Positions 1 through 64,000 of a stretch of 64,000 nt of DNA are shown here, in pieces (within the stretch, counting starts at the first letter, position 1; each line of letters begins with the position of its first letter). The stretch is from Nautilus pompilius (taxonomy: Eukaryota; Mollusca; Cephalopoda; Nautilida; Nautilidae). The translations under genes and the position numbers were made by a program. The stretch is taken from contig JACATO010000982.1 of assembly GCA_018389105.1 (NCBI GenBank), forward strand, positions 340,001 through 404,000. The letters are read 5' to 3'. The notes below the pieces were generated by a model. That model made no database searches. It was not told the DNA's origin and saw nothing but the letters and a program-made list of their open reading frames with translations.

Positions 1-2460
1 GCAGGGACACAGGTGAATGCTGAACTCTGCAGGAACAAACTGGCTGTGTTGGTGGGGAATTCACCCTCACTGTAGGAGAATACTGCTTGTGTGTGTAGTA
101 GCTGCAATTGCAACACGATTGGACAGGCAGGTTATTTTCAAGGTGCCAAAATGGTTTTATGTCTTTTTCAAAAGATGGCTGACAGTGGAACTTGGATGTC
201 TGTGGAGGTGAGACAATCATTGCTGTTGGTGAGTCAGGTAAAATACTGGTGGGTCTCTGAATCACAAGGCGAATTGAAGTTGATTTATCAAAAGCCATCT
301 TAATGGAATTTGACTGAAATTAATTCAAAATAAAAACCAAATTTAAAAAGCAGCATTTACATAACTATTCATCCTTATAAAAAATGGCAAAAAAAAACCT
401 TTAATACCAGAAATAAAAATTTCAGACTGACATTTTAATCCTATCAGAAATAGCTAATTTTAAGTTATTTTTTAAAAAACTTCTTAATACACACATGATA
501 CTGTGATTTAGACTGTCCAATAAACTCATGAAACATAAAAGGAAATATTTTTTTTAAAAAAGGTCTTGTGTAAGTTTTAAAAATAAAAATTTAAAAAATA
601 TGTATATATCTTTTGACAATTCCATGCTTATATACAATACATGTAGTTATAAATTCTAATAAATTGATGTATGTATGGTCTATTGAATAAATTTCACTGA
701 TGAGTCTAAAATTATGGCACTCTTATGCACATATAGTCTGTACATTCAAATATTAATTATGTGAAGATTGATTAGGTTATGGTCTATTTTTTAATTAATC
801 TATTCAGTCTCAAAATTAGTGATTTCTTGATGCCATCTTTGTAACATGAAAGCATCGAGGTAGATAAATGTTGTAAACAAACATTTAAAATTGTTTTTAT
901 TGTTGAATTTTATTATCTTTAAACTGTTTATCAAATAATGATTTAAAAACACAATAAAAAAATTTTAAACAGTGCATCTTGTACTAAAAATCTATCTTAA
1001 CTTTACTTCACCATCCCAATGTAACAAGTTACAAAACTTATTTGGCTAAAAATAAGTGACTATGAATCTGTAAAAACTAGAAATTATATTAGTTGGTTAA
1101 TCTTACATTCTGTGCATATTTGTTAATGGTGACAAGATTTTTTATTTTTCATAATTTGCCTTATATAGTCATTACCAAAAAAAAAGAGAGAAAAATTAAT
1201 GTCTGAAAGTCAGCATCTCTTGCAATGTGACAAAGATCAAATGTGTTTAGCAATTCCATTGGGCACTATGAAAACATTCTTTAGTCTGTCAATGTTCATC
1301 ATTCTGATGATCATCCACTTTCTACTAGACAAATATTCCTAGACACCACCAGATCTCTATTCGAGCCCCTTGCTTGCCCTGCCATGAGCCTAGCTTTGAA
1401 CCTAATACTGTACATATTTGGGATTAAATTGGGTGTTGTATAAAGAAGTATCCACCTGTCCTGTTCAAAATATTGCTGAAATGACCCAGACCTTTTTTCA
1501 AGAAAAGAATATCACATATACATGTTCAATTTCTGTAAGTCATCTGTACAAGGAGAGATTACAATCAAAATTGGCATGATCAAAGTTCCAAGACATTAAA
1601 ATAACATTGTCATTGTGAAATATTATAAATGCATCCAAGACCGTATGCTTAACAATTCTATTTTTGCTCTTTTAATAGAGTTTCTACTACTGTTATACCA
1701 TTCTTGCAGAGGGCTATACAATACCAGCAAAAAAAAACACATTTCATCATTTAATCTCATTGTTCCTTTCTAAAATATCATTGCTTTGTTGCAGCAGGTC
1801 ACCTTTTAAATTCAGAAATGAAAGATTTTATGATATTTCTGCAGGAAACTTGTTTGTGATCTGGTGAGGCTTAACCTGTGTAGCGGTGTGCGTTTTGCCT
1901 GAACTTTAGGAATATCTTGACAAGTGGATCGAAACCTCTCTCTCTCAAATATCTAATATCCACACATTAAGTCATTTAACAAAAGGCAATTTTAAGACGT
2001 GGACATCCAAGCACTGGTGGTGAAAACTGTGCAGTTAGTAGTGGAAAGTACCACACTTAAAATGATAACAAAACAATTACAACCATGTAAAATAATAAAA
2101 AAAAGAAGAAGAAAAACAGAAAAATACACTCACAATTTCTGGGTCAACATTTGGCTTCACCTGGTTTGGGCTTCTGGCCTGGTTCCCATCTTGGCAACAG
2201 GAAGGCTAAAAAATAAATAAAATAAACAATGCAAGTTTTTCAGTAGCCGTTTCACTTTTAAAATTATTGTTTTGTTTGTTTAAATTCATCAGACAAAGAT
2301 TAATGCATTATTTAGCTCTGCAATAAATGACAAACACAGAGAGAAAAAAACATCTTAAATATGAAAATTGCAATATATAAATAAAGTTATTACAAATTCT
2401 TTAGTAATATTCATGATAAAAGCAGTTTCTTAAAATCAAGCAGACTATATATGTATATTA
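1..2460. other. AT-rich DNA, no gene recognised
   Basis: This stretch lies downstream of the PDZ gene's last exon. It contains many A and T runs and a few short open frames without recognisable protein features. I see no transposon ends, RNA gene or exon with convincing splice sites. Confidence 0.5.
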
Positions 2461-2474
2461 ATAAGCTAAATGTA

Positions 2475-2530
2475 AGAGAGAGAGAGCAAGAGAGAGAGAG
2501 AGAGAGTGTGTGTGTGTGTGTGTGTGTGTA
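2475..2530. repeat. compound (GA)n/(TG)n microsatellite
   Basis: A run of GA dinucleotides passes directly into about 13 TG repeats. It sits immediately left of the Tigger-like element and is separated from its terminal repeat by only a few bases. Confidence 0.9.
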
Positions 2531-2534
2531 ATAT

Positions 2535-3588
2535 ACAGTACAACCTCACGTATCCGAACCTCACTTATCCGAATTTTCGCGTATCCGAACAATCGACATG
2601 TCCCCCAAACAAAATCTCACGTAACCAAACTTTCACTCTTTTCTGTTCGGTTGTCAACGTTCTATTGTAATTTCTCTTAGATCTTAACCGAACAAGACAT
2701 GGCCTTTTTTAAAGTGAACAGTGGGGGGGGGCATGCCTATATAAGTGATTCATATAGTTTAACAAGGTCTGACTGTATATATATATATATATATATTTAC
2801 AACTATATTAAAGTGATCAGGTGATTGATTGTCGGTGAATAAAAAAAATAAACTAAAAGTCGAGAGCGAGTAAGTTGAGCCCATTTTATGCTATCGAGTA
2901 ACCGAGTTTGTTTCTTCATTTTTTTGCGTATGAGTTCGCCTTTGCTCATTTGTCTTTATCATTACGCGTATAGTCAGACTATTATTGCGATACTTTTTAC
3001 TTGAAAATTTGAATCAATCACATTTTTTATTTTTTTAATCAAGGGGGAAATGATAATTACTTAATTTAAGTAATTTATTTAATTTAATATAATTTACTAA
3101 GAAATATTTTATCTGGTTTTGCATATCATCTTTGAAGTGTTTTAATCTACATTGCATTTTAGACCATTTTAGACTGTACTGTTCACGACACTCACGTTCA
3201 AAATGTCTGACAAAAGTTTGAAAAGAAAACGCAATGTTCTGTCTCTAGACGACAAAGTGAAGATTTTGAAAAGACTTGACTCTGGTGCAGTAGCTGCACG
3301 TTTAGCTGAAGAATATGGTGTTCGGCGATCTACTATCACCGACATTAAAAATCAAAGAGTTAAACTTACTGAGTTTACAGCTACTCAACCAACGAAAAAA
3401 CAGTACACAAGTGACAATTAACATGTATAGTGTCTATTGTTCGGATAGGGTGTCAATTGGATGTTCGAATTTGACCCTCAGCATGCTCACAGCAACACCT
3501 GCATTCGGTTTTTTCACGTATCCGAACACTCGCGTATCCAAACAAATAGCTTGTCTCCAGGCTTGTTCAGATACGTGAGGTTGCACTG
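2535..3588 (+). mobile_element. Internally deleted Tigger/pogo element
   Basis: The element is about 1.05 kb and starts and ends with CAGT(A/G)CAACCTCACGTATC-type inverted repeats (left at 2535, right ending 3588), flanked by TA on both sides as expected for the Tc1-mariner/pogo superfamily. The motif TATCCGAAC recurs several times near both ends and looks like a subterminal transposase-binding site. Only the first DNA-binding part of a transposase remains. An (AT)n run lies inside at about 2777-2796. The DDE core is absent, so the copy is non-autonomous. Confidence 0.85.
3203..3421 (+). pseudogene. Tigger transposase N-terminal fragment (CENP-B-type HTH)
   Basis: This 72-codon frame starts with ATG at 3203. 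It carries a lysine/arginine-rich start (KSLKRKRNVLSLDDKVKILK, residues 4-23), then a helix-turn-helix with AEEYGV and STITDIK. This is the psq/CENP-B N-terminal DNA-binding domain typical of Tigger and jerky-type transposases. It ends at a stop 72 residues in, and no HTH_CENPB second half or DDE domain follows. The full transposase would be several hundred residues, so this is the remnant left after an internal deletion. Confidence 0.8.
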
Positions 3589-4196
3589 TATATATATTTC
3601 AAGGTTACCAGGTAACCCTGCAAAAATAAATTTAAATAATATAAAATAAATAAATGGTGTTTAAATTCAAAATCTGATCTCGTCTATTGGCAAGTCGCCT
3701 GGAGAGTAAACTGGTAATAAATGCCAATGCATAAGTTGTTATAATTAATATAGGTGGTTTTGTCCTTTTGAACCCTTCTAAAAATGTTCCAGCAACATCC
3801 CAATTAACATATATACTAGACAGAGAAAATGGTTTAGAATTCTTTTCTTTTTTACACCTTTAGCTCAGAATATATCAGTAGAAAGCCTGCCAGATACACA
3901 GTCTGTAATCAAATCTACAAATGAAAAAAAAATCTCTTATGTTTAAGCAGGAAAGAGCTGCAGAGGTCAAGTAGGTCCTTTCTTATTTAAAATGAGTTGA
4001 TATCTGGCTGTAGCTGAAGATGAGAAAAAGAGAGTATCCAATATCAGTAAAAACTACACTGCTGTTATCAATAAATAGTATGTAAATGTAAAAAGGCTAC
4101 ACATTATGATCATAAATTAAAAACTAAGATAAATTTCATTGTGGCTCTGTTTCCTTAATTCATCACAGTTAATTTTGAAATATTTTTTTCCAATTA
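3589..4196. other. AT-rich 3' flank of the PDZ gene
   Basis: Low-complexity AT-rich DNA between the Tigger element and the stop codon of the PDZ gene. On the minus strand this would hold that gene's 3' untranslated region. I did not find a canonical AATAAA on the minus strand close to the stop. Confidence 0.4.
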
Positions 4197-4445
4197 TTAT
4201 GTAGACATCTCTGCTTTGGCTCTAACTGCTGCTATATTAATGGTAGCAATGGAGAAAGAATTACAGATATACTGTTGTTTAAGAAATTCAAATGGCTGCA
4301 GTTTTATAATCACCTGAGCTGGAATCTGAAGAATTGTGCCATCTACAGATCGGATCCAGTCTGCCAAGAAAAGTTTTCCATAAGCGGGGCTATCTGCTTG
4401 GACAAATTCAACCAGTGTGTAGAGTTCCAAGGAGCCATCTTTGTT
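4197..4445 (-). CDS. PDZ gene, last coding exon
   Basis: Acceptor CTTTCTAG|AACAAAG, phase 0, then 82 codons and TAA at 4199-4197. It completes PDZ2 (ADSPAYGKLFLADWIRSVDG), continues through IPAQVIIKLQ and ends in a tail …AAVRAKAEMST. The end MST is not an obvious PDZ ligand. A CAG|GTGATT inside could be a weak alternative donor. Confidence 0.65.
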   Translation of the reverse strand, partial: NKDGSLELYTLVEFVQADSPAYGKLFLADWIRSVDGTILQIPAQVIIKLQPFEFLKQQYICNSFSIATINIAAVRAKAEMST

Positions 4446-7400
4446 CTAGAAAGACATGAGAAGATGATGAAGTATCTACTGAGTAGGAGTGTTTAGCTCT
4501 CAAGTGTGTATGCTAAAGACTAGAGTGAAGGGGAAATTGCAATGTTAAGAAAAAACAGTATCACAGCTCCTATTTCCTCAGAACAGAACTCTCTGTGTGT
4601 TGTCAGCTTGACGTTCAAGCATCCCCATGAACAGGAAAATTTAAACCATCTATAAAATGTAGCTAATCAAACTTTACCTTGCGTTCATTTTGTGATACAA
4701 TGTCTCTTAATGGCTTATACAGATGCCATAATAACAAGTAACATCTCAGTCTACAGGTGAATGATATCATCAGGTACTTTTGTAATCTACTCTATGCTGA
4801 ATACAACTTAAGATGCAATTATAAGTATGATATCCTGGTTACAATCACCAAAGCAACTTACTGTTGCAAAATGAAAAGCCATAATCTTTTGCAAGAGAGG
4901 ACGCTACTAGTGCTCTCCTATTTTAGGTGTGAGAAAAACTGAAGTGACCAATAAAATCCAAGTCATCAGAAGAGTAAGAAAAATCATAACTTTGGCTTAT
5001 CACCAAACAGGGTTGGTCCCAAGTTGGGACTTGAAACCCTAACACTAATTAAAACCAAAGACAGTGATTTTACTAGCATGGAACTTAATCAAACTGAAAT
5101 CATAAAAAAAAGCAGTTTTGAACTCTCTAGATTCTTTCCTAAATCTGTCCACAGAATCTATCTTTCCACCTACAAACTGTGGATGATGTTTCGTGTTCAG
5201 GTCCTAACATTGCGTAGCATAAAATTACATAGGCTTACATAAAGAATGGATTGCAAGGCCACATCCCAGCATGGGAGGCCATGGGGGAAAGTCCCTAATA
5301 GATCTCTTCATTTTCAGATATAGGAGGAAACTGGAGTGTTTGGGAGAAACTTGTGTGGTCGGCTGATGGAAGATGATGAAACTCTGCCAGGGAGGTAGAT
5401 ATGCCAAACCAAGCCAGTTCTGTCCAAAATTCAAACTCAGGCCCTTAACCTTATATATACAATAGAAATTTTCTTCAACAAAAATGACGATGTTACCCCA
5501 TGTGCTATCAGAATCAATAAAAATGGCATGGCAGGCCTGCTTGTCCGATAACAGTAAATTGAATAACTATAAAACTATCTGTATTGATGTCACACTAGGG
5601 TTTATAGTATGGTCTGTGATCAACTTGTTTATTAGAAAATAAAAAAGGGACCTGAGAAAGTTTCCTCACCAAATCTCCATACTAACATTTATCAGCTGAG
5701 ATGAAATGTAGGAGAAAAAGAAAAATGGAAGCAATTTAACAAAACAAAAGGAACAAGCTACACTAACTAATGACTGTAATGAAACAAAAAATACATTTTA
5801 TTTTTTTAAAAAAAAGTAGTTATTTACCTTTCCAACTTTCATTTTATAAGTGAACCCAAAGGAGCCATTCTCAATTCTTTTTAGAGTGACAGTCTTCGTC
5901 AGTGGATCCCACACAGCTTTGGTTGGATTCTTTAACACAAGATGTGGATAATGCAGCTTTCTGCAAACCCTGTTGCCACAGTGTTTATCCTTGAGACAAA
6001 AGTTGCCATCACTTGAGTGAAGAGGGAGTGAATTTACTTGATCACCTTCCATGCCACTAAAGTTGCAAACATTACAGACTTCAAGTGGAAGAGAGTGAGT
6101 TCTGTTCTCCATGCTGTTGCTGCTGCTGATGTTGTTGTTGTTGTTGTTTATATTCATGAGAATCTCGGGAAATTTATTCTGCATGGTGTCTTCTTTATGT
6201 TGCATCTCCCTGTTTGCCCGCTTCTTGGCATGGTCTTTCTGCCGGCACGAACAAGGGTTCTCCATTGGGAAGCTGACCAGACTGGAGCTAGTTGACAGGG
6301 CCCTCTTTACTTTGGTGAAGTCAGAACCAACAAAGAAGTCATGCTGTGTTTCAGTGGCACTCAGTTTCTTTAGCTCAATGGGACAACAAGTTTCTAAGTC
6401 AACTGAGCCCTTAGTGGAAGACACCAGAAGCTGCCACACTTCACTTTCAGTTAGCTTGGTAATGTCCTGGTTATTGATTGCAACAATGCGATTGAAAGGT
6501 TTCAAAAGATTGCTGCTGGAGAATCTACAGTACTCCTTCACGTCTGTTATGAGTGTGATGCTTTGTGAGTCATTCTGTAAAGTAATGGAAAAGAAAGAGC
6601 AAAGTAAAATACAAGATATTTGGTGGTGCATCATCTCCAGAAACTAAAGAGTTGGTTTGGGCTTTTCCCCCCACTGCATAAAAAACAAAAATTGCATACC
6701 AAGACAGCCCCTTTTGTGACTTAACCCTGATGATGGAGATGGGAAAAGATTTCCAAAATGAAGGTCTCTTAGTTCAGTTACTACTGAAGCCCAATCTAAC
6801 CAACTTCTGCAGAAATAAATAACTAGAAGAAATTATGGAAATGCCTTTGTAGCACTCTAACTTATTAGTCTAATTAAATCTGTATAATTAATAGTGCATA
6901 GGCACAAATTTTGTCATGCAACGTAATAATAGTTCAAAGTAGGCACTTAATCTATTGAAATAGTATTTGTGCAAGATAAGAAATTGAATGCTAGTCTGAA
7001 AATGATAAACTAGCATGAAGTTCTAACATAACCATTACTGGGAAAATATGGCAATATACAGAGCAACAAAATGTTTCTTAAAAGAATAGCAATAAATATG
7101 AATGAACAGTGTGTATGACAAAAACTTCAAGCATTGTATCAAATAGGTTACTCATTAATAATTAATTAATTAATAGTATTAAATAGCTGAATTTATTTTT
7201 ATCTGTTAGACATTAGTCTTCATGTGTTTCCATCATTGTGAACATTAAACACTGTGTTATTACCACTGATTTTATAAAAATTAAATATGAAAAAAAGAAA
7301 ATGAGTTGTTTCACTGATAAACAACAAATGAAAAAACTTTGAAACTTTGGCCCACGTTTCATGGGCATTTTCCTTGACAATAATCAGATAGTACCAAATT

Positions 7401-10400
7401 AAAATCAAAGGATAAACATGCACATTCCTATGACATCCCAGATCGGTGTTCTACACAATTAATTCAGCTCACCTGCTGAAGTACCACTACTGCTCTGTCT
7501 TGAACTTTTTAACCAAAGAGGATATAAACATTTTTAAGAAATCTTTTCACAACCGGATCAAATTATTATTCAAGTTAAACAGAAACTAGTATGAAGCACA
7601 AGAATGTAAAATTCTAGCAAACTTTCAAATTCAGTTTTATAACAGCAGCAGCAAAAATGAAAATAAATGTTTTTTATTCTTAATAATATATTCAATCAAT
7701 TGTAGAAATAAAACTGAGTAATGGCCATTGGTGCTTGTGCACAAAACTGACTGATGTCTTTTGTAAGCGTATGAGGAAATGCATTCTATTCTGGTTGAGG
7801 TATCTGCACCTATGCTAGTGAACATCAACTAAAGTGGAAAAAGATATCTTGTAAAAGTCTGCTTTTTAGGAAGGTGAAACTGTAGTGGTGGAGAGAGAGC
7901 TGGCACAAAAGAACATGAGACATCACATCACACTACTGGTCAGACACCAAAGAGAGCAGCCCATACCCACATGTTGTGATCAGGCAATAAAAAAAAAAAA
8001 AAAATTTCCTTCTTGTGAAATATACTTCTGTAATGATTTCAAAGGATCTGGAAAAGTTTTGAAGGTTAGCATTTTAATTTGTATATGTTGTCATGTGAGA
8101 ATCTAGTCATTTTTCTTCTTTAGAAAAAAAAAACTTCTACAGCAGTCTGAATACCTAGTTTGGGCACTTTCAAAGTTTTGCAGAACATGTGACTTCTTCT
8201 CTTTTTAAATTCCATACATTGATGGACTGAAGCTAAAAAGTCCAACAGATTAAACATATTCCCAGTGTTATATTTTTATTCTGGAAAACAAATCTAATAA
8301 TTTCCATTTAAAACAACAAAAATACCCTCAACAGCCAAGAATTTGCAGTAATTATGCAATATTGTGTTCCTTATTAAAGACATGCTTTAACTGAAAACTT
8401 ATCCATGGGACATTCTTAATGATTCATGAGAAAACACTGTGTAATGTTACTAGGGAGTGTTTCTGTACAATAAGAGTGTTTTTTTAGTTGTGTGTGTGTG
8501 TGTGTGTGTGTGTAGAGTAGGGACGCTGCATTTAGAATAGGTCCTCAGAAACAGGTTCATGATGGAAACAATAACATATATATTCCAAGTTCAAAACATT
8601 TAAAACAGCTGCTATACTTTTAGTGGGTAATGTTTGTTTTGTTTTTTTTTTATTATAAAAGAAATAGCTTAGAGTGCAGTAGAAACCTAATATTAAAGTC
8701 AGGAAAGGCTGTGAGCAGGCATTCCAATGGTTGCACAGCATGAAGCATACCTATGACTCAGTCATTCCTGTGTAAGCTCCTTCAATAAAGATAAAGATCC
8801 CCACAAAGATAGGTTTTTATTAACATTAAATGAGTCAGCCTAGTGAGTCGGTCAATAAATGCTCATTATCAACATTTATTCACATCCAATAATAATTAAA
8901 AACTTTCCCTAACAGCACATGATAGATTGATAAGGGTTTAACGAAAATAAAGGGGACAATATCCTGCGCATGTAAGCATGTGGATTTTGTCTTGCCGTGC
9001 TGATTTCCCACTAAATTTCATGAAAGAGACTCTGAAAGGAATTTTACAGAAGACTATTTTATTTCCTATTTTTACAGAGTGTTACTGAAAACAGCACTAC
9101 ATGAAAAAGGGGCCAAAATGTTTTGAAAAAAAACAAAACAGCAAAAAAAATGGGTCTCATCTGGAAATAGTATTATATATATACAGGTGCATCTCAAAAA
9201 ATTAGAATATCGTGGAGGAGTTCAATATTTTTTGTCAGTTATTTCAGAAAGTGATGGACTCATTACATGTAAACTAAAATGTTTCAAGCATTTTTTAATT
9301 TTAATTTTGATAATTATGACCTACAGCTCAAAAAATAGAAAAAACGTATCTCAAAATATTAGAATATTCCATTTCGAGTTTGAGTAAATCACTATTTATG
9401 CAGTATATATACTATGAATCTCTCAGTCTGGTTCTGTACACACAACCACAATCATGGGGAAGACTGCTGACTTGACAGTTGTCCAGAAGACATTCATTGA
9501 CACCCTCCACAAGGAGGGTAAGTCACAGAAAGTCATTGTTGAAAGGGCTGGTTATTCGCAGAGTGTTGTATCAAAGCATATTCATGGAAAGTTGACTGGA
9601 AGGGAAAATTGTGGTAGGAAAAGGTGCACAAGCAAGAGGGATGACCGCAGTCTTGAGAGGATTGTCAAGCAAAGCCGATTTAAGAACTTGTGGGAGCTTC
9701 ACAAGGAGTGGACTGAGGCTGGAGTCAGTGCATCAAGAGCCACCACACATACACGTGTCCAGGAAATGGACTACGAGCAGTGGTGGGATTTAGCCAGTTT
9801 GCACCAGTTCGTGCGAACCTGTTCTTGGAATTTCATGAGTTCCGCGAACCGGTTGTTAGCCCTTAACTTATTTTATCATCAAAATATAAGGCATGAATCC
9901 AATTATTTTTGCTCTGTATTGCATGATTCATCTTGGTTTTAGAAATATCTACGGCAGCAGAAAATAGATAAAACATCCCTTATTAGTAAGTGAAATGTTC
10001 TATAATTATGCACAGCCACTAGCAGACCTGAGGGGGGGGGATGAAATGAGAAAACTGAAGAATACATAAAATCATAAAATTTATAAACAGTAATATTTAT
10101 AATTAATAATAATAGTAATAATAATTCAAAAAGCACAAACAATCAAGCATGTATATACATAGATATATCTTCATATTACTTAGTTCATTAACTATATAGT
10201 CTAATATAGAGTATCTTCGATGTAATTATAGTGATGCTTTAACCATTGTTTAGACATTTTTTTAATTTGGGAAATAATTATAATCAATGATTTGATTTGC
10301 TAAACTGTAGAAAGCGGCAGGCCGGCAGCCCAAAGATCAACCTTTGGACCTATATCGGGCCAAACCGACATGCTTTTTTGTGAGACAACTGGTTGTTAAA

Positions 10401-13400
10401 ATATTTGAATCCCACCACTGGCTACGACTGTCACATTCTTGGTGTCAAGCCACTCCTGAACCAGAGGCAACATCAGAAGCATCTTACCTGGACTAAGGAG
10501 AAAAAGAACTGGACTGTTGCTCAGTGGTCCAAAGTCCTCTTTTCAGATGAAAGTAAATTTTGCATTTCATTTGGAAATCAGGGTCCCACAGTCTGGAGGA
10601 AGAGTGGAGAGGCACAGAATCCAAGTTGTTTCAAGTCCAGTGTGAAGTTTCCACAGTCAGTGATGACTTGGGGCACCATGTCATCTGCTGGTGCTGGTCC
10701 ACTGTGTTTTATCAAATCCAAAGTCAGTGCAGCCGGTTACCAGATTTTAGAGCACTTAATGCTTCCGTCTGCTGACAAGCTTTAAGGAGATGCTGATTTC
10801 CTTTTCCAGCAGAACTTGGCACCTGCCCACAGTGCCAAATCTACTAGTACCTGGTTTGCTGACCATGGTATTACTGTTTTTGATTGGCCAGCCAACTCGC
10901 CTGACCTGAACCCCATAGAGAATCTATGGGGTATGTCAAGAGGAAGATGAGAGACACCAGACCCAACAATAGAGATGAACTGAAGGCCACTATCAAAGCA
11001 ACTTGGGCTTCCACAACACATCAGCAGTGTCACAGGCTGATTGCCTCCAAGCCACGCCGCATTGATTTGTGCAAAAGGAGTCCCGACCAAGTATTGAGTG
11101 CATAAATGAACATACTTTTCACAAGTTCGACATTTATATATTATAAGTCCTTTTTTTTTTTTTATTGATCTTATGAAATATTCTAATATTTTGAGATAGT
11201 GGATTTTTGATTTTCATGAGCTGTAAGCTGTAATCATCAAAATTAAAACAAAAAAAAGGCTTTATATATTTCACTTTATGTGTAATGAATCTAGAATATA
11301 TGAAAGTTTCAGTTTGAATTAAATTATGGAAAAAAAATGAACTCTTCCACGATATTCTAATTTTTTGAGATGCACCTGTATATATTAAAAAATAAAAAAA
11401 AGCAATGTTCAAGCTTCTTCATTTTGAAATTTGTTATTTTTTAATCTCTATTTTTAAAATATGATTAATATTTCCTGACTGGATATCAAGTTAAACTACT
11501 AAAACCACTAGGGTGCATCAAACACCCATGATTTTTAAAAGTGTCTGCTTTTTTTTTTACTTGTCCCTAGATTAATTTTTTTTCCATTATGTAAAAAAAT
11601 AACTCCTGCAAAATTTCAGCAAAATTCACATTTGTTTATGTGGGTCACCTGACGTTTGAAAATCTGAGATGCAAAGCTGCCGAATTCAGCAGGTTCAGAG
11701 ATCCAATTTTTAAATATTTAAATTTTTCATAGCTACTTGCCAGATATTGGCATTTTTTTTAAATAACACTTATGAAATCAATAAAAGGAAGTAAATAAAC
11801 AACAAATGGCGATATTTTTGCCCAACTGACTATTTTTTACCACTTTACCAACATTTTTATGCAATTCTTATCTATATTACATTAACATTAAGTCAACTTA
11901 CATGTACAGTAGACTGTACATAAAGACAACATCGATGTTGTCAGATCTGCAGATATGCATACATAATCCATGTGGAAAAGTTCTGTTCTGCTTATTTACA
12001 ATGTTTAGATTGTTTATTTAGCTGTCAGTCTTTGCCTTGCATTTTCACAGATTTGGAAGAGACCATCTGTCTTCTTCCATAACTTAAAGAACATTTTGGT
12101 AGTGATCCTCACTTCTTGATGCAGAGAGAAAATCAGAACTTAACTTCACTCCCCACTCAGCACAGTCATTGATGACATTAAGTGCATCAACATGAGCTAG
12201 GGAGGCTTGATAGGCAGCAGACTCTGGCCATGCTTCAACAGGCTATGCTAGGAACTCATGATTTATCTCAAGAATGTTCACTGTGAACCAGATGCAGTAG
12301 CACATATCAATATTACTTGTGTCTGTATCAGTTTCAGTTTCACTAAAGCTCTGGAAAGTAGTAGATGCCTTTGATATTTCTTCATTTTTCTCACGTCTCC
12401 TTAATCCTGCTTTAGCACGTTCTTCACTCCACTGAATTCTTTGAGCCAACACCTTATCACTGGGTCCAAATGTAGCAGTATGGTCTGTCTTCATTGATTG
12501 CAGAAACTGCAAGTCTTCAGGATTTTTTAATCAGTTTCTCTGCAATAGCTGGCCACAGATGAAAAGTTTGATCAAGTTTAGTTTCAACTTGTTCTAATTT
12601 AGAAAGGGTAGCTGGTGAAAAATGATGATTAACAGGCATGCTTCTGAGTTTGTTATTAGCATTCACAAGTTTTATTTTTTCACATGCCTTGCACTCTGTG
12701 ATCATGGGAATATTGGCTTTCCCATAGAATGGCACAACTTTGAGAAGCACAATTTTTGCACACTCCCACTTTGTTTGGTTCTTTGATGCACCCTTTTGAA
12801 GATGGTACATCATACAGCGTAGTACTTGTGAATCACCATCAGTAATGCCTTTTCCAAGCTCAAATATGGTTTTTGCTTTACGTGTCCCAGGAGTTGATTG
12901 TGGTGTATTAGTTAGTCTTGCTTTAGAGTCTGACTCTGGAGTTTATGAAAGTCCTGGTTCTGCTTTATCAGCCATGGTTGAGATCAAGAAAAAACACCAT
13001 TGTGCAAAAGGATGTAAATATTATAAATTGAAACCTAAGTTAAAATATACCAAATCAAAAAAATGCCTACGAAACACTTTGAAAGTATACAAAGTTTTTG
13101 ATTTTTGGTATATAAATATACCAGTTGGCAACCCTGCCTTGATCATGGATTAACTTTAGCAACATAATTATGCAATGGAAATTCTCACTTCTTTAGATTG
13201 CATGTATGTTGTGCAATAGGCTCTAATTCTAGTAATGTTTGTATTGACCTTAAAGGCAATAGGAAATCCCAATTTCTAAAAATTTCTCCTTAGTATTTAT
13301 AAGACTGTGTGAAGATGTTTTGATGTGCTGTTAATGGGAAACACAAAACCAAAAAGGAGAATTCAATTGTAAGATTGTTTCATTTGAGTCTTATTATTGT

Positions 13401-14897
13401 AAACAGCAAATTGTATATTAAAATTATGTAGGAATGCAACAACAATGTCATACTATCGGACATCAGTTTGGCAGCAACACAGTATTCAGTGATGTACATC
13501 TGGAATTTTAGTCATTTTTCTGTAAAAATATTGTTTTGAATGATCATATTCATTTCAATTAGGACTATCAATATCAGATGTAGAAATCATAGTTTGACAA
13601 TTCAGTAACTTTTAACTGACTTTTATGGTATGAATTTGCATATATCCCTTTAAGCCTTCTTAATTCGACAACCTTGCAGTCAAAATTTTCAAACACACGG
13701 TGGCCCACCTAAACCAGCTTCAAACTGCCTGAGATTTTACTGTTAGTGTTTTTTTCACTAATGGAAAACTTTTAGAGTCGGGACAGAAAAAAAGTCTGAT
13801 GGAAGGGGCGTTTGATGCACCCTAAGAACCATGGTATGACATGAGAATGTTCAAGGAATATTAACCAAAACAAGAATGTTGTTTTCAATAGGGGTTCTCT
13901 AAAAGCAAGATGTTCAAACTAATTTGTATTTCAAATTTTGATAAATGCTTGATCTTACACAATATTTCAGTACATACATAATTCTAACATCATTTAACTC
14001 TTTCACAATAACAGAATCATTTTGTGAGGTGATTATTAGTTATTTGCCAAACCCAGAAAATTCATCATTCTACAATAATTTGCTAGATGTGAAAAAAAAA
14101 AAAAAAAGGCCATTGCATAACACAATTTCAGGCGTAGATCACAGTACAGAGGTGAATCTGCATATGCAGATTTGTTTTTAGTATTTTAGGCTACAAACAG
14201 GGACATTTAAAAAATGTTTGACAATGTAATGGTTTCCTCACAAAATCATTCACAAGTGACTCTATCATCTTCTCCAGAACATGTGCTTCCCAACTATATA
14301 TCTCACTCTCTCTAAAAATTGGTGGTGTGCCTTTTATCACCAAGTCTATAGTTCTGAAATTATTGACTTGTTGTAATTAGATACAAATCCAGACTTTACA
14401 TTTGTACATTACAGGTATGTGTGCATTTCCTACTAAAACTAGCTGTTCTAAATGTCAGTTAAAACCACTTTTAAAAAAAAAAAATTATTTATTTCAATTT
14501 ATTTAATAATTAGTAATTTGTCCTAAAAATAATGCCAGGAATCTCATTAGTAAGTTAGAATTCTTTCAATGCTTGTGATCATTGAGTCCTATAAAAAGTT
14601 AACAATAAAACAGCATGTGTGCATGGACAATAACCATGTGTGATCCATTAAAGACAAAATCGTTTTTTTTTAAAAAAAACTTGGTTTTCAGTTTGGGGGC
14701 AGTTTGTAAAGTCTAAAGATCTTTAATGCCAAGTAGAAGCTAACCAAATGTTCACTTACCAGGATAGTTTTAAAGCAAAACCCAAGTTTTCTTTCTTTGG
14801 TCCAATAAACTTTAACAAAAGACGGCTTTGACCATTCAATAGCATGGGGATGTTTCTCCACAAGGTCATAGAGTAAACTTTGCTTTCCTGACCCCAT
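4197..14897 (-). CDS. Tandem PDZ-domain protein, family not identified (3 coding exons)
   Basis: Three minus-strand exons (14897-14760, 6574-5828, 4445-4197) have good splice sites, all in phase 0, and give about 377 residues. Residues about 25-110 form PDZ1: the carboxylate-binding loop reads KLGFCF, and the second half has PFNRIVAINNQDITKLTESE, matching the usual RI-x-x-I/V-N pattern. Residues about 110-265 are a low-complexity linker with a cysteine-containing stretch (CSCRQKDHAKKR) and an Asn run coded by a microsatellite. Residues about 270-350 form PDZ2, with loop SFGFTY split by the last intron, then VEFVQADSPAYGKL and VDGT. PDZ domains bind C-terminal tails and scaffold complexes at membranes or junctions. 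There is no transmembrane segment or other domain. ATG at 14897 is chosen because an in-frame stop lies 30 bases upstream. The partner is unknown; the PDZ assignment is firm, the gene identity is not. Confidence 0.7.
5230..5450 (-). mobile_element. tRNA-derived SINE, degraded copy
   Basis: Shares, in the same order as the copies at 40.9 kb and 47.0 kb, the blocks TTCATTTT(C/T)AGAT, GGAGGAAAC, GAAGATGATGAAA and CAAACTCAGGCCCTTAA. The last block corresponds to the tRNA-like B-box on the other strand, so the element reads on the minus strand. It lies in the last intron of the PDZ gene. Confidence 0.6.
5828..6574 (-). CDS. PDZ gene, coding exon 2
   Basis: A 747-base exon with acceptor TTTACAG|AATGAC and donor AAG|GTAAAT, both phase 0. 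It codes the rest of PDZ1, the 150-residue linker and the first strand of PDZ2. The polyasparagine run around residue 187 is coded by an AAC repeat (about 6118-6155) and probably varies in length between individuals. Confidence 0.75.
6575..9180. other. PDZ gene intron 2, no gene recognised
   Basis: AT-rich intronic DNA with short A runs (7988-8004) and a (TG)n run at about 8490-8512. No exon, RNA gene or transposon terminus was recognised. Confidence 0.5.
9454..9777 (+). pseudogene. Tc1 transposase, N-terminal part
   Basis: Begins MGKTADLTVVQKTFIDTLHK and contains the paired-type helix-turn-helix (KSQKVIVERAGYSQSVVSKH) and the GRPR-like hinge region (GRENCGRKRCTSKRDDR). The frame is open until the hAT insertion at 9778, after which the reading frame enters foreign sequence. 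Confidence 0.88.
9778..10420. mobile_element. hAT-type MITE nested inside the Tc1 element
   Basis: Terminal inverted repeats CAGTGGTGGGATT at 9778 and its complement ending at 10420, then further similarity to an AACCGGTTGTTA-type subterminal motif at both sides. Flanks ACTACGAG and GCTACGAC match at 6 of 8 positions, fitting a decayed 8-bp hAT target duplication. It splits the Tc1 coding sequence exactly, so it is younger than the Tc1 insertion. It has no transposase of its own. A tract of G (10032-10039) and AT-rich repeats lie inside. Confidence 0.88.
10421..11105 (+). pseudogene. Tc1 transposase, catalytic part (broken)
   Basis: Holds the DDE region: first Asp in VLFSDESKF, second site in FQQNLAPAHSAKST, third in DWPANSPDLNPIENLWG. 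At the second site Asn replaces the catalytic Asp. A stop follows SADKL near 10783, and further frame breaks follow the third motif. The protein is therefore dead several times over, independently of the nested MITE. Confidence 0.9.
11511..13822 (-). mobile_element. TIR DNA transposon of unassigned family
   Basis: The ends are GGGTGCATCAAACACCC (11511) and its imperfect complement ending at 13822, both flanked by TA. Similarity between the ends continues inward for about 85 bases (shared GTCTG/T-run/TGTCCC/TTTTCCATTA blocks), so the TIRs are long and diverged. The 2.3 kb interior holds a minus-strand coding region described separately. The TA flank suits Tc1-mariner-like targets, while the terminal sequence does not match Tc1, mariner, Tigger, hAT or piggyBac types that I know. 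It could also be a PIF-like element with a TWA target. Confidence 0.75.
12140..12975 (-). pseudogene. Unfamiliar protein of the TIR element, broken
   Basis: From ATG at 12975 on the minus strand the frame reads MADKAEPGLS, a stop, then continues through KAKTIFELGKGITDGDSQVL, MMYHLQKGASKNQ, a KVVPFYGKANIPMI segment and LPSKLEQ-like helices to a stop at 12517. A second open stretch in another frame (12512-12243) is rich in charged residues (RIQWSEERAKAGLRRREKNE). The layout is a short helical domain followed by a charged coiled segment, plausibly DNA- or protein-binding. No DDE, RVE or zinc-finger signature is evident. One stop and one frameshift make it a pseudogene. Function is unknown. Confidence 0.5.
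13825..14759. other. PDZ gene intronic DNA, nothing recognised
   Basis: AT-rich sequence between the TIR element and PDZ coding exon 1, with short A/T runs at 14093-14107, 14471-14482 and 14662-14679. No conserved coding potential seen. Confidence 0.45.
14760..14897 (-). CDS. PDZ gene, coding exon 1
   Basis: Starts at ATG 14897 and codes 46 residues beginning MGSGKQSLLYDLVEKHP and reaching the first PDZ strand and loop (KLGFCFKTIL). The donor is CTG|GTAAGT on the minus strand, phase 0. A possible acceptor lies just upstream (…GCTTAG), so the exon also carries a little 5' UTR. Confidence 0.7.
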
Positions 14898-17800
14898 GCT
14901 GTTGCCAGAGCTAAGCAGCCCTCATCTCTTGAAAAATGAAAAATAGATTATGTTACCTAAGCAACTAATCATAAAAGGTCTGAGAGCCTGGTACATGTAT
15001 ACCATATTGGTTTCTAATCACTTCATAAGCATTTATCGGAATTCACCAAAATGCAAATGTTGGAGTTGGCAATTAATGAAACCCAAATCTAATGGCTGGA
15101 AACGGTCAATACAATTGTTATGTAGAAATGAAAATATCTTCAAATGACAATAAAAGTCAAGTAATGCTAAATGCAGAGCCACATTGTCAAGGTATGACAA
15201 ATATCCTGGGGCCTTCCAAACAAAGTATAGAGGAAAATTATTTAGCCATTTCAGTCATCTGTATAATTTGTGAGTTTTATATATAATAGATTATGCTTTG
15301 TTCACATTTATTTAAATTTGTTTGGTTGTTGTTTTTTTTAAATAATTAAATACTGGATCACATTATAAATAAAAAATGTGAGGAATCATACGTTATATTC
15401 AATTTTTATTAATATTTATTTATTTTATTCCCCATTCTTTAGCATAGATAATCCTAATTCAGTTTTTTCCCCATACATATACAGTTGAGTTTATTAATAA
15501 ACAGCAGTCTTGTTAGCCTGACTGGACTCCGAACAGATGTAGGTAGTGTGTATTAGGGTAAAGGGCCAACCCCCAATCAAGCATACTGCGCCCCAGGCCT
15601 TTTGTAGGCGTTGAAATGACAAAACACCGTCAGGGCAGTTCTGTTCAAAACTGTTTTGTCGGTGATACATAGAAAGTAATAAAAAACACAAAATCACACA
15701 GTGCGCACTCTGGAAAGTAAACATGGAAAGAGGGCAAATATAAAGAAAATAAAAGAAACATGAGAAGAAGAAAAAAAATCACTTGCACTTGGTTTTACAT
15801 AGATTCGTCCATTTTCAAAACTGTCTGGAGTAGCATGGAAACCTCTGCACCTCCTTGTTTTATGTGGTTAGTACAACCATGATGGTGACATTCAGTAAAC
15901 CAATCAAAAGGTCACTGATTCACTTCAGCATCTGCCAACTTTCCATCACCGCCACCCTCAAGTGGCTGCTCTCTCTCTCTCTCTCATATCTCTGGCAGGC
16001 CCTTAATCAGCATTTTCTGTCCACATCCTGCCACTTCACTGATTACTGCAGATTTCACATAACCTGTGGTCTCCAGCTTGAACAATTGTGCAGCTTTGGC
16101 GTTCTAATTATTCTACAGACATGATATGCAATGTTTGCCAGAGTGAACAGTTAGGAAAGAATCCATACTTTAGTGGAAAGACATAGTTCAAAATGGCAGG
16201 GTTGCTTAACCGATTCTATACTACATTTCAACATGTTGAAAATTTACCTCACAACTAATAAGGGTTGTGAATTCATCCTTCTGCCATTCTTTTATTTGTT
16301 ATAATTAGCTTTTCTCTTTCAAGAAATCGGGAAAAAAAAAAAAAATTCTTCCTGTAAATAACAATAGCAAAATACCTGTTGTCATCTATCTTCATTTGTC
16401 ACCTGGCTTAATGATTTTCCATGTATTCCTGACTTCAAGTTATAAAACAGCGGCGTTTTCTGAAGAGACACAATAGATAAAGAACTAAAATCTTGGTGGT
16501 TAAAATTTATATAAAATAATTCCTACAAACTGGCTGTCACACAGTTACTATTCTTCGATTAAGCCTACCATCTCACTGTCACAGTGGCATCACTTATTTC
16601 CACTTGGTAGAATGTGTAATCTCCCTTTAAAGATATTCTGAAAAAATTTTTTGCTGATCTTCATTGTTCATATAGACTGACAGCAAATGGTGTCAATCTA
16701 AGGTATGTAGCCCCCAAAATGAACGTTATTTTAAATATTTTTATTCCTTCTTTAAAAAATTAAGTACTGGACTTACTTTTCACTGCTAGCACAATTTTTT
16801 TTTTTTGTTTCATCTTGTTTTATAGTGTACACACAATATCTGCCTCTCTATTGACACCATTGTTATGGTGTTGCTGTTTTTACTCTCCAGGGCCTCAGCG
16901 TCCCAGGAGATGACTGCACAACAGTGAAGGTGACCAAGGGTGAGATGAATGGAAGTAAAGGTGACCTTCTTCAAATAGCTCTGGGGCATGCAGGTGACAA
17001 ATGGACTATTGTGAGACACCAGTGTAAAATGTGAGGTGCAACAGCAACAGCGGAAAGAGCCAACAAACTCATGTGGAAGGACAGCACCACTTCTAGCTCT
17101 GCTCCATAGTTACCAAATGCTGACTATCTAAGGGATGAAGAACAAACTATAAATCACCTGCTGAGATCCCTCCCTGCCCAGGCAAACCAAATTAAACCTC
17201 TCTTCTCTCTAATGGCCCATGTGCATCCCAGCCATCTTCCTGCTACCATTCAACACCAGCTCCTCAGAGAAAATAACAATCTGAAGGGAAGTTGATAAGT
17301 ACTATACTCTTGATTTAACGAACATCAACCATAACATCTTATGCAAAAAGACTTTTTTTATTTTATAATTTTATGGAATGAAGCATTCAATTGCTGACTT
17401 TTTCAAAATTGATCCATCAAAAGTTTCTAAAATCTCAAATAATTTGAAGCGAGCCTTAAGTTCACCTTTAACTTCAGAACTTGTAAATGAAATCCTAACT
17501 AAATGAAATGTCGGAGGTATCAAAAATTTCAGGTTTAATCCTATCCAACCAAAGGGCCCTTCACCCACAATAAACAAAAGATTTCAAGAAGCATGATATT
17601 GAATGTTTTCATAATTAGAATTTGATATTGTATAAATTGTTGCTTTCTGTCATCCATGCTGGAAAATATCAAAGTACAATATAAAGCTGTCAAAATCAGA
17701 TAATGCATTTACAAGAAAGGTTTTTAACTTTTGAAACAAAACTCAAGGAATTAGACATGAATATTTGGAATCAGCTAAGCTCCCAATATGAATCAAATAG

Positions 17801-18600
17801 AACACTTGCAACAAAGTGCCTCACTGAAATATTTACTTGTCTACAATTTCCCACAGGACAAAGAATACCCATTCAAATTAGAAATGGTGTTAATTTAATC
17901 CACTGGCTAAATAAGACAACATGGAGTTCAACAGAAATTAAAAATGAGATCCTGGAACTGATGTGACCACTCACTATAACAAAAACTTGGTAAAATGATC
18001 AAGGAAAGAAAGTACTAGTCCACAAGGGCTCATGAAACAGGGAATGAGACTATTTGCTGCAGCCAATTCAATGTGAGTTTGTTTGACCAGGATATGATGG
18101 CGTGTGGACTTAAAGCCAAAGAAAATTGACAATGGAGAGTAAATTATGCATGAGACAGAATAAGCAAGCAATAAAATTAGTCAATATCTTTTACTATGTA
18201 GGACAGTAAGATTTTTGGCAGCCAACATCCATTATTGGCAGAAAATTTTGATTGGTTGAAATTTGGATTTTTTTTTGCACTAACATGTTTGATTAGCAAA
18301 AAATTCTCAATGATATTTCCCCAGTGTGTTTCCTACTACATCAGTATCGCATCTGACTTATCGCATAAAGCAAGAATGAGGTGTACATTGTTTATGGCGT
18401 TACTGTTCAGATATCCTTGTGCATTTTTGTGATTTATGAGCAAGATAGTGAGAACATCAAGGTCATAAAAAACCTTATTTTTTGTGTCATCCTTAAGGTA
18501 CACTCAGTAATCATTTGACTGCTTCTTTCTCCTGTCCATTTCTAATTCCTGACGATCTCTCCCACAAGTAGATTTAGAAGCCTTTACCATTTGCCACCAT
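14898..18600. other. Long PDZ gene intron, unassigned repeats likely
   Basis: No exon or element end was recognised. A (TC)n run is at 15968-15986. The block 16880-17280 is less AT-rich and has a coding-like texture on both strands with stops, and 17700-17966 has an 87-codon open frame without a family match. These may be remnants of older mobile elements. The segment lies between the putative non-coding first exon and coding exon 1. Confidence 0.4.
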
Positions 18601-18619
18601 CACTGACAAATCATTATAG

Positions 18620-19860
18620 TCTGTATTTTTCAGACAGCAGGTAAGTTACCCATCTAAAATGGAAATAGTTTTAACCAAGTGTGAAAGAGGAATTGATGGT
18701 GATAGTTATTCCTACGTTTTTGATAGAATGAGTGGCAACAAAGTACAGAAGTTCTGGTGTTTTGAAGAACAAGGGAGCTGCAAAGCAAAAATCAAAACAG
18801 ATGATGAAAATGAGGCTGAACTTGGTATACATACCAACATTGCTACAGCTGCAAAAGTGGTACAAAAATGAAGCAGCATGCAGCAGAAAATGTGGAACCT
18901 ACAGCCCTAGTCATTAACGAGTGCACAATTGGTTTGTCGCAAGCCAACCAAGCAACACTATCCAATTCTGAAGCAATGACAAATGAGATGGCAACATAGA
19001 AATGAAGTCATTGCAGTTCCTCCACTCCCAGATAATCTTGAAACTCTTGTTTTACCAGAGAACTACAAGATCTATAAACTGCATCATGGTATAGTCGAAA
19101 ACGTTTTGAGTGCTGATAGCAGCCCTAGCCTACACAGGATACTACGTTTTGGCAGCTAACAGTCTACTTATAACAAAGGAACTGAAACCTGGTATGTTAA
19201 TGGAACATTTAGACCAACACCACTATTATTTTCCATACTTACAGAAAGATTTGTTGTGTTCATCCAGTATTTTATGCTTTTCTACCTAATAAGCAAAGGA
19301 ACTCTTACAACTTAGTAAACAAGCTGAACTTGAAGCATTCACTGCAGTAAAGAATGCCTTTCCTGGTGTGTACCTCAAAAGATGCTTTTTCATCTTAATC
19401 AAAATATGAAAAAAACATTTATTTGAATTGCATCTGTCCCACAGGTATAACAACGCAGATTGTGTGTTGAGTGAAAAAATTATCACTGCACTTGCATTTG
19501 CACCTATCACAAACTTGAACAAGACCATAGAAAGATTGGCAGAAGAACTGCAGTCACTGTTTGCTTGGTTTGAAGATTATTATGTAGGCTGCCAAGCTTA
19601 CTGAGGAAATGGAAGACATCCAGCAATGTTTCCCCAATAAATGTGGTCATTGTACAACAGGATCCTCAACAAAGATGACAAGACCAATAACCACACAGAA
19701 GCTGTGCATCAAAGGATACAAGCTAAATTGGGAGATACACCCAACAATATGGAAAGTCATAATTGGCCTCCATAAAGTGCATTATCGGCATGATATATAT
19801 TATGAACAATTAGTGGCAGGTCACAATCCACCATAAAAAATGAAAACATATATGCAGATG
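18620..19860 (+). pseudogene. MULE-type transposase relic with FLYWCH finger
   Basis: Plus-strand fragments in order: a FLYWCH-like zinc finger (18659-18840; residues SYSYVFDRMSG, FWCFEEQGSCKAKI), an EVIAVPPLPDNLETLVLP segment near 19010, a transposase core piece HPVFYAFLPNKQRNSYN near 19263, GVYLKRCFFHLNQNM near 19375, and a C-terminal piece with IHPTIWKVIIGLHKVHYRHD near 19735-19800. This order matches eukaryotic Mutator-like transposases that carry an N-terminal FLYWCH domain. Several frameshifts and stops separate the pieces. No terminal repeats were identified. Confidence 0.75.
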
Positions 19861-19970
19861 AGTGTATATTCAAAATTACTACAGATTATAATGCAAGGAC
19901 ATTATAACATATCTGTGAGGACTAGCAATCAGTTAGAGCATGGAGTAAAATTTTTTACTTAGTAAATCTA

Positions 19971-20544
19971 CAGGGTTATTCAAAAAGAATGAACCGATTT
20001 CATGACGCATTACTTCAGTTCTCAAGCATCGTCATGGAATGAGTCAGTGACCATTTGAAAGAGGAGTTTTCTAAGTTTTGATTGGCTGCCACAGGGGGCG
20101 CTGTAGTCGCATTGTTCCTCTGGCAACATTCAGTTGTTTGTTTACCCTCAGAATGGCGAGTCCTCAACAAAAGGCGTTCTGCGTTCTCGAGTTTGCGAAA
20201 ACAAAATCGGTTCTCACAGTGCAGCGTGATTTTTTCTTATGGGGATATGTAAAAGATTGCGTTTATGATCCACCACTACCCACTAACCTCGATGACTTTA
20301 AACATCGAATAACAACAGCAATCAACTCAGTGGATCATGATATGCTAATACGCGTCTGGGAGGAATTCTCTTATCGCATTGATGTTGCCCGTGCTGCAGG
20401 TGGTGGCCACATTGAACACTTGTAAGTCAGGAAATAAAACTTGATTGTGAGTAGAATACTTGTGACTTAGCTGGAGTTTTCTATTGCTTTTCCTTATTAA
20501 AATATTGCGTAATGAAATCGGTTCATTCTTTTTTAATAACCCTG
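19971..20544 (+). mobile_element. Short DUF4817-type Tc1/mariner-like mini-element
   Basis: Inverted repeats CAGGGTTATTCAAAAAGAAT… (19971) and …ATTCTTTTTTAATAACCCTG (ending 20544), extending through GAACCGATTTCAT, flanked by TA. Total 574 bases. It sits just beyond the MULE relic. The element keeps a fused remnant of its transposase and is non-autonomous. Confidence 0.9.
20153..20425 (+). pseudogene. Deleted transposase: DUF4817 HTH start joined to C-terminal tail
   Basis: A 90-residue open frame. Residues 1-24 (MASPQQKAFCVLEFAKTKSV) are the start of the DUF4817 helix-turn-helix found in many arthropod and other animal transposases. Residues about 28-90 (YVKDCVYDPPLPTNLDDFKH … VARAAGGGHIEHL) are the extreme C-terminal end of the same proteins. 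The whole DDE core between them is missing, yet the frame stays open to its natural stop. The internal deletion therefore joined both ends in frame, or left a frame open by chance. Confidence 0.8.
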
Positions 20545-20699
20545 TACTATATTAAATTATTGTATGATTTAAATTTGTGTAAAAATTAATTTTAAATGAA
20601 ATAAATTCTGTCACTTTGAAATTCATTTTATTTATTTAAATTCAGATATATTTCCACTATTTTTTAAAGTGATTTCAAAAGTATTACTAGGCAATGGCA

Positions 20700-22200
20700 C
20701 ACTACATGTATTATGCATAGTAACCCTTGGAAAACTGTCTTTATGGAGAACCGATTGTGGTGAATAGTCCTAGACCCCATGAAACAGCAGATATAACAAG
20801 TATTTAACATGTGCACTATAATGAAAACTGTTTCTCAGAAGTTGAAAGCAGATGGGTACAAGCTAGGACTTTATGCCCTTGAAAGATGTGATGTAAAAAC
20901 CATCACTGACACAATTCTGGACATTATTTACTGTTTCAATTTAGATATTGCATATACACATGGGCAATGCTATGATGATGCATCAGCTATGAATGAATGA
21001 ACAGTTTAGTGGGGTAGAAAAGTAAATCTGACATGAAGACATAGGCTTTAACAACACAGTCAGATGTAAACCAACAATTCAAGATACTGTTACTAAAAAT
21101 TCAAGTAATGCAAGGCTTAAATTTTGTCAACAATTTAATAAACTTTTTTAAAGAGATTGTCCTAAGTGCTGTGCTTCTGTGCTACTGTGCAAAATGTTTC
21201 AACAAGAGCTGCTCACAAGATCGTATAAGGCTGCTGTGGCTCCACTAGACTTACAAAGCATTTTCATTCAATAGTTGGTATTCAGAAACAAATAACTTGT
21301 GCCTGCTGTTTTATCTGAGGTTAAAACTGAATTAACTGACAATAAAGTAAAATAGGGAGCAAATGGGTACATAAAGTAATTCAGTGGATTTAAATTCTAC
21401 ATCATGCTAATTATTTTTACCAAAATCTTAGAGGTGGTTGACATCCTCAGTAAAAAGTTGCAAAGCTGTACTATTTCTGTTGGAAAAAGAGTGAAACTTT
21501 GTTAATTCACAAAAGCTAATCTTCAAAAATGGGATTAAAAATTTCTTTTGACAGCATTTGGAATTCAGCAATAAATTTGGCAAAAGATTGTGAAGCAGAT
21601 GAGCCAAGAATTCCTTAATTAACGATATCTTCTGTAAGATATCAGGTTGGTATCAGCGATGGAGACCGATATGATACACAAAAACAATACTAATGTTCAG
21701 TTGTTTTTTTCTTTCGAAATTATTGATAATAAAGTCATTTGGTTGACCAGAAGAATTGAAGACAAAAGTATAACTATCCTGCAAGCAATATAGAATGTCT
21801 TACAAGGTGCTGAGATGATGACAATATACTGAAGCTGATAACATAATAAAACATTATGATGATGAAACTAACTCTTGCTACCTGATTTCACAATTGCAAA
21901 CAGTGGTAAACACGAAGAATACTGATTTAGACGTAAATGAGAACTTGAGATCACTCTTGACAAAAATTGAAAGAAATCCACTTTAAAAAAATGGTTTCTG
22001 GAAATCAAGATGTATTTACTATATCTTATAAATCCAGTTTCAACAGAAACATGTGTGAGAAGTTTCTCCCATCTGCATTGTGTGAAAAACTACCTAAGAT
22101 CCACCATGACTCATGTCAGAGTTAACCATTTACTTTTAATCTATTTTATGTATTTAAATGTAATTCCAGTGTAGAACAGCATGCCAAGTCTGCACTAATA
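20700..22200 (+). pseudogene. hAT-family transposase relic (ZMYM/DUF4371 type)
   Basis: A piece at 20809-21000 contains TDTILDIIYCFNLDIAYTHG followed by QCYDDASAMNE, the RGQCYDGAsnM motif of the DUF4371/ZMYM-like hAT group. Near 22040-22125 a second piece reads STETCVRSFSHLHCVKNYLR then STMT, the C-terminal hAT dimerisation motif. Between them frames are broken repeatedly. Both motifs are on the plus strand in the expected order about 1.1 kb apart. No clear TIRs were found. Confidence 0.7.
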
Positions 22201-22779
22201 TGAAGTATGTCTTTCAAACTTAAGCATGTGAATATTTTTTTTGAAAATAAAGAAAAACATTGAACCATTTAAATTAAACTGAATCAGGAAAAATGTTGGC
22301 AACAAAATTTGGTTAGAGCTTCCAGTGTCAGTGAAATTAAAAAGCCACAACACAAAACTCATCAAAACACCAGAGAGTTCCCATGGATCTCTGAAAGAAA
22401 AATAGTCATGAGACTAGCAGCCAATAACTCATCAAGCTGTCTCTCCGTGATTTATACAAATGTGAAAGCCAGGATACCATTGCATTTGGACCTCTGCTTA
22501 TGCTTCAAAGTTTTTACAAAAACCAATAAATAAATGATGATTCACAATTTAAGGTGTAACATAGAAACTGATAGTTAAGAGTGCAACTTTCCACTAATGT
22601 TAATGCAATGGAGCCATTTCTAATTACTCACAAGAAATTATAGAGTGTATGGGTTATGCCAAAAGCAAAATTTATAACTGTAGATATATTGCTAATAATG
22701 CAAGACTCATGTTGGAGTGAAAGGAAAAAAACTGCAGATGTGATAAATAGGTGGACATAGAAAAATATAATGTTGGTGC

Positions 22780-23000
22780 GCTGGTGAATGAAGAAATCAT
22801 TGCAGCAGTTTGAGTAAATATTTAACTGATGATAATGATGATAAAGATTTAATTCAATCTATTGTGTCATACTCTGAAGTCTCTTCGGCCTTGGAAATGA
22901 CCCCAAAGTGTCAGAACAGTGTTAAAATGCTGCTCCAACAACTTTGTGATAACATTCCTGTATTGCAGTTAGACTTGTATACAGTACTTTTCTTCACCGC
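22780..23000 (+). pseudogene. Possible Tigger transposase C-terminal remnant
   Basis: In shifting frames the sequence reads like NEEIIAAV … DDNDDKD … SYSEVSSALE, resembling the acidic stretch and following helix at the C-terminus of Tigger/jerky transposases. No catalytic region or terminal repeats are visible. Acidic low-complexity sequence alone could mimic this. Confidence 0.3.
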
Positions 23001-25381
23001 ATCATTATTTTCTCTTTTATCAGAATTTTGCAGCCACACAACTGACAGTCCTGGTCCAGGTAGGTAAAGTTTAACTTGCTTTACCCTCCAACCAAATACT
23101 CTAATGGAAGTTGTCAACAACATCCAACACCAGCTAATAACATTTGACCTAACATAAGCGGGAATGTTTTACTTCCTGGTTGTTATATCATGTATCCTTG
23201 AATACTAAAGCTACAGATGCACACGTGTGTGCAATCAGTAAATACAAACTTTACTGTTGTTTTTTTTTCTTTTTCAAAACTCTTCAGTTAATTTTTTGAT
23301 ATTAATCTAATATACATGATCCAGAAAGTAAGACAATAAGAGCAATACATACTGAAACATTATCCAGATGTGTAAGAAAGGAAATGCTTTAAATTGCATT
23401 GTATACAACTTCAGCAGTATATCAAAACTGTTTTGGTATTCTTGATGTCACTAAAACGCATAGTGTTTCTGCTTGTCCAAGTCTGACTTTGGACATTCAT
23501 CCTACAGCTTATACATTTTTCAAACACTTTACTGTTCCTTCAGGTGCAGTTAAAATTTTCATTTAATGTTTAAAAAAGAGGTGAAGTGGAGCCACTTGTC
23601 CACTAACATCTTTCTTCATGCATCCATCTAAAGCAACCTCACCAGGGAAAATTTGGAATTTATCACCCAGTCAAACAGACAGAAAGCAGTTGGTTAAAAA
23701 CGATACTTCTACTGAATTCCTTCTAATAAGAAAGTAGCAACAAAAATAAAATAAAAATGAATAAATTCTAAATTTCCTAAAAAATCAGATCCTAATTGTG
23801 AGAAATTATTTTTTTTTTCCCGGACAAGTTTGCAGTTTGTTTTCACCAGCAGTAAAAAAAAACAAACAAAAAAATCAGTTTGTCTTTGAAAAGAAAAATG
23901 TTACAGATTTTTGCATCCCCTATCATCATCAATCCTTCATTTGTGATTTGATGCGCTGATGTGACCACTCAGAGACATTGTACAACACAGGGTCTACGTG
24001 ATGACAGAATTCGGTGCTCAGCAAACAAAAACTAGCGAAAGTTCTTTTTATTGCAACCTCTGACCTCGAAGGCGAGAAAAGACAACTGACTCAACTAGAA
24101 AAGAACGGGATTCTACAAAATTTTCAAATAGTTCTTTGTTTTTTTTAAATCAAATCAAGACTAAAATAAAATGGGAAAGTTGTTCTTCCTTTTCTGCGGT
24201 GTCAAAATATTGAAAATACACGTGAAAATATTATAAAAAATAAAGTTCAAATTGTCACCAGTTGAAACTTGCCAACTAATATTTTAACTCGATCAGAATT
24301 CATTCTCGACATTAAATAAAACAACCCAATTCTGGCAACAACAACAAAAAAAAACATGCTGTTTAAATATGTAGATCTGGAAATTAAGAAAAGAGACAAA
24401 ATACATGCAAATTTTTAAAACAGAAATAGGGGAGTGGATGATCTAGTGAAGTTAAGACTTAAGTGTTTGTAACTCTTTAAATCTGAAATCCAAACAAGGC
24501 CTGGCTAGTATTTTGATACCATTACAATTTAATCTATGATCAGAAGTAGAAATACAATTTGATAAAGTCAAATTCTCCCTTCCAGACAAATGTGCAATAT
24601 ACTGCCCATGGATGCACTGGAGAGTGATATATACATAGGCAGTCTGACAATGACTGACAATTTAATCATAAAGAGAGAATGCTAGTTTTTTTTTCAGATT
24701 CTGTATTTAAAAAGTTATTTTTGTCTGATTGTTGGATAATCACTTCATTACAACAGAAGATATGGAAAAAGGTCAGAAAAGGCTGCAACAATTTGCGAGC
24801 TTGGCCAGTAGTTTATTAGCAAGAATCGACAGACAGATGACAAAGATAAGTTTTTGTCTATAGGACAGAAGTAATTAGTCTGCTTTCATTCCCAGTGCCC
24901 CCACTATGGATAACTTCAGAAATTTCAAAAGCTTCAATACTCACTGTCACACACATCTACAACAGTAGTGGCAAGCTACCATACATTGTGAAGGTACTAG
25001 CAAATAACATGACCTCTTCTAATTGCTCATTAACCAGCTCTGTTAATTAAATTAGCCTGCTGTGACATTTAATAATGGCTGGTATTCACAGGAAACTTTC
25101 CACATGGTTGATGATTAATTTTGCACTTGCTATCTAGGACAAACGGAAATGCATTATGGAATTGTTACAAATTCTGAAATCCTCTAAAGAAGAAGAAATT
25201 CCTTTGTATTATAATGTTCATTGGAAAAAGGACTAAATATATATATTTTTTAAAAAGAGGGATTACAATTTTAAAATCAGAATTTATTTTCAGATAAGCA
25301 CAATGAAATCTAAATATTGCAGCTACAAAGCAAAAAAAGTGCACTGATAAATAATAAAACTAAATGTTAAGTATATTTACT

Positions 25382-25382
<1 letters not shown>

Positions 25383-25431
<49 letters not shown>
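25383..25431. repeat. (ATT)n microsatellite
   Basis: About 16 uninterrupted ATT units. Confidence 0.95.
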
Positions 25432-26378
25432 GCTGTTCTAGATGTTCTTCCCCTTAACATGGATCAAAATAAGAGAAAAACTTGCAAAAACTCATTTGTT
25501 GACATTCAGTTTTTTCTTCCTCTTAATTTTAATTCCAAAATAATTTTGTTACTTTCTTGCAATTAAAAAAAAAAGTGTCAACTTTTTAAATTTGTCTTGC
25601 CATTTTGATTTTGCTTTAGATATGTACAAAAAAAAAAAAAAAACAGGCAGAAGGTGATGGAGAATTTCCAGTATGACCGCCTCTGTGTAGAATTTTCCTG
25701 CTTTTCTGTTTTGTTGACAGTAAAAACTGCAGACAGCCGAAAGATCAAAACAAAGCAGGAGGCTGAATTTGCAATGGTGGACTTTAGGTCTAATAAATTA
25801 GATGCCAAGAAGTGGCCAGATTAAAAAAAAAGAGCAAAAGACAACGGAAACTTGGTGAACTCTGATAAACAGAGCAAAACCTACATGCCTACCTACTTAG
25901 CAGATAGCGACAATCCTGTCCACTGCCTGCCCAATAAATCTAGAACAATGATTTGACAAGAAGACAGATAATAACCAAGGTAATATCTCCTCCAGTTAAT
26001 AATAGACAGAGATAGAGAACAGGAAGATAATGCAAAGCTTTCTATTAGTGGTGACCTTGCTCCCAGTTACATCTTGGCAATGACTAATCTTAAAGAACCT
26101 TCAATAGCTTGGCCAGATTTACTGTTTGTACATCTTGAAAAAACATTATTTAACAAGTTTTTTGATGCAACTCCTGATAAAACTAATGCTGCACCACTAC
26201 GAGAATCAGCTGCTAACTAGCAGTATATGACTTGCTAAGTAAAGACACAATATATTAGCACAAAATTAATGATAGTGCTGTAAAATAGGTTATCAATTAT
26301 GTATGAATGCAAATTCCATGCAGCCACCATGTTTACTGTTAACAAAGAACCAGTTTGACTAGACTGAGTCCGTGCCTA

Positions 26379-26404
26379 ATAATAATAATAATAATAATAA
26401 TAAT
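26379..26404. repeat. (AAT)n microsatellite
   Basis: About eight uninterrupted AAT/ATA units. Confidence 0.9.
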
Positions 26405-27604
26405 TTAATTCTAGACAGCAATTTAAATTTTTAAAATTCAGCATATAAACCAAGGCTATAACAAAGACGCTTCTCTGTATGTGAGATAAAATAATATGTA
26501 TGCACTTGAGAATCATGAGAGGAGCAAGAGCAGACAACTGCTCCCACCCTCAAGTTGATGGTGATAGTGTAATGATGGATTTGGACAACACCAGGACTGT
26601 TTACAATTTGTTTTGAACAAAAATGAGGTTTTTTTTTTTACTTCATTATTGTGGGTTCTAATGGAGTAGCACAACAGCAAAGAAAGCATACTAGCAACAA
26701 GAAAAATAAATTAAATTTTAAAAAATTCTAAATGAATTACAAGAAATATTTCTAAGTTAAAAAAAAAAAAAAATGTACCTTTTTATTTTTTGATGCTTAG
26801 TGAATACATCCCCACATTTGATATCATTTTGTCAATTAGCCCCCACCCCTCTGTAATTTATCCTGCAAACAGTTTTGGTCATTTTTTTCTCTCCACCCAA
26901 GAAAAAATCCTGCAGACACCCATGTTGAGAAGGTTAACCCAATCTCAACAGAGAAACCTTGATAAACAGTCTTTCAAGAGTTATTCACAATGATTTCAAA
27001 CATAAAAACTAGAAGTAATCTTGACCCAAATCAAAGCATTACAAAAAAGGAGATCAGATGGGACCTTAACTTAAAGTTAACAAATATGAGTTTCTTGTCA
27101 GAAATGTTTTAGCAAAAATCATATTTGAAATTAAGAATTTTATTCAAATTTTCCTATTGGTTTACTTATCATCAATGTTAAGAACAGATTCCAAACTTAA
27201 TTTTTCACTTATGCTAAAGTTAATGAGTATTTTATTAACATACCATTATCAAAGACAAACCAATCAGCTTTATGTCAGTAAAAAAAGATAACAACAACAA
27301 AACACAAAACAAAATATTTAGCCAAAATTAAATATTGTGTAATAGTTGACTTTCAGATTTTTCAATAAAAGTCAGAAATATACACTGTTGGTCACTAGCA
27401 ACCATCATAATGGACTTACTAATAAATATCACACATATTATATGCAATCAGTTTATTTGTACATATACTAAATATACAAATAAGATTGGCTTTAAAAAAA
27501 TATACTTTGCCAAGTTCAAGTGACCGAACAAAACAGCATGGCTGCATCTGGCCAGGTTGTATTTGAAATTTCCTTGTACATGGCAAAACATATCACAATG
27601 AACT

Positions 27605-27965
27605 CACATTACAACACTGACTGTGAGCAGTTGATAGTTCAGTGGATAGCCCACTGAGTTGCCAAACTAAGTGCCCAGTTTGAATTCCAGTCAGGGCCAA
27701 CTCAGGTTGGTGTAGCTCTCTAGCATGGTTTCTTTTGGGTTTCTCCCACATCTAAAAATAAATATGAAAACTTTCTAGTAGCTACATTTGGAAGTGCCTG
27801 GCCCCTTTTTGGGGGCAGCATAAGCAATTCTTTCTGAGGTTGTCTGTATCAATCAGGGTTGCCTCCAATGTTGAGAGGTTATCGTTGCAGAGGTTGGCGT
27901 ATGACACAACAATGAACTCTTACATAAAAATATCCTCCTGTGATATCTCATTGGTAAGGTAGGTC
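27605..27965 (+). mobile_element. tRNA-derived SINE, plus orientation
   Basis: The left end looks like a tRNA: an A-box-like stretch GATAGTTCAGTGGATAGC and a B-box-like stretch GTTTGAATTCCAGTC spaced as in Pol III promoters. The body contains GGGTTTCTCCCACATCTAAAAAT, the complement of the ATTTTTAGATGTGGGAG block in the copies at 5.3, 41.0 and 47.0 kb. This copy is the best for judging element polarity. The tail near 27900-27925 resembles the distal end of the 46.8 kb copy. Confidence 0.78.
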
Positions 27966-29630
27966 ATAATTATTATCTATCACTAGTGTACATAACTCCT
28001 CATCAGTCGATATATCTTAAATGTATATTTACAGTCTTAGTTATTTTTATAATGTTGTCCCTTCTTTTCTTATTCTTTAATTTAATCTTCTTTATTTTGT
28101 TTCTAAAGTCTAAAATATATTATCATCTAAAAAAGAAAGTTCCTAAAATGTTTCTGTAAAATGACCAGACTCTATAAGTTACAAAAATGGAAGATTAGAC
28201 TTCTCTTTAAACAACACCTTATGGTCTCAGCAACAACAACAAAAAAAAAAAAAATAGTACATTTTCAGAAAGATGATAGTGGATTGGGTACTGCACAGCC
28301 TAGAACTGCAATAAGATTCCTTCCTGTTAAATCTCTCAGCAATATTAATACTATTTGGGAATATAAGAGCGGAAAAAAAAAATTGTATATATATATTTTT
28401 TTTTCAAGTAGCTATTTAACTAACAGTTACATTCATCTTTTTCACATAAATAAAATAAGAAAAAAATTAAAGGCTACATTACAACTATCACAACTGTAAT
28501 GCAATAGTGAGAGAGTCAATACTTTAAGAGAGACTTGCAATAGCAGTCTGTTCTCTGCCTAGGCTTTAAGTCAAGCTTTGATAGACATCTGCTCTGACAA
28601 AGCAGCCTTTATCAACTGTTACATTTTTCTTTTTAAACTTTATAATTGTCCAAAAATTTCTAGTTACTTTTACACAATGCATCCTATTTCTTTCTTTTTT
28701 TTCATTTTTACTTCTACTTTTCTAGCATTAGTGCAACCAGCGATCTACATGGCCGCAAAAACATATCACTGATCTTAATCAGGAATAGTTGGCATTCCTC
28801 TCTGGCTCAAACCATTACATTTGCAATACTTCTGGAAGTCTCATCAAAATATCTGACTCCTCCTCCCATAAAAAATATCCCTAATTGAACTACAATTATC
28901 CCCACAGACAATTTTTTTAAAAAAAAAAAATTAAGATACAAGTTAAAATCTGATTTCAGATTTAAAAAAAAATAAAATGTTTATGAGCGACAGACTTTCG
29001 CTAATTAAGTGCATACTGAAAATTCCCTGAGTCACAATTTCCCCCCACATTTCTTTATTAATCTTCATGGAGTTTTAAAAGGTACAAAACTGAACATTAT
29101 CTGGCAAATGAGTTTTATCATTACTGTCAACAACATAAAATATCTGCTACTTATCAAGTAAATTACTAATGCTGAAATGCTGAACTTGATATTTATTCAA
29201 TGACCAAAACTTGTTTTTCTACTTTCGCTGTCATCTACATATTCAGAATTCAATTTATACATCACATTTAAAAAAAAAAAAAATCAACTTATATAATATA
29301 AATTCCCTATATTTTCTCGTTTCCTTTTAATGTAAGGTATTTTCATCTGTATGCTTTTTACATGCAAAGTACTTGACGTTATTTCAAGTATTTTTGTATC
29401 ATGTAACAGCTCGGTTACCATGGCAAACAAATGGCAATATTTCTCGATCATCAATATTTTCTAAATCTCTTTTCCTGAAGATTCACCAAACAGAACAACG
29501 AGGAGTATTTCTTTTGTCCTTTGTGTACAACAACAACAACCCCAATTAAAAACTAACAAAGGAGAAAAGGAAACAGTTTGGCGAGATTATAGAAATGTGG
29601 GTATTTATAAGTTTCATAACAATATCGGAG
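27966..29630. other. Intronic DNA, nothing recognised
   Basis: AT-rich with several A or T homopolymers. No coding exon or mobile-element end supported. Confidence 0.45.
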
Positions 29631-29633
29631 GAT

Positions 29634-30355
29634 ATGGAGAGAGAGGAGAGGAGAGAGCTGGTGGGAGAGAGGAGAGACAGAGAGATGGTGGAGAGAGATA
29701 GAGAGAGATGGTGGAGGGAGAGAGAGAGAGATGGAGAGAGAGATGGAGAGGAGGAGAGAGAGATGGTGGAGAGAGAGAGAGAGATGGGGAGGGAGAGAGA
29801 GAGAGACAAAGAGATGGTGGAGAGAGAGAGAGAGAGATGGTGGAGAGAGATAGAGAGAGATGGTGGAGGGAGAGAGAGAGAGAGAGATGGTGGAGAGAGA
29901 TAGAGAGATGGTGGAGAGAGAGAGGAGAGATGGTGGAGAGAGATAGAGAGAGAATAGTGGAGGAGAGAGAGAGATGGTGGAGAGAGAGAGAGATGGTGGA
30001 GATAGAGAGATGGTGGAGAGAGATAGAGAGAGATGGTGGAGGGAGAGAGAGAGAGAGAGAGATTGGTGGAGAGAGATAAATAGAGAGAGAGATTAGAGAG
30101 AGAGATGGTGGAGAGAGAGAGAGGAGAGGAGAGAGAGAGATTGGTGGAGAGAGATAAATAGAGAGAGAGAGAGAGAGAGAGAGAGATGGTGGAGGGAGAT
30201 AGAGCGAGGAGAGATGTTGGAGAGGCGAGATAGGAGAGATAGAGAGAGATGGGGGGAGAGAGAGATGGTGGAGAGAGAGATAAATAGAGAGAGAGAGATA
30301 GAGAGAGATGGTGGAGGGAGAGAGAGAGAGAGATGGTGGAGAGAGATAGAGAGAG
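29634..30355. repeat. GA-rich minisatellite, GAGATGGTGGAGAGAG units
   Basis: About 720 bases of almost pure purine on the plus strand. Variable units alternate (GA)n runs with GATGGTGGA and GATAGAGA. Long open frames on both strands here are products of the repeat (Arg/Glu-rich on plus, Ser/Leu-rich on minus) and not genes. It lies about 0.9 kb downstream of the putative first exon of the PDZ gene, in its first intron. Confidence 0.95.
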
Positions 30356-31242
30356 CCATGTATGTAGTACTTTGACTCAATGGGTTTTTCTTAAGTTACA
30401 CCCAAATCTACTAAATTTCTTCTTTAGATCCATATCTATTCTTCTCATTTCCTAGCAATGGGAGAATAATGATAATAATAATAATAGTCAATATATTGAA
30501 ATACTACGACCTTGTTCTCCTTTATACTTTATCAGCATTTCAGAAAGAAACATTTGTTTTGTTTTTTTTTTTTTCAGATTTCTCTTTTGTTTGTTCCAAG
30601 ATTTCCGTGTGATACATCAGACGGTTGGGGGATGATGTTTACACGCACATGTAGCAACCAACAGCACTGATAACAAACAGTGAGACTGACAATATTACTG
30701 CAGGTGACAGTAATAAACTAATGGCACACAATTACTATTACTCCCATGTAGAGAATACTGATCGTGTTTGTCTGTTTGTTTATTATTATTATTATTATTG
30801 CATTCCTTCACTCAAGCAGTGGCATAACCCTAATTGTAAAAAAATAATTAAAAAGGGAGTAGTCTTCAAACACCTGTACTACTGGTCTGTAATTAGAGCC
30901 AGCAGAATGCAGGAGAAAGTTTGAGAAGGGGAGATCGATGGTGCGGAGGCTGGGAGGTGACAGCGCAGACGAACTCCTTACTTGTTAACGCTACGTGGTA
31001 TCGCTCCGCCGGCAGTAGTCGGCCGAGACGGGGTGGGGGGGGGGGAATAAACAAAAGGGAGTAGAATTGAGGGAACGGTGGAGAGGGAAACGGCTGGGTC
31101 TTCTTCACCCTCCGCTCCTGCTGCCCAGGCGGCGATATATTGTTTCACCCCGCCGTCCTTCTCCCCAGCCCGGCTCGGCCTCCATGATCTCGCCAGCCGG
31201 GCGGCGATCGCGAACTACGGACGAGAAGATGCGTCGACTCAC

Positions 31243-31480
31243 CTTGGAGATTTCTATCGTACATCCATCCTCCCTGAAGCGCGCTGGCCCCCACCCCAGG
31301 GCGTACTTGTTATCCGAAAGGAGTCAGAGAGCTGCAGTCCGCCATCATTTCGAACCCCCCCAGCGATGATGACCCACTTTCAGTTCACCGAGAAAGTAGG
31401 TCAATGCAACAATGCAAAACGGCTGCCACTAGAAATGAAACGAAAGGGGAGGTACAAAAATTAGGATCGGACTTCGAGCG
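31243..31480 (-). other. Putative non-coding first exon of the PDZ gene
   Basis: The 3' border is the donor GTGAGT at 31242-31237 on the minus strand. The 5' border is approximate, placed inside the CpG-rich block. Short ATGs occur but do not join in frame to the coding exon at 14.9 kb, so it is best read as 5' UTR. It could instead belong to another transcript. Confidence 0.4.
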
Positions 31481-31483
31481 CGC

Positions 31484-31542
31484 GGAACGGAACGGGACGG
31501 AACGGAACGGAACGGAACGCGGAACGGAACGGAACGGAACGG
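31484..31542. repeat. (GGAAC)n pentanucleotide repeat in promoter
   Basis: About eleven GGAAC units with one GGGAC variant and one CGC interruption near 31520. It lies at the presumed transcription start of the PDZ gene. Confidence 0.93.
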
Positions 31543-31939
31543 ATGCTTCTCTCTCTTTTTTTAAAATAAACTTTTAGCTGAAGAATGGACTGACTAAACT
31601 GTAAATGCTTCCTTGGCACCAATCTACTGCCCCTTTACTGATCTGAGAAAGATCAGCCAAGTCGTGTAGTCGGTTACTAATATTACCAATCACCGTTGGC
31701 TGAGAAGAAAAATGCAATCAATTAAAAAAAAAACAACAACAACAAAAATAACTCGTTTGCGTGGCTCATTGGGGGGGGGTTGCGCTTTTACAGTATTAAT
31801 TTTTTTAAAAAAAAAAATTAAAGGGTGGGTATCGCTTTAATATAACTGGGTGAACAAATATATTTCTTATTTATAATGAGAATAGCATTAACGTGGGCAC
31901 ACTTTTTATTCTCCTTCAAATGCTAACTATGCAGAAGCT

Positions 31940-32263
31940 CAGAGCCGGTCCTAGCTATAGACGACATAGGCGGTCGCCTAGGGCGCCATCTGCTGGGGGT
32001 GTGGCGCATCTTTAGCAAGCCAAATTTATCTTTATTTTTGCTTCGATGATTAGCATTAGTCTGAACACTTTATCATTGTTATACTGTACGTTAATGCTGT
32101 ATTCGCGTGCACTTTGCATGTTACCAGCTTTATTGCTGTAATTAAATGCCATCTGTTTCTCTACACCCTTTGTTTACGCACTTTTTAAAGGTAGGTGTGT
32201 TTGTATTGGGGGCGCCAGTGATGATGTTCGCCTGGGGCTCCACATGGCCTTCGACCGGCTCTG
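31940..32263. mobile_element. hAT-type MITE, CAGAGCCGGTC ends
   Basis: 324 bases bounded by CAGAGCCGGTCCTAGC and GGCCTTCGACCGGCTCTG, imperfect inverted repeats starting with the CAG typical of hAT ends. Flanking octamers CAGAAGCT and CTCAAACT agree at 5 of 8 positions, consistent with an old 8-bp duplication. The interior has a GGCGCC pair near each end and no coding sequence. Confidence 0.75.
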
Positions 32264-33830
32264 CTCAAACTATGCATTTAATGCGATTAAAGATAGAATT
32301 AACAGAAGGCAGTATTTAATGGGTTTTGTGGTTGTTGCTGTTGTTCTTGCAGATTTCTATTTTACAGATGATAGTTTCAAATCTAAATTTTGGCCAGAGA
32401 ATCGAAAACCGGAAACGACCGTGTTAAAAGAAAACGGAAGGTCCGAACGAGATAGTAAAGGTGAGCTAAACTAAAAAGACGGGTGACGATCTTTATCGTA
32501 AATGTATCTACATTGTAAAGAAAAAATATTTAACCTCCAACGATTTCCAGTGGTTGGAGAAACGTCAAAATATCGAACCAAAGAGAACTTAGATAGGTTA
32601 AGGTGGTCATTAGCTACAGGCCAGGCAGTGATTTACAGTTAGGGTGGGGCACACGTTTATAGAGACAGAGAGCGAAAGAATGGGGGTGGGTGAAGAAAGC
32701 TGTTTTTAACCCAAGCTTTTCATTGATTTCTGTTTTCGATTGGTTTTTATTCTTAGTCATAAAACGCGGTCAGCAATAATCATCTCCCTTGAATCGCGCA
32801 GATCGTGTGCTGTTCTCGATTTAGGGGAAGTAACCGCTTATAATGCACGTATAAAGCTATTTAATTTGAAGAAATTACGTAGTTGTCTTTCTTTAAAAAA
32901 AAAAAAGAAAAAAAAGCGGTAGCTCGTTATAAATCCTAAATACTCGTCAACAAGCAATTTTTCCATTCTCTCGATCTTAGAATTAGTTGAGCTATAATAT
33001 TAATTTTTTTTTAATGTTTTGAAACTTCAGCCGATACGTAATCATCGTGGCTGGTGTCGATGACTGCGGATACCCACCCAAAATGACTTTGCTGCTAAGC
33101 ATCCCAGAACCGAATTATGGAAATTTTATAATTTTAATCTTTCTACACATTTTTAATGATTGTAACTTGTGGCCTTGAAACCGAGCTTACGTTTATCTTT
33201 TTAATTAAATACTTTCAAGGGTACTTGAATTTTTAAAATTCAGAATATCTGTATTTTAAAAGATTTTGGTTCCTGAGTCAAGCTGGATTCCCCCCCCTCT
33301 CTTTCTCTCGCCCCCTCCTCTCTCTCACAACCCCTCCCCCTGAGAGGATAAGTGAAGTCCGGACCAAGGAAATGGTTGAGGCCTTTTCATACTTTAGTTG
33401 TAATTTTCGTGTTTGCTTAGGTATTTGTCTGGACTTATTCATTGCTTATCTTAATTTAGGTCGGTGCCTGTTTGCACAGGAAGATAACCCTACGTCTATA
33501 TTAACTGTTTATCTCCATCTCTCGCTCGCCCCTACTTCCAAATCCGCCCCTTCCGCAGGGTTGATTTGATGATTTAAAATATTAAAAACTCGGCAAATAA
33601 ATAAAACAAAAATAAAGTTAGTTAATGATAGTATAATAAGATAAACAGGTGAACATATTTTGATGGCCCCCTCCAGGCCCGAGGCTCTACTGGCCGGGGA
33701 TGATGAAAAGAATAATTGTTTACTTAGAAAAGTTATGCGAAGTTAAATGGCCGATTTCTCTGAATACCTTTGTTGCAGGGCACTAAGTGATTATATAGCA
33801 CGAGCGTGTTGGACAGAGGTCCCAGTTTGT
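32264..33830. other. Spacer between head-to-head promoters
   Basis: Contains one copy of a 137-base repeat (separate entry), poly-A/T tracts and a C/T-rich block at 33290-33350. No exon recognised. It separates the 5' ends of the PDZ gene and POLR1G. Confidence 0.45.
32920..33056 (+). repeat. Dispersed direct repeat, copy 1
   Basis: Begins AGCTCGTTATAAATCCTAAA and ends CGATACGTAATCATCGTGGC. It is about 90% alike to 37740-37878 in the same orientation. No inverted ends and no coding sequence. Confidence 0.88.
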
Positions 33831-33899
33831 CATGGATAGAGAAGCGGAGCTCCGAACGACTTTTAAATTTCCGGAGTCGCGACAGAAGAGGTCCGGCGA

Positions 33900-34111
33900 A
33901 TGCAGGCGGGCAGGCCCGACCGACGGGACCGAATCACAAGTGACGATCGCCTACAGAACCACAAAACGCCCCCGGTTTGGAGACTGACACGAGTATTTCT
34001 CTTTTCGGACGTGGACTCGACCGCACCCCGGGCAGGAGGGAAGCCCGTCGTCATCGACGATGCTGACAATCCCAGCCGACGCTCTTCGCAGCGATTTCCA
34101 GGTTCGCGAAG
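33900..34111 (+). CDS. POLR1G: POLR1G exon 1 (candidate)
   Basis: ATG at 33900 with an in-frame stop upstream at 33864, 70 codons and two bases, then GAAG|GTAAGT. It joins exon 2 in phase through AG|T. The peptide is Arg-rich with IDDADNPSRRSSQRFPGSR before the junction. A shorter start at 34060 in another frame would need a weaker acceptor in exon 2. Without transcripts the first exon is provisional. Confidence 0.5.
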
Positions 34112-37100
34112 GTAAGTTCTTTTTATTCTTTTAAACCATATTCTGAACTGTTCCTAGCTGCCGTTTTTGTTTATCCGTGTGTACGCTGACCGGACACCAA
34201 AGTACCGGAAGAAGGACAACAGAAGTGAACATGGAGGACAGAGGAGGACAACGAAGGAGATTGTACAGGAATTGTTTTATTTGGACAAATTAAGAATTTT
34301 TTTGTAAAACAAAATATTAGAAATTGGGATAAAGAAAATATTTTTTTAACCTAATATTGGTATTTTTCAGATGAGCTTATTTTTTTCAGTAAGCTCTCAT
34401 TTGCAAAAGGATGAGAATGAACTGCTTCACAGGAAAATTTCTGCATGTTATATTGCATGAAGATTATACTGTTGGTAGATTGCACCATCAGTCGGTTTCT
34501 CTCCTTCGTCCACTGAGCATTGATCAGTGAAAGAACATTTTCTACATTCGCATCGTGTCCTGGAATGCTGAAGAGAAATTCACAAATTTCTAACAATTCT
34601 GTAAAGCGGTCTGCATCTGTACAGCTTTTAAAGAAGGAACACCACTGTTGATGCATAAGATCTTCAAAGAACTCTTCTTTGTTTTGCATGTTTCAATATT
34701 GCGGAACTGGTCAAATAACTTGACGTCATCAATAATTATACTCTTCTCTTTAAGGTATGTTAGGCATATGGCATTCATCGAGTTTCATGTTTTAATTCTT
34801 TTTTAAAAGCATCCAATCAAAACAATCAAGTTCATCAAAAGGTTTTACCCATTCCTCCAAGTAACTGATGCATTTTTGATACACCAACTGAGTCTCATCA
34901 TAAAAAAAACCTCTGACATTCTTGCTCCATACTATTTTCTTGACGTAGAATTTTCACGAGTTCTCTCAATTCTATTGGAACAAAATTTTCATTTAGTCGT
35001 GCTTTCAAAGATGGCAGTGTTGACTGGAGAAAGTTCATAATTTCTAGGACGGAGTTTTCCTCCCGTTCCTAAGCCATACTTTTGTAGTGGAAGATAGACA
35101 TCAGCGAATGCGTAAACCAAAGATAGATTTCTGCAAAATCATTTTCAAAAAGGGTTTTGATCGTAGCAGATGGTACTTTTAAGTGATAAAAAATATTCTT
35201 TCAGAGAAGGAAACAACTTCAAAAGTCTTTATTTTTCTGAAAATAAGCTAAGCCATCTGGTTTTGGTGTTGTTTCAGCGGCTGTTCATAGTTAATATCTA
35301 TATATTCGCAAAGATCTTTCAACAATTCCGTGCGAACTGTGTATATTGAAACAAATTATCAAATGTTTTTCAAAGTAAGTACTTCAACAACAACTTTCAA
35401 AATATCGGAACCGTTCTGAATACAGTTGTGGAGAATAGGAGCAGGACACCCGATACCGACAACGCATCTGTTGAGAGCTTGCTTTAAGAATGGAAAAGGT
35501 ATTTTTGATCTCCTTTCTGTTAATACCACCAAAATTAGCGTTTGCGTTGTCACCAGTGAATGCAACACATTTTGAAGACAGGTCACATTTCTAGTGTCCT
35601 CAATAAATAGTTTGTTATAGTTTCACTGAATCAAGCACACTCTCTTTTCATTGAAGCCATTTTCTGTTATATAATGGTGTAAAATTAGAATTCAAACAAA
35701 AGAAACCACTTACACTTCACACTGCAGTCTCAGCCTTATCGCCTTTAGTGGCGGTTTCTTCTCAATGGTAACTTTTGTATTCTTGGAGGACATGCTCGTT
35801 ACCAGCTTAACACGGCGGTATTCTACCACGTGACCCACGTCACGTGAGGTACTAGGAGAGGTAGTCGAATTGAATCACAAATTCGTAAACATGGTTCTTG
35901 GAATATAGATATGAATTAAAATGTATGCACTACATTCTGTTCAACATTAGAATAGAATTGCTTAAGAGGAAGAAATGCTATTTAATACTGTGTGTAAATA
36001 AACGCAATATCTAAGCTTTTTCTCACACGACCGTATGACTATTTTTCTTCCTCTTAAACGGTTCTATTCTAATGGTTCTTCGAAGTTCTATATCCAGTAC
36101 TTCAGACACCGGAAGCTAGTGGACATTTTTTAAAAAGTTTATCTTTATAATTATTTATGAACGATTTCTTTTTCTTTTTTTTTTAAAAATTACTTTAATT
36201 GATATAGTCGATCACTGACAATCCGAAGCAATTTTGCGATCGCAAAAACAACCGGTTTTTCGATGGTATTTCTAGCCATGTTTTGCCACGATCGTAATAG
36301 ATATCTATTCTTAAGCCATGCCTGATTCCTCTGACCAACTCGGCTCCCTAGGGTCGCAGTGCACGTGTTCTCCGCATTCTTTCCTTCCATCCATCCATAC
36401 ATACATTCCACTGTAATCCGCTGATAGATGGAAATTGATTCGATTTGATTTGAATTTGTGGGAAACAGATTTTTTTAAAAATCTGGACCATATTTAAGTA
36501 AAAAGCCGGACAATGTCAACATATTTTTAAATGCCTGCCGGGCAGAGGACATGAGATTAAAACGGAGGGTCGGACGTATGATTACCCTATATGTTACCGG
36601 TTGCTTTGGAAACTGACTGGTAACGGTTGCCATTGGATTTTGATTATATTTTATATTGTGTGCAGGCTGGACATTCTCTCTCTCTCTCTCTCTTTCTCTC
36701 TCTATCACTCGAAAGCAGGGGCGGACTGAGCCATCGGTCAATCGGGCACTGCCCGAGGGCCCATAGCTACAAGGGGTCCTCAGCTGCAACAGATTCCCAT
36801 ATAAATTCTATTACATGAATACTCCAATATACTCCAGATGCAGTCTGAGACAACTAATTTAAAAAATTTTTTTTTGAAATTGACACCCACCCACCCCCCT
36901 TATCTGGCGCTTTGTAGCCCCTGACATCAGCGCTAAGGGGCCCAGTGAACAGTTATGCCCGAGGGCCTATAATACTCTCAGTCCACCCCTGCTCGAAAGC
37001 AATTTAACTTCCCCTCTTAGAAATTACTTAATTGCAATTCTATTTATTAGTTAAACGTCTATTATACCCAACCCGCAAAGTTCAGTATTTGATTCAGCGA

Positions 37101-40100
37101 ATTTTCAAAGCTTTAAATAGCAAGAGTTAGCTCCTCCTGAAGTAGCTCTTTTATTCCTCCACCTGCTCTCCTTCTGTAATGTGCCCGTGTCTCTTGAGTG
37201 AGGAAATTAAAGGGATATCTTCCATCAGTTGCCGAATTTAAGTTTGGATTTTATATGGAATCTAGGTAAGTCATAATTTTGGTTAAATCCAGTGATTACG
37301 TATGGTAGGTAATGATCGAAAAAGGTGACTAATATCATCGGTAATTCGAAACAACGCGACTGTAGGAAGCGGCGGTGTTACATATACGGAGAAAAGAATA
37401 CAGCTTAAAGTAGCCAAGGTTTGACTGCCCTCCTCCCTGTTGTTGCCTCTAACTACCCATTTTCATCCGTTCTGGTTTTCTTTTTAAGTGTGGCTTCAGC
37501 TTGCGACGCAATAGGGGTATCGCCCACACGGAAGCTTCGTGCCCCCACCCCCCCTCTCTCTCTCTCGAGTATCTTCCTCTGGTAATCACTCCCAGCTGAT
37601 GCTGGTTGAGGACATCTCGATCGCTTCCCCGAACCCACCCCCTACTATTTTCACCCGTTCTTCTGCAACTTCTTGGTAGACCATATTGCTCGCTTCTCTC
37701 TTTCTTGCTCCCGGTAACCACGTGGTTATTATTCATCAGTAGTTCGTTATAAATCCTAAATACTCGTCAACCAGGAATCTTTCCACTTTCTTGATCTCAG
37801 AATTTAGTTGAGCTATAATATTAATTTTTTTTTAAATATTTTGAAACTTCAGCCGATACGTAATCATCGTGGCTGGTGGCTGGTCTGCCCTTTCACTGTG
37901 AAGTATGTCACTATACCCCCTGGATGTATACAACATCAGTCACCGCCTCAAGTTTCTCCAAAGCTGTAATCCAATCCCTCTTGACTATGCCCCCCATCAA
38001 TTCTTCTAATCAGGCTGAGTGAATTTGTTAGGATCCCAACTCTGTTTTCAACCACAGTGTTACTACTGCCGATGCCAAGCCATTCAAGAGCCTCGACTTC
38101 AACTCTGAATGAACATGATTACCCTAGTTCTTGCCACTGACCATTTATAGCACCCCTCTTGCTACTTCACCTGACCACTCTTTCCAAAGCTGTGATATCC
38201 CCTTTAAGGGACCCATCTGTTGTCATCACTGGGGTTCCTTTCATCCAACTAGTCTCATTTCTGCACCATTCAACTAATTTCTTTTCTTGCAGGCTCCATT
38301 TCTCATTCTTGATGTTCTGAGAATTGAACTGCTGTGTGTTATCCATGTTGGCTTCCTGCTGTTGCCCACTGGGTAGGCTTCTTCATCACACACTCATGCT
38401 TTTATAACTCAGAATTTGACTATTTAATCTCTGCTCCATTTTCTCATTATCACAAAATCTCAAGTTCTGGCACAGTGGGTATGACTCACAGGTGGTTGCC
38501 TTCAGGAAGACTTGTGCTGCTAGGATTTTTTGTCTGATATTGCTAAGCCCCATCCAGTATCTGAGGGTCTCAGGTGATGTGGGTCTGGCTGCTACTGTCA
38601 CTACTAGCATGCCTTGTCTTGCACTGTTTGTAACCTAAACAATGTTGCATTGTTTTCAGTTAGTCTCAGGTGTAGCCTATATTCTGCTTTGCTGCAAACT
38701 ATGACCCTCATAAAGTCAGTTAAGAACTTCTTCACTTTCCTGTTTTGCTACATGCCTCAATAGTGGGATACTCTTCTGACTTTGCCTTTAGATGGCAATG
38801 TACAGTGCCTGTCCATCAAAACACCCAAGCAAAATGACTGAAGTACTACTTCGCTTACATACAAGACACTGAAGACAAGGGTATCAACCTATGGACAAGT
38901 TGCAACCGAACAGGTTTTGCCTGCCTAAATATTCATGGCATTCTGTCTCCAGTTAAACAGGCTGTTACTAGCAAACTGGAGGTTTTCTACTGCCACCACA
39001 ATTATTAGCAATGCACTCTATGGTGATATCCAACATAATGTGTGGTATAACCCCTGGTCTTGTTAACCTATCCATCAGATTAACTGTGTATGTATGTATA
39101 CATTGAACAATGCAGAGATAAGTGGGGTTCCCTGTGGTAGGCTTGAACTTCAAATATCTGCAAGCATCATCTACCAAAATGCAGTTGGCATCTTCTAGTG
39201 CTTAGTAAAGCTATGATCCACTGGACCAGTGTGTTGGTCACTTATGGCTTATTGGCTTGCTGGCTAGGATGCCAATATCCACATGATTATACATGTCTTC
39301 TTGGTCATATAATCTTAAGGCACAATACTGCTTACTCTGCATGATGCAGAGCCTCTATATTTGATGTAGAGGTTTTCTCACTTAGCACCGCCAATCTCAG
39401 CTGCTAAATCTTTCCTTTTCTTCCAAATCTTCCGCTAGTTTTCTCTATCTTGATCCAGAATGTTTGCCATCATCATGATCCTGCATCTTTTCAACACAAT
39501 GTGGTCCATGAAAGGCTTTGGCAAAATGCTCATTTTACAATTCCTTCCACTCTACTGTGGCTCTGCCACTGATCATTTGGCTTCATGATAAAAAAAAAAC
39601 ATGATTTTCTATGAAACAGGCTACGATTTTAGACAGGTGTTGATATTTTATTCTCTTTGTCAGTGCTAATGAAATGTTCTCAAATTGGATGTTTATGCAT
39701 TGTTTTTTTTCTTTCCTTGATTAGTATTAGATCTGAACCAGTGGATGATCTCTCTCAGGAGGCAAGTGAGTGCGCATGCTCTGAATCAGCCTTGCATTTG
39801 GAAGATGTAGACAATGAAAACAGTGAGCTTTGGCTCATCAAGGCGCCTTGTGATGTAAGTCAGAGAATGTTTCATTACCTCGACAAAACAAAACTGAGTG
39901 CCTGCATTACCAGAAAATAAACTATATGCACATTTCAGCATAAAAATAAAAAAATAGACTGCCATCTTCTCGGAAAATAAAAGGCAAAACAGAACCAAAT
40001 TTTTCCACGCATTCAGCATGGAGAAGCTTTCTGATGTCAAAAGCAAATAAAAGAGAAATCTAAAATAGTCATTATTACATCATCAGAACTCAGTTGTAGC

Positions 40101-43100
40101 CACTGCTTGGTAGCTTCGTGGAGACAGGAAACCATCATGACTTGCAAATGGTTCCAAGAGAAAATAAGTGTCTATTAGAAACATTAAAAATTTATTTATA
40201 GTATTATGTGAAGGATGGAGCCACTCATTAATTTCCTTGGCTACAACTGAATTTAGAACTTTTAGGATTAATTTGACCATCTATGAAACTAATTTCTCCA
40301 TACTTCTCCCTTCTTTTTAATTTGATTCTAATGGGAATTAATCACCTGGTGGTTGATGCATTTAATAAAAATTATGTTTGGCTGATCAAAGCTTATGGCC
40401 AAATTCAGGACACTACAAACTTATTTGTTTATTTGCCTAGGATTACAAATTTTTTTTATAAATGCTTCACACCTGTCACTTGTTAGAATAACAATTGTTT
40501 CTAATTTATTTACATATGCTTCACATTTCTAAAGATAGATTACTTTTGTTCCCTCCATCATTATCTTTTGGTTGGCTTTTTTTTTTTCTGTTCATGATGG
40601 ATTTTGACAGACCTGAAAAACCAGGTTGATTTAATTTTACATTTTTATTGCACATATGAACACTTTTAATATTTGTTTTGTCAAGTATCATACAGTCTGA
40701 TCAGAAGAGAAAACTAAATGTGTAGGTGTGAATGGTGACCTTGTCCAACTGGAATCATAAGATGATTAGATTAAAATGACAAATCGAGAAAGCATTTTGT
40801 AGGGTAGTGTATTATTTTCTAGATGAAACACTTCTGAGGGTGAAAGAGGGATTTTCCTTGGATTATCTTCTTTGTTCACTGGTCTTTACGAGGACAACTA
40901 CCGTGGTGAGGGAGTATAGTGCTGTAGCTAACAACTATAGAGTGTCATCCTGGACCAGTGCTGCCATCTTTGACAAAGAAATCCTTACTGGAACTCTTCA
41001 TTTTTAGATGTGGGAGGAAGCCCATTTGACCAGCTGGTGAAGAAGCGTCAGAAGAAACCTTGCCAAATTGAGTTGGTCCTGGCAGGCGATCAAACTCAGG
41101 CCCTTAATGTGTTTTGAATTTAACAAAAAAACAGTTTGCTAACAGTTAAGTAGGTTTGAAATCTGTTCTTTTCTTTCTGTGATTGTTAATAGCCTAACTA
41201 AAGATTTCAAAAAGTTTGGTTTGACTCTGTACAGTTAATGTGTTATTATAATAAATATGGACAATCCTGTTGTGGGGGGTGGGCTGAGAATTTGTAACAC
41301 TTTTTAAAAAATCTTTTTACTTAAAAAAATGCTAACTTTGATCCGTTTTTATTGTTGTTAAACAGAAATTCCCTAATTCAGTACTTTCCTTAATGTTCCA
41401 AGCCAACGTAAATGATTAAGTATCTTATTGTCTTATTTTTTTATTGTTGATGTCGGGTATTCATAAGTTCTTACCTCTGTTTTGTTTTTGTTGGAAATAA
41501 ATGTTGGGAGGTGTTTTCTTTAGTTTGTGTATATGAAATCTGCTATTTATTCCTTTCTCTAATTCACAACTTTCAAGATGCTTTCTCACAGGTTATTGAT
41601 AGGTAAAAACCAATTGATGTATTTATAAAAATCTTTAACACGATCACAATGTTTAGAATGCTAGAAATAGAATAGTTTGTGTTAGAAAATGGTGCTAGGT
41701 TTTTTAGTATGTTGGTTGTGTTGTTTTTATGAAGTTTGTGCTGATCAGATAGAGTTATGGGTGACGATCGACAGAAGTCTCTGTAGGTTTATATCAAACA
41801 GCGAGATTTTATATATTAGAAGATTGAGTAAAAATCTCATTGCTGGACTGAAAAAAAACAAGTTAACTCTTTCTGGTAAAGTTTGAGGGTGATGTAGATT
41901 TTGAAAAACAAACACATGTGTTAGGAAAGTTAAAAACAAAAGATTTCTCAATTAACATAAGTGATTTTTTTATGATTTTAAAAGATCATCATAGTCTCTA
42001 GTCTTGGCAAACTAATGTTACTATTGATTTTATTTTTATACATTTCAGTTTGATATATTCAGGTTATCAGGAGAAAAGGTGATAACTAAGGGAAAGCAGA
42101 AACTAAAAGATAGATCAGAAAAGGTAAATAGAAATAACGGTAGAAATGCTTGTGCATGCATGAGGAATAAACACAATACATTTGTATATATACATACACT
42201 AGCTGGACACTTTATTAAGACTTATGTGTCCTTTCAGACATGGACCTGACCTGAGCTGTAGATGCAAATTAGGAGGTGATCTCTGCAACACTATAATGAC
42301 TTGGTCAAGCACATTTGCAGTCAGTCTAACAGATGAGGAAAGGCAGAAGATGCATGATAGTGGAATCACATCTAACAATTGCCACAGTGGCCAAGACAGT
42401 TTCATTGGTAGGCTGCTCCTAGATATTGTCATTTGAGTCTATCAGCAATGACAAAAGTTGAAGAAAATGTCTGTTGCAAGGGGGGATTGTGGCTACATAG
42501 TGATAGAAAGAGGAGAGAGACAGTTCAACAGAATAGTAAAGTTGAGTCATCATGAAACAGTAGGCCAACTAATAGGGCAATCCACACATCTCCAGCTGTA
42601 CCTTGCAAAGAATGTTACAATGAATGAACTGTGGCAGTAGGAGACCATTGCATAAACCACTGATCACAGTTACCAAATGAAAAGATGCTTTATGTGGTGT
42701 AAGCAGCATAGACATTAGACTAAGGACTGGCAAAGATGACTCGTGGTCTACCTTTTTTTTTGCACAGATGAGAAAACTCACACAAATTATGTGATCCCTC
42801 TTGAGTGGTTCCAGTTGTCCAGGTCTTTGGTGGTCACATTTTTGGACATGTTCTATTGGCAAGCCATGGAATCCTTGGTTCCTTTAGAAGGCAGGATGAA
42901 TTCTGAAGCGTACCTTTGCATTATTTTTGGTCAGGTGCCTCCATTGATGCTTTGTGTATGCCCTGTGGGGATGGCTATTTTCAAGACAATGCCAATATCC
43001 ACTATTCTTACGTTGCAAGTTCATTGTTTGAGGGGCCTGAGAGAGATCTTTTAGGCATCTCCCTTGAGCTGCGCAATCCCAAAATCTCAACGTGATCGAG

Positions 43101-46100
43101 CATCTATGAGATGAACTTGAAAGATGTATTTGCCATCATGATCCTCTGCCTACCTCACTGCATACATTGTGTATGATATTAATGACTGAATGGGGAAATA
43201 TCCTTTAGGACAACTTGCAGCATCTTGTGGATTTATGCCATGTTGTGTCTCATGCTATTCAGACAAAAGGTGGCCCCGGCCTTTTATTAAATATAGGTCC
43301 TAATAAAGTGGCCAGCCTCTGTGTGTGCATGTGTGCGCGTGCGACAGAAGCAGAGGGCAATATTGGACACTATGCTCATCAGGACAAAAGTTAGTTAAAA
43401 TAAACAGACAAGATAGATGGCTCTCATCCTGTGTAATTTTAAAGTTTCATTGTGAATACTGTGGTGAAGCAGAATGGAGATAAATATTTCTGACGAGATG
43501 CGTTGATAAGGGTCACACGCAGTAGACGTGTCAAACTGTTTGTTAGTTTTTGTTATTTTGTTTTGATGTTTTCTAACCTCCTCCTCCTCTTCCATGGCTC
43601 TGATTCATTTTTGTGTTTGAGAAACTTTTGCATCTTTTGAGATGTGTGTGATGTGAAAAAGAAAAAAACAAAATCTTTTCAAGTTTTTTTTTGGTCTGTA
43701 GCACTGATGATGATAGATCTTCCAACTATAATGTGTGAACAGTTTACTTGGTATTCGCGAAAGATAAATCAACAGCCATTTGCTATCCAGTAGAGAGGAC
43801 CTGTAAGAAATTTTGGTTCTGTATCAGCATTTAATGGCTCCCTTTCTGAATGATAAACAATTATTTAAGAGCCATGGTCTGTAAAAAAAAAAATTTCAAT
43901 TCTGCATTAATTGTGAAAATGTGAACATCTTTTATTTGCCAATTATGCTTCTGACTGAACCAACTGCTACTAGACTTATTTGAGACTATAGTTTACTGAA
44001 AACTATTTGCTTGTCCAAGTTATTTCATTGAACAAAACAATGTAGGGATTTTTGTGAAATTTCTTGTAGGAGTTATTTATAGTAACCTTGGCCATTGTAG
44101 GAGTTATGGGATCCTTCATATATTTTTTGTCAACTCAAGGTGAGAGTCATGTGATAGTTCTGTGATGTCATGTGATTTGTTACTTCTTGGGGAGGGGCAT
44201 ACTCAACAAAAAGTTACAAAGGGAAATTCAAAATTGATGTCAGATCAGGTATAAAGCTTGTCACAAACTTTCCCATAACATCGCTACTGACCATGGAGAG
44301 CACGATGCTATGACAACTGCTTACCAATTTGCATTGGTACACAGGCTATGGATCAAAAGTAAGAACTTGCATCTCTCTCTTTTTTGGCAAAAATTGGGGT
44401 TTTCACAAGATTACATGGGTTTTTATGATGGTTGTGAACTTATTTTAATTCAGAAACTTTTCATTCTGTGCCTTTTTCTGTTCCACAGCCTAATACATCT
44501 TTGCAATGCTCTTCTTCAGAAAGAGAAGAAACACGAAATTTGTTCTTTAGAGAATTCAGATCTGAAGGCAAGTAAATCTTAATATCTTATTACTACTTTT
44601 TATTCTTTAATTTCTTCTGTTTGTTTTTGTCTTTTTTAAGGGAAAATATGTTATCTGACTGGATTTATCACCTTGAAAGACCATAATCTATTTGTCTTGC
44701 AACAATAAACAGCACCTGATGAATGTCTTTAAAGTTTGGCAATTTCTAAAGTGAATTTAATTGCTTTGTTTTACTACTTTCCTTCTCATGTAAATATTCA
44801 CTAGCATTAGAAATTATGAGTCCAGTCCAAAGAGAGAGACTCTTATCTGCCTTTGCAATAGTGAACTGTATATTATAATGTATAAATCATTAATTGTAAG
44901 ATTGTTACCACATTAAGCTTGCTTTCATCAAAATGGCTGCTTTTGTGGGAGTAACCGTGTCCTGTCAGTAACTTTTCAAAATATTGCTTCGTAAGTGACT
45001 CCTATCCTTTTGCAAGTGGTCCCATAGGTAACTGACATGGTTGGACCTTTTTCCTTGACTTTTTAATATCTATTTCATCTCAAACGGATGCAGTAGAGTT
45101 CAGAACTGGAGACTGGTGGGAGGAGCCAAGACGTTCTCTTAGCAGTTTATCGTGTGTCAGTGTGCTTCACTTCACTTCATCTTGTTGCAGTGTAAATCCA
45201 TCACTTATGTAGTAATGATGCCCTGATGGAATTGCATGACGTTGCAGGATATTGTGATATCTGTCTTGTTGTTGAGTCAAAGTCAAGTAACCAGCAAAGC
45301 AATCCCCCCCTATTTCCACCAACACTACCACACCTAATTATTGGACAAACATTACCCTTTACAGTTTTCTTCTGCCCCTTTTTTCCAACGTATTGTTTGT
45401 TGTCACTCTCAGCTGATCACAGAACACTGCACTTGGTGTAGCTTTTACTTTGTTTTGCTCAGTCGGGTTACTTTTTCATGTTATCCTATCTAAACGGGCT
45501 TTCAAGCTGCTTGTTTAGCCAATCAGTTCAGCTTTTTCTAACCGTCTTTTGGTGGTAGAGGTTAAGATGCTGACTGTTGCAAAGGACTTATCAAGAAAGG
45601 TTTTTGCTCTGGAATTTTTAACCAGTAGCTTATCTTTTCATTTTGTGGGTTTTCTTATTTTCCTTGGTTCCTTAAAGTCATAGCTAAGCCATTTGTTTCA
45701 TTCTGTAAAAGGTTGTTCACATACCAACTGGTATAATTCCAACCTTCTCCACAAATTTCCATTGGATGTAACCACTTTTATGAAGGGCAATAATGGATAA
45801 CCTTGTTTCATATGGAATTTCATTTCCAGCTGCCAGAAGAAGAGAAGAAATAGCAGCCATCTATAATGAAGTTCATTAACCTTTATGCAGTAATATTATG
45901 AGCTACTAATAATTCAGATTAGTATGATAACATCATGCCTTTGGTATGGACTAAATTTAACATTCATAGAAATAACTTGCTGGCTCCATAATTTTTGAAA
46001 AGCTTGAAGTGATAACAGCAGCACAATTAATAGTTTACATGTTTTGATACATTGGTTCATTGGATTTCTTTATCTTCTCTTATCCTGGAATAATGTGCTT

Positions 46101-49100
46101 TTATTAATATTAAAGTCCTGTAAAAGCAGACACAATTTTGTGTGATAAGCTCAAAATTTTGAATGCCAGTTTATATCTTATGTATAATACTACTACCTTT
46201 CTGATTGTACATGTATAAAATTTCATTTTTTCCCTCTTATTATTATAGTGTGAAGACTTTAGCATAATTCTGCCTGATGATAAAGGAAAAAGAAGAATTG
46301 CAGGTATGAAGTCTGAACTTGCGATATTCTACTTTAAAAGCTGTGTGGGATTTATTGTCATTTAGGGAAATTGAATAAATAAAAAAATGTTAAAAAACAT
46401 ACAATGTTTATGATATGCAAGGCAAAAGCTTGGTTATTATTTCTGGATTTTTTTGTTTTTTTTCAGTTCATATAACAGGATGTTGACATTATAAAAAACC
46501 TTCTGTTTAATATTTTTTTATTAGGAGGAGACGAGAAGCTATATATCGTGGTTTATGCAAGGACCCCCTCTCTAGAGTTAAGAGCTATTCATCAAACTGC
46601 TACTGTTGACAACTAATGGTGGTAATTCATTCCACTCACCCACAGTTCTGTTACTAAATAATATTTCCAATAGCAATAACTTCGTTTAGCCATTTTAGAA
46701 TTCATTCACTAATTTCATGTTTAAGTACAAAATGGAAATATATAAAAATAACTTTAAGAAAGATATCCAGCAGATTTCTATACTAGTCCAGTGCAAATTC
46801 AAAAAGAAATAGAATCTTCTTCTTGTGTTGTACACCAGTCAACAATGGAGATGATATTTCTACATTGGCAGCAACCCTGGTCAGGGAGCTAATGCCATGG
46901 CTAGCCACTAGAGAGCACTCCTTTCTTGCACCATGAGGTGCCTGGCGTTTAGCTTTGGCAGGAAAATCCCCACTAAAACCTTTTATTTTTAGATGTGGAG
47001 GAAATCAGAGTGCCTGAGGAAGTTCTTACTATCAGCTGGTGAAGAAAAGTGAGAAGAAACCATGCTAAAGGGGTACACCATTCCCAACTGAGGATTGAAG
47101 CTTGGGCCCCAAACCACAGCAGTCCAGTGGTGTAATGACTGAGCCACCCAATGGAATCTTTATTTTGACAGTTTCTGATCCATAGGCTGAATTGGCACTC
47201 ACCAGAATGTGGAAAGGGTAGCCATTGATATCGCTCGGCATCTTTAGAAAGTAGTTTGGGCAGTCTTCATCATTGCCTTAACTGTTGTAACTGAGCTAAC
47301 TAATAAGCCTATTTTTTCAACAATCTCTCGTCTTTGCCATCATTAGCATTTTAGTCTGGAGAAAGACATTCTTGATGCACGTTGGCGTCCATTTGCAACA
47401 GGTGTTTCTTCTTTTTTTATTGCACAAGTGGCCCGGCCTTTTGGATTCACCCAACATTTCTTGATAAGTATATCAGCAGCCAGCGCTACTTCACTGTTCC
47501 ATCATCAGCATCTTCAGGAAATGCCTGCTAAAGTTCTCTTTTTCACAATGTTCTACAAGTTTTTAAAACCTGAATGAATGTTCATCTGGGTGGCATAAAT
47601 TCCTGTGCAGCAATAAATGATACCATTTGTTATGGATGAAAGCATGGAGTTATGCGTATGTGCCGTCTTGCTGAACATCTTGTTTATTGTAAAAATTTAC
47701 ATTTAGCTGGCCAGTTCTGGTGGGTGGGTGGATGGGTGGGTGTCTGTGCTTGTCTGTCAGTTTGTTTGTTTGGCAGGGGATCTGTGAACATTGGGGGGAA
47801 AAAACAATGAAATGTTCCTACCTACATAAATTCACCTTTTCCTTTTCTACTTGTTTGTTTATTTGCAGTACAACCGTTTAAGGGACAGATGGAAATTGTG
47901 AAGTGCGCTAAATCTGTTACATCCTGCTCAGCGCATTATCTACCCACTTGCTCAACACCAACAATGCCAGAAGGACTGCAGATCAGATATAAACCATTTG
48001 GTTCAGGTTCTTATTTCAGTCTTTCAATAAAGTCATATGTATATTGTTTGAAGTAATTTTGTTAAATAATGTTGTTGTTATAGCTTTTTTTAAGAAATCT
48101 TGTGTAGAAAGAAATGGTCAGTGAGAAAATACTTTCCTTATGCGACTATTTCAAAGTAACAAAGGTTAACAGACTTGATTCACTAAAAAGAAATGAAAAA
48201 AAAAGATGTTTTTAGGTTTTTTTTTTTAAAAAATTATAGTTTACCTTAATTCCTGATTTAGATGCTCAGTACCTTTCGAACAGGTATGGGTGACTTCAAA
48301 GCTCTCCTGTTAAGAGGCGTCAAACAACTTTAATGCATGCCACAGTTGTGAAAACTTGTTTGAAAGGGCTCTGAGGGTCCGTTTCCTGGTCATGCTCCAA
48401 AAATGCTGAAAAACATGATAGACTCTGAAGTATGATTGAGTATCTCTTAGAATTACTCGTCCCAAATTATCTAAATAAATATATCATTGACGTCAAATTA
48501 TAAATTATTCTTGGACTGTTTATTTAAAAAAATGGTTGAATGTTTGGGTTCTTTTGACCAGGCACTTGGTAGATAGGTGATGAGCCGAGGTGGATTGGGA
48601 GGGAAGATCAAATGTGTGGAGGAAAACTGAACTGAAAATGGACATTTTAGTTGTGTGTGAAAGAACAGGAAAAAAACTTCTGATCCTGAAAAGGTCAAGG
48701 AAGGAAAAATTTATTTGAAGGAGATAAGTTGGATAGGTGAGAGAGAGCAAGTACTTAAAACTATGTTGTATAGAATCTGAAACTAGTCAGTCTATCTCTT
48801 CCATATTCCCATAATGCATTGATATGGAAGCTTATAGCTACAATCTCCTCTTCTGGACCTAAACAGAAAGAGTCTACTTTTTCTGGCAGTATCAGGCATC
48901 TGCATCATCAACTCTACCAGCTCTCTTTGTAGCTAAGTTTTTCTAGAGCTGAGTACTGACAATATCATCACCTTTATTGGTGATGCATTGTGAGGTTTTC
49001 TTAATTTTCAGTGGCAAAGATTGTAACTTGCATACTTTCACTTTAAAAACAGGGTGACTGCAAGGCTAAAAAAGTGCATTTTAAATTTAATTTTGGAAGT

Positions 49101-52100
49101 TTAGCAGACTGAAGACATGGATTTTTCCTGGGCTGCCATGTTGTCATTTTCTTTTTTTTTTTTAATTGTGCAATGTCTTTTAGAGCGTCACAGAGAAAAT
49201 GTTGCTTTTGCATATCATGTGTGAATGAGATATTGAAGATCCCTGTAGAAAGGGAGGAATTATTCGAATCAGGGGAGTTCAGGTCAAGAACTGTATTTGC
49301 CAGAAGTAGCAGCAGGAATCTGGAATGAATATAAACATCACAAGCTTCAAAGAGAGAATAAGAGAGATGCCGGTTTCTTCATGTTTCTGCTGGATGGAAA
49401 CATCTCATCTTGCATAGCTTTTAGTAGCTGATGATGATGTGACTTAAAACACATTTCTTTAATTCTGTAATTTGTTGGTCTTCAAGCTCATTCATTGTTG
49501 TAAATGTTCTTTCTATCCAAAGGCTCTGTCTGCATGCTGATGGACATTTATTTTTAGTATATATAATAAAGATCCTATTATCAGAAGGAAGCAAGAATGT
49601 TTTGCCATGTCATAGCATTTCTGAAGGATGCCAAAAGGACATTTTTTAGTATTTATGAGGAATATCTGAAGGAGCTACAGAAATACAGCCTTCACACAGA
49701 CTCTTATTTCATTATGTAAAGAGCTGTAATGGGGGAAAACTCTTCTATTGGAGAACTATTTTTTATTTGGTCTCAACATTATCTATTTCAGATAAGGGAT
49801 TTGTGTGTGTGTGGTGGGAGTTGGGTTTCTTCTTATACTGTAACAGAGCAGAAGATATTTCCATGAGTCTCCACTTACAAGAGGATTCCAAACAGAGACA
49901 TTTTTACTTTTAAACCTAAACTTGAAAGTAGATTATGAAGTATATTAATAGATAAAATCGCTGACATGCAGCTTGAAGTAAGCCTCCCCCAAGTTGTAAA
50001 ATTTATTGGTTTCAAAACAAACAGTGTAAATTATGCATTTAAGTATCTTCAGACATCTCAGAACCTTTCATTAGCTGATTTTGTGTAGCCTATATTCATA
50101 ATTTGATTTCCTGTTTCTAAGGATACAAAATTACACCACAAATGGTCTTATTCTATCTTATTTATAGAGAAACTGGCTCGCCTTGATAATGTTGTAAGAA
50201 AATCATGACAGTTTAATTAATTTCATTGAAATTAATGCAGTATTTTTAGCAAAATCCATTTGAATTTTATATGCTTAGAAGTTTTTTTTCAACTGAATAG
50301 ACTAAAGGATAAGGCTGACTTGTATCTTTTTTAAAAACGAATTAAGTGGACAGAAAAGCAAGTCTCCAGTTTTTTGTTGGATATGTCTTTATAACACTAC
50401 TTTTTTTTAAAGTTAAATTCTGAATCTATTTGTCTTAAAAAAGGAAAAGGTTCTGAATGGGTGTCCATAGAATTTAGATCGCTTTTCCAATGTTTGTTTA
50501 AACAAAGATATTTTACATTGCTTGAGGTTGCAAAAGTACATCTGTGAAAGACTGCTGAGTACATACAGTGCTGGACAAAAGAGTTGGGACACTTGCTGTG
50601 AAATTGTTATTTGAGCTCTCTTGTTTTTACATTTGCATACAGATAGCCATCCTATTGTCCATAAGTTGTATAAAACATGCCTTTACAATGTGTAAAAACA
50701 ACGAATGTCATATGCATATCTGTTGTCTGGGAAAAATATTTGAATTAACATAGTCAAATTTGTACCGCGACAAAAGAGTTGGGACAATGAACAAAATCTG
50801 TGCATACATTTATTCCCCTCAATATATTCATTTTTAAAGGATCAAATGAGTAGAATCACATCATCTAAGACCATTTAAGATCATTTTTGCACCATGCCTG
50901 GCAAGACAACGTCGTCTGAAATCAGAGATTTGATAGTTGATCACCACCAAGAAAATCTATCTTGTCAGGAGATAGCTGATCGAGTCAGTAGCCCAAAAAG
51001 CACTATAAACCGTATTCTGAAGCAGTACAAGGAGACCGGAAACACGAAACCAAAAATGTGAATCAGAAGACCACAAAAATGTGATGACAAAATGGATCAA
51101 CTCATTTGTCGCAAATCCAGTGCCAATTGTTTCCTGACATCGATGGCCATTGGAGCCTTCCTGAGTGGAGTGAATGTCTCCAGTCGCACTATTCAACACT
51201 GTCTATGCGAGGGGAATCTCTTTGGATGAATTGCCCAGAAAAAGCCATTGATCAGCAACAAGAACAGGCGCATCTGCATAGCATGGGCTAAAGTGCACAA
51301 AAACTGGACCAAAGTTCAATGGGCTAGAGTTCTTTTTTCCGACGAAATGATGATCATGTGCATTCACAGTGCTGGCTGAGTATAGGTTTGACGTTACTAT
51401 GGTGAAAAATACAATATAAAGTGCACCCAACCGACAGTACAGGCCAGAGGAGGATCGTTGATGGTCTGGGGTATATGAGCTCAGCGGGACCAGGCCCCTT
51501 CAAGTTGTTCAGGGGCAGAGCAGCCGCCCAGACATACTCCAATTTACTGAGGGATGTCATCATCGACTCTTCCAGAATGACAATGCCCCAATCCACACCA
51601 CCAGAATCGTCACTTCCCTCACCACCAAACTAGGAATAGATGTCATATGCTGGCCGCCCCAAAGTCCAGATCTCAACCCAATAGGTGGCCAAACAAGAAT
51701 CTCAACCAAGACCAATTCTGGCAGGCCGTCGAGAAAAGCTGGCAGGAAATGGTCAATTCTGACTGCTTTTGTTTGGTTGAATCCATCCCCTGTCGTTGTT
51801 GAGAAGTAATCAAAAATCACGGATACGCCACCCACTACTAGTCAATTGATCATTTCCATGCATTTGTTCAATTGTAATTTGGAATGTTGAAAAATATTTA
51901 TGGTTTTGCTCACTGTCCCAACTCTCTTGTTGCGGTACAAATTGGACATTGCCAATTCAAATATTTTTTCCAGAGAATATGTAAATATATAGCATGTGTT
52001 GCTTTTATACATTGTAAAGTCATGTTTTGTGCATATAGTAAACAATGTGATTGGTATTTAAATGCATTTGTTAAAACAAGGGAGCTCAAATATCAATTTC

Positions 52101-55100
52101 ACAGCAAATGTCCCAACTCTTTTGACCAGCACTGTAGTTCGAATTTCCTGACTGAGAAAAGAAAATAAAAAATCCAAAGAAAAATTCTGATTTAGCAATG
52201 TCAACAAGGTGAATAAATGGACCAGTAACTGGTGTACACTTAGCTTATTGAATTTTGAGGCTGCCATGTAAAAGTGATATTGGCTCTTATAGTGTTCCAA
52301 GTTTGGGTGGGTAGTGGGAAGGAGAAGAAATTTGTTCTAACTTTTTCTTTGAGAGCTCTACAATGAGGTTAGGACTAAATGACAAGAAAATTGAAGTAGA
52401 AATCATGTTTATTTAAAAACAATGCTTTGGAAAATGTGTGGTCTGTACTCTGACATTTCTATAATGTGTCAGGTCGTGCTGTGTTTATTGTTTGATTGAA
52501 TCTAGAAAATGCCTTTTGTGTATTCAATTCTGCTGTTTGTTTATTTATTTTTTTGTTGTAATGACTGCATCTTTCATGTAATAGTCAACATTTCTAAATA
52601 CGGATGAAAACCAGTTTTGTTTTTTGGCCTTCCAGTAATAGTGATGAGGATAATAGTAAGAAATCTACCTCATTTCAACAGAACTTAAGAGTAACAGAAT
52701 ATAAGTAAAAATTATATATTACCGTTTTTTATTCTGGTGTCTAATTTTCTCTAAATAGACATGGAAACTTAATTGTGGAAGAATTCAAACTAAATATATC
52801 TTTGGTTATGAATGGTTTTTTCATGCTTATTTGTTTTATGATGATAATGTTGATGATAAAGTATAATTCATTTGTTTTTACACCCACACAAATTTTGGCT
52901 TTCTAGTGATGTCTCTACATTTACAAAACAGCTCTTCCTCTATTAAGGTTAGTGCACCACTTACACACACTCAATTTTGGAAAGATTCAAACACACCTGA
53001 ATTCATACACGTTACCAATGTTTTTGCACATTTTATAATTCATATTCTTCTTAATAAGGGTAATGTTTCAATGCTTATGGTGTTTCAAAAGCCACTGCCA
53101 TGGCCCCACATTCAGAATTATTGTCATGTTGCACACTCAAAACGTTGAATTATTATTTTCTTTGTTCTGAAGCTTGCAGGTATCATGCTATCAATTGCAT
53201 ACTTGAACTGAAAGTCGTACAGTCTGACAGTTGAATGGTTGTCCTTCCTAAGTGTTGCTAATGGTAACCCAGTGATTTTGGTTGACATGTAAAGATTGAC
53301 TGAAAGCCTTTTCCATTCAAGTTTTGCTGCAGCCCAACAGTTTTGAAGCCACTGATGTGTGTATTGTTCATGTGTTCATCATTTATCTGTTGTGTGGGAT
53401 CATGTTTTTTCTCATTTGACATGCTATCAGTCAATTGTGTCTTCATTGACAGTAATTAGTAAATTTCAGGTTCTTTTTCTTACAATACAACATACAACTT
53501 AACAAACACTTCTGCAACAACACAACTTTTAAAATTCATTTTGGAGATTTATTTTCAGTGCTTGCTTTTAGGAATGCTAAGTTATCTCGATTTACCATCA
53601 CTTCTGTATATGCCAGCAAGTCACCACAATCCCAAAGTCACAACCTAAAATATCATATTGCTTGTCTACTCCTCAAACTTTAACCACTCTTGGTTCAAAT
53701 ATAGGCAAGGCCAGCTCTTCCTGCATGTTTTAGCCATTGTACCACTGCATCATACTTTATGTGATTATTGAAGTTTGTGAATTCAATAATGATTGCATAT
53801 AATTCATGTGTCATCTCTTGTGTTTCATCCAAAAAAATGACAGCTATATGCACATTGCACTGTATACGTAGTATCTGATATCATTCTTTATAATTGGGAA
53901 ATCATACAGCATGATTGTAAAATTGTGCTCAACAGTATTATATTCATCTTTGTTATCCGCTTGAACTGATAAAGTTCAATTTATTATAAATATTCAACAT
54001 CTGGAACAGTTCTGTAGCATCTAAAATGTTAGTAGACCACTGGTTTATATTTTTGCTTTTAGCTTAATACATTCAGGTAATTTTGGTAATAAAAACCTAA
54101 ATTAATTTCTTTTTTATTTGAGGACAGAAGTTAATATAAATTGTGTTACAATAAAGAGAACAGTCTACATCATTCGAAGATAACTCAGTGGATTTGCCTG
54201 TTTTATATAAATGCTAGAAGGTTAGTAATCAAATATTGTTAAATAAATATAAAATTTATTTGATTTTAGGAAGTTTGAAGTAGTCTTGATTTTCACTGTT
54301 TCTAATTTCCAGTCTGATTATTTTCTCATAGTAGAGGTTTGAATGCAAATTAAATGTTTTTCTCCATGGTTCACTTTTAGTTAATGGACTGTAGCAGTAT
54401 ATACAAGTAATCTGCGCTTTCTCTATTACAATTGCCCCACCTACTGTTGGCTATGCGCGCTTAACACTTATGTATGTTTTGCTTTCTTTTTACATTTTTT
54501 GTATTCCTAATCAAAGATTTGCTGTTGAGGGATGTCATTTGTGAAATAATTTACATACCTTTAGAATTGACTAAGCTGTATGGAAATAAATTTAATGTTT
54601 GCAGCTTTCATTTCAGTTTCTCCAGTCAGAACTAAATCCAAAAAGAGCAAGAAGAAAAGAAAAAGAATGTCAGATTACTCTGGCTCAGGTATGTAGTTTG
54701 TCTCTCCCTCTCTCTTTAATATTAGCTTTCATTGAAGTATTGTTCAAATCTGTCGTTTCTGTAAAGTTGCATTGGAAGTCATTTTATATTTTGCGTGTGC
54801 AAGATCTAAGAGTTTGGCTAATTGCACCATTTACTTTCATTCTTATTATCTATTCTGGACCATCACTCCTTGGTGATGCATTTTCAGTAGGAATATGATC
54901 TATCATTTTGGTTTTTGTTGTTGTTTTTTTTTTTATTTTCAAAACTTAAAATAGCAATCTGAAGCATACGATGTCTGTCCAAAAAGAAACCAAACTTTTT
55001 AAAAAACAAATTTATTGCTTTAGTTACAATTTAATTAGACTTCTCCACCGTTGATACACCGCTCCCAACATTTTTTCCAGTTTTGCAATGCGTCCTGGAA

Positions 55101-57003
55101 CGCGTTTTCAAGGATAGTGCACAGTTCTCATAGCAAATTTTCTTCGATCTCTTTTATCATCTGAAATTGGTGACCTTTCAGGGTGGATTTCAACTTTGGG
55201 AAGAAAAAAAACGTCCGCAGGGGCCAGATCCGGAGAGTAGGGTTAGGGCAGAAACGATCAAAGAGCTCCTGACTGACTGTGACTCGGTTCTCTTTTTGTT
55301 CATCTGTCAGCAGACGCGGCACCAATTTTGCGTCTACACGATGCATGTTCAATTTTTCTTTTAAAATCATGTGGCACGAACTCTTACAGATACCTACTTC
55401 TTCGGAAATTTCACAGACAGTCAGGCAACGATTTCCACAGATCACAGCACGCACTTTCTCAATGTGATTGTCGTCCATTGTCATGGAAGGTCGTCCAGAT
55501 TTGTGATTGTCTTCGGTGTTCTTCCCGATTTGAAACACTGGCACCACTCGTGACATTGCGTACGGCTCAAACAATCCCACCCATAGGCCTGTTGCAACAT
55601 CAGGAAAGTCTCCATGAAAGTTTTTCCCAATTTGAAACAGAATTTCACACAAACACGTTGCTCTTCAAGATCCTTTATTGTTCAACTTGCAACAAATTGC
55701 CAAGTGCACTAAACGTACATTCACTCCAGTGCGTGTAGATCGGTGACTAACTAACGTGGCGTGATGCAGCTACTATTATACTGAAGGTCAAGGTCACTGA
55801 TACACAGCACTGCAGTCACGAGCACGCTGTGCCGGCTGGTTGGTGTGTTGTTTTAAAAGTTCAGTTTCTTTTTGGACAGACCTCATACATTATTAGGGAA
55901 GGCATTTGGCTGGCATAACATGCTTGTACACCAGAGCAGTGACCTCTGTAACTCATCTTTTCTGGTGGACTTCCTTAATGGAGTTGGAGTTATGAGAGGG
56001 TCTGGGTGTTCTGACTCTAAGGCAGGTCTTTTCAACATGAACCTGTACAGGTTGACCCAGTTGGTCAGCAGTAGGGCTGCATATTCTACTACAAACTGCA
56101 GAGGTACCCAGCCCCACAACCCTGTGGTGGGACAGAGGATCACAAAGATGATCAACTATTATATACATTTAAAAGGAAAAAAAATGCTGAAATGAGAAAA
56201 TAACTGCATTTACTAAGCAGATCTTTTAATATATCAAATTTTAGAAATGATAAGATGGCAGCTTTAATGAACTTTATTTCACAGAATATATTTACTGATA
56301 ATATATTTAAAAAAAAAAAAAATTGATGGGCATGTCAAAAACAGTGGCAGTCCATTTTAGGAAATAATTTTGTAACATAGTAGCAACAGTTTGAAATTGA
56401 TGGAGTATCTTTTCTAAAGTTTGGATGAAGGCTGTTTTTCATACAATGGGGTTAACACGATTTGTAACAAGATGGTGTTCACTGTTTCTGATTGTTCTGG
56501 GTGTCTGGAAAATGAGGTGGTCTCTCCTGTGGGTTTTCTCTCACTCCCATGACTAGAAAAGTCAGTGTTGTCAATTATGTCTGTTCTCACATTACTGTTG
56601 TGTACAGCAGGGGAGTATCAGAAGAGGAAGCAATAACTAGGTTCAGTCTTAACTACTTCTCTTTGCAGACCACAGATCCAAGTGGAAGAAAAGGGAACAC
56701 TCAGAGGATGGCCTTGGTATGTACAGAAACAATGTACCCACATCTCAGCAGAGTACCAGCACCAGGATTTCTGCAGACGAGTCCGACAGGACTGCTAATA
56801 CTAGTGTGGACTTTGACAGGTCATTGCTCGTGAAGGAAAAGAAGAAAAAACACAAAAAGAGATCTGAACCAATAAGGCAGGATGTGTGTGGCTTTCTGAA
56901 TGGATATGATCCACCATTAGAGACAGCTGAGTATTTGAGGCTGAACGATTTTCCAAACAGATCCACATCAAAAAAGAAAAAAAGAAAACATGCAGATGAC
57001 TAA
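33900..57003 (+). CDS. POLR1G: POLR1G (RPA34.5/PAF49), RNA polymerase I subunit, 8 exons
   Basis: Eight plus-strand exons join in phase into about 354 residues. POLR1G pairs with POLR1E/PAF53 as the TFIIF-like dimerisation module of nucleolar RNA polymerase I and supports rRNA gene transcription. Recognition rests on three family blocks: ELWLIKAPCDF (exons 2-3; human ELWLIQAPADF), LSGEKVITKGK with KKHEIC (exons 3-4), and the exon 6 segment MPEGLQIRYKPFGS, matching the IPPGLRPRF region. The tail (exons 7-8) is the basic Lys/Arg-rich segment typical of the family, with KSKKSKKKRKR and a final SKKKKRKHADD. Human has a far longer Lys-rich repeat tail, so this protein is short. A polyadenylation signal AATAAA is at 57193. 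The first exon is the least certain part. Confidence 0.88.
34340..35800 (-). pseudogene. hAT-family transposase relic in POLR1G intron 1
   Basis: Minus-strand pieces in order: ATG near 35793 (MSSKNTKVTIEKKPPLKAIR), a core piece at 35586-35359 with CVVGIGCPAPILHNCIQNG, a middle piece near 34870-34800 (WVKPFDELDCFDW), and a C-terminal dimerisation piece at 34689-34351 with VENVLSLINAQWTKERNRLM. These match hAT proteins of the ZMYM/ZBED-like kind. At least six stops or frame breaks occur. It is distinct from the relic at 20.7 kb, which has a different motif set. Confidence 0.75.
35827..35846. promoter_or_regulatory. Palindromic double E-box
   Basis: CACGTGAC-CCAC-GTCACGTG: two perfect inverted 8-mers around a 4-base spacer. 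Each half is an extended E-box of the kind bound by USF/TFE/MITF-type bHLH-Zip proteins. It lies just upstream of the hAT relic's start and may be that element's promoter or part of its terminus. Confidence 0.6.
35946..36073. repeat. Inverted repeat, 30-base arms
   Basis: ATTAGAATAGAAT(T)GCTTAAGAGG at 35946 and its near-perfect complement ending at 36073, with about 64 bases between. It may be a tiny MITE or a folded transcript element within POLR1G intron 1. Confidence 0.75.
36674..36704. repeat. (TC)n microsatellite
   Basis: About 15 TC units with a single interruption, next to the MITE at 36716. Confidence 0.9.
36716..36991. mobile_element. hAT MITE with perfect 8-bp target duplication
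   Basis: 276 bases bounded by CAGGGGCGGACTGAG and CTCAGTCCACCCCTG inverted repeats, with CTCGAAAG directly duplicated at 36708-36715 and 36992-36999. Internal GGGCCC/GCCCGAGGGCC repeats occur near both ends. The perfect duplication indicates a more recent insertion than the other MITEs. No coding capacity. Confidence 0.95.
37740..37878 (+). repeat. Dispersed direct repeat, copy 2
   Basis: Same orientation as copy 1 at 32920, sharing AAATCCTAAATACTCGTCAA and CGATACGTAATCATCGTGGC. Differences are scattered substitutions and small indels. Sequences outside the 137-139 base unit are unrelated. Confidence 0.88.
37879..39600. other. POLR1G intron 1, coding-like but unassigned block
   Basis: Less AT-rich than the surrounding introns, with short open stretches on both strands but no stable frame or recognised domain. 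It begins exactly where direct repeat copy 2 ends. An old retroelement or processed sequence is possible; I cannot name it. Confidence 0.35.
39725..39854 (+). CDS. POLR1G: POLR1G exon 2
   Basis: Acceptor after a long T/C tract (…CTTTCCTTGATTAG), donor GAT|GTAAGT, phase 0 at the end. Codes an acidic lead (EPVDDLSQEASE) and the diagnostic NSELWLIKAPCD. A second possible acceptor lies six bases on and keeps the frame. Confidence 0.85.
40850..41115 (-). mobile_element. tRNA-derived SINE copy in POLR1G intron 2
   Basis: Contains TTCATTTTTAGATGTGGGAG, GCTGGTGAAGAAGCG, AGAAGAAACCTTGCC and CAAACTCAGGCCCTTAA in the family order. The right end stops inside the B-box part, so the tRNA head is truncated. 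Confidence 0.7.
42049..42123 (+). CDS. POLR1G: POLR1G exon 3
   Basis: Acceptor CATTTCAG, donor AAG|GTAAAT, 25 codons in phase 0. Codes FDIFRLSGEKVITKGKQKLK, matching the F-x-x-x-x-LSG-x-x-I-x-KGK block of the dimerisation domain. Confidence 0.85.
42198..43313 (+). mobile_element. Degraded Tc1-like element
   Basis: Ends ACTAGCTGGACACTTTATTA (left) and TAATAAAGTGGCCAGC (right) are imperfect inverted repeats, flanked by TA-containing sequence. The interior keeps transposase fragments, including the late motif region LNVIEHL*DELER and a VDLCHVVSHAIQTKGG tail. Many stops and frameshifts are present. It lies in POLR1G intron 3. Confidence 0.8.
43314..44519. other. POLR1G intron 3, nothing further recognised
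   Basis: AT-rich intronic sequence; includes a short GT-rich run right of the Tc1 end. No exon evidence apart from exon 4. Confidence 0.4.
44520..44567 (+). CDS. POLR1G: POLR1G exon 4
   Basis: Acceptor CTTCTTCAG, 16 codons (KEKKHEICSLENSDLK), then AAG|GCAAGT, a GC donor of strong consensus otherwise. The exon supplies the segment equivalent to human KRHRYRVLSS, so skipping it would remove a core strand. Confidence 0.75.
44568..46248. other. POLR1G intron 4 (GC-AG)
   Basis: Starts GCAAGT and ends TTATTATAG. No mobile element or other gene recognised inside. Confidence 0.55.
46249..46303 (+). CDS. POLR1G: POLR1G exon 5
   Basis: Acceptor TTATTATAG, donor GCAG|GTATGA, 55 bases ending in phase 1. 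Codes CEDFSIILPDDKGKRRIA, a strand-turn-strand fit to the dimerisation barrel. Confidence 0.78.
46805..47160 (-). mobile_element. tRNA-derived SINE, near full length, POLR1G intron 5
   Basis: Right end, read on the minus strand, gives GGTGGCTCAGTCATTACACC (A-box-like) and GCCCAAGCTTCAATCCTC (B-box-like), the tRNA head. The body shows TTATTTTTAGATGTGGAGG, GTGCCTGAGGAAG and AGCTGGTGAAGAAAAG. The left end resembles the tail of the 27.6 kb copy. Confidence 0.75.
47869..48006 (+). CDS. POLR1G: POLR1G exon 6
   Basis: Acceptor TTTATTTGCAG, donor TCAG|GTTCTT, entered and left in phase 1. Codes VQPFKGQMEIVKCAKSV and MPEGLQIRYKPFGS, matching the GTLRI…IPPGLRPRF region of the human protein. Confidence 0.88.
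48007..50565. other. POLR1G intron 6, left part
   Basis: AT-rich intronic DNA with T runs and a short GT run near 49802. No exon or transposon end recognised. Confidence 0.45.
50566..52134 (+). mobile_element. Tc1-like transposon, CAGTGCTGGACAAAAGAGTT ends
   Basis: 1.57 kb with inverted repeats from CAGTGCTGGACAAAAGAGTT (50566) to its near complement ending 52134, flanked by TA. The motif GTTGGGAC appears twice on the left and its complement twice on the right, fitting the IR/DR plan of paired transposase-binding sites. It lies in POLR1G intron 6. Confidence 0.93.
50893..51840 (+). pseudogene. Tc1 transposase, broken
   Basis: Begins MPGKTTSSEIRDLIVDHHQE with the HTH (LSCQEIADRVSSPKSTINRI). 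A stop interrupts the GRPR-like hinge (KPKM*IRRPQK). The catalytic part keeps ARVLFSDEM, then QNDNAPIHTTRI and WPPQSPDLNPI, so the first two Asp are present, but the last motif is interrupted and several stops or frameshifts lie between. Confidence 0.85.
52135..54616. other. POLR1G intron 6, right part
   Basis: AT-rich intronic DNA without recognised exons, RNAs or element ends. Confidence 0.45.
54617..54688 (+). CDS. POLR1G: POLR1G exon 7
   Basis: Acceptor CATTTCAG, donor TCAG|GTATGT, phase 1 to phase 1. It codes a basic segment KSKKSKKKRKRMSDYSGS, likely a nuclear or nucleolar targeting signal. Confidence 0.8.
54969..55885 (-). mobile_element. Internally deleted mariner element
   Basis: 917 bases with inverted repeats containing GTCTGTCCAAAAAGAAAC near both ends, flanked by TA (54967-54968 and 55886-55887). 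Typical mariners are about 1.3 kb, so about a third is missing. It lies in POLR1G intron 7. Confidence 0.92.
55128..55652 (-). pseudogene. Mariner transposase with catalytic core deleted
   Basis: The frame runs through a glycine/arginine hinge (HKSGRPSMT), the second HTH (LTVCEISEEVGICKSSCHMI) and the linker VPRLLTDEQKENRV up to the start of the catalytic domain, then jumps to the C-terminal block FFFFPKLKSTLKGHQFQ. The D,D34D residues between are absent. The deletion left the frame open. Confidence 0.85.
55890..56668. other. POLR1G intron 7, right part
   Basis: Contains a less AT-rich block at 55905-56160 with coding-like texture but no recognised protein, then AT-rich sequence to exon 8. 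Confidence 0.35.
56669..57003 (+). CDS. POLR1G: POLR1G exon 8 (last)
   Basis: Acceptor CTCTTTGCAG, 110 residues and TAA. It begins DHRSKWKKREHSEDGLG, then a Ser/Thr-rich stretch, KEKKKKHKKRSEP, and ends STSKKKKRKHADD. Two Lys-rich patches suit the family's charged tail. Confidence 0.85.
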
Positions 57004-57192
57004 TACCAGCTATTTTTAACTAAGATAATTAGTAAATATTATGTACACCGAATCTGATTTGTTGGTTTATTTTTCTTCTTGTGCTCGAAACCTTTGGTTG
57101 TATTAGCTGATAGAGGTAATATCTCACCTTCTAGGCCAGTACTCCTCTTGCCCTGACTAGATTGTCATAAAAACAAACTTAAAACCAGACCT

Positions 57193-57198
57193 AATAAA
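57193..57198 (+). terminator. Candidate polyadenylation signal of POLR1G
   Basis: AATAAA 190 bases after the stop codon, the first canonical hexamer seen downstream in the plus orientation. Confidence 0.5.
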
Positions 57199-57199
57199 T

Positions 57200-60050
57200 G
57201 AATGCCAAACAGTACATTGAAAAAAAAAGTTTTATTATATCCCAGTTTGCCTTTCAAAATATGGTAGGATACCTCTACCCAAGTGAAGATCATTAGGGTC
57301 TGGTGTAATCTGAGATGATGATAGTTCCAGGTGTTCAAATGAAACCTGGCTGAAATAGCATATCTGATTGTTTCTGGCCAGGTGTCATCTGAATGACCCC
57401 CAGTATATAGAATGCTGTCTCAGCATTTACTGATACTTCAAAGCAAACAAGCAAAAAAAAAACTTATCAAAATGCTTGATATTATACTCACTAGTGTTTT
57501 AGTTTTTAGCTTGCTTAAATATGCTGCTGAAAAATCTAGGTTCCATGGTGAAAACAATCTTTTACTTACTAAAATAACCAGTCACCATTATCCTAGATAT
57601 CTGTTGCTGTAGCAGGTGTGACCAGCACGTCTAATTAGGAAACTTTGTTAGTAAAGTAACTTAATTTACTCTATAAGTAATATAAAAAATTTTTTTTTAA
57701 AATAACTACATTGTTTATTTTATTGAAATTCTAGTAAATTTACACTTTTGATGCTTTTCAAATTTCTGGGTATTATAGCTTTTCTGTCATGGAAACATCT
57801 CTGGTCTAAACTAGGCAACTGTAACTGGAACCATATGGTGCTGGCCATTTTAGTGGCATGAGAGTTCTTTTATAATTAAAAATATTATTTACAAAGAGGT
57901 AGGCTGATTATAGCTTGGATATGTGTACAAGTGTATGAAAATTTAAAACCTCAAAATTTGGACATTTAATAAAATGGAAATTAAAAATTATTTTAAATTT
58001 CTTAAACAGGAAAAAAAAATCCATGCAATGATGTTTACAAATTTAAACTAATTTATTAAAATTCTGTAGTTTACTGAGGACCATTCATTCAATATTTTTT
58101 TGTTTTCTAATTCTGTAAATAACAGGAAAATAATTTATTGTGTGCATGTATATTTTTTAGTCAGAGATGACAATTTAGCAAACTTATTTCTAATATAAGA
58201 TTTTAATAGTAAATTTGTGCATGTATTTATAACTTCGTTTGATGAGTATCCAAAAAAAAAAAGAGTTCAAAACTGCTAGGAAAAAATAGTCTTCCCATAG
58301 TTGTCTTCCTTGGCATCATTTTGAGAAGCAATTCAGGAAAGATTCAGACAAGACTGGTTACATAATACTTCAGAAGAATGGCAACAGTCTTGAGTGATTT
58401 ATCAGGAACATTTTGAAATTCTTTTCAGTTCTCTTATTAAACAAAACTTTAATTTAACTAGGTCTGAGCTGTTTGTTTAGTGTCTTCCCGAAAGTTAAGA
58501 CTGCCCGACTTGGAACGCAGTCAAGATGAAGTTTTAATCCATAATTTATACTTTAGAATCATAACTCACTTGCTCTTAGTTTTAATAGACCCTTTTAACG
58601 TAAATAGTTTTTTCTTTATTTCATTTTTAATTTTCCTAACAACTGTGGCACTTCTGTTTTCAAACTGCTGAGCCCTAATTCTTATACCCTGGCCCCTTAG
58701 TCTGTTTTCAAAGTTGCTTTGGCCAAGCATGCATCTGCTTTCTTAATTTCAAGGTATGAGTTGGTTTTATTAAGTTTGATGTAAAAGCAATTGAAAGAAA
58801 AGTGAAACAGTTAACTAATGCATGTGGTTATAACGTGTGTAGCTTATTGAGAAATGAAAATCCTCTAAAGCCGTAACAAGGGTAGTGTATTGTCATGTTC
58901 CGTGTTTTACAATTGCCATCTGTGGCACCATTCAACCCCACTAAAAAAATACAACAGTATCAAGAAGAAACTATCCAAACTCTCTTCTGACTGATTTCTT
59001 TCTCATTTTAGTTTCTCTGTAAGTACATCTACTATGCACCAATTCTTTAAGCAGCAATCAGTTTTATGACTCTTTCAATTTTGCTGGACCAAAGATAAAA
59101 TGGAAAAGTATTGGAGATGTGTGTTTGGGCTTTTCCTTTCCCCCTGGTAATACATCAAACTGGTGAACCTACATTATTCATAGTATTACTACAAATGAGA
59201 TGATGGGAAAATAGCTTTGTTAGCAAGAGTGGATAGGACTGGGACTAATTAATGTGTTCCAATGATGCCAAAGATTGCTTCATACAAATTATATCTTCAA
59301 TATTAATGCCAAGCTATGGGCTTGCAAGTGTCTCTATGATGATGAATAGCCCTTTAAAATGTATTTATTTGCTTCTGACATTGCTGGAGAACCCTATAAG
59401 CTTAGTTCAATTTTTAAACAGCTGGTCTATGATTTTCAGGAATGTGAAGTCATACTTCTGTCATCCATGCGACATTTTCTTGCATGCTTAGTGTTTGTGA
59501 GGACTAAGCAGCTGTTGGTTTATTCCTCCCCCACTGTCTGCTCTGTCTGGATAACCAAGTTACTCTGCACTAGTTAGTCATCTTCTTTATGGTTTTATTT
59601 TACCTAGGATCTACCATTCTTGACATTGGTTAGACATCTGGAAGACTATGCAGCAGGTCAAGTGAATTGGGAAAGATACTGCTAACTTGGGGGCATGTTC
59701 ATAAAAGGCTTACCTGTTCATTAAGAGCCATAGGGAATTTGTCACCTACATGAACCAATATTTAAATGTATGTGTGTGTGTATATATATGTGTGTCAACT
59801 TTAGTTAATTGTGAATTTTTAAAAAATGGACAATTTGAGAGGATGCAGGACCAGTTAATTTTTTTTGTAAAAGTAAAGAGTAGTTTAATTCAATTTTAGT
59901 TACTATTTTCCAGAAAATGGGCGTATTTATAATTTATTTTAATGAGTTAGAGTATGCAAAAAAAACAAAACAAAAAAATTTCTTCAAAACTACTAGAAAA
60001 AAAGCCAAATCTTATTTTTTTAATTTGTTTTTTTTCTTCTTTAAACTGAA
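57200..60050. other. Intergenic DNA between POLR1G and MFSD5
   Basis: AT-rich with homopolymers and a short (TG)/(TA) run near 59768-59795. No supported gene. Confidence 0.45.
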
Positions 60051-60224
60051 GTTGCCTCCCTTTATTATCATCAATGTTGAAAAGTTGTCCAGGAAACGCA
60101 CTGGTTATGCGATACTTGAGAAGGATGAACCCTTAATGGGAGGTGGCCCCCTCAGGCACTCCAGACCTGTCACCACAAGACCTTTTCCGTCCTGTAGGGT
60201 GCGCTGAAAGACTAGTTGTACGCC

Positions 60225-60257
60225 GCGACACCTCCCACGAACTCCGACAGGTGTCGC
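60225..60257. promoter_or_regulatory. Perfect 9-base inverted repeat in GC-rich block
   Basis: GCGACACCT and AGGTGTCGC around a 15-base loop, in a GC-rich island about 0.7 kb upstream of the MFSD5 start. Could be a paired protein-binding site or a hairpin. Confidence 0.5.
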
Positions 60258-60699
60258 TTTTGCGTGGACCTCCCCCGACGGTGGGCATTTTGAACACCTG
60301 TCGTGGTGCGTTGTTTTTAAGGCGTCCGATGTATGTATAAACCCAAAGAAAGGTGTATGGAAAGATAGCTACTGGTGATATGGGTATGGGAGCATTAGAT
60401 AAGCCTTAAACGTCTACTACACTCCTCTGCAAATACTGTTATGTTAGGTTAGGGGCTTCAAAATCGATCCAAACGTTTCTCTCTCCCTCCCCCCTCCTTA
60501 AAATTATATATATATATATATATACGTCTTCCAAACATTTATACGGGCGTTTAATTCTACAATAATGGCCAAACCTCACAGGGAGAGAGGGGCTTTTATT
60601 CGTGGGATCGGTAGGTCTGTGGAGGGAGCAGTCATTGTGCCTCTCTTCTTGAAAAATGTACTCCGACCTACCCTTGTGCTGACTTCGCCAGTCGGCCAT

Positions 60700-60957
60700 T
60701 TAAAAACGGAATTTTAATGTGTTTACCCCCCAACAACCGGCATTTTTTTGTGGGGGGGGGGAGGGGGACTCAGTTTTAGAAGAAAGTAAAGATCGAAAAA
60801 TGAGGTAACAGGTGAACGGACGACCTGACGTCACGTGGTCGTCTGTCTGTGTTTTTTCCTCCTGCTGCGCGATCGAGTGACAGCGGTGTGACCATTACTT
60901 GTGCTCTCCCTCTCTCCTCCTCCTCCTCGACCAGGTGGGCAAGTACGCGGTGTCGCC
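60700..60957 (+). promoter_or_regulatory. Promoter of the MFSD5-like gene, CRE overlapping E-box
   Basis: A GC-rich stretch immediately upstream of the start codon contains TGACGTCA (60826-60833), a full cAMP-response-type element, overlapping CACGTG (60832-60837). A G-rich run (60752-60765) and a pyrimidine tract precede the ATG. Confidence 0.6.
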
Positions 60958-61105
60958 ATGGGTATCTTCATGCCGGTCTTCTGGGTTCTTTCGGTGCTGT
61001 GCGCGGTTCTGTACCTGTACACCCGCACCGCGCTGGCACCCGTCAGCGATCTGAATTTCAAGTCGTTCCAGCGGTCCTACCTGGTGGTTTACCTGATGGC
61101 CATGG
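60958..61105 (+). CDS. MFSD5: MFSD5-like molybdate-anion transporter, first coding exon
   Basis: ATG at 60958 (context GTCGCCATGG) codes 49 residues and one base, then ATGG|GTGAGT. Residues about 4-22 (FMPVFWVLSVLCAVLYLYT) form a transmembrane helix. Residues 33-49 (FKSFQRSYLVVYLMAMG) match the F-x-x-FQ-x-x-Y-L-x-V-Y-x-L-A-M segment of MFSD5 proteins, which runs into a conserved DWLQGP motif that the next exon should supply. MFSD5 is a major facilitator family protein reported to move molybdate in eukaryotes. Later exons are not seen in the remaining 2.9 kb, so the gene is partial here. Identity rests on one short exon. Confidence 0.75.
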
Positions 61106-62380
61106 GTGAGTAACCGCGAGCTGATGCTCTCTTCCATCCACTGCTGACGGCAGGTGTGATTTCCTTTTTCTGTCGGTCCCCGGGGGGGGGGGAGGATGCA
61201 GAATTTTGACGGGGACGCTGCTGCTGCTGTTCGTTTGTCTGTGGTTTGAGTTTCGAACGCTGGCTTTAAAAATGATATATAATGAACAGTTTTTGTATTT
61301 TAATAATAATAATATAATAATAATAATAATAATAATAATACAGGGTTTTGTTTAGTTAATATTGTACCTGGTGAATTACAGTGCTAGTTATAGTTCTGTG
61401 ATCATCGCTGTTAATTCAAACGTTTCGCTCGGAGGAATAAATGGATGAATAAAGATGATAGTAAAACTATAACTAGCACTGGTGGAAATCGGTTTAATTA
61501 GTGTAATAAATATCTGAAGCAGTTTACTGTTTCATGATCTACTTTGAATGAAATACCAAAGCATTCCCCCCCCCCCTGCTGCGACCATGTGTCTGTCCCT
61601 AAGTATGTGTCGTTATGAAGGTGAGTGAGGAAATCCAGGTAAGATTTAAACACAGCTAAAATGCAATTCCAGGTAAACCTTAGAAGTCAGAGAAATGGTG
61701 ATATCGGCATGAGTGGAGGGTTGGGGGGGGGGCTAAATAAGTGTTAAACTTCCCACTTCTTTTAAGATACTGCATTTTGATGATGATGTATCAGGCCAGG
61801 AGTTTCTAAATTTTTATTTGATGGAATGGTAATCATAATAATGAACGTTTAGTTTGCAGTAGACTGCGAGAATGGTTGGAGATTGATCTGAGGGCGGTGA
61901 GAATTTGTTTCAGGTACAGATTCGGTCAAATAAGTTACGTTAATACGCGATAACGCCCGCACAAAAGGACTAAAATTAGAATGCCTGGAAATATGATAGA
62001 ACAACAGCAACCTGGGATGCAATTGCCATGGTGTTTGCTTATGCTGTGATATTTATACCACTAATCTTTTTGATGGGAAATCCATTGGCTGCAGAACACT
62101 AGTTTTTTGTTGTTAATGGTTAACTGGATGCTCATTATGCATAACAGGTTTTTACCTGGCAACATTTCATGTTTCTTGGTCTTTGTTCAAGGTTGACTGG
62201 TTTGGGAGGCAGACTGTACTAATCAGTATAATAAACATTCCCTCCATTTTGGAAATAATTATGGAAAAAAACACACATGGAATATGCTCAGTTAATGAGA
62301 GATGTGAATGATGAGATGTATATAATACACAAAGTGGATTATTACAGAAAATGTACAAAAGCTGTTCCTGTGAAAACAGG
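61106..62380. other. First intron of MFSD5-like gene
   Basis: Contains G runs (61181-61191, 61722-61732), a C run (61566-61575) and an interrupted (AAT)n microsatellite at about 61302-61340. No exon recognised. Confidence 0.5.
61302..61340. repeat. (AAT)n microsatellite
   Basis: About twelve AAT units with one imperfect unit. Confidence 0.9.
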
Positions 62381-62922
62381 CTGGTGTCAGATGCTGCAAT
62401 GCCTACATGAATGTTGGTGGTGGACATTTTGAATGCCTATTCTAGTGGATCATCTTTGATGTTTGTTGTATAAAGCAAAACATTCTGTACCATAATATGT
62501 CCATGCTTGCTTGACTGTAGAAAAAGTATACATCCTTAGGACACCATGTGTAGCCTGATGAGGACAGTTCTTTCCAAGATGGCATTGCTCCCATCCACTG
62601 TACTCACATTGTGCATTTATGGTTTGAGGAGCATGACAGAGATTTCAGGCATCTCTCGTGGCCAGCAAAAATCCCCAGACCTCAATACAGTTGAGCATCT
62701 GGGAGATGAACTTGAAATACTTGTTCACCATTACAGTCCTCTGCCCACTCTGCTCCATACAATGCAGCTAATAATAGTAGCTGAATGGGGAAATATTCTT
62801 CAGGGCCCCTTGCAGCACCTTGTGGATTCTCTGCAATGTCATGTTATGGTTGTTATGCGGGCAAAAGGTGGCTCAGCTCATTAGGTGTGGGTTCTAATGA
62901 AGTGATCGACCAGTGTGTGTGT
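62380..62922 (+). mobile_element. Truncated Tc1-like copy, same family as 42.2 kb
   Basis: Keeps the 3' half of the transposase (QKSPDLNTVEHLGDELE, then WGNILQGPLQHLVDSL and MRAKGGSAH) and a right end GGTTCTAATGAAGTGATCGACCAG followed by TG repeats, matching the 42.2 kb copy. The left end was not found, so it is 5'-truncated or too decayed. Confidence 0.7.
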
Positions 62923-64000
62923 GTGTGTGTAGAGTTGAATAGCTGGTGAAGTTGGTGTTCTCAATAATCGCAGCTGAGATTTAACATTTGACAAGCTTCA
63001 GAGTGTGATGATCAGGATATAGCAATCCAGTTGACATTGCTAACTAGCAGACATCAAGCAAAGGTCATTAAAGCAGAATGATGCAAGCTGAAGAAAATGG
63101 TGATAATTTATTTGCCTAGAAAAATTTCCCTTTACAAAAGAAAGAGATATATCCTTCCCTTTTTTAAAAACCTTATTTGAGGTGGAGGTGGTGGACTTAC
63201 AATCTTGGCTGCCACTTTCAGAATAATTTTTCTGATAGCATTTCAGCCTTATCAGCTCTAATTCAGTTTTTTCTTTAGCAAACATTTAAGTTTTTAGGCA
63301 TCTTATGAATTTGGCATTTTAGTTTCAAACCTGCAGACTAATTCGGGCATACTTGTTTGAGGCTCATAGCATCATCTGTCTGATACGTATGAACTTTGCA
63401 TACCATTTTTTCTTAAATCAACTAACAATGACATTTTTTAGCTTTTATTTTCAGGAATAAAATTAATAAATAAACATGGCCAAACCTGTCAATTATTGTT
63501 TCACAAAGAGTTGCTTTCATCTTTACAGCAGTTTAATAAATTTTAATTTTATCATATTTATTTTAGTTTAGTTGACCTTGAAACAACAAACCCAAGAATG
63601 CCATTTCTTTTTTTAATTTTTTTTTTTTTTAAGGTATTAATATTTGTCATTTTGGACTGGGTGACATTGACAGTAATTATTCCACAGGAAATTTACTGCC
63701 AAAAAGTGACCTTTGTTGTATATGCTGTGTATTTTTATAGATTTGTTTTTAGCCTTAGGTTGTATGTTCCTTGTGTGAAATCTTTAAGAGCTTTGAAAAA
63801 AAAAAAAAATATATATATATATACATACATACATACATATATAGATGTACTAAATATATTCAGTGTAGCTGATTTAAAAAGGATTGCTGATTTGTGATTT
63901 TCAGCCATAACAAAAGCAGTGCAATTTTTGTTTGCACTGATGTAAATGTTTTGTTTGACTAGAGTGATTTTTTAAAATTTTGTCAGTGTAAAAGCATTTT
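62923..64000. other. MFSD5 intron continuing to the window edge
   Basis: AT-rich sequence with a (TA)/(CATA) run at 63808-63845. No exon matching a major facilitator protein was recognised. Confidence 0.4.

Follow-up and report, generated by a model that had tools for sequence, protein, structure and literature searches.

The hAT superfamily of DNA transposons usually carries short terminal inverted repeats (TIRs) of 10–25 bp (PMC3942097). Its member Hermes prefers target sites of the form nTnnnnAn (PMC10368747). P elements with internal deletions encode repressors of transposition, such as the 207-aa KP protein (PMC7776569). Novosib, P, Merlin, MuDR and Zisupton are listed as further superfamilies in Repbase, according to PMC4455052. 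The element described here lies in a 64,000-nucleotide stretch of the Nautilus pompilius genome (contig JACATO010000982.1, positions 340,001 to 404,000), hereafter the window, and was compared with these systems.

The whole element spans positions 11509–13824 of the window. Both TIRs open with TAGGGTGCATCAAAC. In coding orientation, the right TIR (13622–13824, minus strand) forms the 5' end of the element and the left TIR (11509–11710, plus strand) its 3' end. The terminal motif GGGTGCATCAAAC at 11511 (plus) and 13822 (minus) was identical in 13 of 13 positions, in agreement with the preliminary description, which had recognised a DNA transposon with inverted ends. That description had followed the similarity about 85 bases inward, but the gapped, imperfect inverted similarity was measured over about 190 bp. 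The local alignment score of the TIRs was 120, whereas 2000 first-order Markov shuffles reached 62 at most; without the outer 17 bp, the corresponding values were 107 and 59. Among 1000 random pairs of 200-bp stretches from the window, one outscored the TIR pair (161). In the family consensus, the local alignment of the TIRs extended to about 240 bp with a weak tail. The element is flanked by the left target-site duplication AAAACCAC (8 bp, 11501–11508) and the right target-site duplication AGAACCAT (13825–13832), which agree in six of eight positions; an agreement this good is found in 0.76% of equally spaced pairs in the window. An internal GGGTGCATCAAA at 12793, inside the open reading frame (ORF), was considered as a third end and rejected, as the family consensus reads GGGTGCATCGAAG there; the longer match at this position is one CpG-type change away from the consensus and was taken as coincidence. 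A 24-bp direct repeat within the element (11842 and 13153) was present once in the window and in none of 12 shuffles.

The minus-strand coding orientation noted earlier was confirmed. With 141 aa, the longest ORF of the element is only moderately unusual by itself (43 of 2000 shuffles reached that length), and the coding nature of the frame is concluded from the other copies instead of from ORF length. The 5' coding remnant (12291–12975, minus strand, ATG at 12975–12973) comprises about 237 N-terminal residues of the transposase and is interrupted by a stop at 12943–12945 and a frameshift near 12525. The 3' coding remnant (12018–12290, minus strand) corresponds to the transposase's C-terminus and contains three in-frame stops (12243–12245, 12084–12086 and 12045–12047) before the natural stop at 12018–12020. 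Both remnants meet at a deletion junction at 12290/12291 (minus strand; consensus positions 1664/3133), where about 1.47 kb with the catalytic core is gone, and about 38 nt more are missing just 5' of the junction in the window copy. Instead of the one stop and one frameshift reported before, the frame thus shows at least four in-frame stops, the frameshift near 12525 and the large deletion. Compared with the 834-aa consensus protein, the window pieces matched residues 1–162 with 84%, residues 161–237 with 91% and residues 731–834 with 81%. In Pfam, the pieces had no match above the cut-off, the best being DUF3885 and DUF2630 with E values of 0.036–0.037; PDB gave no match with an E value below 0.18 and PHROGs gave no match.

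The window element is very probably a decayed, non-autonomous and internally deleted copy of a family of cut-and-paste DNA transposons. Its protein is what the deletion of the catalytic core left of the family's own transposase, an N-terminal and a C-terminal part. The protein had been described as lacking a DDE signature, which holds for the window pieces because the core of about 1.47 kb was lost; the core is present in other copies of the family. The element had also been suspected to be non-autonomous and to carry an accessory or captured gene. The first part stands, while the gene turned out to be the two ends of the transposase. Taken alone, the window protein without a transposase signature would suit an accessory protein or a gene taken up from the host, but in the full-length copies this coding sequence runs on directly into the transposase core, which makes a captured or accessory origin extremely improbable.

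The collection of further copies, the derivation of a consensus and a test of the target-site length had been suggested as checks and were carried out, the last with the flanks of many copies in place of empty sites. The same 728-Mb assembly with 2558 contigs was searched with the coding stretch of the window as query. Forty copies including the window were scored out of 145 candidates, confirming that many copies hold the same ORF, and the 39 further copies were fetched with their flanks. As the query carried the N-terminal coding part, the sample represents copies that retained this part. The long copy matches were 86–92% identical to the query, the window's own match aside. The alignment broke at element position 1543, corresponding to window position 12290 approximately, and several copies were about 1.25–1.5 kb longer at this point. 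A consensus was built from 14 copies (L019, L021, L029, L031, L036–L040, L045, L048 and L051–L053). It comprised 3920 bases with short flanks and 3889 bases end to end, with two-ended long copies of 3.55–3.81 kb, and coded for one frame of 834 aa after one residual frameshift was bridged by hand.

The core was kept to at least 90% in 14 of the 40 copies, partially in five and not at all in 21, the window among the latter. One copy, L050, aligned to consensus positions 963–1954 only, so that its missing core may have a different cause. The 14 core-keeping copies differ from the set used for the consensus by the addition of L025 and the omission of L036, which kept 78%. All 14 consensus copies were broken, with 6–22 stops, counted on aligned pieces that partly overlap, and at least two frames each. 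Four stops were also present in the best match to the core that a broader search gave, on contig C2007. Outside CpG sites, the 40 copies diverged from the consensus by 0.027–0.050 (K2P), and their CpG sites differed from it in 6–38%. Divergence and CpG pattern would fit one burst of transposition in a methylated genome. On contig C591, the copies L037 and L038 are inverted relative to each other and separated by about 28 kb. Their scores and frame breaks are identical, and they probably reflect either an inverted duplication or a duplicate in the assembly.

The target-site duplication was analysed with 27 two-ended copies, namely 26 fetched copies and the window. The flanks agreed in at least six of eight positions in 21 of these copies and in all eight in seven. 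No clear 8-bp duplication was visible in the other six, L023, L028, L036, L037, L039 and L044. Mismatched flank pairs reached the same level in 132 of 700 cases, a high background that results from the strong and uniform target motif. Both ends carried TA in 22 of the 27 copies. The eight bases outside this TA varied from copy to copy, and the two flanks of one and the same copy matched in 21 of the 27. Consequently, the target duplication is 8 bp long and TA is the opening of the TIR (TAGGGTGCATCAAAC). The TA reported outside both ends is indeed there, but it belongs to the TIR and not to the target site. TA on both sides of GGGTGC...GCACCC would be expected of a TA-targeting transposon with a Tc1/mariner-like duplication. 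This interpretation is refuted by the copies, in which 8 bp are duplicated outside the TA instead of the 2-bp TA. The family consensus contained no DDE_3 or related Pfam domain.

The common flanks of L047 and L049 suggest a segmental duplication. L049 was dropped, and a target consensus was calculated from both flanks of 20 copies. It reads ATRTACAT, with A in 30, T in 33, G in 22 or A in 16, and T in 24 of the 40 flanks at positions 1–4, followed by A in 30, C in 26, A in 32 and T in 23 at positions 5–8. The target was nearly palindromic, with a mirrored complementarity of 0.56 compared with 0.26 for random 8-mers.

Internal deletions were shared between several copies. The junction of the window copy at consensus positions 1664/3133 was also present in L015, L016 and L017 (1659/3132 in L016), and these four copies occupy different 8-bp sites. 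Given the shared junction at different sites, a single deletion product must have transposed on three or more further occasions. In L041, the junction was almost identical but for about 30 additional bases. A second group with a junction near 1790–1801/3298 comprised L018, L023, L024, L026, L032, L035 and L047 with its duplicate L049, and a third group near 1764–1767/2898 comprised L034 and L043. The remaining deletions were single. Repeats in the consensus were found at the sides of the first junction (TGGT) and the third junction (AGCATTCA), and the deletions may have formed by faulty gap repair at such microhomologies. The deleted copies probably moved with transposase made elsewhere, which would have been supplied in trans.

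In the consensus of the first group, the N-terminal frame was open up to the junction and stopped just after it, giving 256 aa. In the consensus of the second group, the N- and C-terminal ends were joined in frame, with a frameshift at the EKLIKK site. The open frame of the four-copy subfamily, together with the precedent of deleted P elements encoding repressors such as KP, raises the question of whether the truncated N-terminal protein of 256 aa repressed transposition in the manner of KP. We consider this unlikely, since any deletion copy that formed recently should still have its frame open, and the window copy is now broken.

The consensus protein showed the conserved blocks HWDSK, FDTTSSNTG, CRHH, ARW and LTSEM and a C-terminal NDCAERG block. 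On the consensus, LHWDSK starts at nucleotide 1992, MVFDTTSSN at 2202, CRHH at 2298, KARWMAK at 2632, HLWYLTSEM at 2911 and NDCAERG at 3253. Candidate residues of a D/D/E triad were picked by eye. Of the 15 sequences compared, comprising the consensus and 14 copies, the first D and the E were each kept in 14, the second D in 11 and W in 13, and C was present in all 15. The family transposase is a protein of about 834 aa with an N-terminal part, a putative DDE-type core that contains the first five blocks, and a conserved C-terminal part. Judging from the motifs seen by eye, the core may adopt an RNase H-like DDE fold, and the N-terminal part presumably binds the long TIRs.

Database searches left the family without an assignment. 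In Pfam, the consensus had matches only below the cut-off, to DUF2630 (E value 0.022) and KAP (E value 0.048). The best PDB matches, with E values of 0.46, 0.27 and 0.62, were all to non-transposases, and NCBIfam yielded nothing. No match to Novosib, Merlin, MuDR or Zisupton was obtained with the consensus among the models that Pfam holds for them. As first described, the family is unfamiliar, without a significant match in Pfam, NCBIfam or PDB and without sequence similarity to an experimentally known transposase. Searches of phages and plasmids with tblastn and of phages with blastn gave no match. Viral contigs contained nothing related to the window proteins, the motif patterns, the TIR or the core; the hits L002 and L003–L006 on such contigs were judged to be chance matches, as was L001, a single match in a pattern search of genome contigs. 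Full-text literature searches found no description of the family, although one may exist.

Diverged relatives were present in the same genome. A search with the core gave 111 matching stretches, and 92 of 569 candidates were scored. Among the scored matches, 30 were 29–37% identical to the core and 28 of these 30 had no stop in the matched stretch. The open frames of the 30 relatives ranged from 425 to 801 aa, and seven were 796 aa long. L054, a piece of 761 bases and the only relative whose letters were examined, was 38% identical to the consensus core. It keeps HWDGKLLP, FDTTASNTG, ACRHH, RDDY and ARWMAK, and the piece ends before the E block. Its Pfam search gave no significant match. Two core-motif patterns, fixed before any core was known, matched L054 exactly. 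We take these patterns to be those of uncharacterised animal transposase-like proteins, sometimes called Cc8L18.2-like or Cc8K15.2-like, and similar uncharacterised proteins presumably occur in many animals. The pattern DTTxSNTG had 60 exact matches in the genome, of several sequence types and unchecked individually, compared with four for the reversed control. By sequence comparison, the window family is one of several related families in this genome. Near-equal scores and open frames suggest that some of the related families were probably active recently.

Concerning superfamily affiliation, the window family appears hAT-like in its action. Its chemistry most likely resembles that of hAT elements with an 8-bp stagger. 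Membership as a strongly diverged hAT lineage, whose domains lie beyond the reach of the Pfam models, is a quite plausible though less than even prospect. Consistent with it, the target-site duplication is 8 bp, with agreement in at least six positions in 21 of 27 two-ended copies, and the nTnnnnAn preference of the Ac/Hermes group is reflected in T at position 2 in 33 of 40 flanks and A at position 7 in 32 of 40. The opening TAGGG of the TIR is also hAT-like. The order of motifs, D, D, CxxH, RW and E, resembles that of hAT transposases such as those of Hermes, Ac and Buster by eye. The spacing was 69 between the first and second D and 28 between the second D and C, compared with 69 and 27 in one hAT fragment from the same genome, the single comparator, also read by eye.

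Other features argue against a hAT affiliation. The TIRs of about 190 bp are far longer than the 10–25 bp of hAT elements, and the dimerization domain Dimer_Tnp_hAT (PF05699) was not found by Pfam in the 834-aa consensus with E values up to 10, a range in which the HMMER filters drop most matches above 0.1. There was no detectable sequence similarity to the one hAT fragment from the genome, with hhalign probabilities of 0.1 and 0.2, and the end-gap-free global alignment of the consensus core with this fragment gave a z-score of −0.86. The hAT fragment itself had no Pfam or PDB match of note, so that the negative results with Pfam and PDB carry little weight.

The alternative is a DDE superfamily separate from hAT with an 8-bp duplication, or one of the named superfamilies Novosib, P, Merlin, MuDR and Zisupton. 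Duplications of about 8 bp are made by some of Novosib, Merlin, MuDR and Zisupton. This alternative is a reasonable possibility, somewhat short of an even chance. Neither the consensus core nor the 38% identical relative had a significant match to a family model, the family has its own conserved N- and C-terminal parts, and several diverged families occur in one genome. On the other hand, the preferred target, the start of the TIR and the order of the motifs lean towards hAT, and the comparison with the named superfamilies was made through Pfam models only. As for the P superfamily, the 8-bp target-site duplication and internally deleted copies are common to both, and Galileo, a member of it, has long TIRs as well, a parallel only (PMC7776569 and PMC3688188). 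The consensus had no THAP or other P-element domain in Pfam. The AT-rich, palindromic target of the window family is unlike the P motif.

More specifically, the family may tentatively be viewed as part of an undescribed or unnamed DDE superfamily defined by the core HWDxKLLP...FDTTxSNTG...CRHH...ARWMAK, with several diverged families in one genome. If so, and with equal reservation, the NDCAERG C-terminus, the long TIRs with TAGGG and the palindromic ATRTACAT target would be features of the window family, and long open frames and many near-identical copies would be features of some related families, pointing to probable recent activity.

As a non-autonomous derivative, the window copy is nothing unusual, and the family behind it matters more. 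With at least 40 copies and no significant Pfam match, its proteins are likely left uncharacterised by domain-based annotation. The mechanism can be tested on the relatives with open frames of 796 aa, and the palindromic 8-bp target may be of interest in the search for transposition tools.

Other features were observed in passing. No feature was found in the window by Rfam and tRNA scans. The element is adjoined by a remnant at 9168–11394, presumably Tc1-like, with inverted arms at 9168–9232 and 11330–11394 (65 nt, 89%). Its ORFs at 9418–9942 and 10384–10785 had no Pfam match. At 50576–52124, inverted arms extending outward beyond their seeds surround an ORF at 51462–51809 with a match to DDE_3 just below the cut-off (E value 4.5e-06). 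Inverted arms at 54973–55881 surround an ORF at 55128–55664, which we assume to be mariner-like and which had no Pfam match at an E value of 0.001. A 550-bp MITE-like sequence at 19983–20532 has inverted arms from nine merged 13-mer seeds. The ORF at 5798–6643 is a possible host exon; its match to PDZ was weak (E value 0.00033) and did not reach the curated cut-off. Across the genome, PF05699 was very abundant, with 150 matches scored out of 3065 candidates and some open frames of at least 618 aa. A degenerate GA-rich tandem array of 700 bp was located in the window at 29637–30355.
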